Shown here one piece after another: positions 1-64,000 of a stretch of 64,000 bases of DNA. Below the pieces are notes generated by a model, which worked only from the letters and a program-made list of their open reading frames with translations, was not told where the DNA came from and did no database searches. A program made the position numbers and the translations under genes. Source of the stretch: Phycisphaerales bacterium (GTDB taxonomy: Bacteria; Planctomycetota; Phycisphaerae; Phycisphaerales; SM1A02); NCBI GenBank assembly GCA_029242715.1, contig JAQWTL010000038.1:1-64000 (forward strand), written 5' to 3'. The number at the start of each line of letters is the position of its first letter. Within the stretch, counting starts at the first letter, position 1.

Positions 1-34
1 AAAAAGACACCTCCGCGAGCAGAACTCGCGGAGG
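1..34 (-). terminator. Rho-independent terminator of the first PEP-CTERM-like gene
   Basis: A perfect 10-bp stem (10-19 with 25-34) closes a 5-nt loop. Read on the minus strand it is followed by TGTC and then a run of T (positions 5-1). It lies 65 nt past the stop of the minus-strand gene ending at 99, so it is very probably that gene's terminator. Confidence 0.85.
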
Positions 35-98
35 CGCTTCGTGTGTGTTTGTGTGTCCCATGCCGGATCCACCGACATGAAACCGGGGAGCAATTCTA

Positions 99-770
99 TC
101 AGGCGCGTCGTCGACGACGACCGGCAATGCCGGCGAGGCCGAGAAGAGCCAGGGCACCCGGCGCGGGAACCCAAGTAGCACCAATCTCATTCCAGGTGTT
201 GCCATCGGCATCTTTACCCTGGAGATTGACTTGGCCTTGCAGGTCAAGTGCACTGCCAGTGCCACCAGCAACGGTGAACTGACCAATGAAGACTCTGCCA
301 CCCACTTCGCCACCCTGAGCATCGTCAGGAGTCACGAACCAGGAACCGTTATCGGTGTACAGATCTCCGCCACCTTCCCATGTGGCCCAATCAACGCCGA
401 TGTCATTCAGGTTGTTCGCACCGAATGGCGAACCGTCTGAGTACAAAGCACCAATGCTGACATAAGAGTCCCATTCCATCGAAGGAACAAACTGGAAGAA
501 TGCTGCGTTGATGGACTGCGAAGTTGCGCCGCCAGCTGCATCGTGGTACATCGAACCTTCTGCTGCATAGATGCTCAAGGCACCCTGTGCATTGCCGTAA
601 ACCGCATCAACTCGTGCGCCGGCATCAAGGTCTGCATAAAGACGATAGGAATCTCCCTGGGCTCCACTGTTGTAGAGTTCCATGGTCATTCCACTGTACG
701 GTGACGCCATGGCTGTACTGGCCAGAACGAGGCCACCAATAGCTCCAGCTAAGACGATTGTCTTGCTCAT
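99..770 (-). CDS. Secreted protein with PEP-CTERM-like (PAPG variant) sorting tail
   Basis: A 223-residue exported protein. Residues 1-22 form a signal peptide ending near AMA-S. The mature part is Gly/Ala/Asp-rich with no domain I can name. The last ~23 residues are VPAPG, a hydrophobic Ala/Leu/Gly helix, then GRRRRR, which is the layout of PEP-CTERM exosortase signals but with PAPG in place of PEP. A ribosome site (AGGAG) lies 8 nt before the ATG. It is a paralogue of the gene at 1215-1928: both share segments such as FVPSMEWDSYV and GSWFVTPD/GTWFVTPD. Each gene has its own terminator, so they are probably transcribed separately. The function of the mature domain is unknown; a surface or extracellular-matrix role is inferred from the tail only. 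Confidence 0.85.
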   Translation of the reverse strand: MSKTIVLAGAIGGLVLASTAMASPYSGMTMELYNSGAQGDSYRLYADLDAGARVDAVYGNAQGALSIYAAEGSMYHDAAGGATSQSINAAFFQFVPSMEWDSYVSIGALYSDGSPFGANNLNDIGVDWATWEGGGDLYTDNGSWFVTPDDAQGGEVGGRVFIGQFTVAGGTGSALDLQGQVNLQGKDADGNTWNEIGATWVPAPGALALLGLAGIAGRRRRRA

Positions 771-1123
771 TTGACTTTCTCCTCATCTGGCCGTGATCCA
801 TGGCCAGATTCGTTGATTACGTGGTGCGGTTCTTGAACTTCCGATGACTTCCCAAATTCGGGGGGACTGACCGAGCACGCACCACTTCACGCGGCAGATC
901 GCACCCCTTCTCCAATTAACAAGGTATTCCGACCTGTGAATTGGTCAAGCGATCACACCACCAACTTTGATCTTTTTTTCATTTCATTCATTATTGATAT
1001 TTGACTCTTTCAACTGTTTTTCAGGCCGACATTATCAACCACATTTGATTGTCCGGTCATCTACAAACAGACCTACGGGACGCAAGCGATGCGTGCCGTA
1101 AAACACTGAGCAACATGGAACTC
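771..1123. other. Intergenic leader/promoter region of the first PEP-CTERM-like gene
   Basis: There is no credible gene in this 353-nt stretch. On the minus strand a TTGACC box (943-948) with a weak TACCTT (921-926) 16 nt downstream could be a promoter, giving a leader of about 145 nt. The match is weak and I would not rely on it. Confidence 0.3.
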
Positions 1124-1158
1124 AAAAAGAACCACCGCAGCCTTACGGCTGCGGTGGT
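1124..1158 (-). terminator. Rho-independent terminator of the second PEP-CTERM-like gene
   Basis: A perfect 12-bp GC-rich stem (1131-1142 with 1147-1158) has a 4-nt loop. On the minus strand it is followed by TCTTTTTG. It lies 56 nt downstream of the stop at 1215. Confidence 0.88.
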
Positions 1159-1214
1159 GAATCGATCAGTTGGGTTGTTTGACCAAATGGCCAATCAACC
1201 GGATCGAGAGGCAA

Positions 1215-1928
1215 TCAGGCGCGTCGACGACGACGGCCAGCAATGCCTGCCAGGCCGAGGAGGGCCAGAGCACCGGGAGCCGGTACGCCGCCATACTCGA
1301 AACCATCGACATTGGCCTGCCAAGTGTCGCCAGCGGCATCTTTACCCTGGAGTAGACCAGAGAAAGTACCGTCAACACCACCAGTTGTGGTCGTGGTGAC
1401 CTGAGCAATCAGGACGCCGTAACCCATATCGCCGCCATTTGCGCCGAGGTTGTCGTGCATGATGGCATTGCCCTGATCCAGGTCAGGAGTGACGAACCAA
1501 GTTCCGTTGCTGGTGGAAAGATCGCCACCATTTTCGAAATTGGTGAAATCCATGCCTACGTCATTCATCCCGTTGCTGCCAAAGGGAGTTCCGTCAGCGT
1601 AAAGTGCGCCAACAGTCACGTAAGAGTCCCACTCCATGCTGGGGACAAACTTAAAGAAGTTGCTGTTAATAGCGAGTGATGTAGCACCGCCAGCGCCGTC
1701 CTGATAGAAACCATTAACGGAGGTCAGGTTGAGGCCCTGTGAGCCATTACCTGCGACTGCGTCAAGACGATCACCGTCAGCAAGCATGGCGTAAAGACGA
1801 TACGTGCGGCCTTCAGCGCCGTCACGGACTATCTCAAATGCCATACCTTCAAACCCTGCGGTTGCCATGCTGGAAATCGCGAGACCCGCGACTGCACCAG
1901 CGAAGATTGAAGCACGCTTCACATTCAT
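1215..1928 (-). CDS. Secreted protein with PEP-CTERM-like (PAPG variant) sorting tail, paralogue
   Basis: 237 residues from the ATG at 1928 (MNVKRASIF...). An in-frame ATG at 1955 exists but adds a charged stretch before the signal peptide. Signal peptide about 1-23. The C-terminus is the same VPAPG, hydrophobic helix, arginine run as in the neighbour at 99-770, and the middle aligns with it over most of its length with a longer loop near residues 150-175. Tandem duplication followed by divergence is the simplest explanation. No enzyme motif is visible. Likely exported and processed by an exosortase-type system; that enzyme is not in this window. Confidence 0.85.
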   Translation of the reverse strand: MNVKRASIFAGAVAGLAISSMATAGFEGMAFEIVRDGAEGRTYRLYAMLADGDRLDAVAGNGSQGLNLTSVNGFYQDGAGGATSLAINSNFFKFVPSMEWDSYVTVGALYADGTPFGSNGMNDVGMDFTNFENGGDLSTSNGTWFVTPDLDQGNAIMHDNLGANGGDMGYGVLIAQVTTTTTGGVDGTFSGLLQGKDAAGDTWQANVDGFEYGGVPAPGALALLGLAGIAGRRRRRA

Positions 1929-2476
1929 TGTTCGTAACCTTTCTCTTCTCTTCAATTCTATGGAACGAGATCTAGATCTGCCCCCACCTCACGTGAGATA
2001 TACGAGTGTGGACCGGTTTCCGATCGGTATGGCCCTGGGCTCGTATTGGGAGTCAATATTGAACTTGGTTGCTTTTACGGGCTAGTCAAGCCCTTTCCTC
2101 TTTCTCTTCCGATAACGCTCGGTGTCGCCATTCTTTACGTAGCGAACTGAAGAGCGTATCCAATTTCTTCCTTGAAGAATGCTTTAATCTTCAAAGGCGT
2201 GTCTCAACGCCTCCTCAGGCTTCTTCAAGAACCCTTCCTTAAACTCCCCAAACCAGTAGAACGGGCTTGGGCCACCTATGCCGACAATACAGTCAGCCAA
2301 CGGGGAGTCAAGGCTTCTAATGACCCAAATGCATGTTTCCGCAGGACTTCTGGCTCCTACAACCCCACTAGGTCGCAGTCTTGACCCAACCCCCATAGGC
2401 CTTCGATCACCTATAAATGCCCCTTAATGAGTCAATATGGCCCTAAAAGCAGATTCAATCCCAGCAAAGACCACCT
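1929..2476. other. Long intergenic region, no gene supported
   Basis: 548 nt between the second PEP-CTERM-like gene and miaB. It should hold the promoter of the former: the minus strand has TTGACT boxes at 2084-2089 and 2051-2056 without a convincing -10. The only open frames are about 70 codons, on both strands at about 2172-2396, with no ribosome site or recognisable composition. I see no tRNA or terminator. Confidence 0.4.
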
Positions 2477-4072
2477 TTATGAGCCATTCAAGATGTGATC
2501 GGCAACCTGCCCTCTCAAGAGGCGTGGACCGGCTGATTCGATCTTCACAGGCATTATCTGGCCAATAAAGTCATCTACCTGGTGGCCCTTGGGAAGATCG
2601 AAAACGGTTATGAGATCTCCGGGAGTCCTCCCCGAAAGCTGGATTGGTGCCTGCTCCCATCCCAATTCGACGTTTCCCTTGCTTGGTTTGGCTCCCTGAC
2701 CCTCCTTCTCGACAAAGACGTCAACAGTCCTTCCAACCCAATCCCTATGAACGATCTGACTGATACGCCCCTGGATCTCCAGGAGTTCGTTGAGCCTTCG
2801 ACGCTTTGTCTCTTCTGGCACATCATCCGGAAATCGATCTACGGCCGTGGTGCCAGGGCGAGGGGAATAACGAAATATGAAATTGTTCTTGAATGGGAGC
2901 CGCTCCACCAGCTGGCAAGTCTGGTGAAAATCCTCCTCTGTCTCCGTTGGGAAACCAACGATCAGGTCACCTGCGATGGAGACATCCGGAAGGATTTCAA
3001 TGGCGCGTTGAATGAATGATTCATATTCCTCGACGGTATAGCCGCGGTTCATCAGCTTGAGAATGCGTTCAGAACCAGACTGGGCGGGCACGTGCAGGTA
3101 CCGGCAGATCCTTGGGTGGTCCCGCATGACTTCCAGGATGTCATCCCCGAAATCCTTTGGGTAACTCGTGACGAATCGAAGTCTCTTGATACCGGGTACG
3201 GATTCATGAATCGCCTCTAGAAGGCCTGCGAATGTCGTAACCCGCTGACCGGGGACCCCCCTGTCAGACTGCCTGAAAGCCGAGAGACCCGGTCCAATCT
3301 GAGGTTTTTCAACACCGTCTGCCCCGACAGCGGCCCCATGCACATACATGTAGTGATTGACCGTTTGCCCAAGGAGTGTGATCTCGACCACTCCCAGATC
3401 AGCAAGCCGCCGGCACTCCTCGATAATGTCGTTTGGGGGCCGATGCACTTCGGCCCCACGAGTATGTGGAACCACGCAGTAGGTGCAGAACTTGTTGCAG
3501 CCTCGGGTGATTCGCACATGAGCCGTACGACCGCCGGATTCTGCCCTGTCAGGATCAAAGGAGCGGGACATATCAAGCTGTTCAAGCCCGTCTTCCGCTG
3601 CTGAAAGCGTACTGGACCGACGGGAACGGTTGCCCTGCAAAGCTACTCTCGTGGAGTGATCGACCACCTCGTCTCGCATGGCGTTATCGATCAGCATCGG
3701 AAGCCGATCAAGCTCCCCGGGACCACACATGAGATCCACCTGAGGCATGCGTTTCATCAAATGGGAGCCTTCACGCTCAGCCATGCAACCCAGGACACCA
3801 ATGACAACCTGACGGCCTGCCTGCTTTTCAAGGCCAAGTTCGCCAAGTCGACTCCAGACCTTGTTCTCCGCCTGCTCTCGAACTGAGCACGTGTTGAAAA
3901 GCACAACCTGGGCTTCCTGGCGGGAATCGGTGAATTGATAGCCGAGCGCCTGCAGATGCCCGCGCACCAGTTCGCTGTCCAGTTCGTTCATCTGGCAACC
4001 GAAGGTACGCAAGTAGACGGATGGTCCGCCTCTTCTCTGATTCACTGTCAGTTCAATCATCGAACTGTGCAT
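2477..4072 (-). CDS. miaB: tRNA-2-methylthio-N6-dimethylallyladenosine synthase MiaB
   Basis: A radical-SAM methylthiotransferase that adds the 2-methylthio group to i6A37 of tRNAs reading UNN codons. The N-terminal UPF0004 domain carries the auxiliary cluster cysteines C26 (FGCQMN), C62 (NTCSVR) and C96 (LGCMAE). The radical-SAM motif is C192-x3-C196-x2-C199. A TRAM domain occupies the last ~70 residues. At 531 residues it is longer than the usual 440-475. The excess includes a Ser/Arg/Glu-rich linker (about 149-182) and an insertion of ~40 residues (about 241-280) right after the LLGQTVN motif. Start ATG 4072 has AAGG 8 nt upstream. It stands alone, divergent from the lipoprotein-ftsW-murG unit. 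MtaB-type alternatives are less likely given the MiaB-style motifs. Confidence 0.93.
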   Translation of the reverse strand: MHSSMIELTVNQRRGGPSVYLRTFGCQMNELDSELVRGHLQALGYQFTDSRQEAQVVLFNTCSVREQAENKVWSRLGELGLEKQAGRQVVIGVLGCMAEREGSHLMKRMPQVDLMCGPGELDRLPMLIDNAMRDEVVDHSTRVALQGNRSRRSSTLSAAEDGLEQLDMSRSFDPDRAESGGRTAHVRITRGCNKFCTYCVVPHTRGAEVHRPPNDIIEECRRLADLGVVEITLLGQTVNHYMYVHGAAVGADGVEKPQIGPGLSAFRQSDRGVPGQRVTTFAGLLEAIHESVPGIKRLRFVTSYPKDFGDDILEVMRDHPRICRYLHVPAQSGSERILKLMNRGYTVEEYESFIQRAIEILPDVSIAGDLIVGFPTETEEDFHQTCQLVERLPFKNNFIFRYSPRPGTTAVDRFPDDVPEETKRRRLNELLEIQGRISQIVHRDWVGRTVDVFVEKEGQGAKPSKGNVELGWEQAPIQLSGRTPGDLITVFDLPKGHQVDDFIGQIMPVKIESAGPRLLRGQVADHILNGS

Positions 4073-4287
4073 GGTATCGACCTTGGGACTTGTTTAGAGG
4101 CCATTTCCCTGCCCTTTAGAGGCCGATTACGAACTCGCCAGGATTTGCCGCCGTACCCCCTTGAGCCACGCAGCTACGCCGATAAAGCCGGCTGCAAGGC
4201 CTCCTCATCCGAGCGTCTACAAGTTTGTCAAAGACCTTGAATGAAGTCTCAAACTAGGCACCTTGAAGGCGCCGATAGAAGGCCGTC

Positions 4288-4503
4288 ATGACACGATTAC
4301 TCCTCCTCCTGTCTCTGAGTTTGCTTTTAGTGCCCGCCCTTGCAGGGTGTGCACCCTGTCGATCTCTTGAGACCGCCCAGAAGGCCCCCGCTTTGCAGCC
4401 TCTTTCCAAGGACGCCTCCTTGAAGATCCAACAGGCCACAATGACAACCGGGGTCATTCCAGATATCGAACCCAGGCCACATCTCGCTCGGGATCACTAC
4501 TGA
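4288..4503 (+). CDS. Small predicted lipoprotein
   Basis: 71 residues. The N-terminus is a Leu-rich signal sequence ending in a lipobox, LAG-C21, so it is probably lipidated at C21. The remaining 50 residues have no motif I recognise. It sits 60 nt upstream of ftsW on the same strand and is preceded by AGAAGG 5 nt before the ATG. Co-transcription with ftsW and murG is plausible. The gene is short, so the call rests on the lipobox, ribosome site and position. Confidence 0.6.
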   Translation: MTRLLLLLSLSLLLVPALAGCAPCRSLETAQKAPALQPLSKDASLKIQQATMTTGVIPDIEPRPHLARDHY

Positions 4504-4563
4504 TCCATCATTACTGAGCAGGCCTTTTCCAGCCAGCAATGACACCGGACCGATGTTGCTGAC

Positions 4564-5709
4564 ATGATCCGGCCATGGCAGGCATTGCTGTTGATAGTTA
4601 CCGGCCTGCTGGTATTGGGCATTATTGCTGTCCAATCGGCTGGCCTCTCGGTCGGACGTGACCAGGCCGCAACGCTGCCTGGACTTCTCCTTGATCGAAC
4701 AACTCTTCTTGGGATCCTGGCCCTGCTTGCCTTGCTCTGCGGGATGTATACACCTGTCGACCGGCTCAGCCCACCCCGGTGCCAGTGGATCCCGACGGTT
4801 CTGCTGGTTGCTGCCGTGGTGCTGCTGGTCCTGGTCCAGATTCCCGGCATAGGCCGAGAGGTCCATGGTGCACGACGGTGGATTGATATTGGGCCTATTG
4901 GATTCCAGCCTAGCGAGGTCGCCAAGTGGGCACTGGTGCTGTTCCTGGCATGGCATGTAGTTGCCCGAGCAGATCGTCTTGGTGAATTCAAGAGGGGATT
5001 CCTGCCGGGAGCCGCCATCATCCTGTTCATCGGCGCACTCATCGGGATCGAAGATCTTGGGACATCAGTGGTGATTGTCATCGTGGGCATGGCCATACTC
5101 ATTGCCGGTGGCTGCCGCTTGTCGCATGCCCTTCTGCCAATACCCTTCGCCGCTGCAGCAATCGTCGCAGCCTTGTTTGCCAGCCCATACAGGCTTGATC
5201 GGCTGCGGGCTTTCCTGGATCCCTATGCCGATCCTGAGGGAATTGGCTACCACGTACTCCAGTCAATGTCAGCCATTTCAGGCGGAGGTCTCGCTGGCCG
5301 TGGATTAGGAAACGGTGTGCAGAAATTCGGCTATCTCCCAGAAGACACGACCGACTTTCTCTTTTCTGTCATCTGTGAGGAACTCGGGCTGGTCGGTTGC
5401 CTCCTGATTGTTGCCCTCTACATGGGCCTTCTGCTGGCAGGTCTGCGGATCATGCTCAACACAACCAGGCCTTTCTATCGGTTACTTGCCTTCGGCATCC
5501 TTTTGATGATCACTGTGCAGGCACTGGTCAACCTGGCAGTCGTAACCGGAATGGCTCCAACCAAGGGCATCGCATTACCACTTCTTTCATCTGGTGGAAC
5601 CGGTTGGTTGCTGATGGGATTCTGTATTGGCCTGCTGGCTTCCATTGACCGTGTATCCGGGCGATCAACTCCTGAAAAAGCCTGGCATGGTCAACCGGTG
5701 ACTACATGA
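4564..5709 (+). CDS. ftsW: FtsW/RodA/SpoVE-family peptidoglycan polymerase
   Basis: A 381-residue polytopic SEDS protein with about ten membrane segments. The family signature near the C-terminus is intact (PTKGIALPLLSSGG), as are the FQPSE stretch after the first periplasmic loop and the Asp/Glu-rich ICEELG segment. SEDS proteins polymerise glycan strands from lipid II together with a class B penicillin-binding protein. The stop overlaps the murG start by ATGA (5706-5709), an arrangement found in division/cell-wall clusters, so FtsW is favoured over RodA. No partner PBP is visible here. Confidence 0.9.
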   Translation: MIRPWQALLLIVTGLLVLGIIAVQSAGLSVGRDQAATLPGLLLDRTTLLGILALLALLCGMYTPVDRLSPPRCQWIPTVLLVAAVVLLVLVQIPGIGREVHGARRWIDIGPIGFQPSEVAKWALVLFLAWHVVARADRLGEFKRGFLPGAAIILFIGALIGIEDLGTSVVIVIVGMAILIAGGCRLSHALLPIPFAAAAIVAALFASPYRLDRLRAFLDPYADPEGIGYHVLQSMSAISGGGLAGRGLGNGVQKFGYLPEDTTDFLFSVICEELGLVGCLLIVALYMGLLLAGLRIMLNTTRPFYRLLAFGILLMITVQALVNLAVVTGMAPTKGIALPLLSSGGTGWLLMGFCIGLLASIDRVSGRSTPEKAWHGQPVTT

Positions 5710-6854
5710 ACCCAGCACCTCAGACCGAGGGAGCCGGTCGCGTACTGATCATTGGTGGTGGCTCAGGTGGCCATATCAGTCCTGGGCTTGCCGTCGCAGA
5801 AGCCCTCGCCACGATGGGTGGCTCATGCCACGTGCTCTGCTCTGAACGGGCAATCGATTCAAAGATGTTGAGTCGTGAGGGTGTTTCCTTTCAACCCGTC
5901 CCCGCCAAGCCCTTCAGCAAGCGACCTCGTGGCCTGCTCAAGTGCTTGCGAGGCATGCAACTGTCCAGTCGCCATGCACGGATATTGCTGGATGAACAAC
6001 GCTTCGACAGCGTATTGGCACTTGGCGGATTCGTTGCTGCTTCAGTCATGCCGGGCATCGTTGCTGCCCGTCGGAATAGTCGTTGTGCATTCCATGGGCC
6101 AGTCGTGCTCTTGAACCTCGATTGTGTTCCAGGAAAGGCCAATCGCCGCATCGCTGGACAGGCAGATCTGGTAATGAGCACCGTGCCTACTGTTGAAGAT
6201 GGGTTTGCTTCTTCGATCACGGGACTTCCAATTCGATCAGCTGCTCTGGCGTCCGCAGGTCCTGAGCAATGCCGAGAAGCACTCGGACTTGATCCAAACA
6301 GGCAAGTCATCCTGGTAACCGGTGCATCACAAGGTGCCTCCAGCCTCAACCGGCTGATGAAACGACTCCTTGAAAAGGAGAACTCGGCACTGTCTGGAAG
6401 TCAGATCATCCATCTGACTGGGAGCGATGGTGATCAGGAGTTACAAGAAACATATGCAAGGGCAGGCATTCAAGCCTGCGTGCGTCCGTTCCTGGATGAG
6501 ATGGGACTGGCATGGGGCGCTGCTTCTGTTGCCATCTCACGGGCAGGTGCGAATTCTGTGGGTGAAATCCAGGCGAATGCCGTACCAGCCATTTTCCTGC
6601 CCTATCCGTATCACCGGGATCAACACCAACTTTTCAATGCCAAGCCACTCGTAGATGCCGGAGGTGCACATGTTGTCCAAGACCGCGATGACATGCCCAC
6701 ATCCGATGAAGTCGGCCATCTGGTGGAGAACATGCTCAACAATCCAACGGAGAGAAGGGCCATGGCTGAAGCATTGGCCTCCCAGGCCCGACCCGATGCA
6801 GCAGAAGCAGTCGCCGCACTCCTGCTGGCTGCCGCCAATGTCAGACGTCCATGA
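5706..6854 (+). CDS. murG: UDP-GlcNAc:undecaprenyl-PP-MurNAc-pentapeptide GlcNAc transferase MurG
   Basis: 382 residues, GT-B fold, converting lipid I to lipid II at the inner membrane face. The N-terminal domain has the Gly-rich loop GGGSGGH and an LGGF loop. The C-terminal domain has GASQGA, SRAGANSVGE and PYPYHRDQHQLFNA, the UDP-GlcNAc pocket of the family. Unusual: where most MurG proteins have a HEQN-type loop, this one reads LNLDCVPGKANR, so the helix-capping/active-site loop is divergent. It is translationally coupled to the upstream FtsW (ATGA overlap) and followed by 179 nt without a gene. Confidence 0.9.
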   Translation: MNPAPQTEGAGRVLIIGGGSGGHISPGLAVAEALATMGGSCHVLCSERAIDSKMLSREGVSFQPVPAKPFSKRPRGLLKCLRGMQLSSRHARILLDEQRFDSVLALGGFVAASVMPGIVAARRNSRCAFHGPVVLLNLDCVPGKANRRIAGQADLVMSTVPTVEDGFASSITGLPIRSAALASAGPEQCREALGLDPNRQVILVTGASQGASSLNRLMKRLLEKENSALSGSQIIHLTGSDGDQELQETYARAGIQACVRPFLDEMGLAWGAASVAISRAGANSVGEIQANAVPAIFLPYPYHRDQHQLFNAKPLVDAGGAHVVQDRDDMPTSDEVGHLVENMLNNPTERRAMAEALASQARPDAAEAVAALLLAAANVRRP

Positions 6855-7033
6855 TCAATGAATGTCGCACTTTCTGACCCCCTCAGGGCCAATTCGACAG
6901 CGGTTGAATTTGAGCAAACCCGCAGTGGCCTTCAGCCAGTGCTGAGATACACTTGAAGTGCCCTCCGAGTTGGACCGGATAGGCTGTTCCTGTGGCCCGG
7001 ATCTGGTTTCAGGTCACGAATTGAGAGAGAGAA

Positions 7034-7561
7034 ATGAGTGATGCCCTCTCCGACATGCTGACTTGCGTCGTCCTGGCGCCTTTGGATCGACCTGTCGATC
7101 CATTGATCTACGCCGCGCTCTCCGAGCGTGGCTGGTCTCCACGTGTGGAACATGATCCTCGCATGGCCATGGCAGAAGCATGCCTTGTGCGGCGAGAGTT
7201 GCAACTTCGAGCAGCCTGGCAATCAACCACCGGCCTGATTCCCGGCCTTGTCCTGTCACCGCATCCTGAAGCTGATGATGTTGATGTGATGCGTACTTCG
7301 ATGGCAAGACATGTCCCGGATATCCCGATCTGGACGACACGTGATCAGGACTTGGAACCATTGAACGAGTCGGCCCGACTCTCTTCAAGGATCCAGAACG
7401 AAGTCATGACCATGGATGCTGAAGCAAAGGACACGCCCGCGCTGGTCTTCCATCCAGGCGATGAGAACCTTGCTCCAGAACCGCTTTCCCGTGAAGAGGT
7501 AGCCATGCTTCTCCATGACGAGTCCAAGCCACCGATGCCGGATGATCCGGAGCAATCATGA
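7034..7561 (+). CDS. Uncharacterised protein coupled to a diguanylate cyclase
   Basis: 175 residues, no signal peptide or membrane segment. Residues ~10-105 have the alternating hydrophobic strand/helix look of a receiver-type domain, but I see no clear phosphoacceptor Asp set, so this is a guess. The C-terminal 50 residues are acidic and Pro-rich. GAGAGAGAA precedes the ATG. Its stop overlaps the ATG of the GGDEF gene by ATGA (7558-7561), so the two products are probably made together and may interact. A TACACT hexamer at 6948-6953 could be the -10 of their promoter. Confidence 0.7.
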   Translation: MSDALSDMLTCVVLAPLDRPVDPLIYAALSERGWSPRVEHDPRMAMAEACLVRRELQLRAAWQSTTGLIPGLVLSPHPEADDVDVMRTSMARHVPDIPIWTTRDQDLEPLNESARLSSRIQNEVMTMDAEAKDTPALVFHPGDENLAPEPLSREEVAMLLHDESKPPMPDDPEQS

Positions 7562-8892
7562 GTGGCGCCTCGTCCAGCCGCTCGGCACGTCGTCGGATAC
7601 TCGCTGTTGGTGAAGTGCCTATTACCGAGTCTGGCTCCGGCGGGCCGCAAACCGTCGCCAACATCTTCGAAGCCCTCGGTGAAGTCGCCGTCGCTCCGGC
7701 CTCGAGCCCTATTGACGCCATCGTGCTCGCGATCACCTGTGATTCCGATGGTGCTGATCTTGTACGAGCAGCTGAATCCATCCGGCGGCTTGATCCCACG
7801 GTCCAGATCGTCGCAATCGTTGATGAGCCGCCTGTCCCCGAAATCCAGCCTCATGTCGATTATCAGATCGGCATACCTGTCACAACGGAAACGCTCGCTG
7901 ATCTGCTGGAAGGACGCGTTGCGCCCGGGCAACCCTCCTCTGAATCACCACCTGCAGAACCAACGATGCCGCCAGTACGTGATGCCGCCCCAACTCCCGA
8001 AATTGATCTCGAATCAACCAAGGGCGAGGGTGGGTTTGGAGATACCGATCTTGTAGAAGCCCTGCTCTACTCACCAGGTAATCTCCGGGAACGAGCGATC
8101 CACATTATCGAACAACAGACTGGCATGACCGGCATTCGGTTATTGGAAAGAGAAAGCAGCAGAAGCGTTCCTGTTCGATTCGCCGGTCGTACCTATGGCC
8201 ACCTGATCGCCGGTCGCAAGGACGAAGACATGAGGCCCTGGGCAAACTGGCTGGCACGCTGGCTGGCCTTGGAAGATGCGCAGGCAACGCTTCGCCAGAT
8301 GGCTTACCGGGATGAATTGACAGGCGCCTGGAATCGGCGCTATCTCAATCACTTCCTCTCGGAGAGTATCGAGGAATCACGCCGTATGCGGCGGCAGTTG
8401 ACCGTGATGGTTTTCGACATCGATGACTTCAAGACGTTCAACGATCAATATGGACATGATGCTGGTGACATCATCCTCCGTGAAACCATTCGACTACTGG
8501 GTTCCGTCATCAGAACAGGAGACCGTGTCTGCAGGGTTGGTGGCGATGAATTCGCAGTAGTCTTCGCGGATCTCGAGGCGCCCCGCACTGCAGGTTCAAC
8601 TCATCCGGATTCGGTCGAAAAGATTGCCCGACGCTTCCAGGCACAGATTGCCAGGATGCGATTCCCGAGGCTGGGCTTGCAGGCCCCAGGCACCTTGAGC
8701 ATCTCCGGTGGACTCGCATCCTATCCCTGGGATGCTGCTGAACCAGCAGGTCTCCTTCGCATTGCTGATCAACGTGCCCTCGAATCCAAACGCCGTGGCA
8801 AGAATTTCCTGACGATCGGCCCCGGTGCTTCGTTTACCAACGAAGGTGATTCTCCGCCATCACCACCATCGCCCACCGGGCCGCCTCGCTGA
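7558..8892 (+). CDS. Diguanylate cyclase (GGDEF) with degenerate receiver-like N-terminus
   Basis: 444 residues, soluble. Residues ~12-120 resemble a receiver-type Rossmann fold. A Pro/Ser-rich linker (about 120-150) leads to a small, possibly GAF-like middle region (about 160-240). The GGDEF domain runs from about 245 to 420. The active site is GGDEF at 328-332. The product-inhibition I-site is present in register as R319-x-x-D322, five residues before GGDEF, so feedback control by c-di-GMP is expected. The substrate-site motif DIDDFKTFND is also intact. No EAL domain. The input domain lacks an obvious phosphorylation site, so the signal may come through the coupled 175-residue partner upstream. 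Confidence 0.88.
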   Translation: MSGASSSRSARRRILAVGEVPITESGSGGPQTVANIFEALGEVAVAPASSPIDAIVLAITCDSDGADLVRAAESIRRLDPTVQIVAIVDEPPVPEIQPHVDYQIGIPVTTETLADLLEGRVAPGQPSSESPPAEPTMPPVRDAAPTPEIDLESTKGEGGFGDTDLVEALLYSPGNLRERAIHIIEQQTGMTGIRLLERESSRSVPVRFAGRTYGHLIAGRKDEDMRPWANWLARWLALEDAQATLRQMAYRDELTGAWNRRYLNHFLSESIEESRRMRRQLTVMVFDIDDFKTFNDQYGHDAGDIILRETIRLLGSVIRTGDRVCRVGGDEFAVVFADLEAPRTAGSTHPDSVEKIARRFQAQIARMRFPRLGLQAPGTLSISGGLASYPWDAAEPAGLLRIADQRALESKRRGKNFLTIGPGASFTNEGDSPPSPPSPTGPPR

Positions 8893-8906
8893 ACTGGCCA
8901 CTCTCA

Positions 8907-9779
8907 TCAACTCTTCAGAGAACGTCCCAGCACAGTCTCGATTCCGAGCGCTGCGGCACGCATCTGTTCACGATCAATTCCCGTCTCGATGCCCTGGTCC
9001 AAACAGAGATCCAACAAGTCACCCGTCGACAGATTGCCTGAGGCGCCTGGTGCATAAGGACATCCTCCAAGACCTCCGCAGGAGGCATCGAAGTGACGGA
9101 TTCCATGCTCCATTGCCCGAAGACAGCAGGGCAATGCTGATCCATCGGTGTCATGAAGGTGGAGCACAAGTTCCTCCACTGGTACTGCATCACCAATTGA
9201 ATCGACCAATGCGTCAATATCAGCAGGGATCGCTTTGCCGATCGTGTCACCCAGATCAATTTCATCCACACCGATCGACAGCAACGAGTCCACGACGGAC
9301 CGCACCTGATCGGGCATGATCCGCCCTTCATACGGGCAGGCAACGACACAACTGACATAGGCTCGAACGGGGCACTCGTTTTCGTGTGCAGCTGCTATGA
9401 CTGGCTCAAACCGCCTGAGTGTCTCTGCAATCGAAGCATTGGTGTTCTTCTGACTGAATTCTTCACTGGCGGCTGTAAAAACCGCGATCTTGTCAACACC
9501 ACAATCAGAAGCACGCTTCCAACCTTCCAGATTCGGAATCAATGCCGAGTAGATCACCCCAGGGCGCCTTTGGATGCGGCGAAGAACTTCAGCGGCATCC
9601 GCCAGTTGAGGAACCCACTTGGGGCTGACACAGGCCGTTGCTTCAATTTCCTTGAGCCCACAATTGGATAGAAGATCGATGAAAGCAACCTTCGCATCGA
9701 CGGGAACCGTTTCCGGTTCATTCTGGAGGCCGTCTCGTGGGCCGACCTCGGTGATTGTGATGCTTCCAGGGAGTTCCAT
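8907..9779 (-). CDS. mvaB: Hydroxymethylglutaryl-CoA lyase
   Basis: A 290-residue HMGL-like TIM-barrel enzyme that cleaves HMG-CoA to acetoacetate and acetyl-CoA, the last step of leucine breakdown. Visible motifs: the metal/active-site start GPRDGLQNEP, the metal-binding LHLHDTDG, and the signature loop GGLGGCPYAPGASGN with the catalytic Cys. Length matches the bacterial family (~300). The stop is 14 nt from that of the convergent GGDEF gene. No ribosome site is visible; a TAGGAT hexamer lies 7 nt before the ATG. A homocitrate-synthase relative is excluded by the GGCPYAPGA loop. Confidence 0.92.
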   Translation of the reverse strand: MELPGSITITEVGPRDGLQNEPETVPVDAKVAFIDLLSNCGLKEIEATACVSPKWVPQLADAAEVLRRIQRRPGVIYSALIPNLEGWKRASDCGVDKIAVFTAASEEFSQKNTNASIAETLRRFEPVIAAAHENECPVRAYVSCVVACPYEGRIMPDQVRSVVDSLLSIGVDEIDLGDTIGKAIPADIDALVDSIGDAVPVEELVLHLHDTDGSALPCCLRAMEHGIRHFDASCGGLGGCPYAPGASGNLSTGDLLDLCLDQGIETGIDREQMRAAALGIETVLGRSLKS

Positions 9780-9786
9780 GGTCGAA

Positions 9787-9792
9787 ATCCTA
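9787..9792 (-). promoter_or_regulatory. -10-like element 7 nt before the mvaB start
   Basis: TAGGAT on the minus strand ends 7 nt upstream of the mvaB ATG, and no Shine-Dalgarno sequence is present between them. If used, transcription would begin at or next to the start codon (leaderless). No good -35 is visible. Confidence 0.4.
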
Positions 9793-9828
9793 GTGGAGGG
9801 ACGGCCACTATCACTAAACAGCTAAAGA

Positions 9829-9990
9829 CTACTTGTTACGAATCTGGTTCCGAACAATCATCACGACGAGGAATACGGCTACGGCAATTGTCAGCAATCC
9901 ACCCGCGACAAGAAGCAGGATCTCCGAGGCCGTCACGGCACCCAGTGAGGAATCCTGATCCGGAACTCGTGATGCGAGGGAAAAAATCAT
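9829..9990 (-). CDS. Tiny single-pass membrane protein coupled to the YgfZ-like gene
   Basis: 53 residues. After a polar N-terminus (MIFSLASRVPDQDSS) comes one long hydrophobic segment (about 20-46: ILLLVAGG...VFLVVMIV) and a short basic tail (RNQIRNK). The start ATG overlaps the TGA of the YgfZ-like gene as ATGA (9987-9990), a strong sign of real translation. No family recognised. The basic C-terminus would suggest an outside-in topology with the tail in the cytoplasm (positive-inside rule). Confidence 0.65.
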   Translation of the reverse strand: MIFSLASRVPDQDSSLGAVTASEILLLVAGGLLTIAVAVFLVVMIVRNQIRNK

Positions 9991-11204
9991 GAGCTGACCT
10001 CCTCAATCCCCAACTCGGCCACGACTGCTTCACACACTTCCCCTTCGGCATGAAGTCGAACCCGTGTGCCTTCAGAAAAAACACGCTTCTTGAGCATGGC
10101 AAAGGCAATGGACGCCGCACCTTTCAGAGGACTGATCGTGCTCGATGTGACGACACCAACCGGCTCGGCCAAAGCCTCATCCTCTGCGGCAAATACCTGA
10201 GTCCCGGAAACGGGAAGAAAATCCCCAAGGATTCGAAGGCCACGAAGACGCTGCTTGGGCTGTCCAAGGTGCTGCATCCTCGCGACAACTTCCTGGCCCG
10301 GGTAACAGCCCTTCGTGAAACTGACGTGAGAATCTATGAGGCTTGTTTCATGCGGCAGGTTCGTTGGACCAAAATCAATGTTGAAGACAGGAGTCCCTCC
10401 TTCAAGCCTGGCAGTATTGAAGGCATACCACCCAACTGTTCGTGCACGAATTCCCTTGATACCTGCCTGTTGGCGAATCGTGTTCCATATCTCGACGGCA
10501 TGGTCCCGTGGAAGAAACAGATCACAGCCTGATACTGCAGCAATATCCCGCCGAACGGCCTGAACCGTGACTCCTGCAATATCAAGACGACTCGCGCCCA
10601 GGTCTTCCCCCGGCATCGCTCCGAAGGAGTCGATGACTGCCTCTATCAAAGGGCCATGCATGCCAATTCGATACCACTTTGATGTGACATCCTCAATGGT
10701 GACATCCTCGGTGAATACGTGGTGTTCAAGAATGTCACGCACTGCCTTGAGCTGGTGGATGTCGATGTCAAGGAGAATCTCATCAGGCAATTGCACGATC
10801 ACCAGATCAGCCACAAGACGGCCGGTACGATCCGTCATGAAACTGCGGCAAGACCTGGAAGCGTCCAGGGGCCCGAGATCCTGAGTCACCATTCGATTGA
10901 TCAGTTCACGACCATCCGCTCCCTGAATCGAAAGCGTGCCGCGATTCGGTTGATCAAGCAATCCACAGCCACGACGCATGACCGCATACTCCAGTTCAAC
11001 CCACCCGCAGGTGGCCAGGATCATGCAGCCGACACCATCTTCAGAATCATCAAGAGTTCCCCAGGGCAGGTACTCCAACTCCAGGCGACCTTCCGCCTGA
11101 CCACTGGCAGCCCCGGGTCGTTCTGCAGCCTGAAGCGATGGATTCTCAACCGGTTCCCTGGCTGACTCCGCTTCATGTTCAAGCTGTAGTGGTGATTCAA
11201 TCAT
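9987..11204 (-). CDS. ygfZ: YgfZ/GcvT-type tetrahydrofolate-binding protein
   Basis: 405 residues from ATG 11204; a further in-frame ATG at 11273 would run into the upstream gene. The YgfZ signature K-G-C-Y-x-G-Q-E is present with the conserved Cys at about residue 300 (TKGCYPGQEVVARM). YgfZ-family proteins bind folate and help assemble or repair Fe-S clusters, including that of MiaB in E. coli, and a MiaB is encoded 6 kb away. The first ~65 residues (Glu/Ala-rich) are an extension without an obvious counterpart. It lacks the extra lengths of true GcvT aminomethyltransferase, and no glycine cleavage genes are nearby. Confidence 0.87.
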   Translation of the reverse strand: MIESPLQLEHEAESAREPVENPSLQAAERPGAASGQAEGRLELEYLPWGTLDDSEDGVGCMILATCGWVELEYAVMRRGCGLLDQPNRGTLSIQGADGRELINRMVTQDLGPLDASRSCRSFMTDRTGRLVADLVIVQLPDEILLDIDIHQLKAVRDILEHHVFTEDVTIEDVTSKWYRIGMHGPLIEAVIDSFGAMPGEDLGASRLDIAGVTVQAVRRDIAAVSGCDLFLPRDHAVEIWNTIRQQAGIKGIRARTVGWYAFNTARLEGGTPVFNIDFGPTNLPHETSLIDSHVSFTKGCYPGQEVVARMQHLGQPKQRLRGLRILGDFLPVSGTQVFAAEDEALAEPVGVVTSSTISPLKGAASIAFAMLKKRVFSEGTRVRLHAEGEVCEAVVAELGIEEVSS

Positions 11205-11229
11205 GACTGTGATCCATACAAGGCTAGTC

Positions 11230-11874
11230 CTAGCGACAGGCTCCAACCAAACTTCGGAACAGATCCGCCCCAAGCTTGTCCTCTTCCGTTCGTTCTGGAT
11301 GCCACTGCACTCCTATATAAAAACGACGGGCAGGATCTGCAATACCTTCAACGACACCATCATGGGCACACGCAATCACTTCCAGCCGACCGCCATCAAG
11401 CAAGGCCTGGTGATGGTGACTTGTTACCTGACCCTGAAACACCTTGCCCTGGATCTCATGAATGGCATCATTTCGATGATCCGCAGCGGTCTCAAGGATA
11501 TCTGGAAGATGCTGCTCGAATCGGGCGCCATGCTGGAGTCCCATCAACTGCATTCCCAGACAGATGCCCAGAACGGGTAGATCCGGCGTGCCTTCCAAAG
11601 CGGCAAGCATCGCACGATCAAAATCCTGTCGCTTGCGATCAACTGGCGTGGCGGACTGGTGGGTTGTTTTCCCCCAATCCTCCATGATGACATCATCACC
11701 TCCAGAAAGAATCACTGCATCACATATCTCGATGAACTGCTCTGCCAGTTCTGGGCGTGGTGGCAGAACCAGAGGAATACCCCCGGCCTCGACAACCGCA
11801 TTGACATAGTTCACCGAGAGGTTCACACGACCCTCGACAATGTCTGGAGTAATGCCAATCCGTGGGCTGGTCAT
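11230..11874 (-). CDS. Class I glutamine amidotransferase-like hydrolase (PuuD/gamma-Glu-GABA hydrolase type)
   Basis: 214 residues. The triad is visible: Cys105 in GICLGMQ, His192 and Glu194 in VQWHPE. The N-terminal PRIGITPD and the SGGDDV loop are typical of the peptidase C26 (PuuD-like) group rather than of GuaA or CarA. The group hydrolyses gamma-glutamyl amides; the actual substrate cannot be told from sequence. GAGG lies just before the ATG. It is 25 nt upstream of the YgfZ-like gene on the same strand, so they probably share a transcript. Confidence 0.82.
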   Translation of the reverse strand: MTSPRIGITPDIVEGRVNLSVNYVNAVVEAGGIPLVLPPRPELAEQFIEICDAVILSGGDDVIMEDWGKTTHQSATPVDRKRQDFDRAMLAALEGTPDLPVLGICLGMQLMGLQHGARFEQHLPDILETAADHRNDAIHEIQGKVFQGQVTSHHHQALLDGGRLEVIACAHDGVVEGIADPARRFYIGVQWHPERTEEDKLGADLFRSLVGACR

Positions 11875-11959
11875 GAGCCCCTCTCCACTGAAAAACAGCC
11901 TTCCAGGCCCTTCAAATGCAGGTTCACAGTCTGAGGCTCGATCTCAATCGGGCTGTCGT

Positions 11960-11987
11960 TTGAGATTCGCCCCGTGGAGACTACACT
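11960..11987 (+). promoter_or_regulatory. Probable sigma70-type promoter of rpsR
   Basis: TTGAGA (11960-11965), 16-nt spacer, TACACT (11982-11987). Transcription would start near 11994, giving a ~70-nt leader before the ATG at 12066. Confidence 0.45.
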
Positions 11988-12065
11988 ACACGGCTCGTCG
12001 CCCTCACCGGACTCTCCGGCAAGGGCTGCTGGAAATCAGTATCCGCGACGAATAGGAAGCATGCC

Positions 12066-12296
12066 ATGAACGGCCGAAGATCACGTAGAGGCAATTATCT
12101 CCAGCAGGACCAAAGAGGTCGTAGCTGGGTTGATTACAAGAATGTTGATGAACTGCGACGTCTCATGACGCCCAACGGGAAGATTTACTCCCGCAAGCGT
12201 CTGGGCACCACGTCCAATGATCAACGCAAGGTTGCCAAGGCAATCAAGCGAGCACGGTTCATGGCCATCTTGCCATACACCGATGGCACGCTTTAG
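12066..12296 (+). CDS. rpsR: 30S ribosomal protein bS18
   Basis: 76 residues, highly basic. The central block VDYKNVDELRRLMTPNGKI and the end block AKAIKRARFMAILPYT match the bS18 consensus (VDYKD...LRRF...GKI; ARAIKRAR..ALLP). bS18 sits on the 30S platform with bS6. It is not next to rpsF, rplI or ssb, its usual partners, and stands alone between divergent and convergent genes. GGAAG precedes the ATG. Length is normal. Confidence 0.9.
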   Translation: MNGRRSRRGNYLQQDQRGRSWVDYKNVDELRRLMTPNGKIYSRKRLGTTSNDQRKVAKAIKRARFMAILPYTDGTL

Positions 12297-12318
12297 TTAG
12301 TTAAGCACCCCAGGGCGA

Positions 12319-13680
12319 TCAGTCACGGCTCTTGAGCATGCGAGCGATCCAGTCAAGCGATCGTCCGCCTACTCGTCGCGCCCAGATACGAAGCCTAATA
12401 CGACGTAACCCCTCATCTCCGGGATTCGTACGAAGCCCACGTTGTACCCAGGTTGCCGCAATCCCATAACGTCCAAGCCGAAGAGAACCAAGCGCAAGGT
12501 TGTGTATGGACACCATGCATGTCGGGTCCTTACGAACCACTCGGCGGCTGATCATCATGCCCCCACGTCGATCACCTGAGCGATATCTTGCCAACGCAAG
12601 CAAGCGAAGGACGGCTGGATCATCAGGTGACATCTCGCAGGCTGCCTCCATGATCACCACAGCCTCAACTGCCAGCTCCGCCTGCAGCAACATGCTGGCC
12701 AGCCGACCAAGTTGGGTAGGGTCAAGTGCCTGCTCTGCAAGTTGATCACAACATCTTTCATGGGCCCTGAGCAAGGAAATACGTGCCTCTGCCTGCAGGC
12801 CCAGGTGCATTTGGACTTCTCCAAGCGCCAAGTCAACACCGGCCAGGCCCGGATCCAGCTTGCGCACCATTTTCCATTCAACCAGAGCACGCTCAAATTG
12901 CCCCGAATTCATCAGCAACCGGGCCAGTCCCTCACGGGTCTGGACATCACCGGGTTCAAAATCAAGAACACGGCGTCGCATTTCAGCTGCTTCGGTTCGC
13001 TGACCTGCCGTTTCAAGCAGAACGGCATGGAGTGACAGTGCCTCGAGATTTGCAGGATCTTCACGCACCTCACGCCCGCAAAGTTGAATGGCGCGATCAA
13101 GGCGGCCAGTGGAGGCGTGAACCTCCGCAAGCCGTAGTCGGATTCGAGGGAGCCCCGGGTCCATCTTCATTGCTTCACGCAGACACCAACCTGCTCGCCG
13201 GAACTGACCTCGTGCAATGAGGCTCACCGCAATCTCCAGCAAACACATCGGGCTAGGACCATCAAGCGCCATCTCTGCGAGGTAGAAGGCCGTCTCTGCT
13301 TCATCATGAAGCCCTTGAGCGACCAGCATTTCAATTCGACGTGCCAAGGCATCCTCGTTTGAAGGATCGATGGCCAGCACCCTCTCAAGCCAGTGAAGCG
13401 CCTTGTCTCGATCTCCAAGACGTGCACAGGCCATCGCGGCTGATCCCACGACGTCAACCTCATCAGGTGCCAATTCCGCAGCACGCTCAAAGAGACTTAG
13501 CGCCTGCCGATCACGTCCACTGGATTCAAGAATGATCCCGAGGTGATAGAGCCATTCCGGCTGATCCGGATGGATCGAGAGGGCCTTTCGAAGTCCCAAT
13601 TCAGCCTCTGCCCAGCGACCACGCTCGAGCATCTCGAGGGCATGGCAGGCGTGATCTTCGGCGTCAAACCAGTTGGTCAT
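12319..13680 (-). CDS. TPR-repeat protein
   Basis: 453 residues from ATG 13680 (MTNWFDAEDH...); an in-frame ATG lies at 13692. No signal peptide. It is built of about ten tandem tetratricopeptide-like helical pairs, with recognisable W/Y-x-x-G...A...P spacing such as AEWLYHLG- and ALHWLERVLAIDP-like units, and ends in a basic stretch (RIRLRIWARRVGGR). Probably a cytoplasmic scaffold. A second TPR protein of similar size and layout is at 47308-48654. Partners are unknown. Confidence 0.8.
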   Translation of the reverse strand: MTNWFDAEDHACHALEMLERGRWAEAELGLRKALSIHPDQPEWLYHLGIILESSGRDRQALSLFERAAELAPDEVDVVGSAAMACARLGDRDKALHWLERVLAIDPSNEDALARRIEMLVAQGLHDEAETAFYLAEMALDGPSPMCLLEIAVSLIARGQFRRAGWCLREAMKMDPGLPRIRLRLAEVHASTGRLDRAIQLCGREVREDPANLEALSLHAVLLETAGQRTEAAEMRRRVLDFEPGDVQTREGLARLLMNSGQFERALVEWKMVRKLDPGLAGVDLALGEVQMHLGLQAEARISLLRAHERCCDQLAEQALDPTQLGRLASMLLQAELAVEAVVIMEAACEMSPDDPAVLRLLALARYRSGDRRGGMMISRRVVRKDPTCMVSIHNLALGSLRLGRYGIAATWVQRGLRTNPGDEGLRRIRLRIWARRVGGRSLDWIARMLKSRD

Positions 13681-13768
13681 GGCAGGTTCCATTTACGGGT
13701 CATCACCCTCCAGTGTAGGCCAGGAAGGGATAGAAATGCAGAACCGGGCCAGACTACCTGGTGGCTCG

Positions 13769-13774
13769 TACAAT
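13769..13774 (+). promoter_or_regulatory. -10-like element before the HEAT-repeat lipoprotein gene
   Basis: TACAAT ends 10 nt before the ATG at 13785 and no Shine-Dalgarno sequence lies between them. Transcription would start about 4 nt from the start codon. Confidence 0.4.
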
Positions 13775-13784
13775 ACAGCTCGTT

Positions 13785-15926
13785 ATGAAGAAACTGTCCC
13801 TGAACCAGCGTCAAATCCTCCGCCTGGCTTCTCTGGCAGCCACAGGCTCGTTTCTGCTGGGCGGCTGTGGCCCCACTTCCTCGGGCTCGGACCCGGCATC
13901 CATGGAGCAGGCCCGCGAGAATTCCGCCCGAGAGGCCAGGAGACGCCAGAGCGATCAACACACCCTCCAGAGCCAATCCCCGGATCTGGATCCTGCCACC
14001 AGACAGGCTGCTGCTGCCGAGTTGCTTGAACAACAATCACCAGAAGCCATTGAGATTCTTACAGGAGCTTTGACTTCTGGCCGAGCCCCACAGGTCACCG
14101 CAGTACTGACTGCCATCGACGGAGAAATCCAACCCCACCCTGCATTGCTGCAAGCTTCGCTTGATGCCATGAGCAATGTGCCGGCTGACAATCGTGCCAC
14201 GCTTGGCGGACTTCTTGTCCGTTACAGCGAAGCCAATCCGGGGATCTTCGGCATCATCCGTTCAAAGGCACTGGATCCAAAGGCACCTCTTGCAGAACGG
14301 GAATCAGCAGTCGCATGCCTTGGCGAGTTCCACTCGCAACCTGCAGAAGCAGCTCGTGCACTTGTCGACATCCTTCAGCAACCTGCACAGGTCGCATTGG
14401 CTCGCGCTGCGGCGATCAGCCTGTCTCGACTCACAGGACTTCCTGGAGATTGGAAAACAGACCGCTGGCTTGCCTGGTGGGAAGTGAACCAGGATCGCCC
14501 CTCGAACCTCTGGCTGAGGGATGCGATCAATGCACAAGGGCGACGCATTGCCGATCTGGAAACACAGCTGAATCAGGCACGTGAACGAGATCGTCTGGTC
14601 GTCACTCGACTGGTCGAGGTCTATCGAGATCTCTGGCCGCTGCTGGAAATCGAGCAGCAACTGGACCGCATCCCCGGAATGCTGATTGATGATCGGGCAG
14701 GTATTCGCTCCTTCGGGGTTGACCGGGTCGCGGTGCTGCTTCGCGATGGCGAAGGCAGCGAGCTCATCGAGGAAGCCGTTCTGGAACGACTGGACGATCC
14801 AGATGTCGAGATCCGTCGAAAGGTCGCGGCCATCCTTGGAGATTTGTCCAATCCCGAAACCATGCAACGTGTGACGGATCGTCTGAAGATTGAATCAGAT
14901 CCCGAGGTGGTCAATCATGCCCTCCGCATCATGCAGGTCAGAGGTGATCGCGAGAACCTCGAACTAGTACTGCCTCTCCTCAAGCGGGAAGAAACACGAG
15001 AAGTTGCCGCTGCAACCACCTGGGCATTTCTTCGAAACTGGACTCCATCGGAAGCAGAGCGCATTGAGCTGTCGAACATCTTGGGAACAACCGATGGCGA
15101 AACGTCGACTCCACAGGAAATTGCACTACGTGTTCTGGTCAGTCCTGAAAACGAACTGGAAGAAGCGAGCGTGTTTCTTGACGCTCCAGATGACGCCACC
15201 CGCGCAGCAGTCGCCGAAGCCCTGCTCCGTCGTCAACGCTATGAGGACATCCTGGCCAATGGCAGCGACCCGGCGATCTACCCCGTAGCTGTCAATGCCG
15301 CATTGGAGCTTCCCACCGAACGGCCCCTTGAGCGGATCGATCGCCTTCTGATTCTCGGAGTTCCCAGTGAATCGCAGCAAGCCACCTGGCAAGCTGCCCT
15401 GTCGGTTGCCAGCGAATCCGTCCCCGCATCCGAACTGTCCATTCTTGATGATCGACTTGCTGCTCATGAGCATGCCGATGAAGTACTCAGGATCACGATT
15501 CTTGACAGGGCACTTGAGAACGAATTGATTACGGAAAATGAGAAGATCGCCTTGCTCAAACGTCTGGTCCCACTTCTGATCAAGAACAACAAGGCCAAAA
15601 CGGCCGTCATCCTTCTTGAAAAACTGCATGAACAGGATCAAGAACTGTCTGACATGCGGTTTGAAGCTGCCTTGTTGAGCCGCGATTTCGATATCGCCGG
15701 GAGCATGCGTCCTGAAATGGACAACTGGATCAAGGCGTACGAATTGATCAAGCAATCACATCCCGAATCAGCCGGCGCGTTGAAGGATGAAATCACCCAG
15801 CGATTCAATGATCAGCTTGATGATGGTCTGAAGAGCCGTCTTGGCATCGCAGTGGATCCACTCATGAATGATGCTGAAACCACTGACAACCCCACGGTTG
15901 AAATCGATGACGGATCCGTCGAATGA
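13785..15926 (+). CDS. HEAT-repeat lipoprotein
   Basis: 713 residues from ATG 13785; a GTG at 13761 is in frame but adds a polar stretch ahead of the signal sequence. The signal ends in a lipobox, LGG-C28, so the protein is probably membrane-anchored outside the cytoplasm. After a charged, helical linker come HEAT-type repeats (clear ones around 330-420 with RRKVAAILGDLSNPE and similar) and a C-terminal acidic tail. Likely a protein-binding scaffold. The last 20 nt overlap the sirtuin gene, suggesting a shared transcript. It is an odd pair, since one product is exported and the other cytoplasmic. Confidence 0.82.
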   Translation: MKKLSLNQRQILRLASLAATGSFLLGGCGPTSSGSDPASMEQARENSAREARRRQSDQHTLQSQSPDLDPATRQAAAAELLEQQSPEAIEILTGALTSGRAPQVTAVLTAIDGEIQPHPALLQASLDAMSNVPADNRATLGGLLVRYSEANPGIFGIIRSKALDPKAPLAERESAVACLGEFHSQPAEAARALVDILQQPAQVALARAAAISLSRLTGLPGDWKTDRWLAWWEVNQDRPSNLWLRDAINAQGRRIADLETQLNQARERDRLVVTRLVEVYRDLWPLLEIEQQLDRIPGMLIDDRAGIRSFGVDRVAVLLRDGEGSELIEEAVLERLDDPDVEIRRKVAAILGDLSNPETMQRVTDRLKIESDPEVVNHALRIMQVRGDRENLELVLPLLKREETREVAAATTWAFLRNWTPSEAERIELSNILGTTDGETSTPQEIALRVLVSPENELEEASVFLDAPDDATRAAVAEALLRRQRYEDILANGSDPAIYPVAVNAALELPTERPLERIDRLLILGVPSESQQATWQAALSVASESVPASELSILDDRLAAHEHADEVLRITILDRALENELITENEKIALLKRLVPLLIKNNKAKTAVILLEKLHEQDQELSDMRFEAALLSRDFDIAGSMRPEMDNWIKAYELIKQSHPESAGALKDEITQRFNDQLDDGLKSRLGIAVDPLMNDAETTDNPTVEIDDGSVE

Positions 15927-16644
15927 CCCGATCCAGCAAGCGGCCCTGCTGCTTCGCAAGAGTCAGCTGATTACCTGCTTTTCAGGCGCAGGCCTCAGCG
16001 CTCCCTCGGGCGTAGGCACATTCCGTGATCCTGGCGATGGCTGGTGGAGCCGTTATGACCCGATGCGATTGGCATCGCCGGAAGGCTTCAAAGAAGACCC
16101 TGAACTCGTCATGAAGTGGTACGCCGCTCGCCGGAGTCAGATGGCTCAAGCATCTCCCAATGCTGCACATCATGCACTAGCGACCAGAAAAGATCTCATT
16201 CAGGTAACACAGAACACGGACAATCTTCTGGATCGTGCAGGTTGCCAGGACATCATTCGCCTGCATGGCGACATCACATCTGACAGGTGCCATGCGGGCT
16301 GTGGATACGTTGAACCCGTGAACATGGATCAACCACCTCAACACAGGTCATGCCCTGCCTGCGGCCAAGCTGGACTACGACCAACAGTGACATGGTTCGG
16401 CGAAGCACTGCCTGCTGATGCCTGGGCACGAGCAGAATCAGCTGCGGCAAACTGTGATGCGTTCATCGTGGTTGGCACAAGCGCCGTCGTGTACCCGGCT
16501 GCAGGATTGATCGGGCTGGCAGCCCAGGCAGGAGCGACTGTCATCGTCGTGAATCGGGAGGCCAGTGACGCCAGCCACATGGCCGATCTCGAGTTGCTCG
16601 GATCTGCAGATGAGATCCTCCCCGCCATACTGGGTCCTGCCTGA
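15907..16644 (+). CDS. cobB: NAD-dependent protein deacylase (sirtuin, CobB-like)
   Basis: 245 residues from ATG 15907, overlapping the preceding gene by 20 nt. Sir2 motifs: GAGLSAPSGVGTFRD for NAD binding, TQNTDNL, catalytic H120 in LHGDI, and VGTSAVVYPA. Zinc cysteines are C128, C132 (an unusual x3 spacing), C149 and C152. The acyl-pocket pair Y72-x-x-R75 (WYAARR) matches the class III/SIRT5-type desuccinylase motif, so removal of succinyl/malonyl as well as acetyl groups is expected. Fumarase follows 92 nt downstream, and acyl-CoA pathways surround it. Confidence 0.92.
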   Translation: MTDPSNDPIQQAALLLRKSQLITCFSGAGLSAPSGVGTFRDPGDGWWSRYDPMRLASPEGFKEDPELVMKWYAARRSQMAQASPNAAHHALATRKDLIQVTQNTDNLLDRAGCQDIIRLHGDITSDRCHAGCGYVEPVNMDQPPQHRSCPACGQAGLRPTVTWFGEALPADAWARAESAAANCDAFIVVGTSAVVYPAAGLIGLAAQAGATVIVVNREASDASHMADLELLGSADEILPAILGPA

Positions 16645-16661
16645 AGCCGTTTGAAGTGGCA

Positions 16662-16691
16662 ACCACCAGAAACGGGTGGTAGTGTCCACCC
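16662..16691 (+). promoter_or_regulatory. Two mutually exclusive hairpins upstream of fumC
   Basis: ACCACC (16662-16667) can pair with GGTGGT (16675-16680). GGGTGG (16674-16679) can instead pair with CCACCC (16686-16691). They share one strand, so only one can form. There is no U-tract after the second, so ordinary attenuation is not shown. It may simply be the end of the sirtuin transcript. Confidence 0.3.
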
Positions 16692-16736
16692 CCGTACCAT
16701 TCGATCAGGGCATTGGCTTGCCCGGGAGACTTCCAC

Positions 16737-18191
16737 GTGAGCAAGACGAAGAGCATGAAGAAGACTGCGACGCGAACTGAGAAGGACTCCATGGGAACCA
16801 TGAAGGTTCCAGCGGATGTTCTCTATGGAGCGACAACCCAACGTGCCGTACTGAATTTTCCAATCGCCCACAGAGGCATGGGATGGGAGATCATCCATGC
16901 TTTCGTACTGCTGAAGAGTTCTGCAGCAACGGCAAATGAAAAACTGGGGAAACTGGATGCACGTCGTTCAAAGTTGATTCAGAAAGCCTGCAAGGAAATC
17001 AATACATCACTGGAAGATCCGTCATCCCGCGAAGAGATGATGCGGCACTTCCCTGTGGACATGTATCAGACAGGATCTGGCACATCGACCAACATGAATG
17101 TGAATGAGGTGATCTCCAACATTGCTTGCCGGGCTGCGGGCAAGAAGATTGGCGCTCAAGACCCCATCCATCCCAACGACCACGTGAATATGGGGCAGTC
17201 ATCGAATGACACAATGCCTACCGCGATGCAGATTGCTGCCGCCGTGCATATCAAAGGCGGGCTCATGCCCAACCTGAAGAAACTCGAACGCTCACTGGCT
17301 CGAAAAACAAAGCAATTCGATTCGATCGTGAAGATCGGCCGGACACATCTCCAGGACGCCACCCCAATCCGGCTTGGGCAGGAATTCTCCGGGTTCACCA
17401 CACAAGCCAAATATGCTGTTGAACGTGCCACCCAGGCCATGAAAGAACTTGCCGGGAACATGCCCATCGGCGGTACGGCGGTGGGAACGGGCATCAACAC
17501 ACACCCACGCTTTTCGAAAATCGTCTGCTCAGAGCTGTCCAAGGCGACGGGGATCCGGTTCACCGAGTCACCCAACCACTTCGAAGCTCAAGCAACGCGA
17601 GACTGCGTAGTCGACGCCCATGGACGTCTGAATACCATCGCTGTCAGCCTTTCCACGATTGCCAGCAACATCCGGATCATGGCCTGCGGTCCCCGGTGCG
17701 GCATCGGTGAACTTGATCTTCCTGCTGTTCAACCTGGATCCTCGATCATGCCCGGAAAGATCAATCCGGTCATCATCGAATCCGTCATGCAGGTGTCGAT
17801 GCGGGTAGCCGGCAATCAAGTCACCATTTCGATCGGCGGCATGGGCGGAACAGGTTCCCTCATGGAGCTCAACCTTTCGATGCCATTGGCGGCCGTCACC
17901 ATGCTTGAAAGCATCACGTTATTGGGAAACGTCTCTGATGTGTTCACGACGAAATGCATTGATGGCATCAAGCCGAATCGCAAGGCGATCAAGGAATCCG
18001 TTGAACGAAGCTTGATGCTTGGAACAGCTCTCGCACCAATCATTGGCTACAACGAAGCCGCTCATATCGCTCACGAATGCTATGACAAGGGCCTGACGAT
18101 CCGGGAATACTGCCTGCAGAACAACATCCTGCCTGCTGATGAACTGGACAAGGCACTGGATGTCAGTTCGATGACGTACCCGCACTCATGA
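16737..18191 (+). CDS. fumC: Class II fumarate hydratase
   Basis: 484 residues from GTG 16737, chosen because GGGAGA sits 7 nt upstream; ATG 16755 is an alternative. Interconverts fumarate and malate in the TCA cycle. The superfamily signature GSSIMPGKINP is intact. TGSGTSTNMNVNEVI and PNDHVNMGQSSND form the substrate site, and GRTHLQDATP contains the catalytic His region. These favour fumarase over aspartase or argininosuccinate lyase. The 3' end overlaps the convergent hydrolase-like gene by 29 nt. Confidence 0.93.
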   Translation: MSKTKSMKKTATRTEKDSMGTMKVPADVLYGATTQRAVLNFPIAHRGMGWEIIHAFVLLKSSAATANEKLGKLDARRSKLIQKACKEINTSLEDPSSREEMMRHFPVDMYQTGSGTSTNMNVNEVISNIACRAAGKKIGAQDPIHPNDHVNMGQSSNDTMPTAMQIAAAVHIKGGLMPNLKKLERSLARKTKQFDSIVKIGRTHLQDATPIRLGQEFSGFTTQAKYAVERATQAMKELAGNMPIGGTAVGTGINTHPRFSKIVCSELSKATGIRFTESPNHFEAQATRDCVVDAHGRLNTIAVSLSTIASNIRIMACGPRCGIGELDLPAVQPGSSIMPGKINPVIIESVMQVSMRVAGNQVTISIGGMGGTGSLMELNLSMPLAAVTMLESITLLGNVSDVFTTKCIDGIKPNRKAIKESVERSLMLGTALAPIIGYNEAAHIAHECYDKGLTIREYCLQNNILPADELDKALDVSSMTYPHS

Positions 18192-18945
18192 TCGTGACAT
18201 CATCCCGGCCAAGTGCCGAGAGAATGGCTGCAGGGTCTTCACCATCATGCAGTTGGAGACTGATGCGAGGGCCGGACTGAAGGGAACTGATCTGAAGTCC
18301 GTTGGTGCCAAGCCATCGGAGGCCCGTTGCAAAGACGGCCATTGGCGGTCGAACATGCATTCCGGACATGCATAGCCTGTTCAGTATCCCATTGACATCA
18401 GTAGGCCATGGATTTACTGCAACCACTTCTTGGATTTCATCAGGAACCATGTTCGCAGTACGAATCGCGATATTGGCACCGAAGCCACAACCAACAAGTC
18501 GAACGGGCTCCTCATCCAGCGATTTGATCAAGCCAACAAGATCCTCGGCCTCCAACCGACCAAGTGTGCAGAAGCCACTGGCATCACCATGACCACGAAG
18601 ATCAGGAACAACGACCTGAGAGGACTCGGCAAGCCATTCATCGACGAAAGGCAGCCAGTCCAAACGGGAATGTCCCCATTCATGAATCAGAACAGTAACT
18701 GGGCCATCTCCTGTGCCCTTGACCGTCCAGACCGGCAGTTCCGTTCCATCATCTGCATGGAAAGACCAGTGCTCAGTATTCCTATCCGTTTCGGATGGAT
18801 CCAAAGGGGCACCTGCAGCAAGAGCCCTCGCTAAAGCTTGGCGTGGTGGATAACGCACCGACCGTACGGTGACTGACCATGCCAGCAACAGCCAGGCGGC
18901 CAAAGCAACCACTCCAAGCACCAGCAATCCAAAGAAAATCTCCAC
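18163..18945 (-). CDS. Membrane-anchored alpha/beta-hydrolase-fold protein lacking the nucleophile
   Basis: 260 residues from GTG 18945. One N-terminal membrane anchor (about 4-26), then an alpha/beta-hydrolase fold: LIHEWGHSRLDW oxyanion-type loop, VVPDLRGHGDASG, and the nucleophile elbow. The elbow reads G-C-G-F-G, so the Ser of G-x-S-x-G is Gly. The C-terminus ends without the usual Asp...His segment. I infer a non-catalytic or redesigned protein. The gene diverges from the thioesterase across 86 bp and overlaps the fumC end. A TAGACT lies 7 nt before the start, without a ribosome site. Confidence 0.75.
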   Translation of the reverse strand: MEIFFGLLVLGVVALAAWLLLAWSVTVRSVRYPPRQALARALAAGAPLDPSETDRNTEHWSFHADDGTELPVWTVKGTGDGPVTVLIHEWGHSRLDWLPFVDEWLAESSQVVVPDLRGHGDASGFCTLGRLEAEDLVGLIKSLDEEPVRLVGCGFGANIAIRTANMVPDEIQEVVAVNPWPTDVNGILNRLCMSGMHVRPPMAVFATGLRWLGTNGLQISSLQSGPRISLQLHDGEDPAAILSALGRDDVTIMSAGTSSN

Positions 18946-18952
18946 GAGAGGC

Positions 18953-18958
18953 AGTCTA
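18953..18958 (-). promoter_or_regulatory. -10-like element before the hydrolase-fold gene
   Basis: TAGACT on the minus strand ends 7 nt before the GTG start at 18945. No Shine-Dalgarno sequence is present. Confidence 0.38.
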
Positions 18959-19016
18959 CGGGAGCCTCCCTGAACTGCATATGGCTGGCCTTGACCAGTA
19001 GATCCACTGGCATCGC

Positions 19017-19022
19017 TACACT
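19017..19022 (+). promoter_or_regulatory. -10-like element before the thioesterase gene
   Basis: TACACT ends 9 nt before the GTG at 19032. A TTGACC at 18991-18996 lies 20 nt upstream, longer than ideal. No Shine-Dalgarno sequence. Confidence 0.38.
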
Positions 19023-19031
19023 GCCAGCCTC

Positions 19032-19460
19032 GTGAAGACCTCCCTCCAGGTTGGACAGGCCGCCGACGTGACTATTACCGTCACGGAGGACATGTGCCCT
19101 GCCTTCGATGAGATCGTGGTTCACCGCGTGTACTCCACCTGGTCAATGGCCCATCACATGGAATTAGCCGCGAGGAAGGTCCTTGCACCACACCTTGAGG
19201 AGGATGAGGAAGGTATTGGCTCCCATCTGAGCATCGATCATCTCGCCCCGGCCCCGGTAGGCCATGACGTTCGCGTACATGCCGAGGCCATCGAAGTCGA
19301 TGATGAGGGAGTCGTCTGCGAAGTAACCGCCTGGGATGGGGATCGGCTTCTGGGCCGTGGCCGCCAGGTACAACGAGTACTGCCAAAAACCGTACTTCAA
19401 CGCATCATTGACCGTGCTTCCAGGCAACGGTCCTCCGCGGAGGCGACAGAGAATGAGTGA
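19032..19460 (+). CDS. FlK-like hotdog-fold acyl-CoA thioesterase
   Basis: 142 residues, GTG start. It resembles the fluoroacetyl-CoA thioesterase (FlK) family: T36, E44 and H70 fall in the same spacing as the FlK triad Thr42/Glu50/His76, and the block SIDHLAPAPVGHDVRV matches the family strand after the His. The FlK lid Phe36 corresponds to Val30 here, so fluoroacetyl-CoA specificity is not implied. It heads the first paa block and overlaps the next gene by 8 nt (ATGAGTGA), so a housekeeping role like that of PaaI, releasing CoA from dead-end acyl-CoAs, is a reasonable inference. Confidence 0.78.
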   Translation: MKTSLQVGQAADVTITVTEDMCPAFDEIVVHRVYSTWSMAHHMELAARKVLAPHLEEDEEGIGSHLSIDHLAPAPVGHDVRVHAEAIEVDDEGVVCEVTAWDGDRLLGRGRQVQRVLPKTVLQRIIDRASRQRSSAEATENE

Positions 19461-20229
19461 CGAACCACACATCCTGACCGAATCACATGGCGGCGTCGCC
19501 GTTATTCGCATCAACCGCCCCAAGGTGCTTAATGCGCTCAACCTCACGCTCATGACCGATCTTGCGGACATGATGGAGGCTCATGATGCTGATGATTCAA
19601 TCAGCGTCATCCTTCTGGCTGGTTCCGAACGGGCCTGGGCTGCAGGCGCTGACATCGGCGACATGACCACCGCCTCGGTAAGCGACATGGCAAGCCGTGA
19701 TCAGTTTGCCCAATGGGAGCGCATCAAACGCATCAAGAAACCAATTGTTGCCGCGGTGAGTGGTTTCGCGCTGGGCGGAGGGTGCGAACTGATGATGCAC
19801 TGCGACGTGATCATCTGCTCAGAAAATGCCAAGATCGGCCAGCCTGAAATCAATATCGGGGTCATGCCTGGTGCTGGTGGAACCCAACGACTGACCCACG
19901 CAGTCGGCAAGGCGCTGGCCATGGATGTTGTCCTTACGGGACGATTCCTTTCGGCAAAGGAAGCCCTTGCCCATGGCCTCGTCAGCCGGGTAGTTCCCCG
20001 GGAGCACTGGTTCAGTGAAGCGCTCAATGTGGCTCAGGTCATGGCCTCCAAGCCTGCGATTGCCTTGCGATCTGCCAAGGAGTCGGTACTGAAGGCAAAT
20101 GAACTTCCCTTGACTCAGGGCCTTGAATACGAACGCAAGCTCTTCTACATGCTCTTCGACACCGAAGATCAGAAAGAAGGAATGGCTGCCTTTGTCGAAA
20201 AACGCAAGCCGTCCTTTACGGGACGTTGA
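19453..20229 (+). CDS. paaF: Enoyl-CoA hydratase (PaaF-like)
   Basis: 258 residues from ATG 19453, which overlaps the thioesterase stop. Crotonase fold with both catalytic glutamates of true hydratases: E112 in GGGCEL and E132 in GQPEINIG, 20 residues apart as in the rat enzyme. Oxyanion-hole segments are AAGADI and GGGCE. It would hydrate 2,3-dehydroadipyl-CoA in phenylacetate catabolism; general short-chain enoyl-CoA hydratase activity is equally possible from sequence. Position before paaG and paaH supports the PaaF role. Confidence 0.85.
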   Translation: MSDEPHILTESHGGVAVIRINRPKVLNALNLTLMTDLADMMEAHDADDSISVILLAGSERAWAAGADIGDMTTASVSDMASRDQFAQWERIKRIKKPIVAAVSGFALGGGCELMMHCDVIICSENAKIGQPEINIGVMPGAGGTQRLTHAVGKALAMDVVLTGRFLSAKEALAHGLVSRVVPREHWFSEALNVAQVMASKPAIALRSAKESVLKANELPLTQGLEYERKLFYMLFDTEDQKEGMAAFVEKRKPSFTGR

Positions 20230-20246
20230 TGACAGGAGTTTCAATC

Positions 20247-21056
20247 GTGAGCAGTACTGCAACCGACAACCAGGCCATAGCCATCACGACAACTGATCAT
20301 GTCATGACGATCACGATCAATCGTCCCGATGTACTCAACGCCTTCAATGATGTCTTCAGCAAGGAAATGATTGCTGCGCTGAAACATGCTGAAAAGGATT
20401 CGGACGTACGGGTGATCGTGATCACTGGTGCTGGCCGAGCTTTCAGCAGTGGACAGGATCTTGAGGAACTGAAGGAAAAATATGTCCCGGGACATGTTCC
20501 CGAACTTGGGAAGGATCTACGAAGGCGATACGATCCGATGATCAAGCGAATCCGGCTCATGGACAAGCCTGTCATCGCATCCGTCAATGGAGTTGCTGCT
20601 GGTGCTGGCTGCAGCCTTGCACTGGCTTGTGATCTGCGGATCGCCTCTGAAAATGCCGCCTTCATTGAAGTATTCGTGAACGTCGGCCTCGTGCCAGATT
20701 CCGCAAGCACCTGGACCCTCCCACGTCTCGTCGGACTCGGACGAGCCATGGAGATGTGCCTGACTGGACGGAAGGTCAAAGCTGATGAGGCCTTGCAGAT
20801 CGGACTCGTGAATGAAGTGGTTTCTTCTGATGATCTGGAGAACAGGACACGAACCATTGCAACTCATATTGCCGGACTACCTGGCCGTGCCCTGGCGCTG
20901 ACAAAGCGACTCCTGAATGATTCATTGGAACGATCGCTTGCTGAACAACTGGAAGCCGAGGCATTTGCCCAGGACACTGCGGGACGAACCAAGGACCATT
21001 TTGAAGGCGTCACGGCCTTCCTTGAAAAGAGAGCACCGAACTTCATCGGTGAATAG
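20247..21056 (+). CDS. paaG: Ring-1,2-epoxyphenylacetyl-CoA isomerase (PaaG)
   Basis: 269 residues from GTG 20247, chosen because AGGAG ends 8 nt upstream; ATG 20229 also exists. Crotonase fold, but the first hydratase Glu is Ser (GAGCSLAL). An Asp (D151) occurs in VGLVPDSASTWTLPRLVG, the PaaG-type motif. PaaG converts the ring epoxide to oxepin-CoA and also shifts double bonds later in the pathway. It sits 17 nt after paaF and 3 nt before paaH in one apparent operon. Confidence 0.87.
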   Translation: MSSTATDNQAIAITTTDHVMTITINRPDVLNAFNDVFSKEMIAALKHAEKDSDVRVIVITGAGRAFSSGQDLEELKEKYVPGHVPELGKDLRRRYDPMIKRIRLMDKPVIASVNGVAAGAGCSLALACDLRIASENAAFIEVFVNVGLVPDSASTWTLPRLVGLGRAMEMCLTGRKVKADEALQIGLVNEVVSSDDLENRTRTIATHIAGLPGRALALTKRLLNDSLERSLAEQLEAEAFAQDTAGRTKDHFEGVTAFLEKRAPNFIGE

Positions 21057-21059
21057 ACC

Positions 21060-22265
21060 ATGACCTCTAGGGATACGCTTGCCGTCCTGGGGACCGGCGC
21101 AATGGGCGCCGGCATTGCCCAGGTAGCTGCCACCCATGGGTGGCAAGTGAAATTGATGGATACGAACCCAGCAATCGCCCAGAAGGCTATTGCTGGGATT
21201 GGCAAACGATTGCAACGATCCGTTGAGAAGGGGCGGATGCAGCAAGCAGAAGCCGAAACTGCGATTGGAAACCTGCACGCCATCGAGAAGACTGACGAAC
21301 TGAATGACTGCACTGTTCTCCTTGAAGCGATCGTCGAGAATCTTGATGCCAAGGTTGAGGCAATGTCACCACTTGTCAAGATACTGCCTCCTGAGGCCAT
21401 CATCGCCACGAATACCTCCTCGCTTTCTGTCAGCACATTGGGAGACAGGCTTGGAGAACCTGCTCGTACCTGCGGCATGCATTTCTTCAACCCGGCCCCA
21501 ATCATGCGACTCGTAGAAGTCATACGTGGGAAATCCACAGATGAATCCATTGTTGAACGTGCTGTTGAAATCGCAACGGGCTGGAACAAGCAAGTTGCTC
21601 GGGCCGCTGACACCCCCGGCTTCATTGTCAACCGTGTAGCACGCCCCTACTACCTCGAGGCCTTTCGTTGCCTTGAAGATGGATTGGCTGACCCCGAAGC
21701 AATCGACACCACCATGAAGGACCTCGGAGGGTTTCGAATGGGACCGTTCGAGCTCACTGATTTCATTGGCCATGATGTGAACTGCGCAACAACCAGATCC
21801 GTCTGGGAAAGCTGGGACAAACCATCTCGACTGATGCCCAGTCTCGTACAGGAACAACTTGTTGCCGAGGGAAATCTCGGCCGAAAGAGTGGCGCAGGCG
21901 TGTACGACTGGTCAGGCGAGTCGCCCGTGGCCATCGTGCGACCAGGCCATGATGCCGTAACCGTCAATCAGAATGCCATGGAGTACATCGAAGCGTTCAC
22001 AGAAAAGGCCACGTCTGCTCCGGCTGAACCCATGCAGAAATTGATCTTCTCACGAATCTTGTGTGGACTTTTCAACGAGGCCCTTTGGGCACATCATGAT
22101 GGTGTCGGAGATACACAGGACATCGATACCGCCATGAAATATGGGGTGAATTATCCCCGTGGTCCCTTCGAATGGATATCCGATATCGGGGATCCCGTCG
22201 TGCGTAAAGCCATGGAAGCACTCGAGGACATGACCGGTACCGGCCGTTTCCGACCCCCCGCCTGA
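21060..22265 (+). CDS. paaH: 3-hydroxyacyl-CoA dehydrogenase (PaaH/PaaC-type)
   Basis: 401 residues. NAD-binding GTGAMGAGIAQVAATHG at the N-terminus. Catalytic region has the GMHFFNPAPIMRLVEVI signature with the active His, plus NTSSLS. Then two 3HCDH C-terminal domains: one with GFRMGPFELTDFIGHDVN, a second truncated one with NYPRGPFEW. The double C-terminal domain is typical of PaaH and FadB-like dehydrogenases. It would oxidise 3-hydroxyadipyl-CoA to 3-oxoadipyl-CoA. Only 16 nt separate it from the downstream kinase on the same strand. Confidence 0.9.
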   Translation: MTSRDTLAVLGTGAMGAGIAQVAATHGWQVKLMDTNPAIAQKAIAGIGKRLQRSVEKGRMQQAEAETAIGNLHAIEKTDELNDCTVLLEAIVENLDAKVEAMSPLVKILPPEAIIATNTSSLSVSTLGDRLGEPARTCGMHFFNPAPIMRLVEVIRGKSTDESIVERAVEIATGWNKQVARAADTPGFIVNRVARPYYLEAFRCLEDGLADPEAIDTTMKDLGGFRMGPFELTDFIGHDVNCATTRSVWESWDKPSRLMPSLVQEQLVAEGNLGRKSGAGVYDWSGESPVAIVRPGHDAVTVNQNAMEYIEAFTEKATSAPAEPMQKLIFSRILCGLFNEALWAHHDGVGDTQDIDTAMKYGVNYPRGPFEWISDIGDPVVRKAMEALEDMTGTGRFRPPA

Positions 22266-22281
22266 AACCGCCAGGAAGTTC

Positions 22282-25200
22282 GTGAACCGGGAACTAATCC
22301 ACTGGTATCCTTGCGTTGTGGAACGCAAGGACGAGCCATTTCTGCCGGATACGAATACGCCAACTATTCGACTGGGTAACAGCGAAGAGGACGTAATCGA
22401 TCTACCACCTCACCTGAGGCTTGAACCAGGTGATCAGGTCGGTCACTACCGAATCATCTCTCTGGTTGCAGAAGGTGGCTTTGGCATCGTCTATCTCGCC
22501 GAGCAGCACACACCCGTTCGTCGGCGTGTCGCCTTGAAGATCATCAAACCCGGCATGGACACGCTTGCTGTCATCACACGATTTGAAGCTGAAAGACAAG
22601 CACTGGCCATCCTTGATCACCCAGGGATTGCAACGGTATATGACGCTGGTGCTACTGATGATGGTCGCCCATTCTTTGTCATGGAGTACGTGGAAGGCGA
22701 GCCCATTACGGAATACTGTGATGAGCATCGCCTTGACACGACCCAGCGATTGCACCTGATGATCGAGGTTTGTGCTGCAGTACAGCATGCACACACCAAA
22801 GGCATCATCCACCGGGATCTGAAACCCTCGAACATAATCGTATCCACAGATGACGATGGGAATCCTCGTCCGAAGGTGATCGACTTCGGTGTGGCAAAGG
22901 CCACAAGCATGGAACTCACCGAGCGTTCGTTCTGCACTGAAACAGGTCAGTTGATTGGAACACCAGAGTACATGAGCCCGGAACAGGCGGACCTGGGTTC
23001 GGTTGACGTTGACACACGCAGTGACGTCTATTCACTCGGAATGATCATCTATGAAATGGTTACTGGCGCACTGCCATTTGAATCCATCCAGATGCGAGAG
23101 GCCGGTTTCAGTGAACTCTGCCGGATCATCCAGGAGGAAATGCCTCCCAAGCCAAGCACTCGTCTCATTTCCCTTGGCGGAGAAGCTTCGAAGGTGGCCA
23201 CGCGTCGAAGAACGCGACCAGCCGATCTTGCCACCCTGTTGCGCCGAGAACTGGATTGGATTCCCCTCAAGGCATTGCGCAAAGACCGAGAAGAACGATA
23301 TGAATCAGCCATCGCGCTAGCAGACGACATCCGCAGATACATCAATGGAGATGTCCTCATCGCAGGACCGGAGACATCCGCCTATCGACTTCGCAAACTG
23401 CTGAAGCGAAACCGCGGTGGAGTGCTCGCCGCTGCTTTCGTCTTCATCACACTGCTGGCAGGGCTGAATGTTGCACTGGTACTGCTCGCCGAAACCCGAA
23501 GCGCTCAGCGTGATCTGACAGAACAACAGTCACAGAGAGAGCAAGTCAATCGCGAACTGGAAGAAGCACAGATCACGTATATGGAAGCGCTTCAGCGTGC
23601 TGAAATTGCTGAAGCGGAATCACGCGCACGGGCCGAGAAGATGGAACGCGATCTGCTTTATCTACAGCAGGCCACCTATACCTCCAACTTGCACAATGCC
23701 CGCGATGCCCTGGATGCCGGCGACAAGAAGGATGCCCGGTACCGACTTCAACTGGCAGCAGAAGGTCGATCCCTTGATCACCCATTCGAATGGGAGTATC
23801 TATGGGCCCAGGCAGAAGGAAGCCTTGCCCACCTGGTGAGTCCCGGTGAAAGACTCGTACGTGCCAGGGTGAACCCCAACTCCGAATATGTCTTCACCAT
23901 GTCACCTGTCGGATTCTCCAGTTGGGATGCTGGTGGAAGTTATGACGGGATAAAGGCCGAGGCCCTTCTGAGTCTGGCAACCCCCAACCAGGATCCGGAT
24001 GCCGTCCTGTTCGCACCAGATGGCAAGACTGCACTACTTGGTGATCCCAATGGTGAAAGACTGCTGGTCGATACCAAACAGGCCAGAATCATCGCCACAC
24101 TCCCAATGATTCCGGATGGATTGCCAACGTGGGTCTTCAGTGACGATGGACGCCGCATTGCCCACGGTATTGAAGATTCAAGAATCAGAATCCTTGATAG
24201 CCGGACAGCCAGAGGAATTGCAGAAGTTTCCCTGCCTGACGGTGTCGACAAGGTCGTTCTGGATACGACGGGATTCCGACTCGCTGCCATCGATCGAGAA
24301 AACGTCTATCTGATGAATGTCGGCAGTACGGATTCATTGAATCCGCCAATGAAACATGATCTGGATGTCACGGCCGCTGGCTTTGATTCATCCGGAATAC
24401 GTCTTGCAACTGGAACACTGTCTGGAGATGTCTACCTCTGGGACGTCCTGACTGGACGGCAGATCGCCAAATGGCGTTCCTCTGTCAAGGCAATAGACCT
24501 GATCCGATTCAGCCCGAATGGAAATGCATTGCATGTCGGGAACAGGAATGACGCCAATGCTGTCCTTGATCTTCAGACGGGACAGGTACTTGCCGAGCCT
24601 ACAGGCGCCTGGTCGATGACGGAAGATTGGCTGACACTTGCAACTTCCGCAGACCCCAGAACAATCGACATACTGTCCTTGGACAAGAGCAAGCCGGCAA
24701 AGCAACTGCAGGTGGATTCCGTCACGGCAACGTCATTTTCACGCCGGGGAGATCTACTTGCGGCAGCAGACTCCTCGGGAAACCTGCACATCTGGGATCT
24801 GACTGAAGAAACACCCTCCGGTGTACGAATCGGGCATCACGATTCTGCCATTACGGATGTCTTCTTCGCTGATGATGACAATCGAATCCTCGCTGTCTCA
24901 AGGGATGGTCCACGAATATGGTCAGCCAGTGGTCAGGTTCGTGTCGAGGACTTTGATCTGCAGGAAAACATCCCCTCCTTGCTTTCCTTCATGCCTGAAC
25001 TCCCGTGGCTGTTGAATGGAACCCGCGATGGAGACATCATGATTCTTGATATGGATACTGGCAGTACCCTTGCGCAACTGTCCGGCCATGATGGTGAAAT
25101 CGTAGACCTCGTGTACCTGGATGACGAAAGCCGGCTTGTATCCACATCACGCGACAACACAATACGAGTCTGGAATCTTCACACTGGCACGCAAATGCTG

Positions 25201-26286
25201 TCCATGGATTATTCCTGGTGGAACCAATCCCCTGTCGTACTTGATTCTGTGACCAGTCTCCTGGCCGTGCCTGACAACAAGAACAACATCGACCTGGTCG
25301 ATGTCGATGTCGGCGAAGTGAGAATCACGTTGAAGGGGCACAATGACACGATCTTCCATCTGGATTTTGATCCAACTGGAAAGTACCTGGCATCGGCAGA
25401 TAAAAGTGGCGCCATTCGGATCTGGGAACTCGACAGCGGCACGTTGATTGCCAGCCTGACATCACATGCAAAGTCCGTCAGCGGTCTGTCTTTCAATTCC
25501 GATGGTTCCCGTATCGTGTCTTCCTCCAGCGATGGAACTGTCAGAATCTGGAACAGCATCACGGGACAGGAATTGGTTGATCAACAGATCATCACGCAGT
25601 CTCCGGTGATGACCATGTCCATCTCGCCCGATGAAATGCAGATCGCAACGGGCCTTGAAGATGGCACGGTTCGAACATGGTCGATGGCAACGGGTGATCA
25701 ACTGATTTCCCTCCCGACAGGTCTGTCTGAAATCAAACTGGTCGAATGGTCTCCCCGAGGAGATGTTCTGCTTGCAACAGGCGAAGACGACTCCTTGAGA
25801 ACCTGGGAGACCATCAGTTGGAAATCCGGCGCCGACCTGGCAGGCAAAGTCGCTGATCTGGACACCTGGGATATCGATGCGGAAGTTGATCGGATTGCCT
25901 CGGTCGATGGCCGCAATATCCTGTTGCACGATACCCATACAGGTGATTTCATATTCACCTTGAGAGATCATGACGCTGATGTCACCCAGTTGGCATTCTC
26001 CCCAGATGGAAACCGATTGATTTCCACGGACATAAGCGGTCGATTGAAAATCTGGAACACGATCACTGAATCACAAGCAGCAGAGCGGCGACAAGCAAGG
26101 CATGTTGCCGAACAAGCACTGTCACCGCTGGTCAACGAATGGATCCAGAACAATTCGGATGAATGGCCGCAATTGGAAGAACAGATCACAAGCCAAGTCG
26201 CATCCAGGCCTCAAAATGAGTCCCACGCGATAAGAGCCCTGGTGCTCAAGCACCTGCAGGATCACGAAAAAACTACCGTGAACTGA
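22282..26286 (+). CDS. Membrane Ser/Thr protein kinase with WD40 repeats
   Basis: 1334 residues, GTG start with GGA 5 nt upstream; GTG 22318 is an alternative. Hanks-type kinase domain about 55-350 with all key residues: K86 (VALKII), D179 (HRDLKPSN) and DFG at 201-203, plus the GTPEYMSPEQ activation segment. One membrane helix at about 378-400, a coiled-coil-like Glu/Gln stretch about 410-460, then a long WD40 region to about 1260 with at least ten units (repeated DGTVRIWN / SGAIRIWE / DNTIRVWN). The domain order puts the repeats outside the membrane as sensor or docking platform, by analogy to planctomycete kinases. It lies 16 nt after paaH. Confidence 0.92.
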   Translation: MNRELIHWYPCVVERKDEPFLPDTNTPTIRLGNSEEDVIDLPPHLRLEPGDQVGHYRIISLVAEGGFGIVYLAEQHTPVRRRVALKIIKPGMDTLAVITRFEAERQALAILDHPGIATVYDAGATDDGRPFFVMEYVEGEPITEYCDEHRLDTTQRLHLMIEVCAAVQHAHTKGIIHRDLKPSNIIVSTDDDGNPRPKVIDFGVAKATSMELTERSFCTETGQLIGTPEYMSPEQADLGSVDVDTRSDVYSLGMIIYEMVTGALPFESIQMREAGFSELCRIIQEEMPPKPSTRLISLGGEASKVATRRRTRPADLATLLRRELDWIPLKALRKDREERYESAIALADDIRRYINGDVLIAGPETSAYRLRKLLKRNRGGVLAAAFVFITLLAGLNVALVLLAETRSAQRDLTEQQSQREQVNRELEEAQITYMEALQRAEIAEAESRARAEKMERDLLYLQQATYTSNLHNARDALDAGDKKDARYRLQLAAEGRSLDHPFEWEYLWAQAEGSLAHLVSPGERLVRARVNPNSEYVFTMSPVGFSSWDAGGSYDGIKAEALLSLATPNQDPDAVLFAPDGKTALLGDPNGERLLVDTKQARIIATLPMIPDGLPTWVFSDDGRRIAHGIEDSRIRILDSRTARGIAEVSLPDGVDKVVLDTTGFRLAAIDRENVYLMNVGSTDSLNPPMKHDLDVTAAGFDSSGIRLATGTLSGDVYLWDVLTGRQIAKWRSSVKAIDLIRFSPNGNALHVGNRNDANAVLDLQTGQVLAEPTGAWSMTEDWLTLATSADPRTIDILSLDKSKPAKQLQVDSVTATSFSRRGDLLAAADSSGNLHIWDLTEETPSGVRIGHHDSAITDVFFADDDNRILAVSRDGPRIWSASGQVRVEDFDLQENIPSLLSFMPELPWLLNGTRDGDIMILDMDTGSTLAQLSGHDGEIVDLVYLDDESRLVSTSRDNTIRVWNLHTGTQMLSMDYSWWNQSPVVLDSVTSLLAVPDNKNNIDLVDVDVGEVRITLKGHNDTIFHLDFDPTGKYLASADKSGAIRIWELDSGTLIASLTSHAKSVSGLSFNSDGSRIVSSSSDGTVRIWNSITGQELVDQQIITQSPVMTMSISPDEMQIATGLEDGTVRTWSMATGDQLISLPTGLSEIKLVEWSPRGDVLLATGEDDSLRTWETISWKSGADLAGKVADLDTWDIDAEVDRIASVDGRNILLHDTHTGDFIFTLRDHDADVTQLAFSPDGNRLISTDISGRLKIWNTITESQAAERRQARHVAEQALSPLVNEWIQNNSDEWPQLEEQITSQVASRPQNESHAIRALVLKHLQDHEKTTVN
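22309..22330 (+). repeat. Perfect inverted repeat at the 5' end of the kinase gene
   Basis: A 9-bp perfect stem (22309-22317 with 22322-22330) has a 4-nt loop containing the alternative GTG start at 22318. It lies 44 nt after the paaH stop. It could be a weak terminator, an mRNA hairpin controlling the start, or a dyad operator. There is no U-tract. Confidence 0.5.
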
Positions 26287-26301
26287 ATCGTCTTCTGCCG
26301 A

Positions 26302-27183
26302 TCAACTACCCGTCTTGGCCGACTTGTCCGCCTTGGCTGACTTGTCAGCAGCCTTGAGCTTCGCCATGTATGGCCTGGGGTTGCGGTTGAATTTCTTTTC
26401 GCAGTGTGCACAGCAAAGTCGAACAAGCGTGCCACCAATGACTGCGTTGACAGACTTGTCGCCAAGAGGTTCTGAACTGACGACACATGTTTCAAGCGGA
26501 TACTTTGCAAGTTGTTGAGCCGTGTAGGCTTCGTCAAGCTTTGACATGGCGTTCTTCAGACGAACAGGATCCTTCTGGACAAACGCTGCACAACCACCAC
26601 AACAGAAACGCATCAACTGGTTGCCGTAGACCGAATTGGTCGGGGTTCCCTTGACGTCGATCGGTCTTCCACTCGCGAGGCAGTTCTGCAGCGGATATGC
26701 AGGCAGCTGCTGCTTGATGATCTGCTCATTGATCTTGGCGTTGTACTTTGGAGGATCCGCCTGGAACTTCTTGATACACGGTGCACAACAGAACACGATC
26801 TCACGGTCATCAATGACCTGCGTGACTGCTTTTTCCGTGTCGATCGGCTTGTCGCTGATCGGGCAGTTTGGAAGGATGTAAGCACGGCTCAATACGAGTT
26901 CCTCTACAAACGAAGCGGGCTGACCAGGTTCAGGCTTCTTATCCTCAGCCATCTTCTTGGCCAACTCATCAAGCTTTGCATGCTGGTCGGAATGGCTGAG
27001 TTTCTGAAAACGGGCCCTGCATCCGCCACAGCAGAAGGCGATCTCGGTGCCATGCATGTCCATGGTCACATTCGGCTTGACGTCACGACCTGTCATCGGG
27101 CACTGGGTGTTTACAGCAGCCAGGCCAACTGATGAGCACAGGGCGATCAAGGCGAGAATTAACAGATTGTGGCGAATAGACAT
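26302..27183 (-). CDS. Exported protein with four YHS/TRASH-like cysteine repeats
   Basis: 293 residues from ATG 27183, with AAGGA upstream. Signal peptide about 1-23. Four repeats follow, each a lone Cys about 23-26 residues before a C-C-x-x-C: C28/C51-C52-C55, C107/C132-C133-C136, C168/C194-C195-C198, C233/C257-C258-C261. This is the layout of TRASH/YHS-type domains that bind heavy metals or sit on copper-handling proteins. A Lys/Ala/Ser repeat tail (KADKSAK) ends the protein. The metal is not known. It lies between two kinases, convergent with the WD40 kinase and 52 nt downstream of the TPR kinase on the same strand. Confidence 0.8.
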   Translation of the reverse strand: MSIRHNLLILALIALCSSVGLAAVNTQCPMTGRDVKPNVTMDMHGTEIAFCCGGCRARFQKLSHSDQHAKLDELAKKMAEDKKPEPGQPASFVEELVLSRAYILPNCPISDKPIDTEKAVTQVIDDREIVFCCAPCIKKFQADPPKYNAKINEQIIKQQLPAYPLQNCLASGRPIDVKGTPTNSVYGNQLMRFCCGGCAAFVQKDPVRLKNAMSKLDEAYTAQQLAKYPLETCVVSSEPLGDKSVNAVIGGTLVRLCCAHCEKKFNRNPRPYMAKLKAADKSAKADKSAKTGS

Positions 27184-27235
27184 TTGGGGATTCCTTCTCT
27201 GCTCGGGGTGAGAAGGCATCTTAGCAACCTTGGCA

Positions 27236-30200
27236 TCAGGGATTATCGTGAAGCCATTCCTGCAACTGGATCGTGACCTTGTGGTCTGTGCCCAGAGCCT
27301 TTTCTGCTTCAGAAACCGTACTCAAGGCGAGCTCACGGGCCTCTTCAGTCCGACCAAGTCGCCCAAGAACCAGAACGTGCCCACGAGCCATCTTGAGGGC
27401 GGGGCTAGCGTCCTCCAGTTCAAGCGATTCCACTCTGGGCCTCAAGGCACTGATCAACGGTTCAAGATCCTCGTCGTATCCTGGCTCTGACGCTATGAAA
27501 TCGATCGCACGTCCACTGATCAGGATCCATACACCTGAAGGGCCAGGATTCTCCATGGCAATGGCATGCATGGGGACAACGATGTCAAGCAATCCTTCAC
27601 GATGCCCTGCCTCGATTGCTTCCTTGATGCCGGCTGCCAAAATACTCAATGTTAAAATGTCATCCGGTCCTTGCGACTCACTGCAATCTGCATGAATGGA
27701 CTGCAGCATCCCCATCGCTTCCAACGCATCATCTGGCTCATCAGACTTCATGAGCCCCATCGCCAGAAGTAGTCGCTGATTAAATGTCCTTGCATCCAAC
27801 GGACCAATCATCAACTCCAGATCACGGATTGACTGTTCCATCACTTCACGATCCTCGTTGATCCGTCCAGCTATGGCCAACCCCGCTGAATAGACAGCCC
27901 GGGACTGGACAGTCAAGGGATGGTCCATGCCAAGAACTTTTCGCTGCGCCTCAAGCGCCGACTTGGCCATTGAGATTGCTTGGTCATACTCCTCCTGGCC
28001 AAGGTAGACATTGGCCAGGGCTGAAGTTGCCATCTGAGCAGAGGATGTTGTCAAGCCGGTCGTTCGTTCATACCCCGCCAATGCTTCCTTTAAATACGCT
28101 TCGGCCTCTTCCACATTACCCATCATGACTGAGATCTGTCCCATCGCGGCCAACGCTTCAAGCGTGCGAGGATGCTCCTGCCCAAGAACCAGACGCGAGT
28201 CCTCAAGTGCACTCTTCAAGGTCGATTGGGCAGGTATGAAATCCTTGTTGAGATAGTCGATGAAACCACTGGCCAACGTGATCTGGAGTGTTACCGGATG
28301 GCGTTCGCCCAGTGATTCATACGCTTCCTCATGGATCGCAACAATATCTGCTTTCAATTGCTCTATAAGGGTGCTGCGGGATTCACTCTCACCCAGGACA
28401 GCCACCTGGACCATCGCTGTGCCAAGTACCGCCAATCGAGCACGCAAGGTCAATTCGCTCTTGTTTCCATAAATCCGTTCGTAGCCTGCGGCCACTTGGA
28501 TCGCCATAGGCGCTGCCTCATCAAATCTAGCCAATTTCTCAAGCAGCATTACACGAAGTTCCATGGCATACAACGTGACAGCAGCGTCCTCGCCCAGAGC
28601 ATCATTCGATGCGATCAACAGAGACTCGGTCATACGATCCGCTTCTTCGATTCGATCAGACAGGATTATGACTTCAGCGAGATACAACCTGGCCTGCAAC
28701 AGACGTTCTATATCCTGTGATTGATGAGCCTCCATCAACGTGATGGCTTCCCGCAGATTCTGTTCCGCCTCTGGCAGACGTCCCAGTGTGATGTAAATCT
28801 CGCCGATCATGCTCCGGACCTGTGACTCGACCAGAGGGAAATCACCAAACTGCTCATCGATTTCAGCTGCCGTGCGATCCAGAATTTCGTTCATGGACAG
28901 GGATTCACCCTGAGCCACCTTTGGGCTGGCCATGGATACGACATGCTTCAGAAAACCTGCGACTTGCTCTGCTCGGGCGGCTTCCATTTCAGCTTGCTGC
29001 CGTGCAGACTCTGCATCCAACAGGGCAGTTGCCGTCTCTGCCTCTGCCTCAACGGCACGTGCTCGCTCCATCCAGCTCCAGACCGTGGCTACAACCATCA
29101 CCAGAAGGATGACGATGATGGTGGCAACCAGCCCGCGGTTGCGCCGAGCCAGTAACTGCAGCTGGTAGGCAATGCTTGGTGGTCGAGCCTCGATCGGGTC
29201 CCCACGCAAGTATCGCTCAAGGTCCTGCTTGAGCTCCAAAGCCGACTGGTATCGGCGATCACGATCCTTTTCAATCGCCTTTGAGACGATGGTCTCCAGG
29301 TCACCTCGAAGCCCACGATCAATGGTACTTATCTTCGAAGGCGTGCCCTGCCGAATGATGTTCGCCGCTTCGTAGAGCGGAACCGTCTTCAAATCATATG
29401 GAAGCTTGTTGGTCAGAAGCTCGTAGAGCATGATTCCAAGGGCATAGACATCACTGCGTGTATCAAGGATGTCTGGATCGGCTTCACACTGCTCGGGTGA
29501 CATGTACTGCACCGTGCCGATCAGTTGGCCGACATCCGTCTGCAAGGTCGTAACCGCCATGTCTGAATCGGTAGCCCGGGCGACACCAAAGTCAATGATG
29601 CGTGGCTGCCCTTCACGATCAACAAGTACATTGCCCGGCTTGAGATCACGATGAATGATGCCCTTGGTGTGACCGTGATGCACCGCATCGCACACTTCAC
29701 AGAACAGTTTGAGAACATCTTCACGTGACGGGGTCCGTAGATGTACATATTCGAGGATCGTCTTGGCACCCGCGATGTACTCCATCGCGAAATAAGGCAC
29801 GCCGCCACTGCCGTCATCGTAGGTGCCCGCTTCATAGACCTGTGCGATACCGGTATGTGACAGACGGCCGAGAATCTGGGATTCATACTCGAAACGTTTG
29901 GCGGCCTTTCGAGAAGTCACACCGGTTCGCATGACCTTGACAGCCACCTTGCGCCTTGGCTTGTCCTGGATCGCTTCGTAAACCGTACCCATGCCGCCAC
30001 TGCCAAGCACTCTGCGTATGCCATAGCGGCCAATCTGCTTGGGCAGCGGCGCCGAGACATGGGAATCTTCGTCAACAATTGTCTTGTCAGTCGCTTCACC
30101 CTCGATCAGGCGAATGACTTCTGATCGCAGCGACTGGTCCTGACCACATGAATCGACAAGAAAGGCTTCGCGGTCAGCACCTTCATGAACAAGTGCTTCC

Positions 30201-30241
30201 TCGGCAATTCTTCGAACCTGCTGTGCTCTTGTATCACCCAT
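27236..30241 (-). CDS. Membrane Ser/Thr protein kinase with TPR-like repeats
   Basis: 1001 residues. A ~65-residue N-terminal helical domain (QQVRRIAEEALV...), then a Hanks-type kinase domain about 72-340: glycine loop GSGGMG, K102, D199 (HRDLKPGN), DFG 217-219, activation segment GTVQYMSPEQ. A membrane helix at about 370-392, a Glu/Ala-rich coiled coil, then kinesin-light-chain-like TPR units with recurrent LG..HP.T motifs to the C-terminus. Same architecture class as the kinase at 53451-55838. Divergent from paaJ with 64 bp between starts, so the two could share control. Confidence 0.92.
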   Translation of the reverse strand: MGDTRAQQVRRIAEEALVHEGADREAFLVDSCGQDQSLRSEVIRLIEGEATDKTIVDEDSHVSAPLPKQIGRYGIRRVLGSGGMGTVYEAIQDKPRRKVAVKVMRTGVTSRKAAKRFEYESQILGRLSHTGIAQVYEAGTYDDGSGGVPYFAMEYIAGAKTILEYVHLRTPSREDVLKLFCEVCDAVHHGHTKGIIHRDLKPGNVLVDREGQPRIIDFGVARATDSDMAVTTLQTDVGQLIGTVQYMSPEQCEADPDILDTRSDVYALGIMLYELLTNKLPYDLKTVPLYEAANIIRQGTPSKISTIDRGLRGDLETIVSKAIEKDRDRRYQSALELKQDLERYLRGDPIEARPPSIAYQLQLLARRNRGLVATIIVILLVMVVATVWSWMERARAVEAEAETATALLDAESARQQAEMEAARAEQVAGFLKHVVSMASPKVAQGESLSMNEILDRTAAEIDEQFGDFPLVESQVRSMIGEIYITLGRLPEAEQNLREAITLMEAHQSQDIERLLQARLYLAEVIILSDRIEEADRMTESLLIASNDALGEDAAVTLYAMELRVMLLEKLARFDEAAPMAIQVAAGYERIYGNKSELTLRARLAVLGTAMVQVAVLGESESRSTLIEQLKADIVAIHEEAYESLGERHPVTLQITLASGFIDYLNKDFIPAQSTLKSALEDSRLVLGQEHPRTLEALAAMGQISVMMGNVEEAEAYLKEALAGYERTTGLTTSSAQMATSALANVYLGQEEYDQAISMAKSALEAQRKVLGMDHPLTVQSRAVYSAGLAIAGRINEDREVMEQSIRDLELMIGPLDARTFNQRLLLAMGLMKSDEPDDALEAMGMLQSIHADCSESQGPDDILTLSILAAGIKEAIEAGHREGLLDIVVPMHAIAMENPGPSGVWILISGRAIDFIASEPGYDEDLEPLISALRPRVESLELEDASPALKMARGHVLVLGRLGRTEEARELALSTVSEAEKALGTDHKVTIQLQEWLHDNP

Positions 30242-30292
30242 GGGTTTTTTCCAATCACAAGCCTACCACCGACACCAGCCTCAGGCTTGCCG

Positions 30293-30298
30293 TAGAAT
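30293..30298 (+). promoter_or_regulatory. -10-like element before paaJ
   Basis: TAGAAT ends 7 nt before the ATG at 30306. A CCGACA (30269-30274) lies 18 nt upstream as possible -35. No Shine-Dalgarno sequence. Confidence 0.42.
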
Positions 30299-30305
30299 CG
30301 GGTCT

Positions 30306-31517
30306 ATGACACGTCGTGCAGCAATTATCTCGGCCGTCCGAACCCCCTTCGGACGTTATGGCGGATGCCTTTCAACCGTAAGGCCTGATGATCTGGCTGC
30401 CCTGGCCATTCGGGCCGCCGTGGAGAAGGCCCGGATCGATCCGGCAACAATCGAGGATATCTACTTCGGAGCCGCCAATCAGGCCGGCGAAGACAACCGG
30501 AACGTGGCTCGCATGGCCGCCTTGCTCGCTGGTTTGCCTGACAGCATCCCCGGCACCACCGTCAATCGGCTGTGTGCTTCCGGCCTCGAGTCAATCAACA
30601 TCGCTGCCCGCATGATTGAATCGGGTCATGGCGATGTCATGGTTGCAGGTGGCGTTGAAAGCATGAGCCGGGCCCCCTTCGTGATGGCCAAGAGTGAAAA
30701 GGCCTTTGCTCGAACGCCTGAGGTGTACGACACCACTATTGGCTGGCGATTCACCAATCCCGCACTCTCGAAGTTGCACTATCCCTATGCCATGGGTGAA
30801 ACCGCTGAAAATGTTGCACGTCACTATGAGATCTCTCGTGAGGAACAGGATCGGTTTGCATTGCTCAGCCAGCAACGCTGGGCATTAGCCAATGAAATGA
30901 ATCTCTTTGCTGATGAATTGATTCCAGTCGAGATCCCACAGCGCAAAGGGGATCCGGTGATCGTGACCACTGATGAACACCCCCGCCCGACTACGACACT
31001 GGAGCAACTTGCCAAACTTCGGCCCGCCTTTGCGAAGGATGATCAAGGAACCGTCACCGCAGGCAACAGCTCAGGCGTAAACGATGGTGCTTCAGCTCTG
31101 GTTCTCATGGAAGCAGAACTGGCCAAATCACAGGGTCTTGAACCGCTGGCAATCGTGGGGGCCTCGGCAGCTGCTGGCGTCACCCCGGCCATGATGGGCC
31201 TGGGGCCCATCGCCGCAACCAACAAGGCACTGGACCGTGCCAACCTGCAGACCAAGGATATCGGGCTCTTTGAGCTCAATGAGGCCTTTGCAGCCCAATC
31301 AATTGCCTGCGTACGCGAACTTGACCTGGATTTGGAACGTGTCAATGTCAATGGCGGAGCCATTGCCATCGGCCACCCCCTTGGGGCCTCAGGCGCCCGC
31401 CTCGCGACAACGCTTATTAATGAGATGCGTCGTCGAAAAGTGGCCAGGGGCGTAGCTACACTATGTGTTGGCGTAGGACAGGGGCTTGCAACGATCCTTG
31501 AGCACCCTGAAGCCTGA
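30306..31517 (+). CDS. paaJ: Acetyl-CoA acyltransferase / 3-oxoadipyl-CoA thiolase (PaaJ-like)
   Basis: 403 residues from ATG 30306. Thiolase triad: C90 in NRLCASGLESI, H357 in GGAIAIGHPLGASGARL, C387 in LCVGVGQG. Would cleave 3-oxoadipyl-CoA to succinyl-CoA and acetyl-CoA, the last step of phenylacetate catabolism. From sequence alone it could equally be a general degradative thiolase (PcaF/FadA type). It is followed by paaA after 19 nt, which supports the paa role. Confidence 0.88.
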   Translation: MTRRAAIISAVRTPFGRYGGCLSTVRPDDLAALAIRAAVEKARIDPATIEDIYFGAANQAGEDNRNVARMAALLAGLPDSIPGTTVNRLCASGLESINIAARMIESGHGDVMVAGGVESMSRAPFVMAKSEKAFARTPEVYDTTIGWRFTNPALSKLHYPYAMGETAENVARHYEISREEQDRFALLSQQRWALANEMNLFADELIPVEIPQRKGDPVIVTTDEHPRPTTTLEQLAKLRPAFAKDDQGTVTAGNSSGVNDGASALVLMEAELAKSQGLEPLAIVGASAAAGVTPAMMGLGPIAATNKALDRANLQTKDIGLFELNEAFAAQSIACVRELDLDLERVNVNGGAIAIGHPLGASGARLATTLINEMRRRKVARGVATLCVGVGQGLATILEHPEA

Positions 31518-31536
31518 TCGAATTGGAAGGAACAAC

Positions 31537-32559
31537 ATGAGCGGTGCTGCAAATCCCGTCAAGCCTCTTGAACAGACTGGGCATGAAGACCCTGACAAGC
31601 TCGCCGAATTCGAGCAGCATATTGCCAACGGCGGACTGATCGAACCAGGCGACTGGATGCCTGATGCCTATCGCATGGGCATGCTCGGCATGGCAGAACA
31701 TCATGCCAACAGCGAGATCATCGGTGCCCTTCCAGAAGGTGAATGGATCACACGGGCCCCCAGCATGCGACGCAAGCTTGCCTTGACGGCCAAGGTTCAG
31801 GATGAAGTCGGGCACGGACAGATGCTTTACCGGGTTTCACAGGAACTTGGCAAGAGTCGTGATGACATGCTCCGTGATCTGGTCATGGGTAAAACCAAGT
31901 ACCACAACTGCTTCAATTATCCGGCCCCAACATGGGGCGATATTGCCATGATTCAGTGGCTCATCGATGGGGCCGCCATCATGAATCAGAAGACACTCGC
32001 AGATGGTGCCTATGGCCCCTATGTGAGAACAATGAACCGCATCAACATGGAAGAGGCCTTCCACTTCAAGAGCGGTGAAGACATGGTCCTCACACTCATG
32101 AGCGGAACGAAGTCGCAGAAAAACATGTGCCAGGATGCATTTGACCGCTGGTGGCCAGTGTCACTGATGTTCTTTGGCCCTGCAGACAAACCGGATGCCG
32201 AGAACAAGCCGGCGATGAAATGGCGAATGAAGGTCGAAAAAAACGACTCGCTCCGTCAGCGTTTCGTCGATCGCTTTGCACCTGCTGCCATGGATCTCGG
32301 ACTGATCATCAACATCGTGACCAAGAATGAACAAGGGCTCGTGACTTCAGCATCACCAGATGAAGAACTCGTCCTCAATGAAGAAACGGGCAACTGGTCA
32401 TTTACTGATCCTGACTGGGACGAGTTCTGGCGAGTCATTCGCGGCAATGGACCCTGCAATGCCCACCGCCTTTCACTCAGACGGTTCTCTTATGAACAAG
32501 GCGCCTGGGTAAGGCGTGCAATCGGATCTGGAACAACTTCACTCCCCCCTGCCGCCTAG
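31537..32559 (+). CDS. paaA: Phenylacetyl-CoA 1,2-epoxidase, catalytic subunit PaaA
   Basis: 340 residues from ATG 31537 with GGAAGGA upstream. Ferritin-like diiron monooxygenase subunit. The two E-x-x-H iron motifs are visible: E90-VG-H93 (QDEVGHGQ) and E173-AF-H176 (MEEAFHF). It inserts one oxygen atom into the aromatic ring of phenylacetyl-CoA. Length is close to E. coli PaaA (309) with a modest extension. First gene of the paaABCD run. Confidence 0.94.
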   Translation: MSGAANPVKPLEQTGHEDPDKLAEFEQHIANGGLIEPGDWMPDAYRMGMLGMAEHHANSEIIGALPEGEWITRAPSMRRKLALTAKVQDEVGHGQMLYRVSQELGKSRDDMLRDLVMGKTKYHNCFNYPAPTWGDIAMIQWLIDGAAIMNQKTLADGAYGPYVRTMNRINMEEAFHFKSGEDMVLTLMSGTKSQKNMCQDAFDRWWPVSLMFFGPADKPDAENKPAMKWRMKVEKNDSLRQRFVDRFAPAAMDLGLIINIVTKNEQGLVTSASPDEELVLNEETGNWSFTDPDWDEFWRVIRGNGPCNAHRLSLRRFSYEQGAWVRRAIGSGTTSLPPAA

Positions 32560-32565
32560 TGATCC

Positions 32566-33174
32566 ATGTCAAAGATCCGCGAACGTCAATTCGATCATGA
32601 GAGTGAGCTCACGGCACCTACGCCGGATACTGAGCACTGGATCATCTATACACAGAAGAAGCCCGAAGCCCCATTCAAATGGGCTGGTTCACTGAACGCT
32701 CCAGATCTTGAACTCGCAATGCAGTTCGCTGGAGAACACTATGGACTCGACGAGGCATGTGTCGCCTTCGTCGTGCATCACGCCGATCAAGCAACCGATG
32801 GTCCCTGTGGAATTGAACCTCTGGAACCTGGCAATGCAAATGGAACAGATGGACCATCCTGGTCCGTCTTTACGCTGCCTCGCCGAGGCGGCAACCTCCA
32901 ACAAGCCGGCACGATCAATGCCGCTGATGCCGAAACTGCACTCGCTCGGGCAACGACTACATTCGCTGATGGAAAATTCCATCAGGTTCGTGTCGTCCCC
33001 AGTGATCAGTTGTTCCTGTGCACTGGAGAGTCCACACTCATCTGGCGACTGCACGATATGGATTACAAGTTTGCCAAGGGGTACAGCAAGGGCGTACGGG
33101 CCAAATGGACTCGCATCCGCGATAAACAGAGTTACGAGGAATATCGCAAGGAGGACATCCACAAGCACTTCTGA
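32566..33174 (+). CDS. paaB: Double-length PaaB-like subunit of the phenylacetyl-CoA epoxidase
   Basis: 202 residues, 6 nt after paaA. PaaB is normally about 95 residues; here two PaaB-like units follow each other. Unit 1 (about 23-75) has WIIYTQKKPEAPFKWAGSLNAP... and unit 2 (about 98-150) WSVFTLPRRGG...AGTINAAD. Both have the aromatic start strand, the G-S/T-[IL]-N/H-A motif and the AL..A helix. A C-terminal basic/aromatic region (MDYKFAKGYSKG...) follows. PaaB bridges PaaAC heterodimers; a fused pair could fix that geometry. Confidence 0.85.
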   Translation: MSKIRERQFDHESELTAPTPDTEHWIIYTQKKPEAPFKWAGSLNAPDLELAMQFAGEHYGLDEACVAFVVHHADQATDGPCGIEPLEPGNANGTDGPSWSVFTLPRRGGNLQQAGTINAADAETALARATTTFADGKFHQVRVVPSDQLFLCTGESTLIWRLHDMDYKFAKGYSKGVRAKWTRIRDKQSYEEYRKEDIHKHF

Positions 33175-33195
33175 GTCAAGTGGCGGATTCCGATC

Positions 33196-33960
33196 ATGGA
33201 AGCAATGTTGACCAACCCACTGGCCGTTCTCATCCTGGCTCATGCCGATGACAAGCTTCTGCTTGGCCATGTGCAGAGCGATTGGACTGGGCTTGGGCCT
33301 CTACTGGAAGAAGACATTGCTGCTTCCGCAATGGCCCAGGATGACCTCAGTCACGCCTTGATTCTCTACCAGTTCCTGGGTGAACGTTATGAACTTGATT
33401 CAGATGTGATTGCCTTTGAACGAGAGCCCGTGGATTACATGTGCTGTGATCTTGTAACCAAGCCGGATGAGTTTGACTGGGCTGAGGCCGTGGTCAAACG
33501 TTGGCTGATCGCGGAATTCACTGGGATGGGAATTGACCGACTGTCCGCCATCGAGGACAAGGAACTGGCCGCTCGCTGTAATCGCATCAAGCCTGAACAG
33601 GCCTTGCAAATCAAGCATCTTCAGGCCTGGATCAAGAGGCTTGGTACAGCTGGCCCGGAATCGCAGGAACGTATCCAAGCGGCACTGGATCGACTCTCAG
33701 GTTTGGCCGGCATGTTGTTTGAAGTGCCTGGCCAACGACTTCCTGTCAATGATGATTTCTGCTGTGGTCGAGACGAGATGTTCAAGGCATGGGATGCAAG
33801 CATTCAAGAGACGCTCTCCCAATCCAATCTCAAGGCAAGCTTCGCCTTGCCAGAACGGAGCCTCATTGGCGGGCGCCGAGGAACACACGCATCTCATTTT
33901 CATGATCAGTTTGATGAGTTGACAGAGGTCCGGCGTGTATCGCCTGGAGCATCGTGGTAA
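33196..33960 (+). CDS. paaC: Phenylacetyl-CoA 1,2-epoxidase, structural subunit PaaC
   Basis: 254 residues. Helical ferritin-like fold with LLLGHVQSDWTGLGPLLEEDIA and QDDLSHALILYQFLGE, both typical of PaaC, which pairs with PaaA and has lost iron. Near the C-terminus it keeps the GRDEMFKAWD-like stretch of the family. Ends 7 nt inside paaD. Confidence 0.92.
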   Translation: MEAMLTNPLAVLILAHADDKLLLGHVQSDWTGLGPLLEEDIAASAMAQDDLSHALILYQFLGERYELDSDVIAFEREPVDYMCCDLVTKPDEFDWAEAVVKRWLIAEFTGMGIDRLSAIEDKELAARCNRIKPEQALQIKHLQAWIKRLGTAGPESQERIQAALDRLSGLAGMLFEVPGQRLPVNDDFCCGRDEMFKAWDASIQETLSQSNLKASFALPERSLIGGRRGTHASHFHDQFDELTEVRRVSPGASW

Positions 33961-34436
33961 GCAAACAGGACATTCTCAATGTCCTGGCGGGAATACCAGA
34001 TCCCGAGTTACCTGTCAGCATCGTTGACCTGGGCCTGGTGAACGATATCCAGATCGAGGGTGGTCACACTCGAATCGAACTGCTCCCGACATGGACAGGC
34101 TGCCCTGCTCTTGAAATGATCGAACGCGACGTCATTGATCAGGTAAGCCAGCTTGATGGAATTCAAGAATGCAAAGTGAACTGGTGCTTCGAACCCGCAT
34201 GGTCTCCAGATCGGATTTCCACGGAAGGCCAAATCCAGCTCAAGGCTCATGGTGTCACCACACCTGGTTGCCGTGATGGCCAATCAGTAGAACTGACAAC
34301 ATCCGTTATTCCATGCCCATACTGCAGTAGCCACAAAACCCGTATTGACAGCCCATTTGGCCCAACTCGATGCCGCTCGATTTACTTCTGTGATGACTGC
34401 AGAAACCAGTTTGAGCATATGAAGAAAGTCGATTGA
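33954..34436 (+). CDS. paaD: Phenylacetate oxygenase maturation protein PaaD
   Basis: 160 residues, GTG start overlapping the end of paaC. N-terminal MIP18/DUF59 domain (GIPDPELPVSIVDLGLV, TWTGCPALEMIE) and a C-terminal zinc-ribbon with four cysteines (CPYC ... CDDC), as in E. coli PaaD. It is thought to help assemble Fe-S cluster or metal centres of the epoxidase system. No paaE reductase follows. Confidence 0.92.
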   Translation: MVSKQDILNVLAGIPDPELPVSIVDLGLVNDIQIEGGHTRIELLPTWTGCPALEMIERDVIDQVSQLDGIQECKVNWCFEPAWSPDRISTEGQIQLKAHGVTTPGCRDGQSVELTTSVIPCPYCSSHKTRIDSPFGPTRCRSIYFCDDCRNQFEHMKKVD

Positions 34437-34576
34437 GGGCCTACTGCCCCAAGTGCCTCCCATTCATATGAGAACTGGCGGCCACAAGTAGTTATCGCCC
34501 CTACAAATCAGTTGATCAAGCAGTAGACTGTCTACCATCTGAATCTCATGAATACCCCTTGAGAAGGAAGCTTGAT

Positions 34577-35050
34577 GTGAGTGAATACTGGGTGGCACGA
34601 AGTGGCGAACGATATGGTCCTTACACAAAGGATCAACTTGTCGAGTACTACAACTCTGGTCAGGTTCTTCCAACGGATCAGGTCTGTCGTCCCGGAAGTG
34701 AGGAATGGGTTGTTGCTTCAACCATGTCTGAACTCTCAGGCGGCTCCGCGGGTTCAACACCTGCTCCACCTGCCGGAACTTCTGGAATCAACGTACCTGT
34801 AGTCAGCCTTGTCGGGCCGATCCTTGTCACCCTCTTCTGCTGTCTTCCTTTCGGCATTGTCTCGATCGTCTATGCGACACAGGTACCAACCAAGGTTGCC
34901 CAGAACGATCTTGCAGGCGCTCAATCTGCCGCAGTCAATGCGAAAAACTGGATGATGTGGGGCTTCATCATCGGTCTTGTAGCGAACCTGTTGGGCTTTG
35001 GCTTCTGGGCATTTGCTGCCTTTGCACAAATTGCCACACAGGGCCATTGA
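34577..35050 (+). CDS. GYF_2-CD225-type membrane protein
   Basis: 157 residues from GTG 34577, chosen because AGAAGGAAGC lies upstream. Residues 1-55 form a GYF_2/DUF4339 domain (YWVARSGERYGPYTKDQL ... W). A Ser/Pro/Ala linker follows, then two membrane segments with the CD225/dispanin-type motif CCLPFGIVSIVYA and an AK.W..WG stretch. Role unknown; the architecture is common in planctomycetes. The next membrane gene starts 4 nt later. Confidence 0.75.
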   Translation: MSEYWVARSGERYGPYTKDQLVEYYNSGQVLPTDQVCRPGSEEWVVASTMSELSGGSAGSTPAPPAGTSGINVPVVSLVGPILVTLFCCLPFGIVSIVYATQVPTKVAQNDLAGAQSAAVNAKNWMMWGFIIGLVANLLGFGFWAFAAFAQIATQGH

Positions 35051-35054
35051 AGGA

Positions 35055-35507
35055 GTGAGACTCACACGGGCTTCTACTCAACGTCGCCTGATCTCGCTCG
35101 CATCCGTACTGGCCATCGTGGCACTGTTCATCTTCCTTGGGCTGCGCCATCCAGACTCGGTTGCCTTTGCACCCATCTGCCCCCTGAACGCCACCACCGG
35201 TCTGTACTGCCCGGGGTGTGGCACAGGGAGAGCCATTCACCATGTTGCCAATGGCCGACTGGAGGCTGCCTGGCACCTCAACCCCATGTTGCTGATCATC
35301 GGACTGCCACTGCTGCTGGTGGCCCTGGGCTCTGAAATACGCCTCATGGCCACCGGCCAGGTGAGGCCAGCCGCAATCTGGTTCTCACGAATGGCCCTGA
35401 TTGCCGCCATCGTGCTTGTTGCCTGGGGAATCGTGCGAAACCTCCCCATTGACAGCCCAATCCCTCTGGTCCCCCAGGACCTGTCCGAGACGGCAACCAA
35501 GGCCTGA
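35055..35507 (+). CDS. DUF2752 membrane protein
   Basis: About 150 residues with three membrane segments. The DUF2752 signature is clear: CPLNATTGLYCPGCGTGRA, followed by LNP in the next helix. The start is uncertain. GTG 35055 is the last good candidate before the domain but overlaps the only AAGGAG; a TTG at 35013 or 34998 would overlap the preceding gene. DUF2752 and CD225-type proteins are often neighbours. Function unknown. Confidence 0.75.
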   Translation: MRLTRASTQRRLISLASVLAIVALFIFLGLRHPDSVAFAPICPLNATTGLYCPGCGTGRAIHHVANGRLEAAWHLNPMLLIIGLPLLLVALGSEIRLMATGQVRPAAIWFSRMALIAAIVLVAWGIVRNLPIDSPIPLVPQDLSETATKA

Positions 35508-35551
35508 ACAAGCGGGTCAGGCCCCGGTCAAAGCGATGCCCATGGCCCTGC

Positions 35552-35557
35552 TACAAT
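35552..35557 (+). promoter_or_regulatory. Extended -10 element before the E1alpha gene
   Basis: TGC-TACAAT, an extended -10, ends 9 nt before the ATG at 35567, with no Shine-Dalgarno sequence between them. It would give an RNA starting about 3 nt from the start codon. Confidence 0.45.
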
Positions 35558-35566
35558 CCCCTTCCT

Positions 35567-36727
35567 ATGAGTATGACTGCCGGACCGCGTGATCTCGCGG
35601 CTGATACCCAGTCTGGAACGACTAACTGCTCGCACGACTGCATGGATACGAAACCGATCGATCTCGGCGACATCGAGGTCCTGCAGGTCCTTGACGAGCA
35701 GGGCAATGTCAACCCCACACGAGACCCTGGTCTCAGCGACGAAGAGTTGCTCTCCGTCCACAGGGCAATGGTGCTGTCACGTGCCTTCGATGCTCGCATG
35801 CTGACAATGCAACGTCAGGGCGAAATGGGAACCTTCGCACCCAACCTCGGCCAGGAAGCATGCATGATCGGCCAAGTCTGGGATCTCACGAAGCAGGACT
35901 GGTTCAGCCCCAGCTATCGCTCCTTCGGGGCGCAGATTCAAAGAGGCTGGCCAATGGAACGACTGTTCCTGCTTTGGTCCGGATACCACGAGGGCTTCCC
36001 CCCGCCAGAAGGCATCAACGACATGCCTTTCTCAATCGTCATCGGATCACATGTCCTGCCCGCAGTTGGCATCGCGATGGGTATGCGAAGACGACACCAG
36101 CAGGATTGTGTCGTCGTGAATTTCGGAGACGGTGCCATGTCACAAGGCGCTGTGAGCGAAGCGCTGAACTTCGCCATGGTGGACAAGGCTCCTGTCATCT
36201 TCGTCTGTGAGAACAATGGCTGGGCCATCTCAACACCCACACAATTACAGTATGCAACCACTCACCTGGCAGGACGAGGAATTGGATTTGGCATGCCGTC
36301 CATCCGAGTGGATGGCAACGACATCCTGGGAATGATTGCTGCCATGCGGGAAGCCACTGCACGTGCCCGCAATGGCGAAGGCCCGACACTCATCGAGGCT
36401 GTCACCTATCGCCTGAGTTTGCATACGACCGCTGATGATCCCAAGGTCTACCGGGATGAAGCCGAAACGGAACCCTGGCAGCAACGGTGCCCGATCGCTC
36501 GCCTTGAACGACTGCTTGAGCAGCGGGATCTGCTCAAAAAGGAAGCCGCCGAAGCGATCAGAAGCGAATGCGATGCTCTGGTCCTGGAAGCCAGAGAACG
36601 CTTCCGGAACATTGCCAAGGCCCGCCCCCGTGAGGTCTTTGATCATCTCTATAGAACGACCCCCTCGGAAATCGAGGACCAACGTGCCGAGTATCTTCGT
36701 CGTCTTGATCGAAAGGGCGTGGACTGA
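35567..36727 (+). CDS. 2-oxo acid dehydrogenase E1 component, alpha subunit
   Basis: 386 residues. Thiamine-diphosphate motif GDG ... NN is intact (NFGDGAMSQG ... ENNGWAIS). The GSHVLPAVGIAMG and YRLSLHTTADDP segments match alpha subunits of pyruvate/branched-chain 2-oxo acid dehydrogenases. The first ~25 residues (Cys- and Asp-containing) are an extension; a start at ATG 35642 is possible. It is overlapped by one base with E1beta. Substrate cannot be fixed; branched-chain acids fit the HMG-CoA lyase elsewhere in the window. Confidence 0.9.
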   Translation: MSMTAGPRDLAADTQSGTTNCSHDCMDTKPIDLGDIEVLQVLDEQGNVNPTRDPGLSDEELLSVHRAMVLSRAFDARMLTMQRQGEMGTFAPNLGQEACMIGQVWDLTKQDWFSPSYRSFGAQIQRGWPMERLFLLWSGYHEGFPPPEGINDMPFSIVIGSHVLPAVGIAMGMRRRHQQDCVVVNFGDGAMSQGAVSEALNFAMVDKAPVIFVCENNGWAISTPTQLQYATTHLAGRGIGFGMPSIRVDGNDILGMIAAMREATARARNGEGPTLIEAVTYRLSLHTTADDPKVYRDEAETEPWQQRCPIARLERLLEQRDLLKKEAAEAIRSECDALVLEARERFRNIAKARPREVFDHLYRTTPSEIEDQRAEYLRRLDRKGVD

Positions 36728-37710
36728 TGCCCCAGAGAACAATGGTCGAAGCTTTGAACCTGGCACTTGATGAAGCCATGGCTGCTGATGACAGCGTGCT
36801 GGTCATGGGCCAGGATGTCGGCATCAACGGTGGTGTCTTCAGGGTTACCAAGGGCCTCCATGAACGTTATGGCCATGACCGTGTGATGGATACACCTCTG
36901 GCCGAATGTGGCATCATCGGAACTGCCGTCGGCATGTCCGTATATGGACTGAAACCTGTAGTCGAGATTCAATTCTCCGGTTTTACGATGCAGGCCTTTG
37001 ATCAGATTGAGCAGAACATGGCCAGGCTGCACAACCGGACCATGGGCCGTTTTCCGATGAGGATGGTGCTTCGAACACCGTTTGGCGGAGGCATCCGTGC
37101 GGTCGAACATCACAGTGAATCAAGGGAAACCTACTGGGCCCACACACCTGGACTCAAAGTGGTCATTCCATCCGGTCCACGCAATGCCAGGGCCTTGCTT
37201 GCTGCGGCCATTGAAGATCCTGATCCCGTAATCTTCTATGAACCAAAGGCTGTCTACCGCGCCTTTCGCGAGGATGTCCCCGATGAGCGGGAGATCATGA
37301 GCATCGGTGTCGCTGACATCGTTCGACCAGGCAATGATCTGACCCTGGTGAGCTACGGTGCCATGATGCGGCCAGCAAGAGAGGCCGTGGAAGATCTTGC
37401 AGACGAGCACAGCGTTGACGTTGAACTCATTGACCTGCTGAGCGTCTCTCCGATGGACACCAAAACCCTGTGTGACTCCGTCAGCAAGACTGGTCGCTGC
37501 GTCATCGTGCACGAAGGACATCGCACATGTGGTATTGCCTCTGAAATCATTGCCCGGATCAACGAGCATGCCTTCGAATACCTCGAGGCTCCAATACGCC
37601 GTCTGACCGGGTACGACATCCCATTCCCCTACTTCCAGACCGAGCAGCACTTCCTGCCTGATGCAGATGACATTGTTGAAGCGGTCCGTGAAACATTGGC
37701 ATGGGAGTAA
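36727..37710 (+). CDS. 2-oxo acid dehydrogenase E1 component, beta subunit
   Basis: 327 residues; ATG shares a base with the E1alpha stop (TGATG). Typical transketolase-like beta subunit: MGQDVG..GGVFRVT, DTPLAECGIIGTAVGM, and TPFGGGIRAVEHHSES, which contains the usual phosphorylation-loop histidines. The C-terminal half has VIVHEGHRTCGIASEI. Works as alpha2beta2 with the preceding gene to decarboxylate the 2-oxo acid and acylate the lipoyl arm of E2. Confidence 0.93.
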   Translation: MPQRTMVEALNLALDEAMAADDSVLVMGQDVGINGGVFRVTKGLHERYGHDRVMDTPLAECGIIGTAVGMSVYGLKPVVEIQFSGFTMQAFDQIEQNMARLHNRTMGRFPMRMVLRTPFGGGIRAVEHHSESRETYWAHTPGLKVVIPSGPRNARALLAAAIEDPDPVIFYEPKAVYRAFREDVPDEREIMSIGVADIVRPGNDLTLVSYGAMMRPAREAVEDLADEHSVDVELIDLLSVSPMDTKTLCDSVSKTGRCVIVHEGHRTCGIASEIIARINEHAFEYLEAPIRRLTGYDIPFPYFQTEQHFLPDADDIVEAVRETLAWE

Positions 37711-37712
37711 AC

Positions 37713-39035
37713 GTGGCAACGATGAGAGAATTTCGACTGCCTGATCTCGGTGAAGGTGTTCATGAGGGCCAGGTCATGCGCCTGATGGTTTCTGAAGGCG
37801 AGATGGTTCAAGAAGACCAGCACATCATGGAGGTCGAAACAGACAAGGCCGCCGTGGAGATCCCGTCTCCGGTTACAGGACGAGTCCACAAGGTTCATGT
37901 CGAAGAGCGCCAACTCGTACATGTTGGCGATGTCATGTTCACCTTCGAGTCACAAGGTGATGCCCACTCAACATCCTCGCCACAGCCCTCGGAAACGGCA
38001 GCAGCGGCTCCAGCCATGGCCGCACCGCCCCGCTCCCGAAGTGCGCCCAAGAGCGGTCGTAAACCTGCCTCACCATCCGTTCGTCGCATTGCACGCCAGA
38101 TGGGTATCGATCTCGCTGATGTCAACGGTTCTGGACCAGGCGGACGCGTCACACGACGTGATCTTGAACAGCACCAGTCAGCAGATACACCAACTGCCAC
38201 CGCTGAACCCGTTTCCACACCACCTGTTCACCCCGCAACAGCAGTTCCAGCAACGCCGATCAGCACGCCTCCACTACGAAGTGCGCCCGCCGCACCATTG
38301 GCACTCGATATCGAAGGTCGGGTTGACAGTGATCGATACGGTGAAATCATTCGGACGCCTTTGACCCAGGCACGCAAATCAATCGCTCAGGTCATGAGCA
38401 CGAGTTGGACCACGATCCCACACGTTACGGATTGCAATGATGCTGATATCACCGAACTGGAAACACTTCGCAAAGGCTTCCATGACCCCTCCGCTGATGA
38501 ACGACGAATCACAACCCTTGCATTCGTCATACGAGCCATCTGTCGCGGCCTCGCTGCATTCCCGATCCTGAATGCATCACTAGATGAAGGCTCCGGCGAC
38601 ATCATCTTCCATCGTTATGTCAACATCGGAATTGGTGTTGATACGCCACGTGGCCTTGTTGCCCCGGTGATACACAATGCCGACACCATGGGCGTCGGTG
38701 AACTGGCGGACCATCTCCAGGTCATCACCGATAACGCCCGAAATGCGAGCTTCGCGATCGAAGACACCAGAGGCGGAACGTATACCATCTCGAATGCAGG
38801 AGCCATGGGACGAACCCGTTACTCGACCCCGATCATCACGCCCGGCCAGGTTGCATGCCTGGCCGTTGGCCGTGCCCGAAAGATGCCCTGGGTCGTAGAC
38901 GATGAAATCGTCCCAAGACTTATCCTCCCATTGAGTCACTCGATGGATCATAGACTTGTTGATGGCGGCCGTGAAGTGCCCTTCATAGGCCATGTCATCG
39001 ATGATCTTGAAAATCCAATGCGATTCATGCTCTAG
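37713..39035 (+). CDS. Dihydrolipoamide acyltransferase (E2)
   Basis: 440 residues from GTG 37713 (GGAG 5 nt upstream); ATG 37701 and 37722 are alternatives. One lipoyl domain with K45 in the VETDKAAVE motif, a Pro/Ala-rich linker, a peripheral-subunit-binding domain about 119-153 (PSVRRIARQMGID ... GPGGRVTRRD), and a catalytic domain ending in SMDHRLVDGG with H413. The binding domain should recruit E1 and an E3; the E3-like protein found downstream lacks catalytic residues. Confidence 0.93.
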   Translation: MATMREFRLPDLGEGVHEGQVMRLMVSEGEMVQEDQHIMEVETDKAAVEIPSPVTGRVHKVHVEERQLVHVGDVMFTFESQGDAHSTSSPQPSETAAAAPAMAAPPRSRSAPKSGRKPASPSVRRIARQMGIDLADVNGSGPGGRVTRRDLEQHQSADTPTATAEPVSTPPVHPATAVPATPISTPPLRSAPAAPLALDIEGRVDSDRYGEIIRTPLTQARKSIAQVMSTSWTTIPHVTDCNDADITELETLRKGFHDPSADERRITTLAFVIRAICRGLAAFPILNASLDEGSGDIIFHRYVNIGIGVDTPRGLVAPVIHNADTMGVGELADHLQVITDNARNASFAIEDTRGGTYTISNAGAMGRTRYSTPIITPGQVACLAVGRARKMPWVVDDEIVPRLILPLSHSMDHRLVDGGREVPFIGHVIDDLENPMRFML

Positions 39036-39094
39036 CCGAGTATGGTCGCTGATTCGAATAATTCAAATCCCGTTACATGTTCCAGGAGAACACC

Positions 39095-40207
39095 ATGTTC
39101 AAACAAATGACCCCGTTGCTGGCAGGCCTAGCCCTGTTCTCAAGCCTGGCCGTCGCACAGGAATCGATCACAGAAACAATCACCGTCGAGACCGAGGAAG
39201 CCACTCCGGTCAAGACGCTCACCATCGGCGACAAGGCACCTACGATCAAGGACATCACCTGGCTCAAGGGCAAAGGCGTTGAGGCCTTCAAACCAGGCGA
39301 TTCCTATGTTGTCGAGTGCTGGGCAACCTGGTGCGGACCCTGCATCAAGGGCATTCCGCATCTCACCAAACTCCAGAAGCAATACAAGGGCAAGATCAAG
39401 ATCATGGGTATTGCCATCTGGCAAGAAGGCGATGACAGACTTGCCAAAGTCACCGATTTCGTGAAGGAACAAGGTGACAAGATGGATTACACGGTCGGCA
39501 TTGAGAAAGACAACTCAATTGCCAACAACTGGATGAAGCCCGCTGGACAGAATGGCATTCCCTGCGCATACCTGGTCGACAAAGATGGCCGAATCGCCTG
39601 GATCGGACACCCCGGAAGCATCGACCCTGTACTTGAGTCCTACACCGCTGGATCATGGGATGTGGCCACGTTTGCAGTCGAGTATCGCAAGCAGCAGGAA
39701 AATGAAAAGTTCATGGAGCAAATGTCCCGCAAAGTCCAGGAAGCCATGGCCAAGAATGAACCAGGCAAGGCCATTGAGATTCTGGATGAGGTCATTGCCA
39801 AGAACCCGGACATGAGCTCGGTCAAGTACTCGAAATTCATGATCATGCTCTCGACAGATGAATATGCCCGACAGGCCTACACGTTTGGCGAAGAACTGCT
39901 CATGGACAACTGGGACAACGCCCAGATGCTCAACTCGCTCAGTTGGAGCGTCCTGACCGATCCTCCTGTGAAGTATCGCGATCTGGACTTTGCCATCAAG
40001 GCTGCTGAACGTGCGAACAACCTCACTGATGGTGAGGATGCCTCCATTCTGGATACGCTCGCTCGAGCCTGGTTCGACAAGGGTGACTTCAAGCGAGCCA
40101 TCGAACTCCAGGAAAAGGCCATTGCCACTGCTCCCGATGGCCAGATGAAGGATGAACTCAAGCAGACGCTGGAGAAGTATGTAACGGCCCAACCCAAGGT
40201 CGGCTGA
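39095..40207 (+). CDS. Exported thioredoxin-fold protein with C-terminal TPR
   Basis: 370 residues from ATG 39095 (AGGAG upstream). Signal peptide about 1-21 ending AVA-Q. TlpA/ResA-like thioredoxin domain about 42-200 with the redox motif C80-G-P-C83 (CWATWCGPCIKGIP). The C-terminal half (about 210-365) is helical with TPR-like units (AKNEPGKAIEILDEVIAKNP; DAS.LDTLARAWFDKGDFKRAIELQEKA). Likely acts outside the cytoplasm as a thiol reductase. A strong hairpin follows at 40239-40269. Confidence 0.85.
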   Translation: MFKQMTPLLAGLALFSSLAVAQESITETITVETEEATPVKTLTIGDKAPTIKDITWLKGKGVEAFKPGDSYVVECWATWCGPCIKGIPHLTKLQKQYKGKIKIMGIAIWQEGDDRLAKVTDFVKEQGDKMDYTVGIEKDNSIANNWMKPAGQNGIPCAYLVDKDGRIAWIGHPGSIDPVLESYTAGSWDVATFAVEYRKQQENEKFMEQMSRKVQEAMAKNEPGKAIEILDEVIAKNPDMSSVKYSKFMIMLSTDEYARQAYTFGEELLMDNWDNAQMLNSLSWSVLTDPPVKYRDLDFAIKAAERANNLTDGEDASILDTLARAWFDKGDFKRAIELQEKAIATAPDGQMKDELKQTLEKYVTAQPKVG

Positions 40208-40238
40208 TACCCAGCACCAATATTCTCCTGTTCATGAC

Positions 40239-40269
40239 CGGCGGGGACGTCCCAGTGGCGTCCCCGCCG
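40239..40269 (+). terminator. GC-rich hairpin after the thioredoxin-TPR gene
   Basis: A perfect 11-bp stem (40239-40249 with 40259-40269) with a 9-nt loop lies 32 nt after the stop at 40207. There is no U-tract, so it may be a weak or factor-assisted terminator. It lies directly upstream of the E3-like gene. Confidence 0.55.
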
Positions 40270-40322
40270 TTATGCGCCCGCTTGCTGGAGTACAGTGCAC
40301 ATTCCTTATTGGAGCAACGAAA

Positions 40323-41465
40323 TTGGTTGTCGGCGAATTCACACAAGACACAGAGATTCTCGTCATCGGCGGTGGTCCAACTGGACGAGAAGCTGCCAGG
40401 CGTTGTGCAGAGTTGGGAAAGCAGACGCTGCTGGCTGATCCAGATCCACTCCCTGCCACTACAGGCGTGGAGAATGTCCAAGGTTCTGTTCGCTTCGCAG
40501 ACAAGCGTTCGGTCCAAGTGACAGGAGAACACGTTTCGAGGATTCGTTTCAAGCGTGCAATCGTCTGCACTGGTTGCCACATGGGCCCGAACGTACTCCG
40601 TGGACTGGAAGCAAGCGGTTCCTGGCGAGAACCCGCACAAGGACGTGTCCTGGTTGCCGGCTCTGGAACTCTTGCCGTAACCGTCGCCATGCAGAATGCA
40701 ACATCAGGTGCCGATGTCGTACTGGCCTGTCCTGGTACGCAACTGCTGCCATCCGTTGATCCAATCATCTCTGCGGTCATCGTTGAACATCTGGTTTCCA
40801 ACCAGGTAGATCTACTACCGAACATTCAATTCGCCGGTATCACACAGGACAACGATTCCGCCCTGGTTGTTCTGGATGAAGGAACTGTGCTGGGTGAGTT
40901 CGACAAGATCATTGCGGCTCATCCCATTGGGGGACATTTCGAGAATCTGGATTTGCAGAACACCGCCGTCGAAATCGAAAGCGGATGGATCAAGATCGCC
41001 GAGACCGGCACCACTGCCGAAAACCGGATCCTGGCTGCAGGTGGCTGCACTGGACTTGTCTTTGAGCCAGCCGCTGCCGCACATCATGGCCGGCTTGTAG
41101 CGGAATCAGCCTGCGGACTGGATGCCACCTGGGATCCCGCCGCCATACCAGCGTTCCTTGAAGCACCGCTGCCAATGAGTTGGTGCGGCCTCAACGAGGC
41201 CATGGCCACGGAAGAAGGGCATGACCCCACTTCCATCGGCCTCGGAAAAGGACAGACCATTGTCCGCATGGTTCATGATCGCCAGTCAGGCCTCCTTCTG
41301 GGCGCAGGCGCTACTGGTTCTTCTGCAAGGATTGTTGGCGAAGCTGCGACCATGGCCCTGGAGATGGGCGCGACCATCGAAGACCTTGCCGCACTGTCAC
41401 CCGTTGCTCAAGATCGCCCTGGACTCGCGGATGTCGCACGAACTGCCTGGAAGCCAACATCATGA
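40323..41465 (+). CDS. Dihydrolipoamide-dehydrogenase-like protein without redox-active residues
   Basis: 380 residues from TTG 40323 (GGAG 8 nt upstream); ATG 40272 is an in-frame alternative. Fold of a pyridine nucleotide-disulfide oxidoreductase: FAD loop GGGPTG at 16-21, second Rossmann VLVAGSGTLAV, and a C-terminal dimer domain. The region that should hold C-x4-C is missing, with the protein about 80-100 residues short there. The FAD-contacting Asp of the G-D motif is Gly (AAGGCTG). The C-terminal H-P...E reads RPGLAD. So it cannot do classical E3 chemistry. It occupies the E3 slot after E1/E2. Confidence 0.82.
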   Translation: MVVGEFTQDTEILVIGGGPTGREAARRCAELGKQTLLADPDPLPATTGVENVQGSVRFADKRSVQVTGEHVSRIRFKRAIVCTGCHMGPNVLRGLEASGSWREPAQGRVLVAGSGTLAVTVAMQNATSGADVVLACPGTQLLPSVDPIISAVIVEHLVSNQVDLLPNIQFAGITQDNDSALVVLDEGTVLGEFDKIIAAHPIGGHFENLDLQNTAVEIESGWIKIAETGTTAENRILAAGGCTGLVFEPAAAAHHGRLVAESACGLDATWDPAAIPAFLEAPLPMSWCGLNEAMATEEGHDPTSIGLGKGQTIVRMVHDRQSGLLLGAGATGSSARIVGEAATMALEMGATIEDLAALSPVAQDRPGLADVARTAWKPTS

Positions 41466-41950
41466 AGCTTGCCTTGGTCCTTTTCTTGATTCTGAGCTTC
41501 ATGGCTGCTTTCGTCCTCGGTCTGGTCTGGACCCTCAAATCACCGGGGAACTCGGTTGCAGTCACTGTATTGATCATCATCTGCATTGCAGAATGTCCTG
41601 CCATCATGCTGGGAGTCTTTCATGGTCTCTGGCGGCCGGTTGCCAAGCAGTTTCCTGAACGGGAACACGGCCCTGACGCCGTGACACGAAATTTCCAATC
41701 CTTTGGACTGGGCATAATCAACATGGGCTTGAGTATTCATGCCACCGTCGATGATTCATACCTGCACATTCGACCTGTTACCTGGTTGCGCGTCATGGGC
41801 GCCTCTCCCATGAGCATCCCATGGGAATCAATGACACCAACTGGAAAACGCGGCCGGGCTGTCCGCCTGGATAACGGCACCAGGCTTGACGGACCCAAGT
41901 GGTGTTTCAAGATGTTGAATGCCGCTGATTCGAACGATTCAAAACCCTGA
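41462..41950 (+). CDS. Uncharacterised protein with two N-terminal membrane segments
   Basis: 162 residues; ATG overlaps the stop of the E3-like gene (ATGA). Two hydrophobic segments (about 3-25 and 36-56) are followed by a soluble domain of ~100 residues that includes SMGLSIHATVDDSYLHIRP-like strands and a WESMTP motif, giving the look of a PH-like or photosystem-assembly type beta domain. No family named. Translational coupling suggests a functional link to the E3-like protein. Confidence 0.7.
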   Translation: MKLALVLFLILSFMAAFVLGLVWTLKSPGNSVAVTVLIIICIAECPAIMLGVFHGLWRPVAKQFPEREHGPDAVTRNFQSFGLGIINMGLSIHATVDDSYLHIRPVTWLRVMGASPMSIPWESMTPTGKRGRAVRLDNGTRLDGPKWCFKMLNAADSNDSKP

Positions 41951-41965
41951 GCCAACCTGCCGGCC

Positions 41966-42565
41966 TCAGCGGCCAGTGGCCTTCTTGGTTTCATACATGA
42001 CATCTGGAACCCGTGAACGATCCGGTTCCACCTCGGCAAGCGGCTCGACCTCATGCCCGGTGGCAGCATGTCGCCCGGCAAGATGTTGATAGACCTCGGT
42101 CCCGCGGCTCTTCCAACCTATTTCCTTCTCCGAAAGTTCTCGGATCAACTTGGCCGGCGAACCTGCAAAGAGCGTTCCGGGAGGGATCTCAGTGCCTTCC
42201 TTCACGAAGGACAATGCGCCGATGATCGAGTTCTCCCCCACCTGGACATCATCCATGAGGACCGAATTGATCCCGATCAAGGCATTGCGCCCGACCCGGC
42301 AACCATGCAGGACCGCCCCATGTCCAACATGTCCATTCTCTTCGATGACGACGTCCTTTCCAGGAAAGCAATGAACGACGCAGGTGTCCTGAACATTGCT
42401 TCCAGCCTTCATTTCAAGGCGGCCAATATCTCCACGCAGTACAGCATTTGGCCCAACTAGACATCCTTCACCGATGATCACGTCACCAATGAGAACCGCT
42501 GTGGGATGCACGAATGCTTCAGGATGAACAACCGGCCGAAGGCCTTCGTACTCGTAACAGGGCAT
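41966..42565 (-). CDS. paaY: PaaY-type gamma-carbonic-anhydrase-fold thioesterase
   Basis: 199 residues. Left-handed beta-helix of hexapeptide repeats (VHPTAVLIGDVIIGEG, GPNAVLRGDIGR, QDTCVVHCFPG, HVGHGAVLHGC). The metal histidines of the gamma-CA fold are visible in VHC and GHVGHGAVLH. The C-terminal ELSEKEIGWKSRGTEVYQ matches E. coli PaaY closely. PaaY removes CoA from 2-hydroxycyclohepta-1,4,6-triene-1-formyl-CoA, a toxic side product of phenylacetate breakdown. Its ATG overlaps the paaN stop by one base. Confidence 0.9.
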   Translation of the reverse strand: MPCYEYEGLRPVVHPEAFVHPTAVLIGDVIIGEGCLVGPNAVLRGDIGRLEMKAGSNVQDTCVVHCFPGKDVVIEENGHVGHGAVLHGCRVGRNALIGINSVLMDDVQVGENSIIGALSFVKEGTEIPPGTLFAGSPAKLIRELSEKEIGWKSRGTEVYQHLAGRHAATGHEVEPLAEVEPDRSRVPDVMYETKKATGR

Positions 42566-44259
42566 CAGCTCACCGCTTCCTCAACCGCTGCAGGTACCGG
42601 CACTCGGCAGGCCACTGTCCTGAATCGGTTGGCTACAAACGCCGCATCACACAGCGTGGCATTCCCGGCGGGGTTGGCACCGGAGACATGGAAATCGCTG
42701 AAGGCCGCAGACTGGTTGACCCAGATGTGACCCGTAAGATTGCATGAAATCGCCACACCGGCATCCGTCATCGATTCGATTCCGCGCTCGAGAACCTCTT
42801 CATCACGACTGTACATCGCACAGGTCAGCGCCCCACATTCACGGGCACCTGTTGAGGCAAGCTCGATCGACTCCTCCGTACTGGCTGTCTTCACGATGTA
42901 CACGATCGGTCCGAACATCTCCTGCTGGAAGGTCGATGTATCGGATGCATCTACCTGAATGACCGTTGGCGTCGCTGTCCGGGCATCCTTGAAACGTTCG
43001 TTCTCAATGGAAGCAGATTCACGCAGAACAGTCCCAGTTCCAGATGATGCCTGAGCCACACGAGCAGCCGTGGCTTCTGATTGGATCGCTCCACAGACCT
43101 CTGCCGCCCGAGCAGGATCCGAGAGGAACCAGTTCATCGCCTTTACGATAGCTGCAGCAGTGTCATCAAAGGACACCCTGCCGTCAGGTGTTTCGATTCC
43201 ATCTTCTGGGATGTAGATGTTCTGTGGCGTTGTGCACATCTGGCCCGAATACAGGCTCAGGGAGAATGCCAGGTTTCCGGTCATGGCCTTCAGGTCCTCA
43301 CATCCATCGATGATGACCGTGTTGATCCCGGCCTTTTCGGTATAGACCTGAGCATGTCGAATATTGGTTTCAATCCAATCACCGAATTCATTTCCACCGG
43401 TGTAGTCAATGATGCCGACCTCCGGCCTCTTGACGAGATCCTGTGTGCAAGGTGAGTCGGGCGTATCACATGCCAGAGTGAGAACATTTGGATCAAATCC
43501 GGCTTCGACAAGTACCTCCCTGGCAATCTCTATGGTGATGGCCAGGGGAAGAACGGCACCTGGATGTGGCTTGGTCACAACCGCATTACCCGTTGCCAGA
43601 CTTGCAAACAGACCTGGATATCCATTCCACGTGGGGAAAGTAGAGCAACCGATGTTGACGGCCACACCACGTGGAATGATTCGGAAAGTCTTGTCAAGAG
43701 TGACTGTGTCAGTCTTGGAGACCCGCTTGCTCCATGTCGCATGTTCTGGACATCGAGTCATCTCTCGCCATGCACACGCGACTGCTTCCAATCCACGATC
43801 CTGCGCATGTGGACCTCCCGCCTGGAAAGCCATCATGAAACCCTGGCCCGTCGTGTGCATGACCGAAAAGCCGATTTCAAATGATCGCTTGTTCAAGCGA
43901 TGGAGAATTTCAAGACAGACGCCCACACGGGTCTCCGCACTCGCACGCTTCCATGATGCCATGGCAGCGACTGCTGCAGGCATCAGAACATCCAGATCCG
44001 CCTTCGGATACAGCGTTCCCGTGTCGATGCCATAGGGTGATTGCTCAGCACCTATCCATTCCACGGTGCCAGGTTGATCAATCTCGAATTTATTTCCAAG
44101 TCGTCCCTTCCAACCAGCCAGACCGTCATCCTTGGCCGTCTCGCCATAAATCTTTCCGCTGGGAACCTCGGGGTAGGCCGACCAGGAACCTCTGCTGTCA
44201 ATTGCTTCCAATGCAGCATTGAGGGTCTCCTGATGACGTTGGAACATTTCGTGTGACAC
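42565..44259 (-). CDS. paaN: Phenylacetic acid degradation protein PaaN (aldehyde dehydrogenase family)
   Basis: 564 residues from GTG 44259, chosen because AAGGA lies 8 nt upstream and it fits the family length (~550). An upstream ATG at 44373 would add 38 poorly fitting residues. ALDH superfamily: GNAVVTKPHPGAVLPLA cofactor region, FTG-like DYTGGNEFGDW, and C342 in YSGQMCTTPQNIY. It lacks the C-terminal MaoC hydratase domain of PaaZ. A separate oxepin-CoA hydrolase would therefore be needed. Operon with paaY; divergent from the permease gene. Confidence 0.88.
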   Translation of the reverse strand: MSHEMFQRHQETLNAALEAIDSRGSWSAYPEVPSGKIYGETAKDDGLAGWKGRLGNKFEIDQPGTVEWIGAEQSPYGIDTGTLYPKADLDVLMPAAVAAMASWKRASAETRVGVCLEILHRLNKRSFEIGFSVMHTTGQGFMMAFQAGGPHAQDRGLEAVACAWREMTRCPEHATWSKRVSKTDTVTLDKTFRIIPRGVAVNIGCSTFPTWNGYPGLFASLATGNAVVTKPHPGAVLPLAITIEIAREVLVEAGFDPNVLTLACDTPDSPCTQDLVKRPEVGIIDYTGGNEFGDWIETNIRHAQVYTEKAGINTVIIDGCEDLKAMTGNLAFSLSLYSGQMCTTPQNIYIPEDGIETPDGRVSFDDTAAAIVKAMNWFLSDPARAAEVCGAIQSEATAARVAQASSGTGTVLRESASIENERFKDARTATPTVIQVDASDTSTFQQEMFGPIVYIVKTASTEESIELASTGARECGALTCAMYSRDEEVLERGIESMTDAGVAISCNLTGHIWVNQSAAFSDFHVSGANPAGNATLCDAAFVANRFRTVACRVPVPAAVEEAVS

Positions 44260-44349
44260 CGGTTTGCGTCCTTTTCCTGGGTCAGTAATGCAGTGATTTG
44301 CACCACAGTAATCAATGGCATTGTAGCGCAGCTTCGTGGAGAGCTGGGC

Positions 44350-44355
44350 TACAAT
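44350..44355 (+). promoter_or_regulatory. -10-like element upstream of the permease gene
   Basis: TACAAT in the context GGCTACAATGG, 45 nt before the ATG at 44401. No clear -35 at normal spacing. Confidence 0.35.
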
Positions 44356-44400
44356 GGAAATCACCGCCAACAAGCGAAGGCGAAGTGACTGATTAGAGCC

Positions 44401-46491
44401 ATGCCCGCCCCTTCTACTGGCACATTTCGCAAGGATATTTCCCTTCTGGGAGTTTTCGCGCTCTCTCTGGGAACCACGATCAGCAGTGGTTTTTTCCTGC
44501 TACCTGGATTGGCCTTTGCTCAAGTTGGCCCAGCCATTCTGTTGTCCTACCTCCTGGCAGGCCTGGTCGTTCTCCCCCCCCTCTTGTGCAAAGCTGAACT
44601 GGCAACTGCCATGCCAAAGGCTGGTGGTGCTTACTTCTACCTGGATCGCGCATTTGGACCAATGGCCGGAGCAGTGGCAGGCCTGGGCACCTGGGTTTCA
44701 TTAACGCTCAAGACTTCCTTTGCCTTGGTTGGCTCAGGTTTTTACATCGGCCTCTTCATGGATGACCCCCCCGTCCTCCTGATTGCCATATGCCTGGCGA
44801 TCTTCTTTGGCCTGCTGAACGTGTTCGGTGCCGGAAAAACCAGCAAGATCCAAGCTGCGATGGTCCTGCTTGTCCTGGGACTCTTGTCCTGGTTCATCAT
44901 CCAGGGTGGTACGGAAATCAACACAAGTCATTTTGAAGATTTCTTTGGAGCAGGCGGCTACACCGTGGTCTCCATGACTGGCGTCGTGCTGGTTTCATAC
45001 ATGGGATTGACCAAGGTTTGCAGTGTTGCCGAAGAGGTCAAGAACCCTGAACGCAATCTTCCTCTGGGCATCATCCTGGGGCTCATCTGTGCGCTGATCA
45101 TCTACATCGCGGGTATTGCCATAATGATCGGCGTCGTACCCGCAGAAGAACTCTCTACAACCTATACACCCGCGGCGGCAGCCGCAGGCATAATTGCCGG
45201 CCGTCCAGGCATGATCTTGATTTCAATTGCAGCCATTGCTTCCTTCCTTTCAGTCGCCAATGCTGGCATTCTCAGCGCATCTCGCTACCCAATGGCAATG
45301 AGTCGGGACCATATGGTTCCCAGCATCCTCCGCAAGTTGAGTCGATTTGGCACCCCGGTACCCGCAATCATCCTGACCGTCAGCCTGATCGTTGTACAGC
45401 TTCTTCTGCTCGATCCCCTGATCATCGCCAAGTATGCCGGCACCACCAAACTCATGCTATTCGGCCTGCTCTGTGCCGCCATGATCGTCATGCGGGAGAG
45501 CAGACTCGATTCCTATGATCCTGGTTTCAAAGCCCCGTTCTATCCGTGGCTGCCACTGATCGGCATGGCTGGCTGCATTCTGGCGATCGTGTTCCTTGGA
45601 TGGATTCCAATCCTGTTCACCATCGGGCTCATCACCTTGGCCATGATCTGGTTCAAACTGTATGCATCCAGTCGTGTACGCCGCGAAGGCGCCATCTATC
45701 AGCTCTTTTCACGGCTGGGAAGACGCCCATATGACCCGCTTGATATAGAGCTCAGAGGCATCATCAAGGAAAAAGGCCTCAGGCCAACTGATCCCTTTGA
45801 TGAAATCATTGCAAGAGCTCATGTTCTTCAGGCAAATCCAAACGAGGATTTTGAATCCGTCTCACGAAGAGCTGCCGAAGATCTTGCCGATGAAACAGGG
45901 CTCTCTGCCAACACCTTCTTCAAACAGTTCATGGAAGGAACCCGGGTTGGCGCAACACCTGTCATGGGTGGAGTCGCATTACCTCACATGCGAATTGATG
46001 GCCTTCAACGGCCACACCTCGTATTGGTTCGATCAAAGAACGGACTTGATATTGAAGTCGGTTATGGAACCGGCGAACAGACTCACCGGGAACGCGTCTA
46101 TGCCATGTTCTTCATGGCGAGTCCTGAATCAGATCCAACCCAGCACCTGAGACTTCTTGCCAGTCTCGCCAGTGCGGTCGAACAGGATGGCTTCATGAGT
46201 CGGTGGCAACAAGCAACATCAGATGCGGAACTGAAAGGTGCTCTGCTCAGAAATGATCGCAGCCTCACCCTTGCCTTGGAGAACAATAGTTCTTGCAGTG
46301 TCTGGATTTCAAAGCCAATCTCAGCCATCGATCTACCTGAAGGCGTACTGATCGCACTCGTTCAGTCAGATGGCGAACGTCATGTCCCGACCGGCAAGAC
46401 CATTCTCTGCAAAGGCGACCACCTAATCGTCATCGGTGAACCGGAAGGTATCGCAGCCCTGAGAGAGCAACTGGACCTTGATCCGATCTGA
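44401..46491 (+). CDS. APC-family permease fused to PTS EIIA-like and RCK_C domains
   Basis: 696 residues. Residues ~10-420 are a 12-helix amino acid/polyamine permease (ISLLGVFALSLGTTISSGFF, PKAGGAYFYLDRAFG). Residues ~470-620 form a PTS EIIA type-2 (PtsN/fructose-like) domain with the phosphorylatable position H529 in GGVALPHMRID. Residues ~628-696 look like an RCK/TrkA C-terminal ligand-binding domain (LIALVQSDGERHVPTGKT, GDHLIVIGEPE). Transport is probably gated by EIIA phosphorylation and by a small ligand. Substrate unknown. It diverges from paaN-paaY. Confidence 0.88.
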   Translation: MPAPSTGTFRKDISLLGVFALSLGTTISSGFFLLPGLAFAQVGPAILLSYLLAGLVVLPPLLCKAELATAMPKAGGAYFYLDRAFGPMAGAVAGLGTWVSLTLKTSFALVGSGFYIGLFMDDPPVLLIAICLAIFFGLLNVFGAGKTSKIQAAMVLLVLGLLSWFIIQGGTEINTSHFEDFFGAGGYTVVSMTGVVLVSYMGLTKVCSVAEEVKNPERNLPLGIILGLICALIIYIAGIAIMIGVVPAEELSTTYTPAAAAAGIIAGRPGMILISIAAIASFLSVANAGILSASRYPMAMSRDHMVPSILRKLSRFGTPVPAIILTVSLIVVQLLLLDPLIIAKYAGTTKLMLFGLLCAAMIVMRESRLDSYDPGFKAPFYPWLPLIGMAGCILAIVFLGWIPILFTIGLITLAMIWFKLYASSRVRREGAIYQLFSRLGRRPYDPLDIELRGIIKEKGLRPTDPFDEIIARAHVLQANPNEDFESVSRRAAEDLADETGLSANTFFKQFMEGTRVGATPVMGGVALPHMRIDGLQRPHLVLVRSKNGLDIEVGYGTGEQTHRERVYAMFFMASPESDPTQHLRLLASLASAVEQDGFMSRWQQATSDAELKGALLRNDRSLTLALENNSSCSVWISKPISAIDLPEGVLIALVQSDGERHVPTGKTILCKGDHLIVIGEPEGIAALREQLDLDPI

Positions 46492-46505
46492 TCGCTGACA
46501 CCCCA

Positions 46506-46691
46506 TCAGCAATCAAGACAACGGACTTCGCCGAATACTCGATCTTCTTCTGAAGGCGTATCCCTGGGAAAATTGACCAGGCATCTGAGAGCCTTGCCAC
46601 GATCTGGTAACCCGTACTTGTCAATCATCTTGTCCAGGTAGTCCAACTGCTCCTGGGTCAACTCAACGGTAATGTTTTGCTTGCCACTCAT
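46506..46691 (-). CDS. Small ribbon-helix-helix-like protein with C-terminal CxxC
   Basis: 61 residues from ATG 46691. The strand NITVELT followed by two helices (EQLDYLDKMIDKYG, RGKALRCLVNF) fits a CopG/Arc-type DNA-binding fold. The protein ends in R-C58-L-D-C61, with another Cys at 37, suggesting metal or redox sensing. Its start is 33 bp from that of the divergent DUF308 gene. TAGGAT lies 7 nt before the ATG. A longer frame upstream runs antisense through the neighbour and is not credible. Confidence 0.7.
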   Translation of the reverse strand: MSGKQNITVELTQEQLDYLDKMIDKYGLPDRGKALRCLVNFPRDTPSEEDRVFGEVRCLDC

Positions 46692-46698
46692 GGCCGGC

Positions 46699-46704
46699 AT
46701 CCTA
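46699..46704 (-). promoter_or_regulatory. -10-like element before the RHH gene
   Basis: TAGGAT on the minus strand ends 7 nt before ATG 46691. No Shine-Dalgarno sequence. Confidence 0.4.
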
Positions 46705-46712
46705 TCAGCCTG

Positions 46713-46718
46713 TACCAT
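46713..46718 (+). promoter_or_regulatory. -10-like element before the DUF308 gene
   Basis: TACCAT, preceded by TG, ends 6 nt before ATG 46725. No Shine-Dalgarno sequence. Confidence 0.38.
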
Positions 46719-46724
46719 GCCTGC

Positions 46725-47303
46725 ATGACAAATGACATAACCCCTTCGAATACTTCCACCAAGGATCTGGCATCCTGGATGCTGCTTCTCGATGGCATTC
46801 TCCTTGCCCTTCTTGGCGCCATTGTCATCATTGGCGTTGATCCAAATTCCGTGGACACGACGCTCGTCAGGGTCTTCGGAATAATCATGTGTGTGATTGG
46901 CGCCCTGCTTGGCGCCCGCCTCTGGGTGATGACCCGGGATCGTGATCTGCATCCGATGCTGTGGCTGACATCAATCGTGCCTGTTGTTCTGGGGATCATC
47001 CTGCTCATCTGGCCCCTGGAATCCCAGGAAGCACTTCGAGCTATCTTGGCGATCATCCTCATTATTCGAGGGGTCCTGGAATCCAGCTTTGCACTCGGAA
47101 GACGAACGAATCCTGGCTGGCCATTTCTTCTGTCACATGGCATTGCAGCCATCGTGATCGGAATCATGTTCTGGATCCCATCCATAGCCCAACTGGCGGT
47201 GGTTCTTCTGATTCTGTTCGTTGGAATCGATTTGATCATGCAAGGCGCACGGAATGTCGGAGTCGTTCGAAGACTCAGGAAACAAGCCAAGCAGATGTCT
47301 TGA
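46725..47303 (+). CDS. HdeD/DUF308-family membrane protein
   Basis: 192 residues from ATG 46725. Six membrane helices arranged as three hairpins, with the family pattern of G-x-x-x-hydrophobic pairs (LLALLGAIVIIG; VVLGIILLIWP; AAIVIGIMFWIP; LFVGIDLIMQG). HdeD is linked to acid resistance in E. coli, but most members are uncharacterised. Divergent from the RHH gene with only 33 bp between start codons, so the RHH protein may regulate it. Confidence 0.82.
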   Translation: MTNDITPSNTSTKDLASWMLLLDGILLALLGAIVIIGVDPNSVDTTLVRVFGIIMCVIGALLGARLWVMTRDRDLHPMLWLTSIVPVVLGIILLIWPLESQEALRAILAIILIIRGVLESSFALGRRTNPGWPFLLSHGIAAIVIGIMFWIPSIAQLAVVLLILFVGIDLIMQGARNVGVVRRLRKQAKQMS

Positions 47304-47307
47304 ACAA

Positions 47308-48654
47308 TCAGCCCGCCGTACTCGCATCATCCTGCGAATCGGTACTGGAATGAAGAAGCCCATGAATGGTGGCCGCTTGCGGTGACTTCTGCTGCTCAAG
47401 GATCTGGTAACAACGCATTGCTTCCTTGCGATTGCCGAGCTCTATCTGGAGCACGGCCATTGCAGCGTTGGCTTCGGATTTGAAGGGATCATGAGACAAT
47501 GCGCTGCCAAGCAGTTCCACGGCCTCCTGGTTGGCGCCACGGATCATCGCCAGTTCCGCCAGAGCCATCCAGGATTCAACCAGAGACGGACGGAACTCGA
47601 CGGCCTTCGTGAACGATTCCTGAGCTTGCTCGTACTGGTTCTGGCTTCCATATTCGCGACCAAGACTTTGATAGGCCTTTGCATAATCCGGTTTGAACTG
47701 GATAGCCGTCAGATAAGACGCTACTGCCTGGTCGTGATGCTTCAATCGACTGTGTATCAGACCTAGATTGTGAAAGGCCTTGGATTTCTCTAATTCGAGA
47801 TCAATGCACTTGTTCAAGACCACCATGGCTTCAAGAAAATTTCCACGACACTGCTCTACCATCGACAGGATGATGTAGTTTCGGCCGATCTTCGGAGCAA
47901 CCTTGATCGATGACTGAAATGCGTCTGCCGAATCGTTCCATCGTTTCAGTCTTGCAAGAATGATCCCACGATTTGTGTGAACTCTGCGAGATTCAGGTTC
48001 TAGAACCCGGGCATAGTCCAACTGTTCGATGGCCTCTTCATATGTCCCCAAGCCTGCAAGAGCCACGCCCAGATTGACATATGCCGGATAGAGACTCGGA
48101 TCGATACTGATGGCATGCCGAAAAGCAATGATGGCCGCCGCATGGTCATTCATGCGATGCATGATGTTGCCATAGTTGTAATGAAGTGCCGCATTATTCG
48201 GCCTCACCTGACAAGCGTTAATTGCCCAGGACATGGCCTCATCAAAATTGCCCAGCTCAAGCAAGGCACAAGCAAGACCTGAAAGGGCCTCGATGCACTT
48301 TTTATCCTGCTTGATGGCGGCGTGATAGGACTCAATGGCCTCATCCATTTTTCCCAGCTTGGCTGCTGAATAGCCAAGCAAGGCATAGGACCGGGATCTG
48401 AGAAGATCATCTTCTTGAATCTGGCTGATGACTTTGTAGAACGCCTCTCGAGCCGCCTGCCAACTCCCCAGTTTGAGCATGGCCAACCCATGATTGAACC
48501 AGAGGTGAAAATCCGCGTCCTGCCCCGGAACCGCCATATCTTCTGCCGAGGGAGCGAGGGTCATTCCCAACAGAGAGTCATCATCCAGGCAGAGAGACGG
48601 TTCGTAGATATCGCCTTCACCAGGCATTGGCAGTGATTGATCCGGCTGCTCCAT
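47308..48654 (-). CDS. TPR-repeat protein
   Basis: 448 residues from ATG 48654; GTG 48672 is also in frame. The N-terminal ~50 residues are acidic and probably disordered. About ten canonical TPR units follow (ALLGYSAAKLGKMDEAIESYHAAI; YVNLGVALAGLGTYEEAIEQLDYA; HNLGLIHSRLKHHDQAVASYLTAI). No signal peptide. Similar in size and type to 12319-13680. Probably a cytoplasmic scaffold; partners unknown. Confidence 0.82.
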   Translation of the reverse strand: MEQPDQSLPMPGEGDIYEPSLCLDDDSLLGMTLAPSAEDMAVPGQDADFHLWFNHGLAMLKLGSWQAAREAFYKVISQIQEDDLLRSRSYALLGYSAAKLGKMDEAIESYHAAIKQDKKCIEALSGLACALLELGNFDEAMSWAINACQVRPNNAALHYNYGNIMHRMNDHAAAIIAFRHAISIDPSLYPAYVNLGVALAGLGTYEEAIEQLDYARVLEPESRRVHTNRGIILARLKRWNDSADAFQSSIKVAPKIGRNYIILSMVEQCRGNFLEAMVVLNKCIDLELEKSKAFHNLGLIHSRLKHHDQAVASYLTAIQFKPDYAKAYQSLGREYGSQNQYEQAQESFTKAVEFRPSLVESWMALAELAMIRGANQEAVELLGSALSHDPFKSEANAAMAVLQIELGNRKEAMRCYQILEQQKSPQAATIHGLLHSSTDSQDDASTAG

Positions 48655-48662
48655 GGCCTCCC

Positions 48663-48668
48663 AGTCTA
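48663..48668 (-). promoter_or_regulatory. -10-like element before the TPR gene
   Basis: TAGACT on the minus strand ends 8 nt before ATG 48654. A GGGAGG lies only 2 nt before the ATG, too close for a normal ribosome site. Confidence 0.35.
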
Positions 48669-48680
48669 GCACTCCCCGGC

Positions 48681-48709
48681 TTGGTGATAACCGAATAGCT
48701 GGCTACACT
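48681..48709 (+). promoter_or_regulatory. Probable sigma70-type promoter of the small membrane protein gene
   Basis: TTGGTG (48681-48686), 17-nt spacer, TACACT (48704-48709). Transcription from near 48716 would cover the gene at 48787 and perhaps the tRNA after it. Confidence 0.42.
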
Positions 48710-48786
48710 GATGCACTGATCTGCCAGACCAGACAGCTGAAGCAGTCAAACAAGGCCTTATCAGTAGAATGACAGCGGAGAATGCC

Positions 48787-48987
48787 ATGACCATCAAGGC
48801 TAAATCACATCGCACAGTTCACTTCATTGCATGGTTTTTACTGCTTCTGAGCATGACCTTCTGGGTTCTCTTCTTCATGGTCCAGGGGGATCAGCTGTCA
48901 CAAGACATGTGGTGGCCTTCCATGCTCGTGGCAACCATCAGCTCAATTCTGTTTGGATTGATCTTCTTCAAAGGGCTCTTTGACTGA
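48787..48987 (+). CDS. Small two-helix membrane protein
   Basis: 66 residues from ATG 48787, chosen because GGAG lies 6 nt upstream. Two membrane helices (about 12-34 and 44-62) with a short polar loop (QGDQLSQDMWWPS). No family recognised. It ends 5 nt before the tRNA gene, so the two may share a transcript. Confidence 0.6.
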   Translation: MTIKAKSHRTVHFIAWFLLLLSMTFWVLFFMVQGDQLSQDMWWPSMLVATISSILFGLIFFKGLFD

Positions 48988-48992
48988 ACGAC

Positions 48993-49066
48993 GCCCCGGT
49001 AGCTCAGCTGGATAGAGCGCAGCTTTCCTAAAGCTGAGGTCGCAGGTTCGAGTCCTGCCCGGGGTG
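48993..49066 (+). tRNA. tRNA-Arg (anticodon CCU)
   Basis: A complete 74-nt cloverleaf: 7-bp acceptor stem GCCCCGG/CCGGGGT (first pair G-U), D-arm GCTC/GAGC, anticodon stem CAGCT/AGCTG, T-arm GCAGG/CCTGC with TTCGAGT loop. The anticodon loop TTCCTAA holds CCT at 49027-49029, reading AGG. CCA is not encoded. Confidence 0.95.
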
Positions 49067-49106
49067 CTTCACATTGAAGCTGGCCATCACTTGTCCAAGT
49101 CAGAAC

Positions 49107-50681
49107 CTAGCCCAGTTGGTATCCAGCGGCCAGTTCCCTGAAGGATGCAGCTTGCTCTGAGGCCCACTTGGCATCCCGCCCGAGCTCCGAAGCCATGATG
49201 CCAGCCACATCTTCAGCCGCTGCACTGGCCCCCGCTGCATTGAGCAATAAAGCTCTTGTCCGCCTCGCCAGAACATCTTCCACGGTACGTGCCAGCTCAA
49301 ATCGAATGGCATGTAATACGACTCCGCGGGGATAAGGCAACCGGTCATCAAGCTTCTCATGACCACGATCAAGTTCATCACAAGCCGCCAGGACTTCAGA
49401 AGCGTCTGCACCGTAGACACGAAGCCAGTTGTCCTGTGGCATAGCCGGATCCTCACGATCGAGCCAACCACGCAGGTGCAATTCTTCGGTGACACATGAA
49501 GCACGATCAAGAGCCCCTACATCGATCGCAGAATCCATCACGTCTTCAGCCATCTTGCGATAGGTCGTCCACTTGCCTCCGATGATCGTGACAAGGCCGC
49601 CGGCAGAAACAATGACCTCATGTTCACGAGAAATCTTCTTGGTGGCCTGGCCTTCATGCTTGACGAGTGGCCGAAGGCCTGCAAACACACTCAGAACATC
49701 GCTGCGTTCTGGATCACGATCAAGGTATCGAGCTGCATTGCGCAAAATGAACTCGATTTCGTCATCGGTCGCGCGTGGTTCCAGGATCGGCTCAGGCGCT
49801 TTCTCATCCGTCGTTCCAACAAGGCATCGTTCATGCCATGGAATCACGAAGAGAACGCGACCGTCATCCGTATGTGGGACCATGATGGCCGTTTCGCCCT
49901 TTAGAAACGACTGGTCCAGTACCAGGTGAACGCCACGACTGGGTTCCACAATCGACTCTGCATCAGGATCATCCATGCGTCTGATTGTGTTCGAGAACAC
50001 ACCTGTTGCATTGATGACCACCGCGCCACGAGCTTCATGATCCTGACCGGACTCGACATCCTTGAATTTCACACCGCAGACATGATCCTGGTCATCTCGT
50101 AGTAGTCCCGTAACCGGCGCATAGTTGAGCATGACTGCTCCATGGTCAACTGCGGTTCGAACAAGCGTCGCGCACATTCTCGCATCATCGAACTGGCCAT
50201 CGTGATACTCCGTTCCGCCGTCGAGACCTTCTGCCTCCAGATTGGGGATGAGTTCAAGAGTAGCCTTTGGCTTGAGCTGCCTGGATTTAGCAAGATTCAG
50301 TTTTCCGGCAAGCAGGTCGTAGAGCTTGAGGCCAATTCCATAGAACGGCCCCTCCCACCACTTGTATCGAGGAACAATGAATGCAAGATTGGTGACAAGA
50401 TGAGGCGCGTTGTTGTAGAGCAAGCCTCGCTCATGCAACGCTTCTCGTACCAGAGAGATGTTTCTCTGCTGCAAGTAACGCACACCTCCATGAACAAGCT
50501 TTGTTGAACGACTACTCGTGGCTTTCGCAAAATCAACCTGTTCAAGCAGTAGTGTCTTGTAGCCCCGGGATGATGCATCAACGGCCGCCCCAAGGCCACT
50601 GGCACCGCCACCAATGACGATGACATCCCAAGGTTCACTTCTACCTGCCTGCTTTACAAATGCATCACGATCCATCGTCAT
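49107..50681 (-). CDS. glpD: Glycerol-3-phosphate dehydrogenase, FAD-dependent (GlpD)
   Basis: 524 residues from ATG 50681 (GGGAG 6 nt upstream), overlapping the glpK stop by 17 nt; ATG 50717 is possible. FAD motif VIVIGGGASGLGAAVDASSRG, then the family signature TSSRSTKLVHGGVRYL. Oxidises glycerol-3-phosphate to dihydroxyacetone phosphate at the membrane, passing electrons to quinone. Forms a two-gene glycerol operon with glpK. No glpF in the window. Confidence 0.93.
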   Translation of the reverse strand: MTMDRDAFVKQAGRSEPWDVIVIGGGASGLGAAVDASSRGYKTLLLEQVDFAKATSSRSTKLVHGGVRYLQQRNISLVREALHERGLLYNNAPHLVTNLAFIVPRYKWWEGPFYGIGLKLYDLLAGKLNLAKSRQLKPKATLELIPNLEAEGLDGGTEYHDGQFDDARMCATLVRTAVDHGAVMLNYAPVTGLLRDDQDHVCGVKFKDVESGQDHEARGAVVINATGVFSNTIRRMDDPDAESIVEPSRGVHLVLDQSFLKGETAIMVPHTDDGRVLFVIPWHERCLVGTTDEKAPEPILEPRATDDEIEFILRNAARYLDRDPERSDVLSVFAGLRPLVKHEGQATKKISREHEVIVSAGGLVTIIGGKWTTYRKMAEDVMDSAIDVGALDRASCVTEELHLRGWLDREDPAMPQDNWLRVYGADASEVLAACDELDRGHEKLDDRLPYPRGVVLHAIRFELARTVEDVLARRTRALLLNAAGASAAAEDVAGIMASELGRDAKWASEQAASFRELAAGYQLG

Positions 50682-52170
50682 CTTGATCTCCCGCCCAGTG
50701 CTGGGCGCGTTTGACACCTTGACTCCATCGACTCATCAATTCCTTGCGTTTTTCATCATCAATTGACGGGGTGAATCGCCTGTCCAGCGTCCAATGTTCC
50801 CCCATCGCTCCAGGCTCGTCGAGCAAACCTGCTGCAAGCCCTGCCATGGAAGCCGCTCCGAATGCCGTTGTCTCCAGCAGAGTTGGACGAAGTACGTCCA
50901 CGTCAAGGAGATCTGCCTGTATCTGCATGAGAAGGTTGCTTGCAGCAGCACCTCCATCTACACGAACCTCAGCCAGGGAAATCTCTGAATCATTTGTCAT
51001 TGCATGCAGCAGGTCCGTCACACTGCAAGCGATTCCTTCCAATCCCGCTCTGGCAACATGAGCCGCCGTTGTCCCACGGGTCATGCCCAGAATGGCACCC
51101 CTTGCCCAGGGATCCCAGTAAGGCGCACCGAGGCCAGCAAATGCCGGAACCAGGACAACTCCACCTGAGTCAGGCACACTGTCTGCCAACTCGTTGACCT
51201 CTGGTGCAGATTTGATGATGCCCAAGCCATCCCGCATCCATTGAATCGTGGCGCCCCCCATGAAAACACTGCCCTCCAATGCGTAGGTGCACTTTGAATC
51301 AGGAGTACTCCACGCAATGGTGGTGAGGAGCCCGCTCTGGCTTTCAACGGCCTGCTCACCCGTGTTCATCAAGAGAAAACATCCAGTTCCGAATGTACTT
51401 TTGGCCATGCCTGGCTGAATACATGCCTGGCCGAAGAGCGCTGATTGCTGATCACCAATCATTCCACGGATCGGCATCATTCCGCCGAACATCGTGGTCT
51501 CTCCGAGTTCACCACTGCAAGGAACGACTTCGGGGAGGATTGATGCTGGAATATCAAACAACCTGAGTAATTCGTCATCCCAGCATCTGGCATGAATGTC
51601 ATACAGGAGCGTACGGCAGGCATTGCTCTCATCAGTCGAGTGCACTATTCCGTCAGACAATTTCCATAGAAGCCAGCATTCGATGGTGCCAAAGGCGAGA
51701 TGCCCATCATTAGCGGCAGCTCGTGCGCCTTCAACATTATCCAGAAGCCATGAAAGCTTGCTGGCACAGAAATATGGATCCAGGAGCAAGCCGGTCTTGG
51801 CTCGAACCATCTCATCATTACCACCACCACGCCAGCGATCCATCAAATCCGCTGTTCGGCGATCCTGCCAGACAATCGCATTGTGAACAGGCTCGCCTGT
51901 CCGTCGATCCCAAAGCACCACCGTCTCTCGCTGGTTGGTAATTCCGATACCAGCAAGATCTGATGGCGAGAGACCGGTCTCAGCAAGAACCTGCTTTGCC
52001 ATATCGGCCTGGGTCGTGAAGATTTCAGTAGCATCATGCTCAACCCACCCTGGCTTTGGGTAGATCTGCTCGAATTCACGCTGAGCAGTAGCGATCCGTT
52101 CGCCACCATCCGTGAAGATGATTGCACGGCAGCTGGTCGTCCCCTCATCAAGAGCCAGAATTGCAGCCAT
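50665..52170 (-). CDS. glpK: Glycerol kinase
   Basis: 501 residues from ATG 52170 (GGGAGG 5 nt upstream). FGGY-family kinase: LALDEGTTSCRAIIF phosphate loop, GITNQRETVVLWDRRTGEP, GMIGDQQSALFGQ, STFGTGCFLLMNTG and a C-terminal VDGGAAASNLLMQ. Length is that of E. coli GlpK. Phosphorylates glycerol, with the product used by the coupled GlpD. Confidence 0.95.
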   Translation of the reverse strand: MAAILALDEGTTSCRAIIFTDGGERIATAQREFEQIYPKPGWVEHDATEIFTTQADMAKQVLAETGLSPSDLAGIGITNQRETVVLWDRRTGEPVHNAIVWQDRRTADLMDRWRGGGNDEMVRAKTGLLLDPYFCASKLSWLLDNVEGARAAANDGHLAFGTIECWLLWKLSDGIVHSTDESNACRTLLYDIHARCWDDELLRLFDIPASILPEVVPCSGELGETTMFGGMMPIRGMIGDQQSALFGQACIQPGMAKSTFGTGCFLLMNTGEQAVESQSGLLTTIAWSTPDSKCTYALEGSVFMGGATIQWMRDGLGIIKSAPEVNELADSVPDSGGVVLVPAFAGLGAPYWDPWARGAILGMTRGTTAAHVARAGLEGIACSVTDLLHAMTNDSEISLAEVRVDGGAAASNLLMQIQADLLDVDVLRPTLLETTAFGAASMAGLAAGLLDEPGAMGEHWTLDRRFTPSIDDEKRKELMSRWSQGVKRAQHWAGDQDDDGS

Positions 52171-52393
52171 GGATGCCTCCCTTCTGATGCATCTTGATAA
52201 GTCCACCGGAACCTGGCAACCGATCCTCGACAAGTTGTCCACAACTCCAGGACGAATCAATCAGAAATTTGTGTCTCATCATCAATGCCGCCAAGTCTGC
52301 TACGGCACGTTACCTACAGCAAGCAACTCCGACTGTTTGATACTGAAGGAAGACATCGAACCCAAACCCGCACCAGAACCGCCAAATCAACAA
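52171..52393. other. Intergenic region upstream of glpK
   Basis: 223 nt holding the glpK ribosome site and presumably its promoter on the minus strand. No gene or clear -35/-10 pair seen. Confidence 0.3.
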
Positions 52394-52399
52394 TAAAAT
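52394..52399 (+). promoter_or_regulatory. -10-like element of a candidate small RNA
   Basis: TAAAAT (5 of 6 to consensus), 12 nt before the first base pair of the structure described in the next entry. No good -35. Confidence 0.35.
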
Positions 52400-52405
52400 G
52401 CTCAT

Positions 52406-52534
52406 GCGTGCATCGGTCTATTGACCGATAACCAGATGGGGCTGGGGAGTTCCCAAACAGGCAAACTGCACGTAGAGACTTCCTTCTCTTCTCTTCCGTC
52501 ACCTCCGGTCGCTTTGCGGTCGGAGGTGATTTTT
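52406..52534 (+). ncRNA. Candidate structured small RNA with terminator
   Basis: A gene-free interval of ~130 nt contains: an outer stem 407-412/467-472 (CGTGCA/TGCACG, numbers +52000); inside it a 7-bp perfect hairpin 412-418/423-429 (which shares position 412 with the outer stem) and a smaller hairpin 442-447/452-460; then a pyrimidine-rich single strand and an intrinsic terminator (499-529 plus five T). A TAAAAT lies just upstream. It matches no RNA family I know. It may instead be a cis-acting leader of the peroxiredoxin gene, whose start is 223 nt further on. Confidence 0.4.
52499..52534 (+). terminator. Intrinsic terminator in the glpK-peroxiredoxin interval
   Basis: 9-bp stem TCACCTCCG/CGGAGGTGA (52499-52507 with 52521-52529), loop with an extra 3-bp helix, then TTTTT. 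No protein gene on the plus strand ends upstream, so it must end some other transcript. Confidence 0.75.
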
Positions 52535-52700
52535 CCAGATGTACAGCCACAACTGGATTGCCAGCAAGGGTTTAAGGCCCTTATGCCTGGTCCATACAAA
52601 CCGGGGCATGCCCATAGCTCGACCCTGTGAAAGGTCAACCCAATGCGGGATTGACCCGATCATTCTCAATACGGACTTCTCCATGGACCTGGAAGACCAA

Positions 52701-52729
52701 TTGATCGCAGCAGGTTCCTAAACTACCTG
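52701..52729 (+). promoter_or_regulatory. Possible promoter of the peroxiredoxin gene
   Basis: TTGATC (52701-52706), 17-nt spacer, TACCTG (52724-52729), 27 nt before the ATG. The -10 is weak. Confidence 0.35.
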
Positions 52730-52756
52730 TTCCAACCCCAATAGGAGGAGATAGAC

Positions 52757-53239
52757 ATGCCCCTGGATACTGGCCAAGCAGCACCTGATTTCGCCCTGTA
52801 CGACGGCGATGGCAACACCATCAAGCTTTCTGACATGGCGGGTAGCCCGGTCGTCGTCGCTTTTTTCCCTGCGGCCTTTACTGGCGTCTGCGAGAAAGAA
52901 CTATGTACCTTCCGGGATTCCATGAGTGCATTCGATGACATTGGTGCCAAGGTTGTCGCCGTCTCGGTGGATTCACGCTTTGCCAATGCCGCCTTTGCGG
53001 CCGCCAACAACCTGACCTTTCCGATCCTCTCGGATTACAACCGCGAAACCATAAAGTCCTGGGACTTGGTCTTCCCCGATCTGGCCGGAATGGCTGGATA
53101 CGACGTTGCCCGCCGCTCTGTCTATGTGATCGACGGTACTGGAAACGTTTCCTGGTGCTGGCTGAGTGACTCACCTGGTGATGAACCACCCTACGACGAA
53201 GTCCAGCAGGCGGTCACAGCCTTAGGACAGACCAACTGA
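52757..53239 (+). CDS. Peroxiredoxin (AhpC/TSA family)
   Basis: 160 residues with a strong ribosome site (AGGAGG). Thioredoxin fold with peroxidatic C45 in FPAAFTGVCEKELC; T42 and Arg in the later strand complete the active site. C50 is 5 residues on, similar to BCP-type atypical 2-Cys enzymes, so it could be the resolving Cys. Reduces hydrogen peroxide or organic peroxides. Followed by a strong hairpin at 53281. Confidence 0.9.
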   Translation: MPLDTGQAAPDFALYDGDGNTIKLSDMAGSPVVVAFFPAAFTGVCEKELCTFRDSMSAFDDIGAKVVAVSVDSRFANAAFAAANNLTFPILSDYNRETIKSWDLVFPDLAGMAGYDVARRSVYVIDGTGNVSWCWLSDSPGDEPPYDEVQQAVTALGQTN

Positions 53240-53280
53240 TTCTGCTCTCAAGCACCCCCACAATTACGAGATCAAATGAA

Positions 53281-53312
53281 ATCGCCCCGGCAACGATTGT
53301 TGCCGGGGCGAT
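53281..53312. terminator. Bidirectional hairpin between convergent genes
   Basis: A perfect 14-bp stem (53281-53294 with 53299-53312) and 4-nt loop lie between the peroxiredoxin stop and the convergent kinase stop. No U-tract on either side. The 138 nt from 53313 to the kinase end hold nothing I can identify. Confidence 0.65.
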
Positions 53313-53450
53313 CTATAGAGTCGGACAGATCAAGTCGATTACTTTGAAGGGGATCTGGTCAAGATTCCAGATCCAGACATTCGACACATTACGATCTGAA
53401 AGATCAATTCAACAAACAACTCCCCACCGGGATATATACAAAGAACTACT

Positions 53451-55838
53451 TCATTTGCCTGATAACGTGGACTGCTGCTGCCGAAGCATGTCCTTCATCG
53501 ATTTCAGAGTTTCCTGTAACCCCAAGTTGGCAGGATCCCCCTCCGCTATTGGCTGAATCTGAACAATGGCCATCCTGCATGACTCCAGGGCAAGCGGTGG
53601 CCCTCCCAGATCAGGCTCGAGCCGAATGCATTCCCCGAGATATCTGATGATGTCTTTCCTTGCATCTGCATCAGCAGGATTGTTCGCAAGTTGAAGGATG
53701 ATCAGGTCTCGACCAGACTGAATATCCATACGGCCCGCTTCCGCATCACCACTCATCCCATGGAAGTAAGCCGTGTAATACAGCGACCACGCAAGGTCTC
53801 TCTGGGCACGTCCATTTCCAGGCTGCGCTTCGGCCAATTCGGCAAGAAGATCGCGAGATTGCACGAAATATCCAATGACCTTCAGCCTGTCATCAATATT
53901 GATGTTGTCGTAGTCATCCTGATCCTCTTGGCTCTCAACAAGCGACTTGTTGAGGCCAAAGCCCAGGTTTCGATAGGACAAGGCAATATCTCTCTTGAAG
54001 CCTTCCGCCTCCGGTACCAGAGCCAGGTATTCCTCGAGAATGATGGTGCCGCGCTTGGTCATCTCCAACAGCAACTCCACATCCCCGAGCCGTGTTGCAC
54101 ATTGGCCAATAGCAATCGCTGCCTGGCTGCCCAATTGAACGATTTCCTCGGTTCGATCAGGATTCACAAGCCATGGCTCGGCTACCTCCAGAGCTTCGCG
54201 GTACTTCTTCATTGACTCTGCGTACGCACCCCCGATGTATCGCACGTCACCCAATCTCACCAGCGACAGGATGTGCAGACGAGCAACTTCGGCAGAATCA
54301 GGTTCACTTGCTTTCCACTCCAGTACATTCTCAAGCGCCTGCCTGTAATAGGACTCTGCTTCAAATGGAAGCCCGCGGTTCGTATAGCCCGCTCGTGAAC
54401 CACCAAGCACATCACCAATAAGTATTCTCGCCTGAATTCGTGCAGACTCGATGGGTTCGGCGATGACCTGGAGGACATCTGATTCACGCGAGGTCAACCA
54501 GAGGTTTTCGTAGTGACCGAGTAGATATCTGGCAATGGCTTCCCGAACTGACAAAGATGCATCCATCCGCTGCAACTGCATGTAGATTTCTGAACCGATG
54601 GCCGAGGCAATGGACATGCTTGCCTCGAACTGGCCCTGCAGACTGTCATTGGAATCCTGCAGAGCCGCATTGGTTTCCTCCAGTTTGTCTCGCTGAGTCG
54701 AAATCAAACCAAGCGCGATTGAGGTCCATATCAGCCCTGCGAAAAGCAGAATGGCAATGATCACCGTGGAAGCAGCCAGCGTTCGATTTCGCTTGACGAA
54801 CTTGTTCAATCGATAGAAAGCACTTGTTGGCCTTGCTTCAATTGGCTCATTATCAAGATAATGCTGGAGATCCCGCTTGAGCTCAATGGCGCTCTGGTAA
54901 CGACGCTCACGATCCTTCTCCAATGCCTTGAATACAATAGTTTCAACATCACCACGAAGTTGCTTGTTAACGGAAGAAATCTTCGATGGGTCTGTCTCAC
55001 AGACCATGCGGATAGCTTCATGTACCGGCGTATCCATGACGTCGTATGGCATTTGGCCAGTAAGAAGTTCATAAAGCACTACTCCGAGTGAATAGACATC
55101 ACTCCGGGCATCGATATCACTGGGATCAGCCTCACACTGCTCAGGACTCATATATTGCAACGTGCCGATCAACTGGCCGACATTCGTCTGCATCGTTGAT
55201 AGCGCCATGTCGCTTTCGGTTGTCCTCGCAACACCAAAGTCAATGATCTTGGATTGTCCACTGCCACTGACAAGAATGTTTCCCGGCTTGAGATCCCGGT
55301 GAACAATTCCCTTGAGGTGACCATGTTGAACAGCTTCACAGACGTGGGAAAACAGATCCATTCGAGCATTCGTGTCAAGCCTGTTGTCTTCAGCGTAATC
55401 GGTCAATGTCTTGGCGTTGGGGATGTATTCCATCACGAAGTATGGAACACCTCCAGCACCATCATCATGCGTACCCGCCTCATAGACCTGTGCGATTCCA
55501 GGATGCTGCAGTCGAGCGAGCAACTGGGATTCAAACTCAAATCTTCGCAATGCAGAACGCGAGGCTATACCTCGCTTCATCATCTTGATGGCGACCCTGC
55601 GTCGAGGATGCTCCTGGGCAGCTTCGTACACCGCCCCCATCCCTCCGGTACCGATCAATCCTACGACCCTGTAATTCCCGATCTTCCGAGGAACTCCAAG
55701 CAGACCCTCGGTCTCGGCATTTGTAGGCAGCGGCCCAGGATCAACCGTGGGTAGCATGGATGGGCTCTGAACGTCATCAGGTTCAGGAGAATTGATCTCC
55801 TGAGTCTCCTCTTCGCCCTTGTGATCCTTTTCCTGCAT
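53451..55838 (-). CDS. Membrane Ser/Thr protein kinase with C-terminal TPR-like region
   Basis: 795 residues from ATG 55838; ATG 55871 is in frame but adds an unlikely leader. An acidic N-terminal ~50 residues, then a Hanks-type kinase domain about 56-325: GTGGMG loop, K85, D182 (HRDLKPGN), DFG 200-202, GTLQYMSPEQ. A membrane helix at about 355-377, a coiled-coil stretch, then weakly conserved helical repeats (YRQALENVLEW; YREALEVAEPW). Closest in the window to the kinase at 27236-30241 (shared ATAVYE/GG-VPYF and QYMSPEQCEADP segments). Confidence 0.91.
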   Translation of the reverse strand: MQEKDHKGEEETQEINSPEPDDVQSPSMLPTVDPGPLPTNAETEGLLGVPRKIGNYRVVGLIGTGGMGAVYEAAQEHPRRRVAIKMMKRGIASRSALRRFEFESQLLARLQHPGIAQVYEAGTHDDGAGGVPYFVMEYIPNAKTLTDYAEDNRLDTNARMDLFSHVCEAVQHGHLKGIVHRDLKPGNILVSGSGQSKIIDFGVARTTESDMALSTMQTNVGQLIGTLQYMSPEQCEADPSDIDARSDVYSLGVVLYELLTGQMPYDVMDTPVHEAIRMVCETDPSKISSVNKQLRGDVETIVFKALEKDRERRYQSAIELKRDLQHYLDNEPIEARPTSAFYRLNKFVKRNRTLAASTVIIAILLFAGLIWTSIALGLISTQRDKLEETNAALQDSNDSLQGQFEASMSIASAIGSEIYMQLQRMDASLSVREAIARYLLGHYENLWLTSRESDVLQVIAEPIESARIQARILIGDVLGGSRAGYTNRGLPFEAESYYRQALENVLEWKASEPDSAEVARLHILSLVRLGDVRYIGGAYAESMKKYREALEVAEPWLVNPDRTEEIVQLGSQAAIAIGQCATRLGDVELLLEMTKRGTIILEEYLALVPEAEGFKRDIALSYRNLGFGLNKSLVESQEDQDDYDNINIDDRLKVIGYFVQSRDLLAELAEAQPGNGRAQRDLAWSLYYTAYFHGMSGDAEAGRMDIQSGRDLIILQLANNPADADARKDIIRYLGECIRLEPDLGGPPLALESCRMAIVQIQPIAEGDPANLGLQETLKSMKDMLRQQQSTLSGK

Positions 55839-56003
55839 CAAGAAGCCCCCATCACAGACTCTGGCCCGCATGTATGGCCATTATCGACCAGCAGCCACCC
55901 CTCTATCCATCCTAGAGGACCCCTGGGACTCACTAAACTGGCAATCCGGATATTCCTACTGGATGGACTCTGTACGGGGAATACACTCAAGCATGTATAG
56001 GTA

Positions 56004-59000
56004 ATGGCCTGTCCAGATCCGGGGGGGATCTTGAGGAACTGTGGCAAAATTTGGATAGCTGTCGCCTCACTGCTTGCAGGGATGCCTGCTGCCCTACAGG
56101 CCCAGGAAGAGAACCTGATCCAAGGGGCTTGCTGCCTCAATGGAGGCGTCTGCTACTGGCAATCAGACCTTGTCTGCCAGATCTGGGGAGGCACGTTCTA
56201 TCCAAATATCCCATGTGCAAACATCGAATGCGAGACTAATTGCGACGGTGCCTGTTCCCCAGGTGAGATCTATGACTGCCTTGGACACTGCGCCCCGGTG
56301 ACTTGGGTTGGTGACAACACTTGTGATAATGGCGACTACCAATGGGACACGAACTCGATCTATCTGAATTGTGAAGAACATGCATGGGATGGAGGCGATT
56401 GCCAGCCTCCTGACCCACTTCCTGTTGGACTTGGCGCATGTCGGATGCAATCGGTCACTGATTGCGATGACCCCTGCATATGTGATGTCATGAGCTTGGA
56501 AGATTGCATTGCCATGGGCGATGGAACGTTCCTGGGCTGGGGCACTACCTGCATGGATGCTGTCTGTGATTGCCCCCCTGGCTTCACAAGTGATTGCTCA
56601 GGCAACTGTTTTCCGATTCACATGCTCAGCAATGGCATCTGCCAGGATGGCGAATATTACTACAGTCCTGCTGAAGACTCTCCTTCATTCTGGCTTGATT
56701 TTTCCTGCCTCGAGTTGGCATGTGATGGCGGAGATTGCACGGGGAATTGCTCCGGTGCATGTTGCCTTGGCGATACCTGCTCCGATTCAATGAGCATGAT
56801 CGATTGTGCGGAGCAGGGTGGAGTTTTCCTTGGTCCCGCTTACACCTGTACGGGTGTCGACTGCACTGACTATCTTGTGCCTATATCTCTGTCACAGTCA
56901 CTTTCATCAGGGAACGACCTGCCAAATCGTTCACTTTCCTACAATGTCAGTACTGCTGGCGGAATAACAGCTTGTTCATTTAGACAGAACGAGTCGAATC
57001 AGGCTGCTTTCAATATCTACGAATCCATTAGCAATACCCCCACGATCACGATCATGCCGGGGGTCACTACCAACATCACACCACTCATTGATACCGATGG
57101 CAACCGTATCGTCTTGAGTCTCAACGACCAGGTGTTGATCTACCAGGATGATGGCCAGGAATGGGTTCAGGAAGCGATACTCAATACGAGCTTCGCTGAT
57201 ATTGAGCATCTGCTCATCGAGGGCACCAATCTCTTTGTGACATCAGGATCTGATGCTGAAATCTATCAACTCAACGGGAACCAGTGGCAATATCTCAGAA
57301 CACTGACTGGAATTTCTGGCAACATCAAATCCATTGATGCCACTGGAAACTCTTTCGCAATGGTGTCCGCATGGTTTATTCAGGTCTATGAATATCCCTA
57401 TCAACCAGAAGATTACATCCGAGTGGATCTCTACGGAACATCCGGCGATGTCGACTTTGCCATGGATGACAACCTTATGGTTGTCTCTGAAGGACCGGGA
57501 TACTTCTACGGCTGGTGGGATGCCGATCTTCCTGGCCAGGTATATATCTACTCTCGATCAAGTCCAGGCTTGCCGTACCACCTGAACAGCACACTTGTTG
57601 CCCTTGATGCAAAGCCGGATGACCAATTTGGAAGTTCCGTTGCTATCGAAAACGGGGTTGCGCTTGTCACGGCACCAGGACATGATGGCCAGGCACCTAA
57701 TGCCGGCGCAGTCTTCATCTACAGACAGATTGATGGTGAATGGAAACAGGCTGGCAAGATTTATCCGACAACTGCATTTGGCGAAATGGGATTTGGACAG
57801 ACCGCCTCCATTGACGACTCTCTAGTCAGCGTGGGATGGGCTCGGCGAAACGATTCCGGCACCCCTATTCTGTCTGGCGCAGAAACCATAATGCTTGAAG
57901 AGCACGAGTGGATCAATGTTGACGGAGGCTCTATTGGATCAGTCAGCAACTGGAGCCCTGATGCACCAGATGGAGACAGCCCCGCAGCCATCTCCATACC
58001 CATGCGAATTCCCATCAGCGTCGCTGGTTCATTCCCCTTTGACGATTTGATCGTCGGACCTTCACGCCCTGATTTTGATCTTCAATTCCAGGATGCAACT
58101 CTTGGTTCAGATGGGTCAGGAAGCATTGTGATTGCAGGCTCACAGAACTTCACTGGAGGCCTTCAGGTCAGTAACGGTACCCTCACACTGGATGGTTCGA
58201 TGCTCGTCGGCTCCGCCCCCTACAACCCCGGCGGGCTCTCGATTGCAGAGGCTGGCCTGGTTCATGTGGAAGGCGACTACACGCAGGCGAAAATCGGCGA
58301 ACTGGCCGTCGTACTCGTGGATCGTCCCGAAGCCGCCCTCCGCGTGGATGGAAACATCACATTGCAAGGGACGTTATCTGCAACATGCCCTGCCTACAGC
58401 AGCGATCCGGAAGTTGGCAGCAGTTGGACCATCATTCGCTGCGATTCAGGCATTGACAGTGAGAATGATCGATTCCAGATTGCTGTGCTTCCAGGCGTCG
58501 GCAACAACAAGTACATCAAAGTGAATTACAGCCAGGGCCTTGGAGGCGGAGTCTCGATTTTCCTTACTGTCGAGTCCATTGATGGCCTGTTTGATGTCGA
58601 GGCTTCATCCAATCTGGCAATTGAAGGCATGGCCACGGACCTGGTTGTCGCCGACCTGGGATCGCCCGACGGACCTGCTGATGGATTTGACGATGTCGCT
58701 CTGACTATTGCAGGTGATCCCGGATCCATCTACATATTCATCAATGACGGAGCCGGTGGTATCGACAGCCAGGTGACTTTTACTGCCGGACACAATCCAA
58801 GCAGTATCGACTCGGGTGATTTCGACAACGATGGCACTGCCGACCTGGTGGTCACGAACGCCGAAGACGACAACGTCTTCATGTTGCTGAATAATGGCGG
58901 AAGCATCGATTCAATGAGCATTCAAGCTGCGGCCGCGACCGGTGATAATCCCATCGACGTCGCGGTTCTGGACATCGACACGGATGGAGATGTCGATGTA

Positions 59001-59924
59001 GCTGTTTCCTGTGCAGGCAATGGCCAGGTTCTGCCCGATGGAACCATCTATGGGCAGGTCGATTTCTTCGAATGCTTCCAGGGTGTCAGGTCTGCACTGA
59101 CCAAAGTCGGGGAAGTCCAGACAGGCGATCAGCCTGGTCCGATTGATCCAGGTGAACTTGGCAACAGCAAGGGTGGAACAAAGCTGGTCATTGCCCTGCG
59201 TACTGGCAACACCGCTGGCTCCATGGGTCAGACTGGTGATGACGGTTTTGACTGGGAACTCGAGGAAACCCATGTCGTCGGCATGGATCCAAACGTGCTG
59301 GAGACCGGTGATCTGAATAATGACGGCCTTGACGATGTTGCTGTCGGGAACTCTGACAGTGGATCAGTGTCGATCCTGCTGAGTGATGGCACGGGTTCAC
59401 TGGTACCGGAATCCACATTTGCTGTTGGCGAGAATCCTCAAAGCATGACATTGCTTGACTACGATGGGGACATGGATCTGGATCTGTGCGTCATTGCTGA
59501 AGTGGCGCCTGGCCAGAACGCGGTGTTCCTGTATCGGAATGACTCCACCCTCAATGATACCTGCGGCGTCACCTTCTCACTGGAGCAGATCCTTGAGGAA
59601 GGCAACGATCCGATACTTGTCGGTAACGGTTTGCTTGACAATGATGTTGCCGATGATCTTGTAGCAATTACCAACAACTCCCTCTTCCGAGGTAGTGGTG
59701 AAGACAACATGACGATGTCGATCATGAGCGCAGATATCGAGAGTGCAGGCCATTGCTACTTGCTTGGCGATGTCAATATGGACAACAATGTCACCATTGA
59801 CGATATTCTGCTGCTCCTGAGTGCATGGGGCCAGAACTACTTCGACCTCAACGGTGACTTGACTGTCAACGTCGATGATCTGCTGATCGTGATCAATAAC
59901 TGGGGCCCCTGTCCCCGGCGTTGA
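56004..59924 (+). CDS. Large secreted protein with LNR-like, beta-propeller, FG-GAP and dockerin-like regions
   Basis: 1306 residues. Signal peptide about 12-34 (IWIAVASLLAG...AQA). Residues ~40-290 are Cys-rich with two Lin12/Notch-repeat-like units ending in WDGGDC (~128-133) and CDGGDC (~239-244), plus repeated GACCL...C motifs. About 300-640 resembles an integrin-type propeller (DGNRIVLSLNDQVLIYQDDG; KPDDQFGSSVAIENG). About 890-1180 has FG-GAP/VCBS units with Asp-rich calcium loops (DFDNDGTADLVV, DIDTDGDVDVAV). Two dockerin-like EF-hand units end the protein (~1252-1306; IDDILLLLSAWG, VDDLLIVINNWGPC). A surface adhesin-like role is inferred. Confidence 0.85.
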   Translation: MACPDPGGILRNCGKIWIAVASLLAGMPAALQAQEENLIQGACCLNGGVCYWQSDLVCQIWGGTFYPNIPCANIECETNCDGACSPGEIYDCLGHCAPVTWVGDNTCDNGDYQWDTNSIYLNCEEHAWDGGDCQPPDPLPVGLGACRMQSVTDCDDPCICDVMSLEDCIAMGDGTFLGWGTTCMDAVCDCPPGFTSDCSGNCFPIHMLSNGICQDGEYYYSPAEDSPSFWLDFSCLELACDGGDCTGNCSGACCLGDTCSDSMSMIDCAEQGGVFLGPAYTCTGVDCTDYLVPISLSQSLSSGNDLPNRSLSYNVSTAGGITACSFRQNESNQAAFNIYESISNTPTITIMPGVTTNITPLIDTDGNRIVLSLNDQVLIYQDDGQEWVQEAILNTSFADIEHLLIEGTNLFVTSGSDAEIYQLNGNQWQYLRTLTGISGNIKSIDATGNSFAMVSAWFIQVYEYPYQPEDYIRVDLYGTSGDVDFAMDDNLMVVSEGPGYFYGWWDADLPGQVYIYSRSSPGLPYHLNSTLVALDAKPDDQFGSSVAIENGVALVTAPGHDGQAPNAGAVFIYRQIDGEWKQAGKIYPTTAFGEMGFGQTASIDDSLVSVGWARRNDSGTPILSGAETIMLEEHEWINVDGGSIGSVSNWSPDAPDGDSPAAISIPMRIPISVAGSFPFDDLIVGPSRPDFDLQFQDATLGSDGSGSIVIAGSQNFTGGLQVSNGTLTLDGSMLVGSAPYNPGGLSIAEAGLVHVEGDYTQAKIGELAVVLVDRPEAALRVDGNITLQGTLSATCPAYSSDPEVGSSWTIIRCDSGIDSENDRFQIAVLPGVGNNKYIKVNYSQGLGGGVSIFLTVESIDGLFDVEASSNLAIEGMATDLVVADLGSPDGPADGFDDVALTIAGDPGSIYIFINDGAGGIDSQVTFTAGHNPSSIDSGDFDNDGTADLVVTNAEDDNVFMLLNNGGSIDSMSIQAAAATGDNPIDVAVLDIDTDGDVDVAVSCAGNGQVLPDGTIYGQVDFFECFQGVRSALTKVGEVQTGDQPGPIDPGELGNSKGGTKLVIALRTGNTAGSMGQTGDDGFDWELEETHVVGMDPNVLETGDLNNDGLDDVAVGNSDSGSVSILLSDGTGSLVPESTFAVGENPQSMTLLDYDGDMDLDLCVIAEVAPGQNAVFLYRNDSTLNDTCGVTFSLEQILEEGNDPILVGNGLLDNDVADDLVAITNNSLFRGSGEDNMTMSIMSADIESAGHCYLLGDVNMDNNVTIDDILLLLSAWGQNYFDLNGDLTVNVDDLLIVINNWGPCPRR

Positions 59925-59989
59925 TCGCTGACTGGATCCCTGAAATCGCATGAACGCGCTTCGCCCCTGTACTCAATGCAGGACATTGC

Positions 59990-59995
59990 TATAAC
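59990..59995 (+). promoter_or_regulatory. -10-like element before the DUF2891 gene
   Basis: TGC-TATAAC (extended -10 form) ends 6 nt before ATG 60002. No Shine-Dalgarno sequence. Confidence 0.38.
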
Positions 59996-60001
59996 ACGCA
60001 C

Positions 60002-61009
60002 ATGAGGAAGTCCCAAGAGCTCGCCACATACGGACAACTGGCCCTGGATGGATTGCATCGAGAGTACCCCTACCACCTCTCAAGGCTGGTCCTGTCCTCA
60101 GGCTCGATTGATTCACCACGATCAATGACACCGGTATTCTTTGGTTGCTTTGACTGGCACTCGGCCGTTCATGGACATTGGCTCCTGGCGCTGGCAATGC
60201 GCCATCTACCAGGAACACCCTTTGCCGATCAGTGCCGTGCAGCACTTCGGTGCAGCTTCAAACCAGAAGCCATCCACAAGGAACATGAGCATCTTCAGGA
60301 ACGGCCAGGTTTCGAAAGGCCCTATGGCCTGGCCTGGTTACTTGCCCTGGTCGCCGAGTTGCATCTTCATGAGGATGACGAGGTCCGTGCATGGAGGGAG
60401 TCACTTGTCTCCCTCGAATCTCTGGCACTCGATCACCTCCGATCCTGGCTTCCCAAACTGGCCTTTCCCATCCGCTGTGGCACACACGCCCAGACAGCTT
60501 TTTCAATGGGTTTGATCTGGGACTGGGCAGAGGTTGCCCAGGACATCGAGATGATTGAACTTCTGCGATCCAGGTCACTTGATTTCTATGGCGGTGATCG
60601 GGATTACGCGTTGCATCTGGAGCCATCTGGAGAAGATTTCCTGTCGGGTTCACTTGGCTCTGCATCGATGATGACACGCGTACTTGATTCCACTTCCTTT
60701 ACAAGTTGGCTTGATGAAACAATGCCGGAATTGGGGCGTGAATTGAACCTTCAGCCCGTCACAAGCCCTGATCCAAGTGATGGACGATTAGCGCACCTCG
60801 ATGGTCTCAACCTGAGCCGTGCCTGGATGCTCTGGGACATCGCAGAATGCCTGCAAGACGGTGATCAGAGGCAGGATGCCTTGAGGGAATCTGCTGGACT
60901 TCATAGACAGAAGGGACTGGTAGCGGTCAGCCCTGAGCATTACGCCGGCTCTCACTGGCTGGGAACATTTGCTGCCTATATGGACACCAGAATGCTCCAT
61001 CCCGCGTAA
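60002..61009 (+). CDS. DUF2891 family protein
   Basis: 335 residues, no signal peptide. Family motifs: GCFDWHSAVHGHWLL near residue 50, FERPYGLAWLL, FPIRCGTHAQTAF, and a final HYAGSHWLGTFAAYM. The His/Trp/Glu-rich motifs in an all-helical protein suggest an (alpha/alpha)6-barrel enzyme acting on carbohydrates, but no activity is established. Lies between two secreted proteins. Confidence 0.83.
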   Translation: MRKSQELATYGQLALDGLHREYPYHLSRLVLSSGSIDSPRSMTPVFFGCFDWHSAVHGHWLLALAMRHLPGTPFADQCRAALRCSFKPEAIHKEHEHLQERPGFERPYGLAWLLALVAELHLHEDDEVRAWRESLVSLESLALDHLRSWLPKLAFPIRCGTHAQTAFSMGLIWDWAEVAQDIEMIELLRSRSLDFYGGDRDYALHLEPSGEDFLSGSLGSASMMTRVLDSTSFTSWLDETMPELGRELNLQPVTSPDPSDGRLAHLDGLNLSRAWMLWDIAECLQDGDQRQDALRESAGLHRQKGLVAVSPEHYAGSHWLGTFAAYMDTRMLHPA

Positions 61010-61091
61010 GCCCGCACGGATTCCAAGACATCCTCACCACGATCGAAGATCTGATGCTGCTGAACAGACAGGTTCTGCCGGCTGACTGAAA

Positions 61092-62537
61092 TCAGTCGCA
61101 ATTGCCGTAACTGGACAAGACCGCCAGAACATCGTCAACGCCAACAATTCCATCGCCGTCAACATCCTCAGAACAACCTTCGCAGATGCCCCAGGCGCCT
61201 ATCGTTGCCAGGATGTCGTCCACGTCAACAACACCATCACCAGTTACATCACCGAAACAGTCCGTACATTCAATCTGGGACGTATTGCCGCCAAGGTCAG
61301 TGAAGAGCCCATCAAAATCACCCGGCAGGCTTCCACAGAAGCTGCTGTCCAGAATCGTGGCATTGGGACTGTCATGGAAACCCGCAGCTCCACCACCGAT
61401 CGAGGCGAAGTTGTCACGGAATACGCAGGAGTCAACAGAAGGTGCGCTGGCACGGGAATAAAATCCCCCACCATATTCACCTGCGGTATTTCCCTCGAAG
61501 ACACAGTCATGCAATTCGGCGTTGCTTGGGAAGTAGGGATCGAGATTGCCGGGGCAGGCGAGGCCTCCGCCGTTACGGCCCGCATGGTTGTTGACAAATG
61601 TACAACCGGTCACCGTTGGATGGGTGTCATAGGCATTTGCTATGGCCCCACCATCACCATTGACAACGTTGTTCTCGAAATGACAATTCGTGATGATTGG
61701 ATAACAGGGCCCACCACCATTGCCTACACCGTAATTGCAGATGCCTCCACCACTGCCAAGAGGGTTGTTCACCTGGGTATTTCCGATGAATGAACAGTCC
61801 GTGATCGCAGGGCTGCTTCGTGATCGGTTGAAGATGCCGCCGCCGACGTTGTAGGTCGTGTTGCCGCTGAAAGTACAGCCCGTGATCGTCGGATCACAGT
61901 CGACTGTATTGGTCATGCCCGCACCCCAGTTGGCGGCGTTGCCCTCGAAGAGGCAGTTGATGATCTCGGGATCTGAAAACTCGAGGTTGTAGATCCCACC
62001 ACCGTGTCCTTCTGAAACATTCTCCGCGAAGGTGCAGTTTTCAATTCTGGGACTGGCAGACCTGTTGTAGATTCCCGATCCACCCCAGCAGGCGTTGATG
62101 GTCAACTTGCAATTGAGAATTGTTGGCGAAGCATTTCGTACAAGGATGCCGCCACCACAACGTACTGATCCGAATATCGGATCACTCACCAGAGTACCTG
62201 TTCCATTTTCGATGCGAAAACCGTCCAGAACACTGTCGGCAGTTTCTGATGTGTCGAAGGTGACCACAGAAGAGGAGATTCCATTCGCATCGATTGTGGC
62301 AGGTTCAAGACCAGCACTTTTTACAATGATCGCTTTCCCTTGGAAATTGATCACCTCGTTATAGAGGCCTGTATAGACCAGAATTTCATCGCCGTTGGAA
62401 GCAGCGTCGATTGCTGGCTGGATGCTGGCGAAATCGGCAGCTGGAAAATCAGCGCCGTCATCGTCTACTGTCCAGGTTGAACCAAGTGCCGTTGAACCAA
62501 TCAGAGCGGGTACGCACAGGACTGATTTGATCACCAT
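61092..62537 (-). CDS. Secreted right-handed parallel beta-helix protein with dockerin-like C-terminus
   Basis: 481 residues from ATG 62537 (AGGAG upstream); an upstream ATG at 62612 is less likely. Signal peptide about 1-19. Residues ~25-420 form a beta-helix (NosD/polymorphic-membrane-like): WTVDDDGADFPAADFASIQPA start, then repeated G-G-G-I/A...N..P.I.NC.F..N coils. The C-terminus has two dockerin-like EF-hand units (DVTGDGVVDVDDILATIGAWG; DVDGDGIVGVDDVLAVLSSYG) ending Y-G-N-C-D, the same style as the 1306-residue protein. Confidence 0.88.
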   Translation of the reverse strand: MVIKSVLCVPALIGSTALGSTWTVDDDGADFPAADFASIQPAIDAASNGDEILVYTGLYNEVINFQGKAIIVKSAGLEPATIDANGISSSVVTFDTSETADSVLDGFRIENGTGTLVSDPIFGSVRCGGGILVRNASPTILNCKLTINACWGGSGIYNRSASPRIENCTFAENVSEGHGGGIYNLEFSDPEIINCLFEGNAANWGAGMTNTVDCDPTITGCTFSGNTTYNVGGGIFNRSRSSPAITDCSFIGNTQVNNPLGSGGGICNYGVGNGGGPCYPIITNCHFENNVVNGDGGAIANAYDTHPTVTGCTFVNNHAGRNGGGLACPGNLDPYFPSNAELHDCVFEGNTAGEYGGGFYSRASAPSVDSCVFRDNFASIGGGAAGFHDSPNATILDSSFCGSLPGDFDGLFTDLGGNTSQIECTDCFGDVTGDGVVDVDDILATIGAWGICEGCSEDVDGDGIVGVDDVLAVLSSYGNCD

Positions 62538-62669
62538 CTCGCTTCTCCTCTTCTCATTCCAACAGGTTACAGGGTCCATCGACCGCAGTTGAATACCAGT
62601 TGTTGACTTCATGATCTTTCCCCCTCCATGGCCCGTCAGGGAGGCTACTATTCACTTCAGGAGATCCGC

Positions 62670-64000
62670 ATGAAGCATCCCTCTGCTCTATCCCTTGCCT
62701 TGATCCTGCTTTTTCCAGGAATCCCTTTGTCCACCGATTTACTCAACGGGACGTTCATGGCCAACGGCTCCATGGTGACTGTCGCTGATGATGACCAGGA
62801 AGATGGTGGAGAATCAGATCTTGAACTTGAAGAGTTGGGAGCAGCGCTCAAGGCTGCGGTGATGAGCGGCAACATGTCGGAAGAAGAAGGCCGGGCTATC
62901 TGGCATACCGCCGTCGCCCAGGTCAAAGGTGAAGAGGCCGTCCGGCAGAAGAAAAACGATCAAAGAGGTGATGACGACGAGTACGACGACACCAAGGCGA
63001 GGGACCGCATTGGCAGGCTTGTGCCTCCTGCTCCTGAGGAGCCCTCTATGCTCATCGAACCAGAATTCCTTCCTCGCGATGTTCAATTGCTGAGCAACTG
63101 GCTTGAGCTGGACAAGGAACGGACCCTTATCGTTGAAATGATTCTGCGCGACTATGGCCAGTCCATGAGTACCCTCACGGCCGGACTCCTACCGGCACTT
63201 CGCCGCTACAAGCAGGCTGATGACGCCCGTGAGATGCAGCAGATGCTTGCGCATCTTGAAAACGAAGTACTTCCACGACAGATCGACATGGAATCCGCAA
63301 GCAAGGTGATCGGGGAACAGGTTCGAGGCTACGCCGAGCAACACGTTGCCAAGCAAGCAGCGGAGAATGGCGAAGCAAAGGAAGATCTCTCGGTAGAGAT
63401 CGATGCCAGGGCAACCGAATGGACCAATGAACTCACCAGTGCACTCCAGAACATTGATACACAAATGAGCCTGCTTCGAGATCGCATGAAGGATCGAGTC
63501 AATGCTGTCAATATCCCAGAAGGCCAGGTGACTTCCAGGGACCTGGTCGTCATGGCTGAGGCGATCAAGATCCAGCGGGAAAATATCCGGCAGGACGTGA
63601 TCGACATGCTGATATTGGCATTGGTCGTTGATGATGAACTCGAAGAGCAGGCGCGGCTGGACTCCGCTTTGGCCAGACTTCGCATCGAGCACGGTTTCCG
63701 CCATGCCCGAATGGGTGGCGAGTACATCAATCCATGGTCACTGGCACGTGACTTCAAACCAGAAGAGATTGATGAAAACCCCGCACTTGATCTGCTTGTT
63801 GAACATCAGACTTCCTTGGCTGATCTGGCCCAGGAACGTACTGATGCTGCGATCCTTCGTGAACTCGAAGGGTTGCGACTACTGGTCGCTCGGGATGATC
63901 TGGTCGAGATTGCCGGTGATGAGGACAACGTGCCACTGGATACCTGGTATGAAGTCCTTGAACCATTTACCGAATCATGGCATGCCCAGGTCGACGCCTC
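62670..64000 (+). CDS. Secreted helical protein, cut by the window end
   Basis: At least 443 residues, open to the edge with no stop. ATG 62670 has AGGAG 6 nt upstream. Signal peptide about 1-22 (LALILLFPGIPLS), then an acidic linker and a long, charged, helical region rich in Glu, Gln, Arg and Leu with coiled-coil character. No catalytic motif or family recognised. Divergent from the beta-helix protein with 132 bp between starts. Confidence 0.75.
   Translation, partial: MKHPSALSLALILLFPGIPLSTDLLNGTFMANGSMVTVADDDQEDGGESDLELEELGAALKAAVMSGNMSEEEGRAIWHTAVAQVKGEEAVRQKKNDQRGDDDEYDDTKARDRIGRLVPPAPEEPSMLIEPEFLPRDVQLLSNWLELDKERTLIVEMILRDYGQSMSTLTAGLLPALRRYKQADDAREMQQMLAHLENEVLPRQIDMESASKVIGEQVRGYAEQHVAKQAAENGEAKEDLSVEIDARATEWTNELTSALQNIDTQMSLLRDRMKDRVNAVNIPEGQVTSRDLVVMAEAIKIQRENIRQDVIDMLILALVVDDELEEQARLDSALARLRIEHGFRHARMGGEYINPWSLARDFKPEEIDENPALDLLVEHQTSLADLAQERTDAAILRELEGLRLLVARDDLVEIAGDEDNVPLDTWYEVLEPFTESWHAQVDA

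Follow-up and report, generated by a model that had tools for sequence, protein, structure and literature searches.

A dihydrolipoamide dehydrogenase homolog lacking the catalytic residues of E3 in a paa-linked 2-oxoacid dehydrogenase operon of Phycisphaerales

The window, as we call the whole 64,000-nucleotide stretch of DNA analyzed here (contig JAQWTL010000038.1 of assembly GCA_029242715.1), comes from one of a group of marine planctomycete bacteria within the Phycisphaerales and contains a phenylacetate catabolic (paa) locus (positions 30240 to 44373) that encloses an operon for a 2-oxoacid dehydrogenase complex. Upstream of the operon, on the forward strand, lie genes for a PcaF/PaaJ-like thiolase (30240 to 31517; 562.5 bits to TIGR02430, below the cut-off of 597, and 476.3 bits to TIGR01930, above the cut-off of 240.55), the 1,2-phenylacetyl-CoA epoxidase subunit PaaA (31486 to 32559; TIGR02156, 382.7 bits versus a cut-off of 280), PaaC (33196 to 33960; TIGR02158, 133.6 versus 133.35), and PaaD (33954 to 34436; TIGR02159, 149.9 versus 108.15), with an unnamed open reading frame (ORF) between PaaA and PaaC. 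Downstream, on the reverse strand, are a PaaY-like hexapeptide protein (41966 to 42565; TIGR02287, 285.8 bits, below the cut-off of 319.6) and PaaN (42565 to 44373; TIGR02288, 804.1 versus 578.75), followed on the forward strand by an APC-type amino acid transporter (44401 to 46491; TIGR00909, 192.7 bits, below the cut-off of 556.8).

The enclosed operon runs on the forward strand in the order E1 alpha, E1 beta, E2, a thioredoxin-TPR gene, and E3, set between PaaD and PaaY/PaaN. It opens with the 2-oxoacid dehydrogenase subunits E1 alpha (35567 to 36727; E1_dh, 248 bits; 411.1 bits to TIGR03181, cut-off 411.35) and E1 beta (36727 to 37710; Transket_pyr and Transketolase_C), and continues with an E2 acyltransferase (37701 to 39035; 2-oxoacid_dh and Biotin_lipoyl) that has one lipoyl domain and an intact E3-binding domain at about residues 122 to 156 (E3_binding, 60.7 bits). 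The next gene (39077 to 40207) encodes a thioredoxin/ResA-like protein with TPRs, assigned from Redoxin and TPR matches and from synteny, with an N-terminal hydrophobic leader recognized by eye. It is followed by the subject of this study (40323 to 41465), a gene for a 380-residue protein that we annotate as an E3-derived pseudoenzyme. The first-pass annotation had placed this gene after E1 alpha, E1 beta, and E2; it does occupy the E3 slot, but the thioredoxin-TPR gene intervenes after E2. Its stop codon overlaps the start codon of the following gene (ATGA, 41462 to 41465), which agrees with the coupling to an unknown membrane protein proposed earlier: the downstream product (41462 to 41950, forward strand; 162 residues) has two long predicted helices and a beta-rich domain (model pLDDT of 89) and no match in Pfam or NCBIfam. 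The beta-rich domain may be PH-like, as it gives weak PH-domain matches (best E value of 0.015). Homologs of the membrane protein are also found at other sites in other genomes.

The E3-like reading frame starts with TTG at 40323 to 40325, which is also the beginning of the conserved MVVGEF tail; GGAG lies 8 bases upstream, and the frame stops at 41465. All six members of the genus retain the tail and use TTG or GTG at this position; the start is ATG in 25 other E3s with an MVVG tail, extracted from whole-genome matches, in a count that omits G013b and G023, where the start is ambiguous, and the loci from a collection scan for the MVVGEF pattern. The protein matches the Pfam families Pyr_redox_2 (71 bits), Pyr_redox, and Pyr_redox_dim and falls below the cut-offs of the Lpd model TIGR01350 (95.2 bits versus 408.8) and the MerA model (102.5 bits versus 454). 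Its AlphaFold2 model (48 rows) is confident (mean pLDDT of 92.4; pTM of 0.86) and, in Foldseek and VIA-align comparisons, falls on solved E3s, with a Z score of 36.5 and an rmsd of 2.4 over 368 residues for 2yqu and a VIA-align Z score of 34.8 for 1ebd. The protein is accordingly predicted to retain the E3 fold except for the redox segment, with both Rossmann domains and the dimerization domain in the model. The Pfam matches, the motifs, and the model agree with the earlier statement that the first FAD loop, the second Rossmann domain, and the dimer domain remain. The predicted fold in itself is silent on FAD binding and on E2 binding.

In alignment with intact orthologs, 64 residues that should follow the first beta-alpha-beta unit, ahead of the motif GVE, are absent (counted against L157, which is 90 residues longer overall), and the C-x4-C region falls within this deletion. 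A scan of the whole protein found no C-x4-C anywhere; its cysteines are at positions 28, 82, 85, 136, 242, 264, and 288. The Asp of the G-D motif is replaced by Gly241, the C-terminal His-Glu dyad is gone, and two further residues are lost, namely, the Lys that follows C-x4-C and a Glu in the second Rossmann motif. In E3 this Lys and Glu form an ion pair near the flavin, and the stretch that is deleted here includes a segment lining the flavin. The first-pass annotation had called the loss of the disulfide region, the FAD-contacting Asp, and the His-Glu dyad, and the alignment bears out all three. Retained are the first dinucleotide loop, an ATG-like motif (here CTG), the second Rossmann motif, and the dimerization domain; within the genus, neither Asp39 nor either of the two GxGxxG/A motifs varies. 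We considered a CxxC at positions 82 to 85 as a replacement disulfide, or as a pair like that of low-molecular-weight thioredoxin reductase, and rejected it because it occurs in four of the six genus members, position 85 being Ala or Ser in the other two.

These losses are shared by the six genomes of the genus that we examined. All six genomes lack C-x4-C with its following Lys, all six lack the His-Glu dyad, and all six have Gly or Ala for the G-D Asp, so that both Cys residues, Lys, Asp, His, and Glu are gone throughout; the Glu that partners the Lys is gone in five. Because the six genomes agree on the same set of losses, a sequencing or assembly deletion in a normal lpd is excluded, its probability being negligible.

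To place the protein among its relatives, we aligned the motifs of 75 E3s of the operon type outside Bacillota, 74 of them as full rows, many of which are closely related so that counts are not independent. All five residues (Cys, Cys, Asp, His, Glu) are retained in 60 of the 74 full rows. The window protein and its five congeners make up six rows with none of the five residues and no redox segment, and erosion is partial in eight: the first Cys is Trp in G013b, G025, and G026 and Ala in G034, where His is also Tyr; the second Cys is Trp in G028; and the G-D Asp is altered in G040, G023, and L143. The Lys and Glu paired near the flavin are present in all 60 intact rows and in all 16 housekeeping Lpd rows. 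The E3s with Trp for the first redox Cys (L117 of G013, L102 of G025, and L058 of G026) have retained the G-D Asp as well as His and Glu at the two aligned positions; judged by sequence, they appear to be E3s disabled in a different way.

A tree of 72 rows, from which the redox and C-terminal columns were removed, joins the six genus members in a single clade (support 100/100) that is nested among E3s of the same operon type and lies apart from the housekeeping Lpd clade. Its nearest neighbors are shortened E3s (411 to 440 residues) that have C-x4-C, and its long stem (1.28) indicates that constraints have changed. The E3-like protein is the positional ortholog of an E3 that is intact in related genera, with partial erosion in some of them; motif alignment, synteny, and predicted fold concur with the earlier description of a protein that holds the place of E3 and has its fold but not its catalytic residues. 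Since the partly eroded rows fall at several positions in the tree, some on long or weakly supported branches, erosion of these residues has probably occurred more than once in related genera. In the stretches examined, the E3s of G013b and G014x stand apart from E1 and E2, and G024 (L101; 99% complete) yielded no close match to an operon-type E3, though its operon-type E1 and E2 are present.

The two genes that flank the E3-like gene have a history of their own. The membrane gene adjoins it in all six genus members, and 13 of the 14 E3s of 440 residues or less sit in operons with both the thioredoxin-TPR and the membrane genes; the exception is G023, and G003 is counted among the 13, its contig beginning just before E3 and its thioredoxin-TPR gene lying on another piece of the genome. 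Seven of the shortened E3s with both flanking genes are outside the genus, of which L143 and the G040 protein are without the Asp and five (bin61s, cluster2, UBA3160, ZT_38, and ZT_35) keep all five catalytic residues. We therefore reject the idea that the flanking genes arrived with the loss of chemistry; they preceded it. In the locus comparison, neither gene was found beside an E3 of 450 residues or more; G028 has a weak thioredoxin-like match on the opposite strand.

The E3-like gene is under purifying selection as a protein and is less constrained than E1 and Lpd. Its frame is open in all six species of the genus, the congener proteins are 56 to 67% identical to that of the window, and 133 of 382 alignment columns are invariant. 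Across five pairs, dN/dS ranges from 0.10 to 0.19, with dS mostly near saturation, values that indicate constraint at the protein level. In the least saturated pair (G001 and G005; dS of 0.97), dN/dS is 0.106 for the E3-like gene, 0.104 for E2, 0.034 for E1 alpha, and 0.040 for Lpd.

The canonical E3 activity is presumably supplied from elsewhere in the window's genome (96.7% complete), where one Lpd scores above cut-off (C7, 516 bits) and has an intact active site; no E1 or E2 is among the ORFs listed near it. A search for such a separate canonical lpd had been proposed in the first-pass annotation. The E1 model PF00676 finds four strong places in the genome and a weak fifth (41.5 bits). Besides the window operon, these comprise 2-oxoglutarate dehydrogenase on C46 (E1, 1120 versus 764; SucB, 508 versus 449), pyruvate dehydrogenase (PDH) on C46 (E1 alpha, 401.6 versus 393.85 for TIGR03182), and on C41 an E1/E2 set beside a leucine-dehydrogenase-like ORF, read by eye as a branched-chain complex, whose E1 alpha also passes a PDH model (TIGR03181, 447 versus 411.35). 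No E3 is among the ORFs listed around these three sets. Since the genome has one Lpd and no E3 beside its other E1/E2 genes, this Lpd presumably serves all four complexes. We also asked about erosion tracking the presence of a second Lpd, and discarded the idea: another Lpd above cut-off occurs in 13 of 13 genomes with an eroded E3 and in 15 of 19 with an intact one (counted by eye; the entry for G015, in the latter group, comes from a split gene), a nonsignificant association (13/0 versus 15/4; P = 0.13).

The complex itself may be an arylpyruvate dehydrogenase feeding phenylacetyl-CoA degradation, a predicted substrate that rests on the locus and on gene co-occurrence. Among 81 genomes, the E1 beta type of the window (at least 551 bits, the next group scoring at most 434) occurs in 32 and PaaN (E value of 1e-100 or better) in 32; 31 have both, 48 have neither, and two are discordant, namely, G008 (88% complete, with E2 and E3 close to the end of a contig) and G019 (72% complete). 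The association is strong when relatedness is ignored (Fisher P = 4e-20), and the PaaN search matched none of 14 control genomes. The only ligase searched, the phenylacetate-CoA ligase PaaK, had no match at an E value of 1e-60 or better in 31 of the 32 PaaN genomes; such matches occur in two of the 81 genomes, the one with PaaN being G071 (251 bits versus a cut-off of 646), and in 6 of 14 control genomes. A complex converting phenylpyruvate to phenylacetyl-CoA would explain both the co-occurrence with PaaN and the scarcity of PaaK matches. The window operon, whose phenylacetate context the first-pass annotation had not noted, is probably not the housekeeping PDH: its E1 beta type is missing from 49 of the 81 relatives, as a sole PDH would not be. 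The window E1 alpha falls just a quarter of a bit short of TIGR03181, a PDH model, so pyruvate may yet be the substrate. A literature search that left most subscription papers outside its coverage gave no match for a phenylpyruvate dehydrogenase complex; widened, it led to the PDH-like PglB/PglC complex of Streptomyces pristinaespiralis, for which a passage of PMC7089894 gives the proposed reaction phenylpyruvate to phenylacetyl-CoA. The likeness is one of proposed reaction, and that complex belongs to an antibiotic precursor pathway, whereas the window complex would be catabolic.

Given that the catalytic residues are lost and that selection nonetheless keeps the gene, the stripped E3 is probably a structural or regulatory part, one of the two roles suggested in the first-pass annotation, with the other Lpd copy doing the chemistry. 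More precisely, we favor, at a little short of an even chance, a former E3 turned noncatalytic subunit of the paa-linked complex. Such a protein would fold as an E3-like dimer and, as its most likely role, dock on the peripheral subunit-binding domain of E2, where it would determine how the complex is built, its stoichiometry, or how active it is; an adenine nucleotide is a conceivable ligand because the GxGxxG loop and Asp39 are retained. The single unlinked Lpd would re-oxidize the reduced lipoyl groups in trans, and the locus and the co-occurrence pattern suggest that the complex would turn phenylpyruvate or another arylpyruvate into phenylacetyl-CoA for the Paa pathway. The good E3-binding domain of E2 (60.7 bits) speaks for a subunit role, and its basic residues are present in all six genus members. 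Against it, the dimerization domain is no more conserved within the genus than the other parts (identity of 0.59, versus 0.64 for the first FAD part and 0.55 for the NAD domain), and conservation is low (0.36) over the last 23 residues. The long stem of the clade and the nonsignificant link between erosion and a second Lpd also weigh against this reading. Acidic positions that we equate with D344 and E431, presumably the docking residues of Bacillus E3, do not discriminate and were set aside as docking evidence, being acidic in every clade row compared, intact E3s included; a literature search on these two Bacillus residues returned no match. The full picture, in which a dedicated noncatalytic E3 on the E2 binding domain tunes an arylpyruvate complex, for example, as a nucleotide sensor, and one shared Lpd serves four complexes in trans, is more conjectural, and we hold it as a plausible minority view. 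The binding domain of E2 reads RVTRRD in all six genus members, and the second Arg is absent from 17 of the 18 related E2s compared.

The protein could instead have left the complex to work elsewhere, for instance by binding nucleotides or acting as a scaffold together with the membrane protein, and its operon position would then be historical. The ATGA overlap in the window, the adjacency of the membrane gene in all six genus members, the operons shared by 13 of the 14 short E3s, and the long stem of the clade, which suggests a new role, would all fit; however, the membrane gene also stands beside five shortened E3s whose five catalytic residues are intact, so its arrival was not tied to the loss of chemistry, and the E3 position and the MVVGEF tail are both retained. 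We regard such a departure as unlikely, if a serious contender. Decay toward loss, tolerated since the unlinked Lpd suffices, is very improbable: the eroded residues in several lineages, the E1 and E2 of G024 without an operon-type E3 found, and the non-ATG start codons in all six genus members point that way, but the low dN/dS (about 0.1 to 0.2), the frames open in six of six species, the 133 invariant columns, and the confident predicted fold do not suit a relic.

The first-pass annotation had also offered a new oxidoreductase, that is, a flavin- or NAD(P)H-dependent enzyme with novel chemistry. This appears quite unlikely from the sequence because all six genomes have lost the G-D Asp along with the flavin-proximal Lys and the 64 deleted residues include what in E3 is the flavin-lining segment; the CxxC at 82 to 85, moreover, is present in only four. 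In its favor, the genus shows no variation in Asp39 or in the two GxGxxG/A motifs, and FAD can be retained in E3 relatives that have no disulfide, according to passages of PMC6296175, which describe yeast Irc15p as having no redox Cys pair, binding FAD, and being reduced by NADH and Mycobacterium tuberculosis LpdA as missing one Cys and the His-Glu dyad and reducing quinones. The window protein resembles both in being an E3 relative without the redox disulfide, and LpdA in also being without His-Glu; it differs from them in the loss of the flavin segment and the G-D Asp and in being encoded inside an E1-E2 operon; those passages mention neither a missing flavin segment nor a place in an E1-E2 operon for Irc15p or LpdA. 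Irc15p was the sole relevant case of an inactive or pseudo E3 in our literature search, which found no paper on these enzymes in Planctomycetes or Phycisphaerae and had most subscription papers outside its coverage.

Compared with dihydrolipoamide dehydrogenase itself (E3/Lpd, TIGR01350), the protein shares ancestry, operon position, the dinucleotide loops, the dimerization domain, and the predicted fold over nearly the entire chain; it is distinguished by the absence of C-x4-C, Lys, the G-D Asp, and His-Glu and by its shorter length. Among the enzymes of central metabolism E3 is highly conserved, and a lineage in which selection preserves its fold and its site in the operon after the catalytic residues have gone would show that a noncatalytic role is open to E3 in a 2-oxoacid dehydrogenase complex. 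The eukaryotic E3-binding protein (E3BP, or protein X) is derived from E2, whereas the window protein is derived from E3 and is bacterial. If the more conjectural picture above is true, a dedicated noncatalytic E3 subunit would be the bacterial, E3-derived counterpart of E3BP, each being a noncatalytic part of a 2-oxoacid dehydrogenase complex (for E3BP, the eukaryotic PDH complex, as stated in a passage of PMC9974300). The graded series in related genera, from intact E3s through point losses and shortened forms to the stripped protein, makes the order of loss testable.

For the host group, marine Phycisphaerales, the locus suggests a phenylacetyl-CoA pathway entered via an arylpyruvate dehydrogenase, not via PaaK. 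No PaaE reductase that could act as electron donor to the PaaABC epoxidase scores above cut-off in the window's genome, the best match (31.5 bits) covering part of the profile. Also near the paa genes, at 27236 to 30241, is a large Ser/Thr protein kinase-like gene whose C-terminal part is TPR-like.
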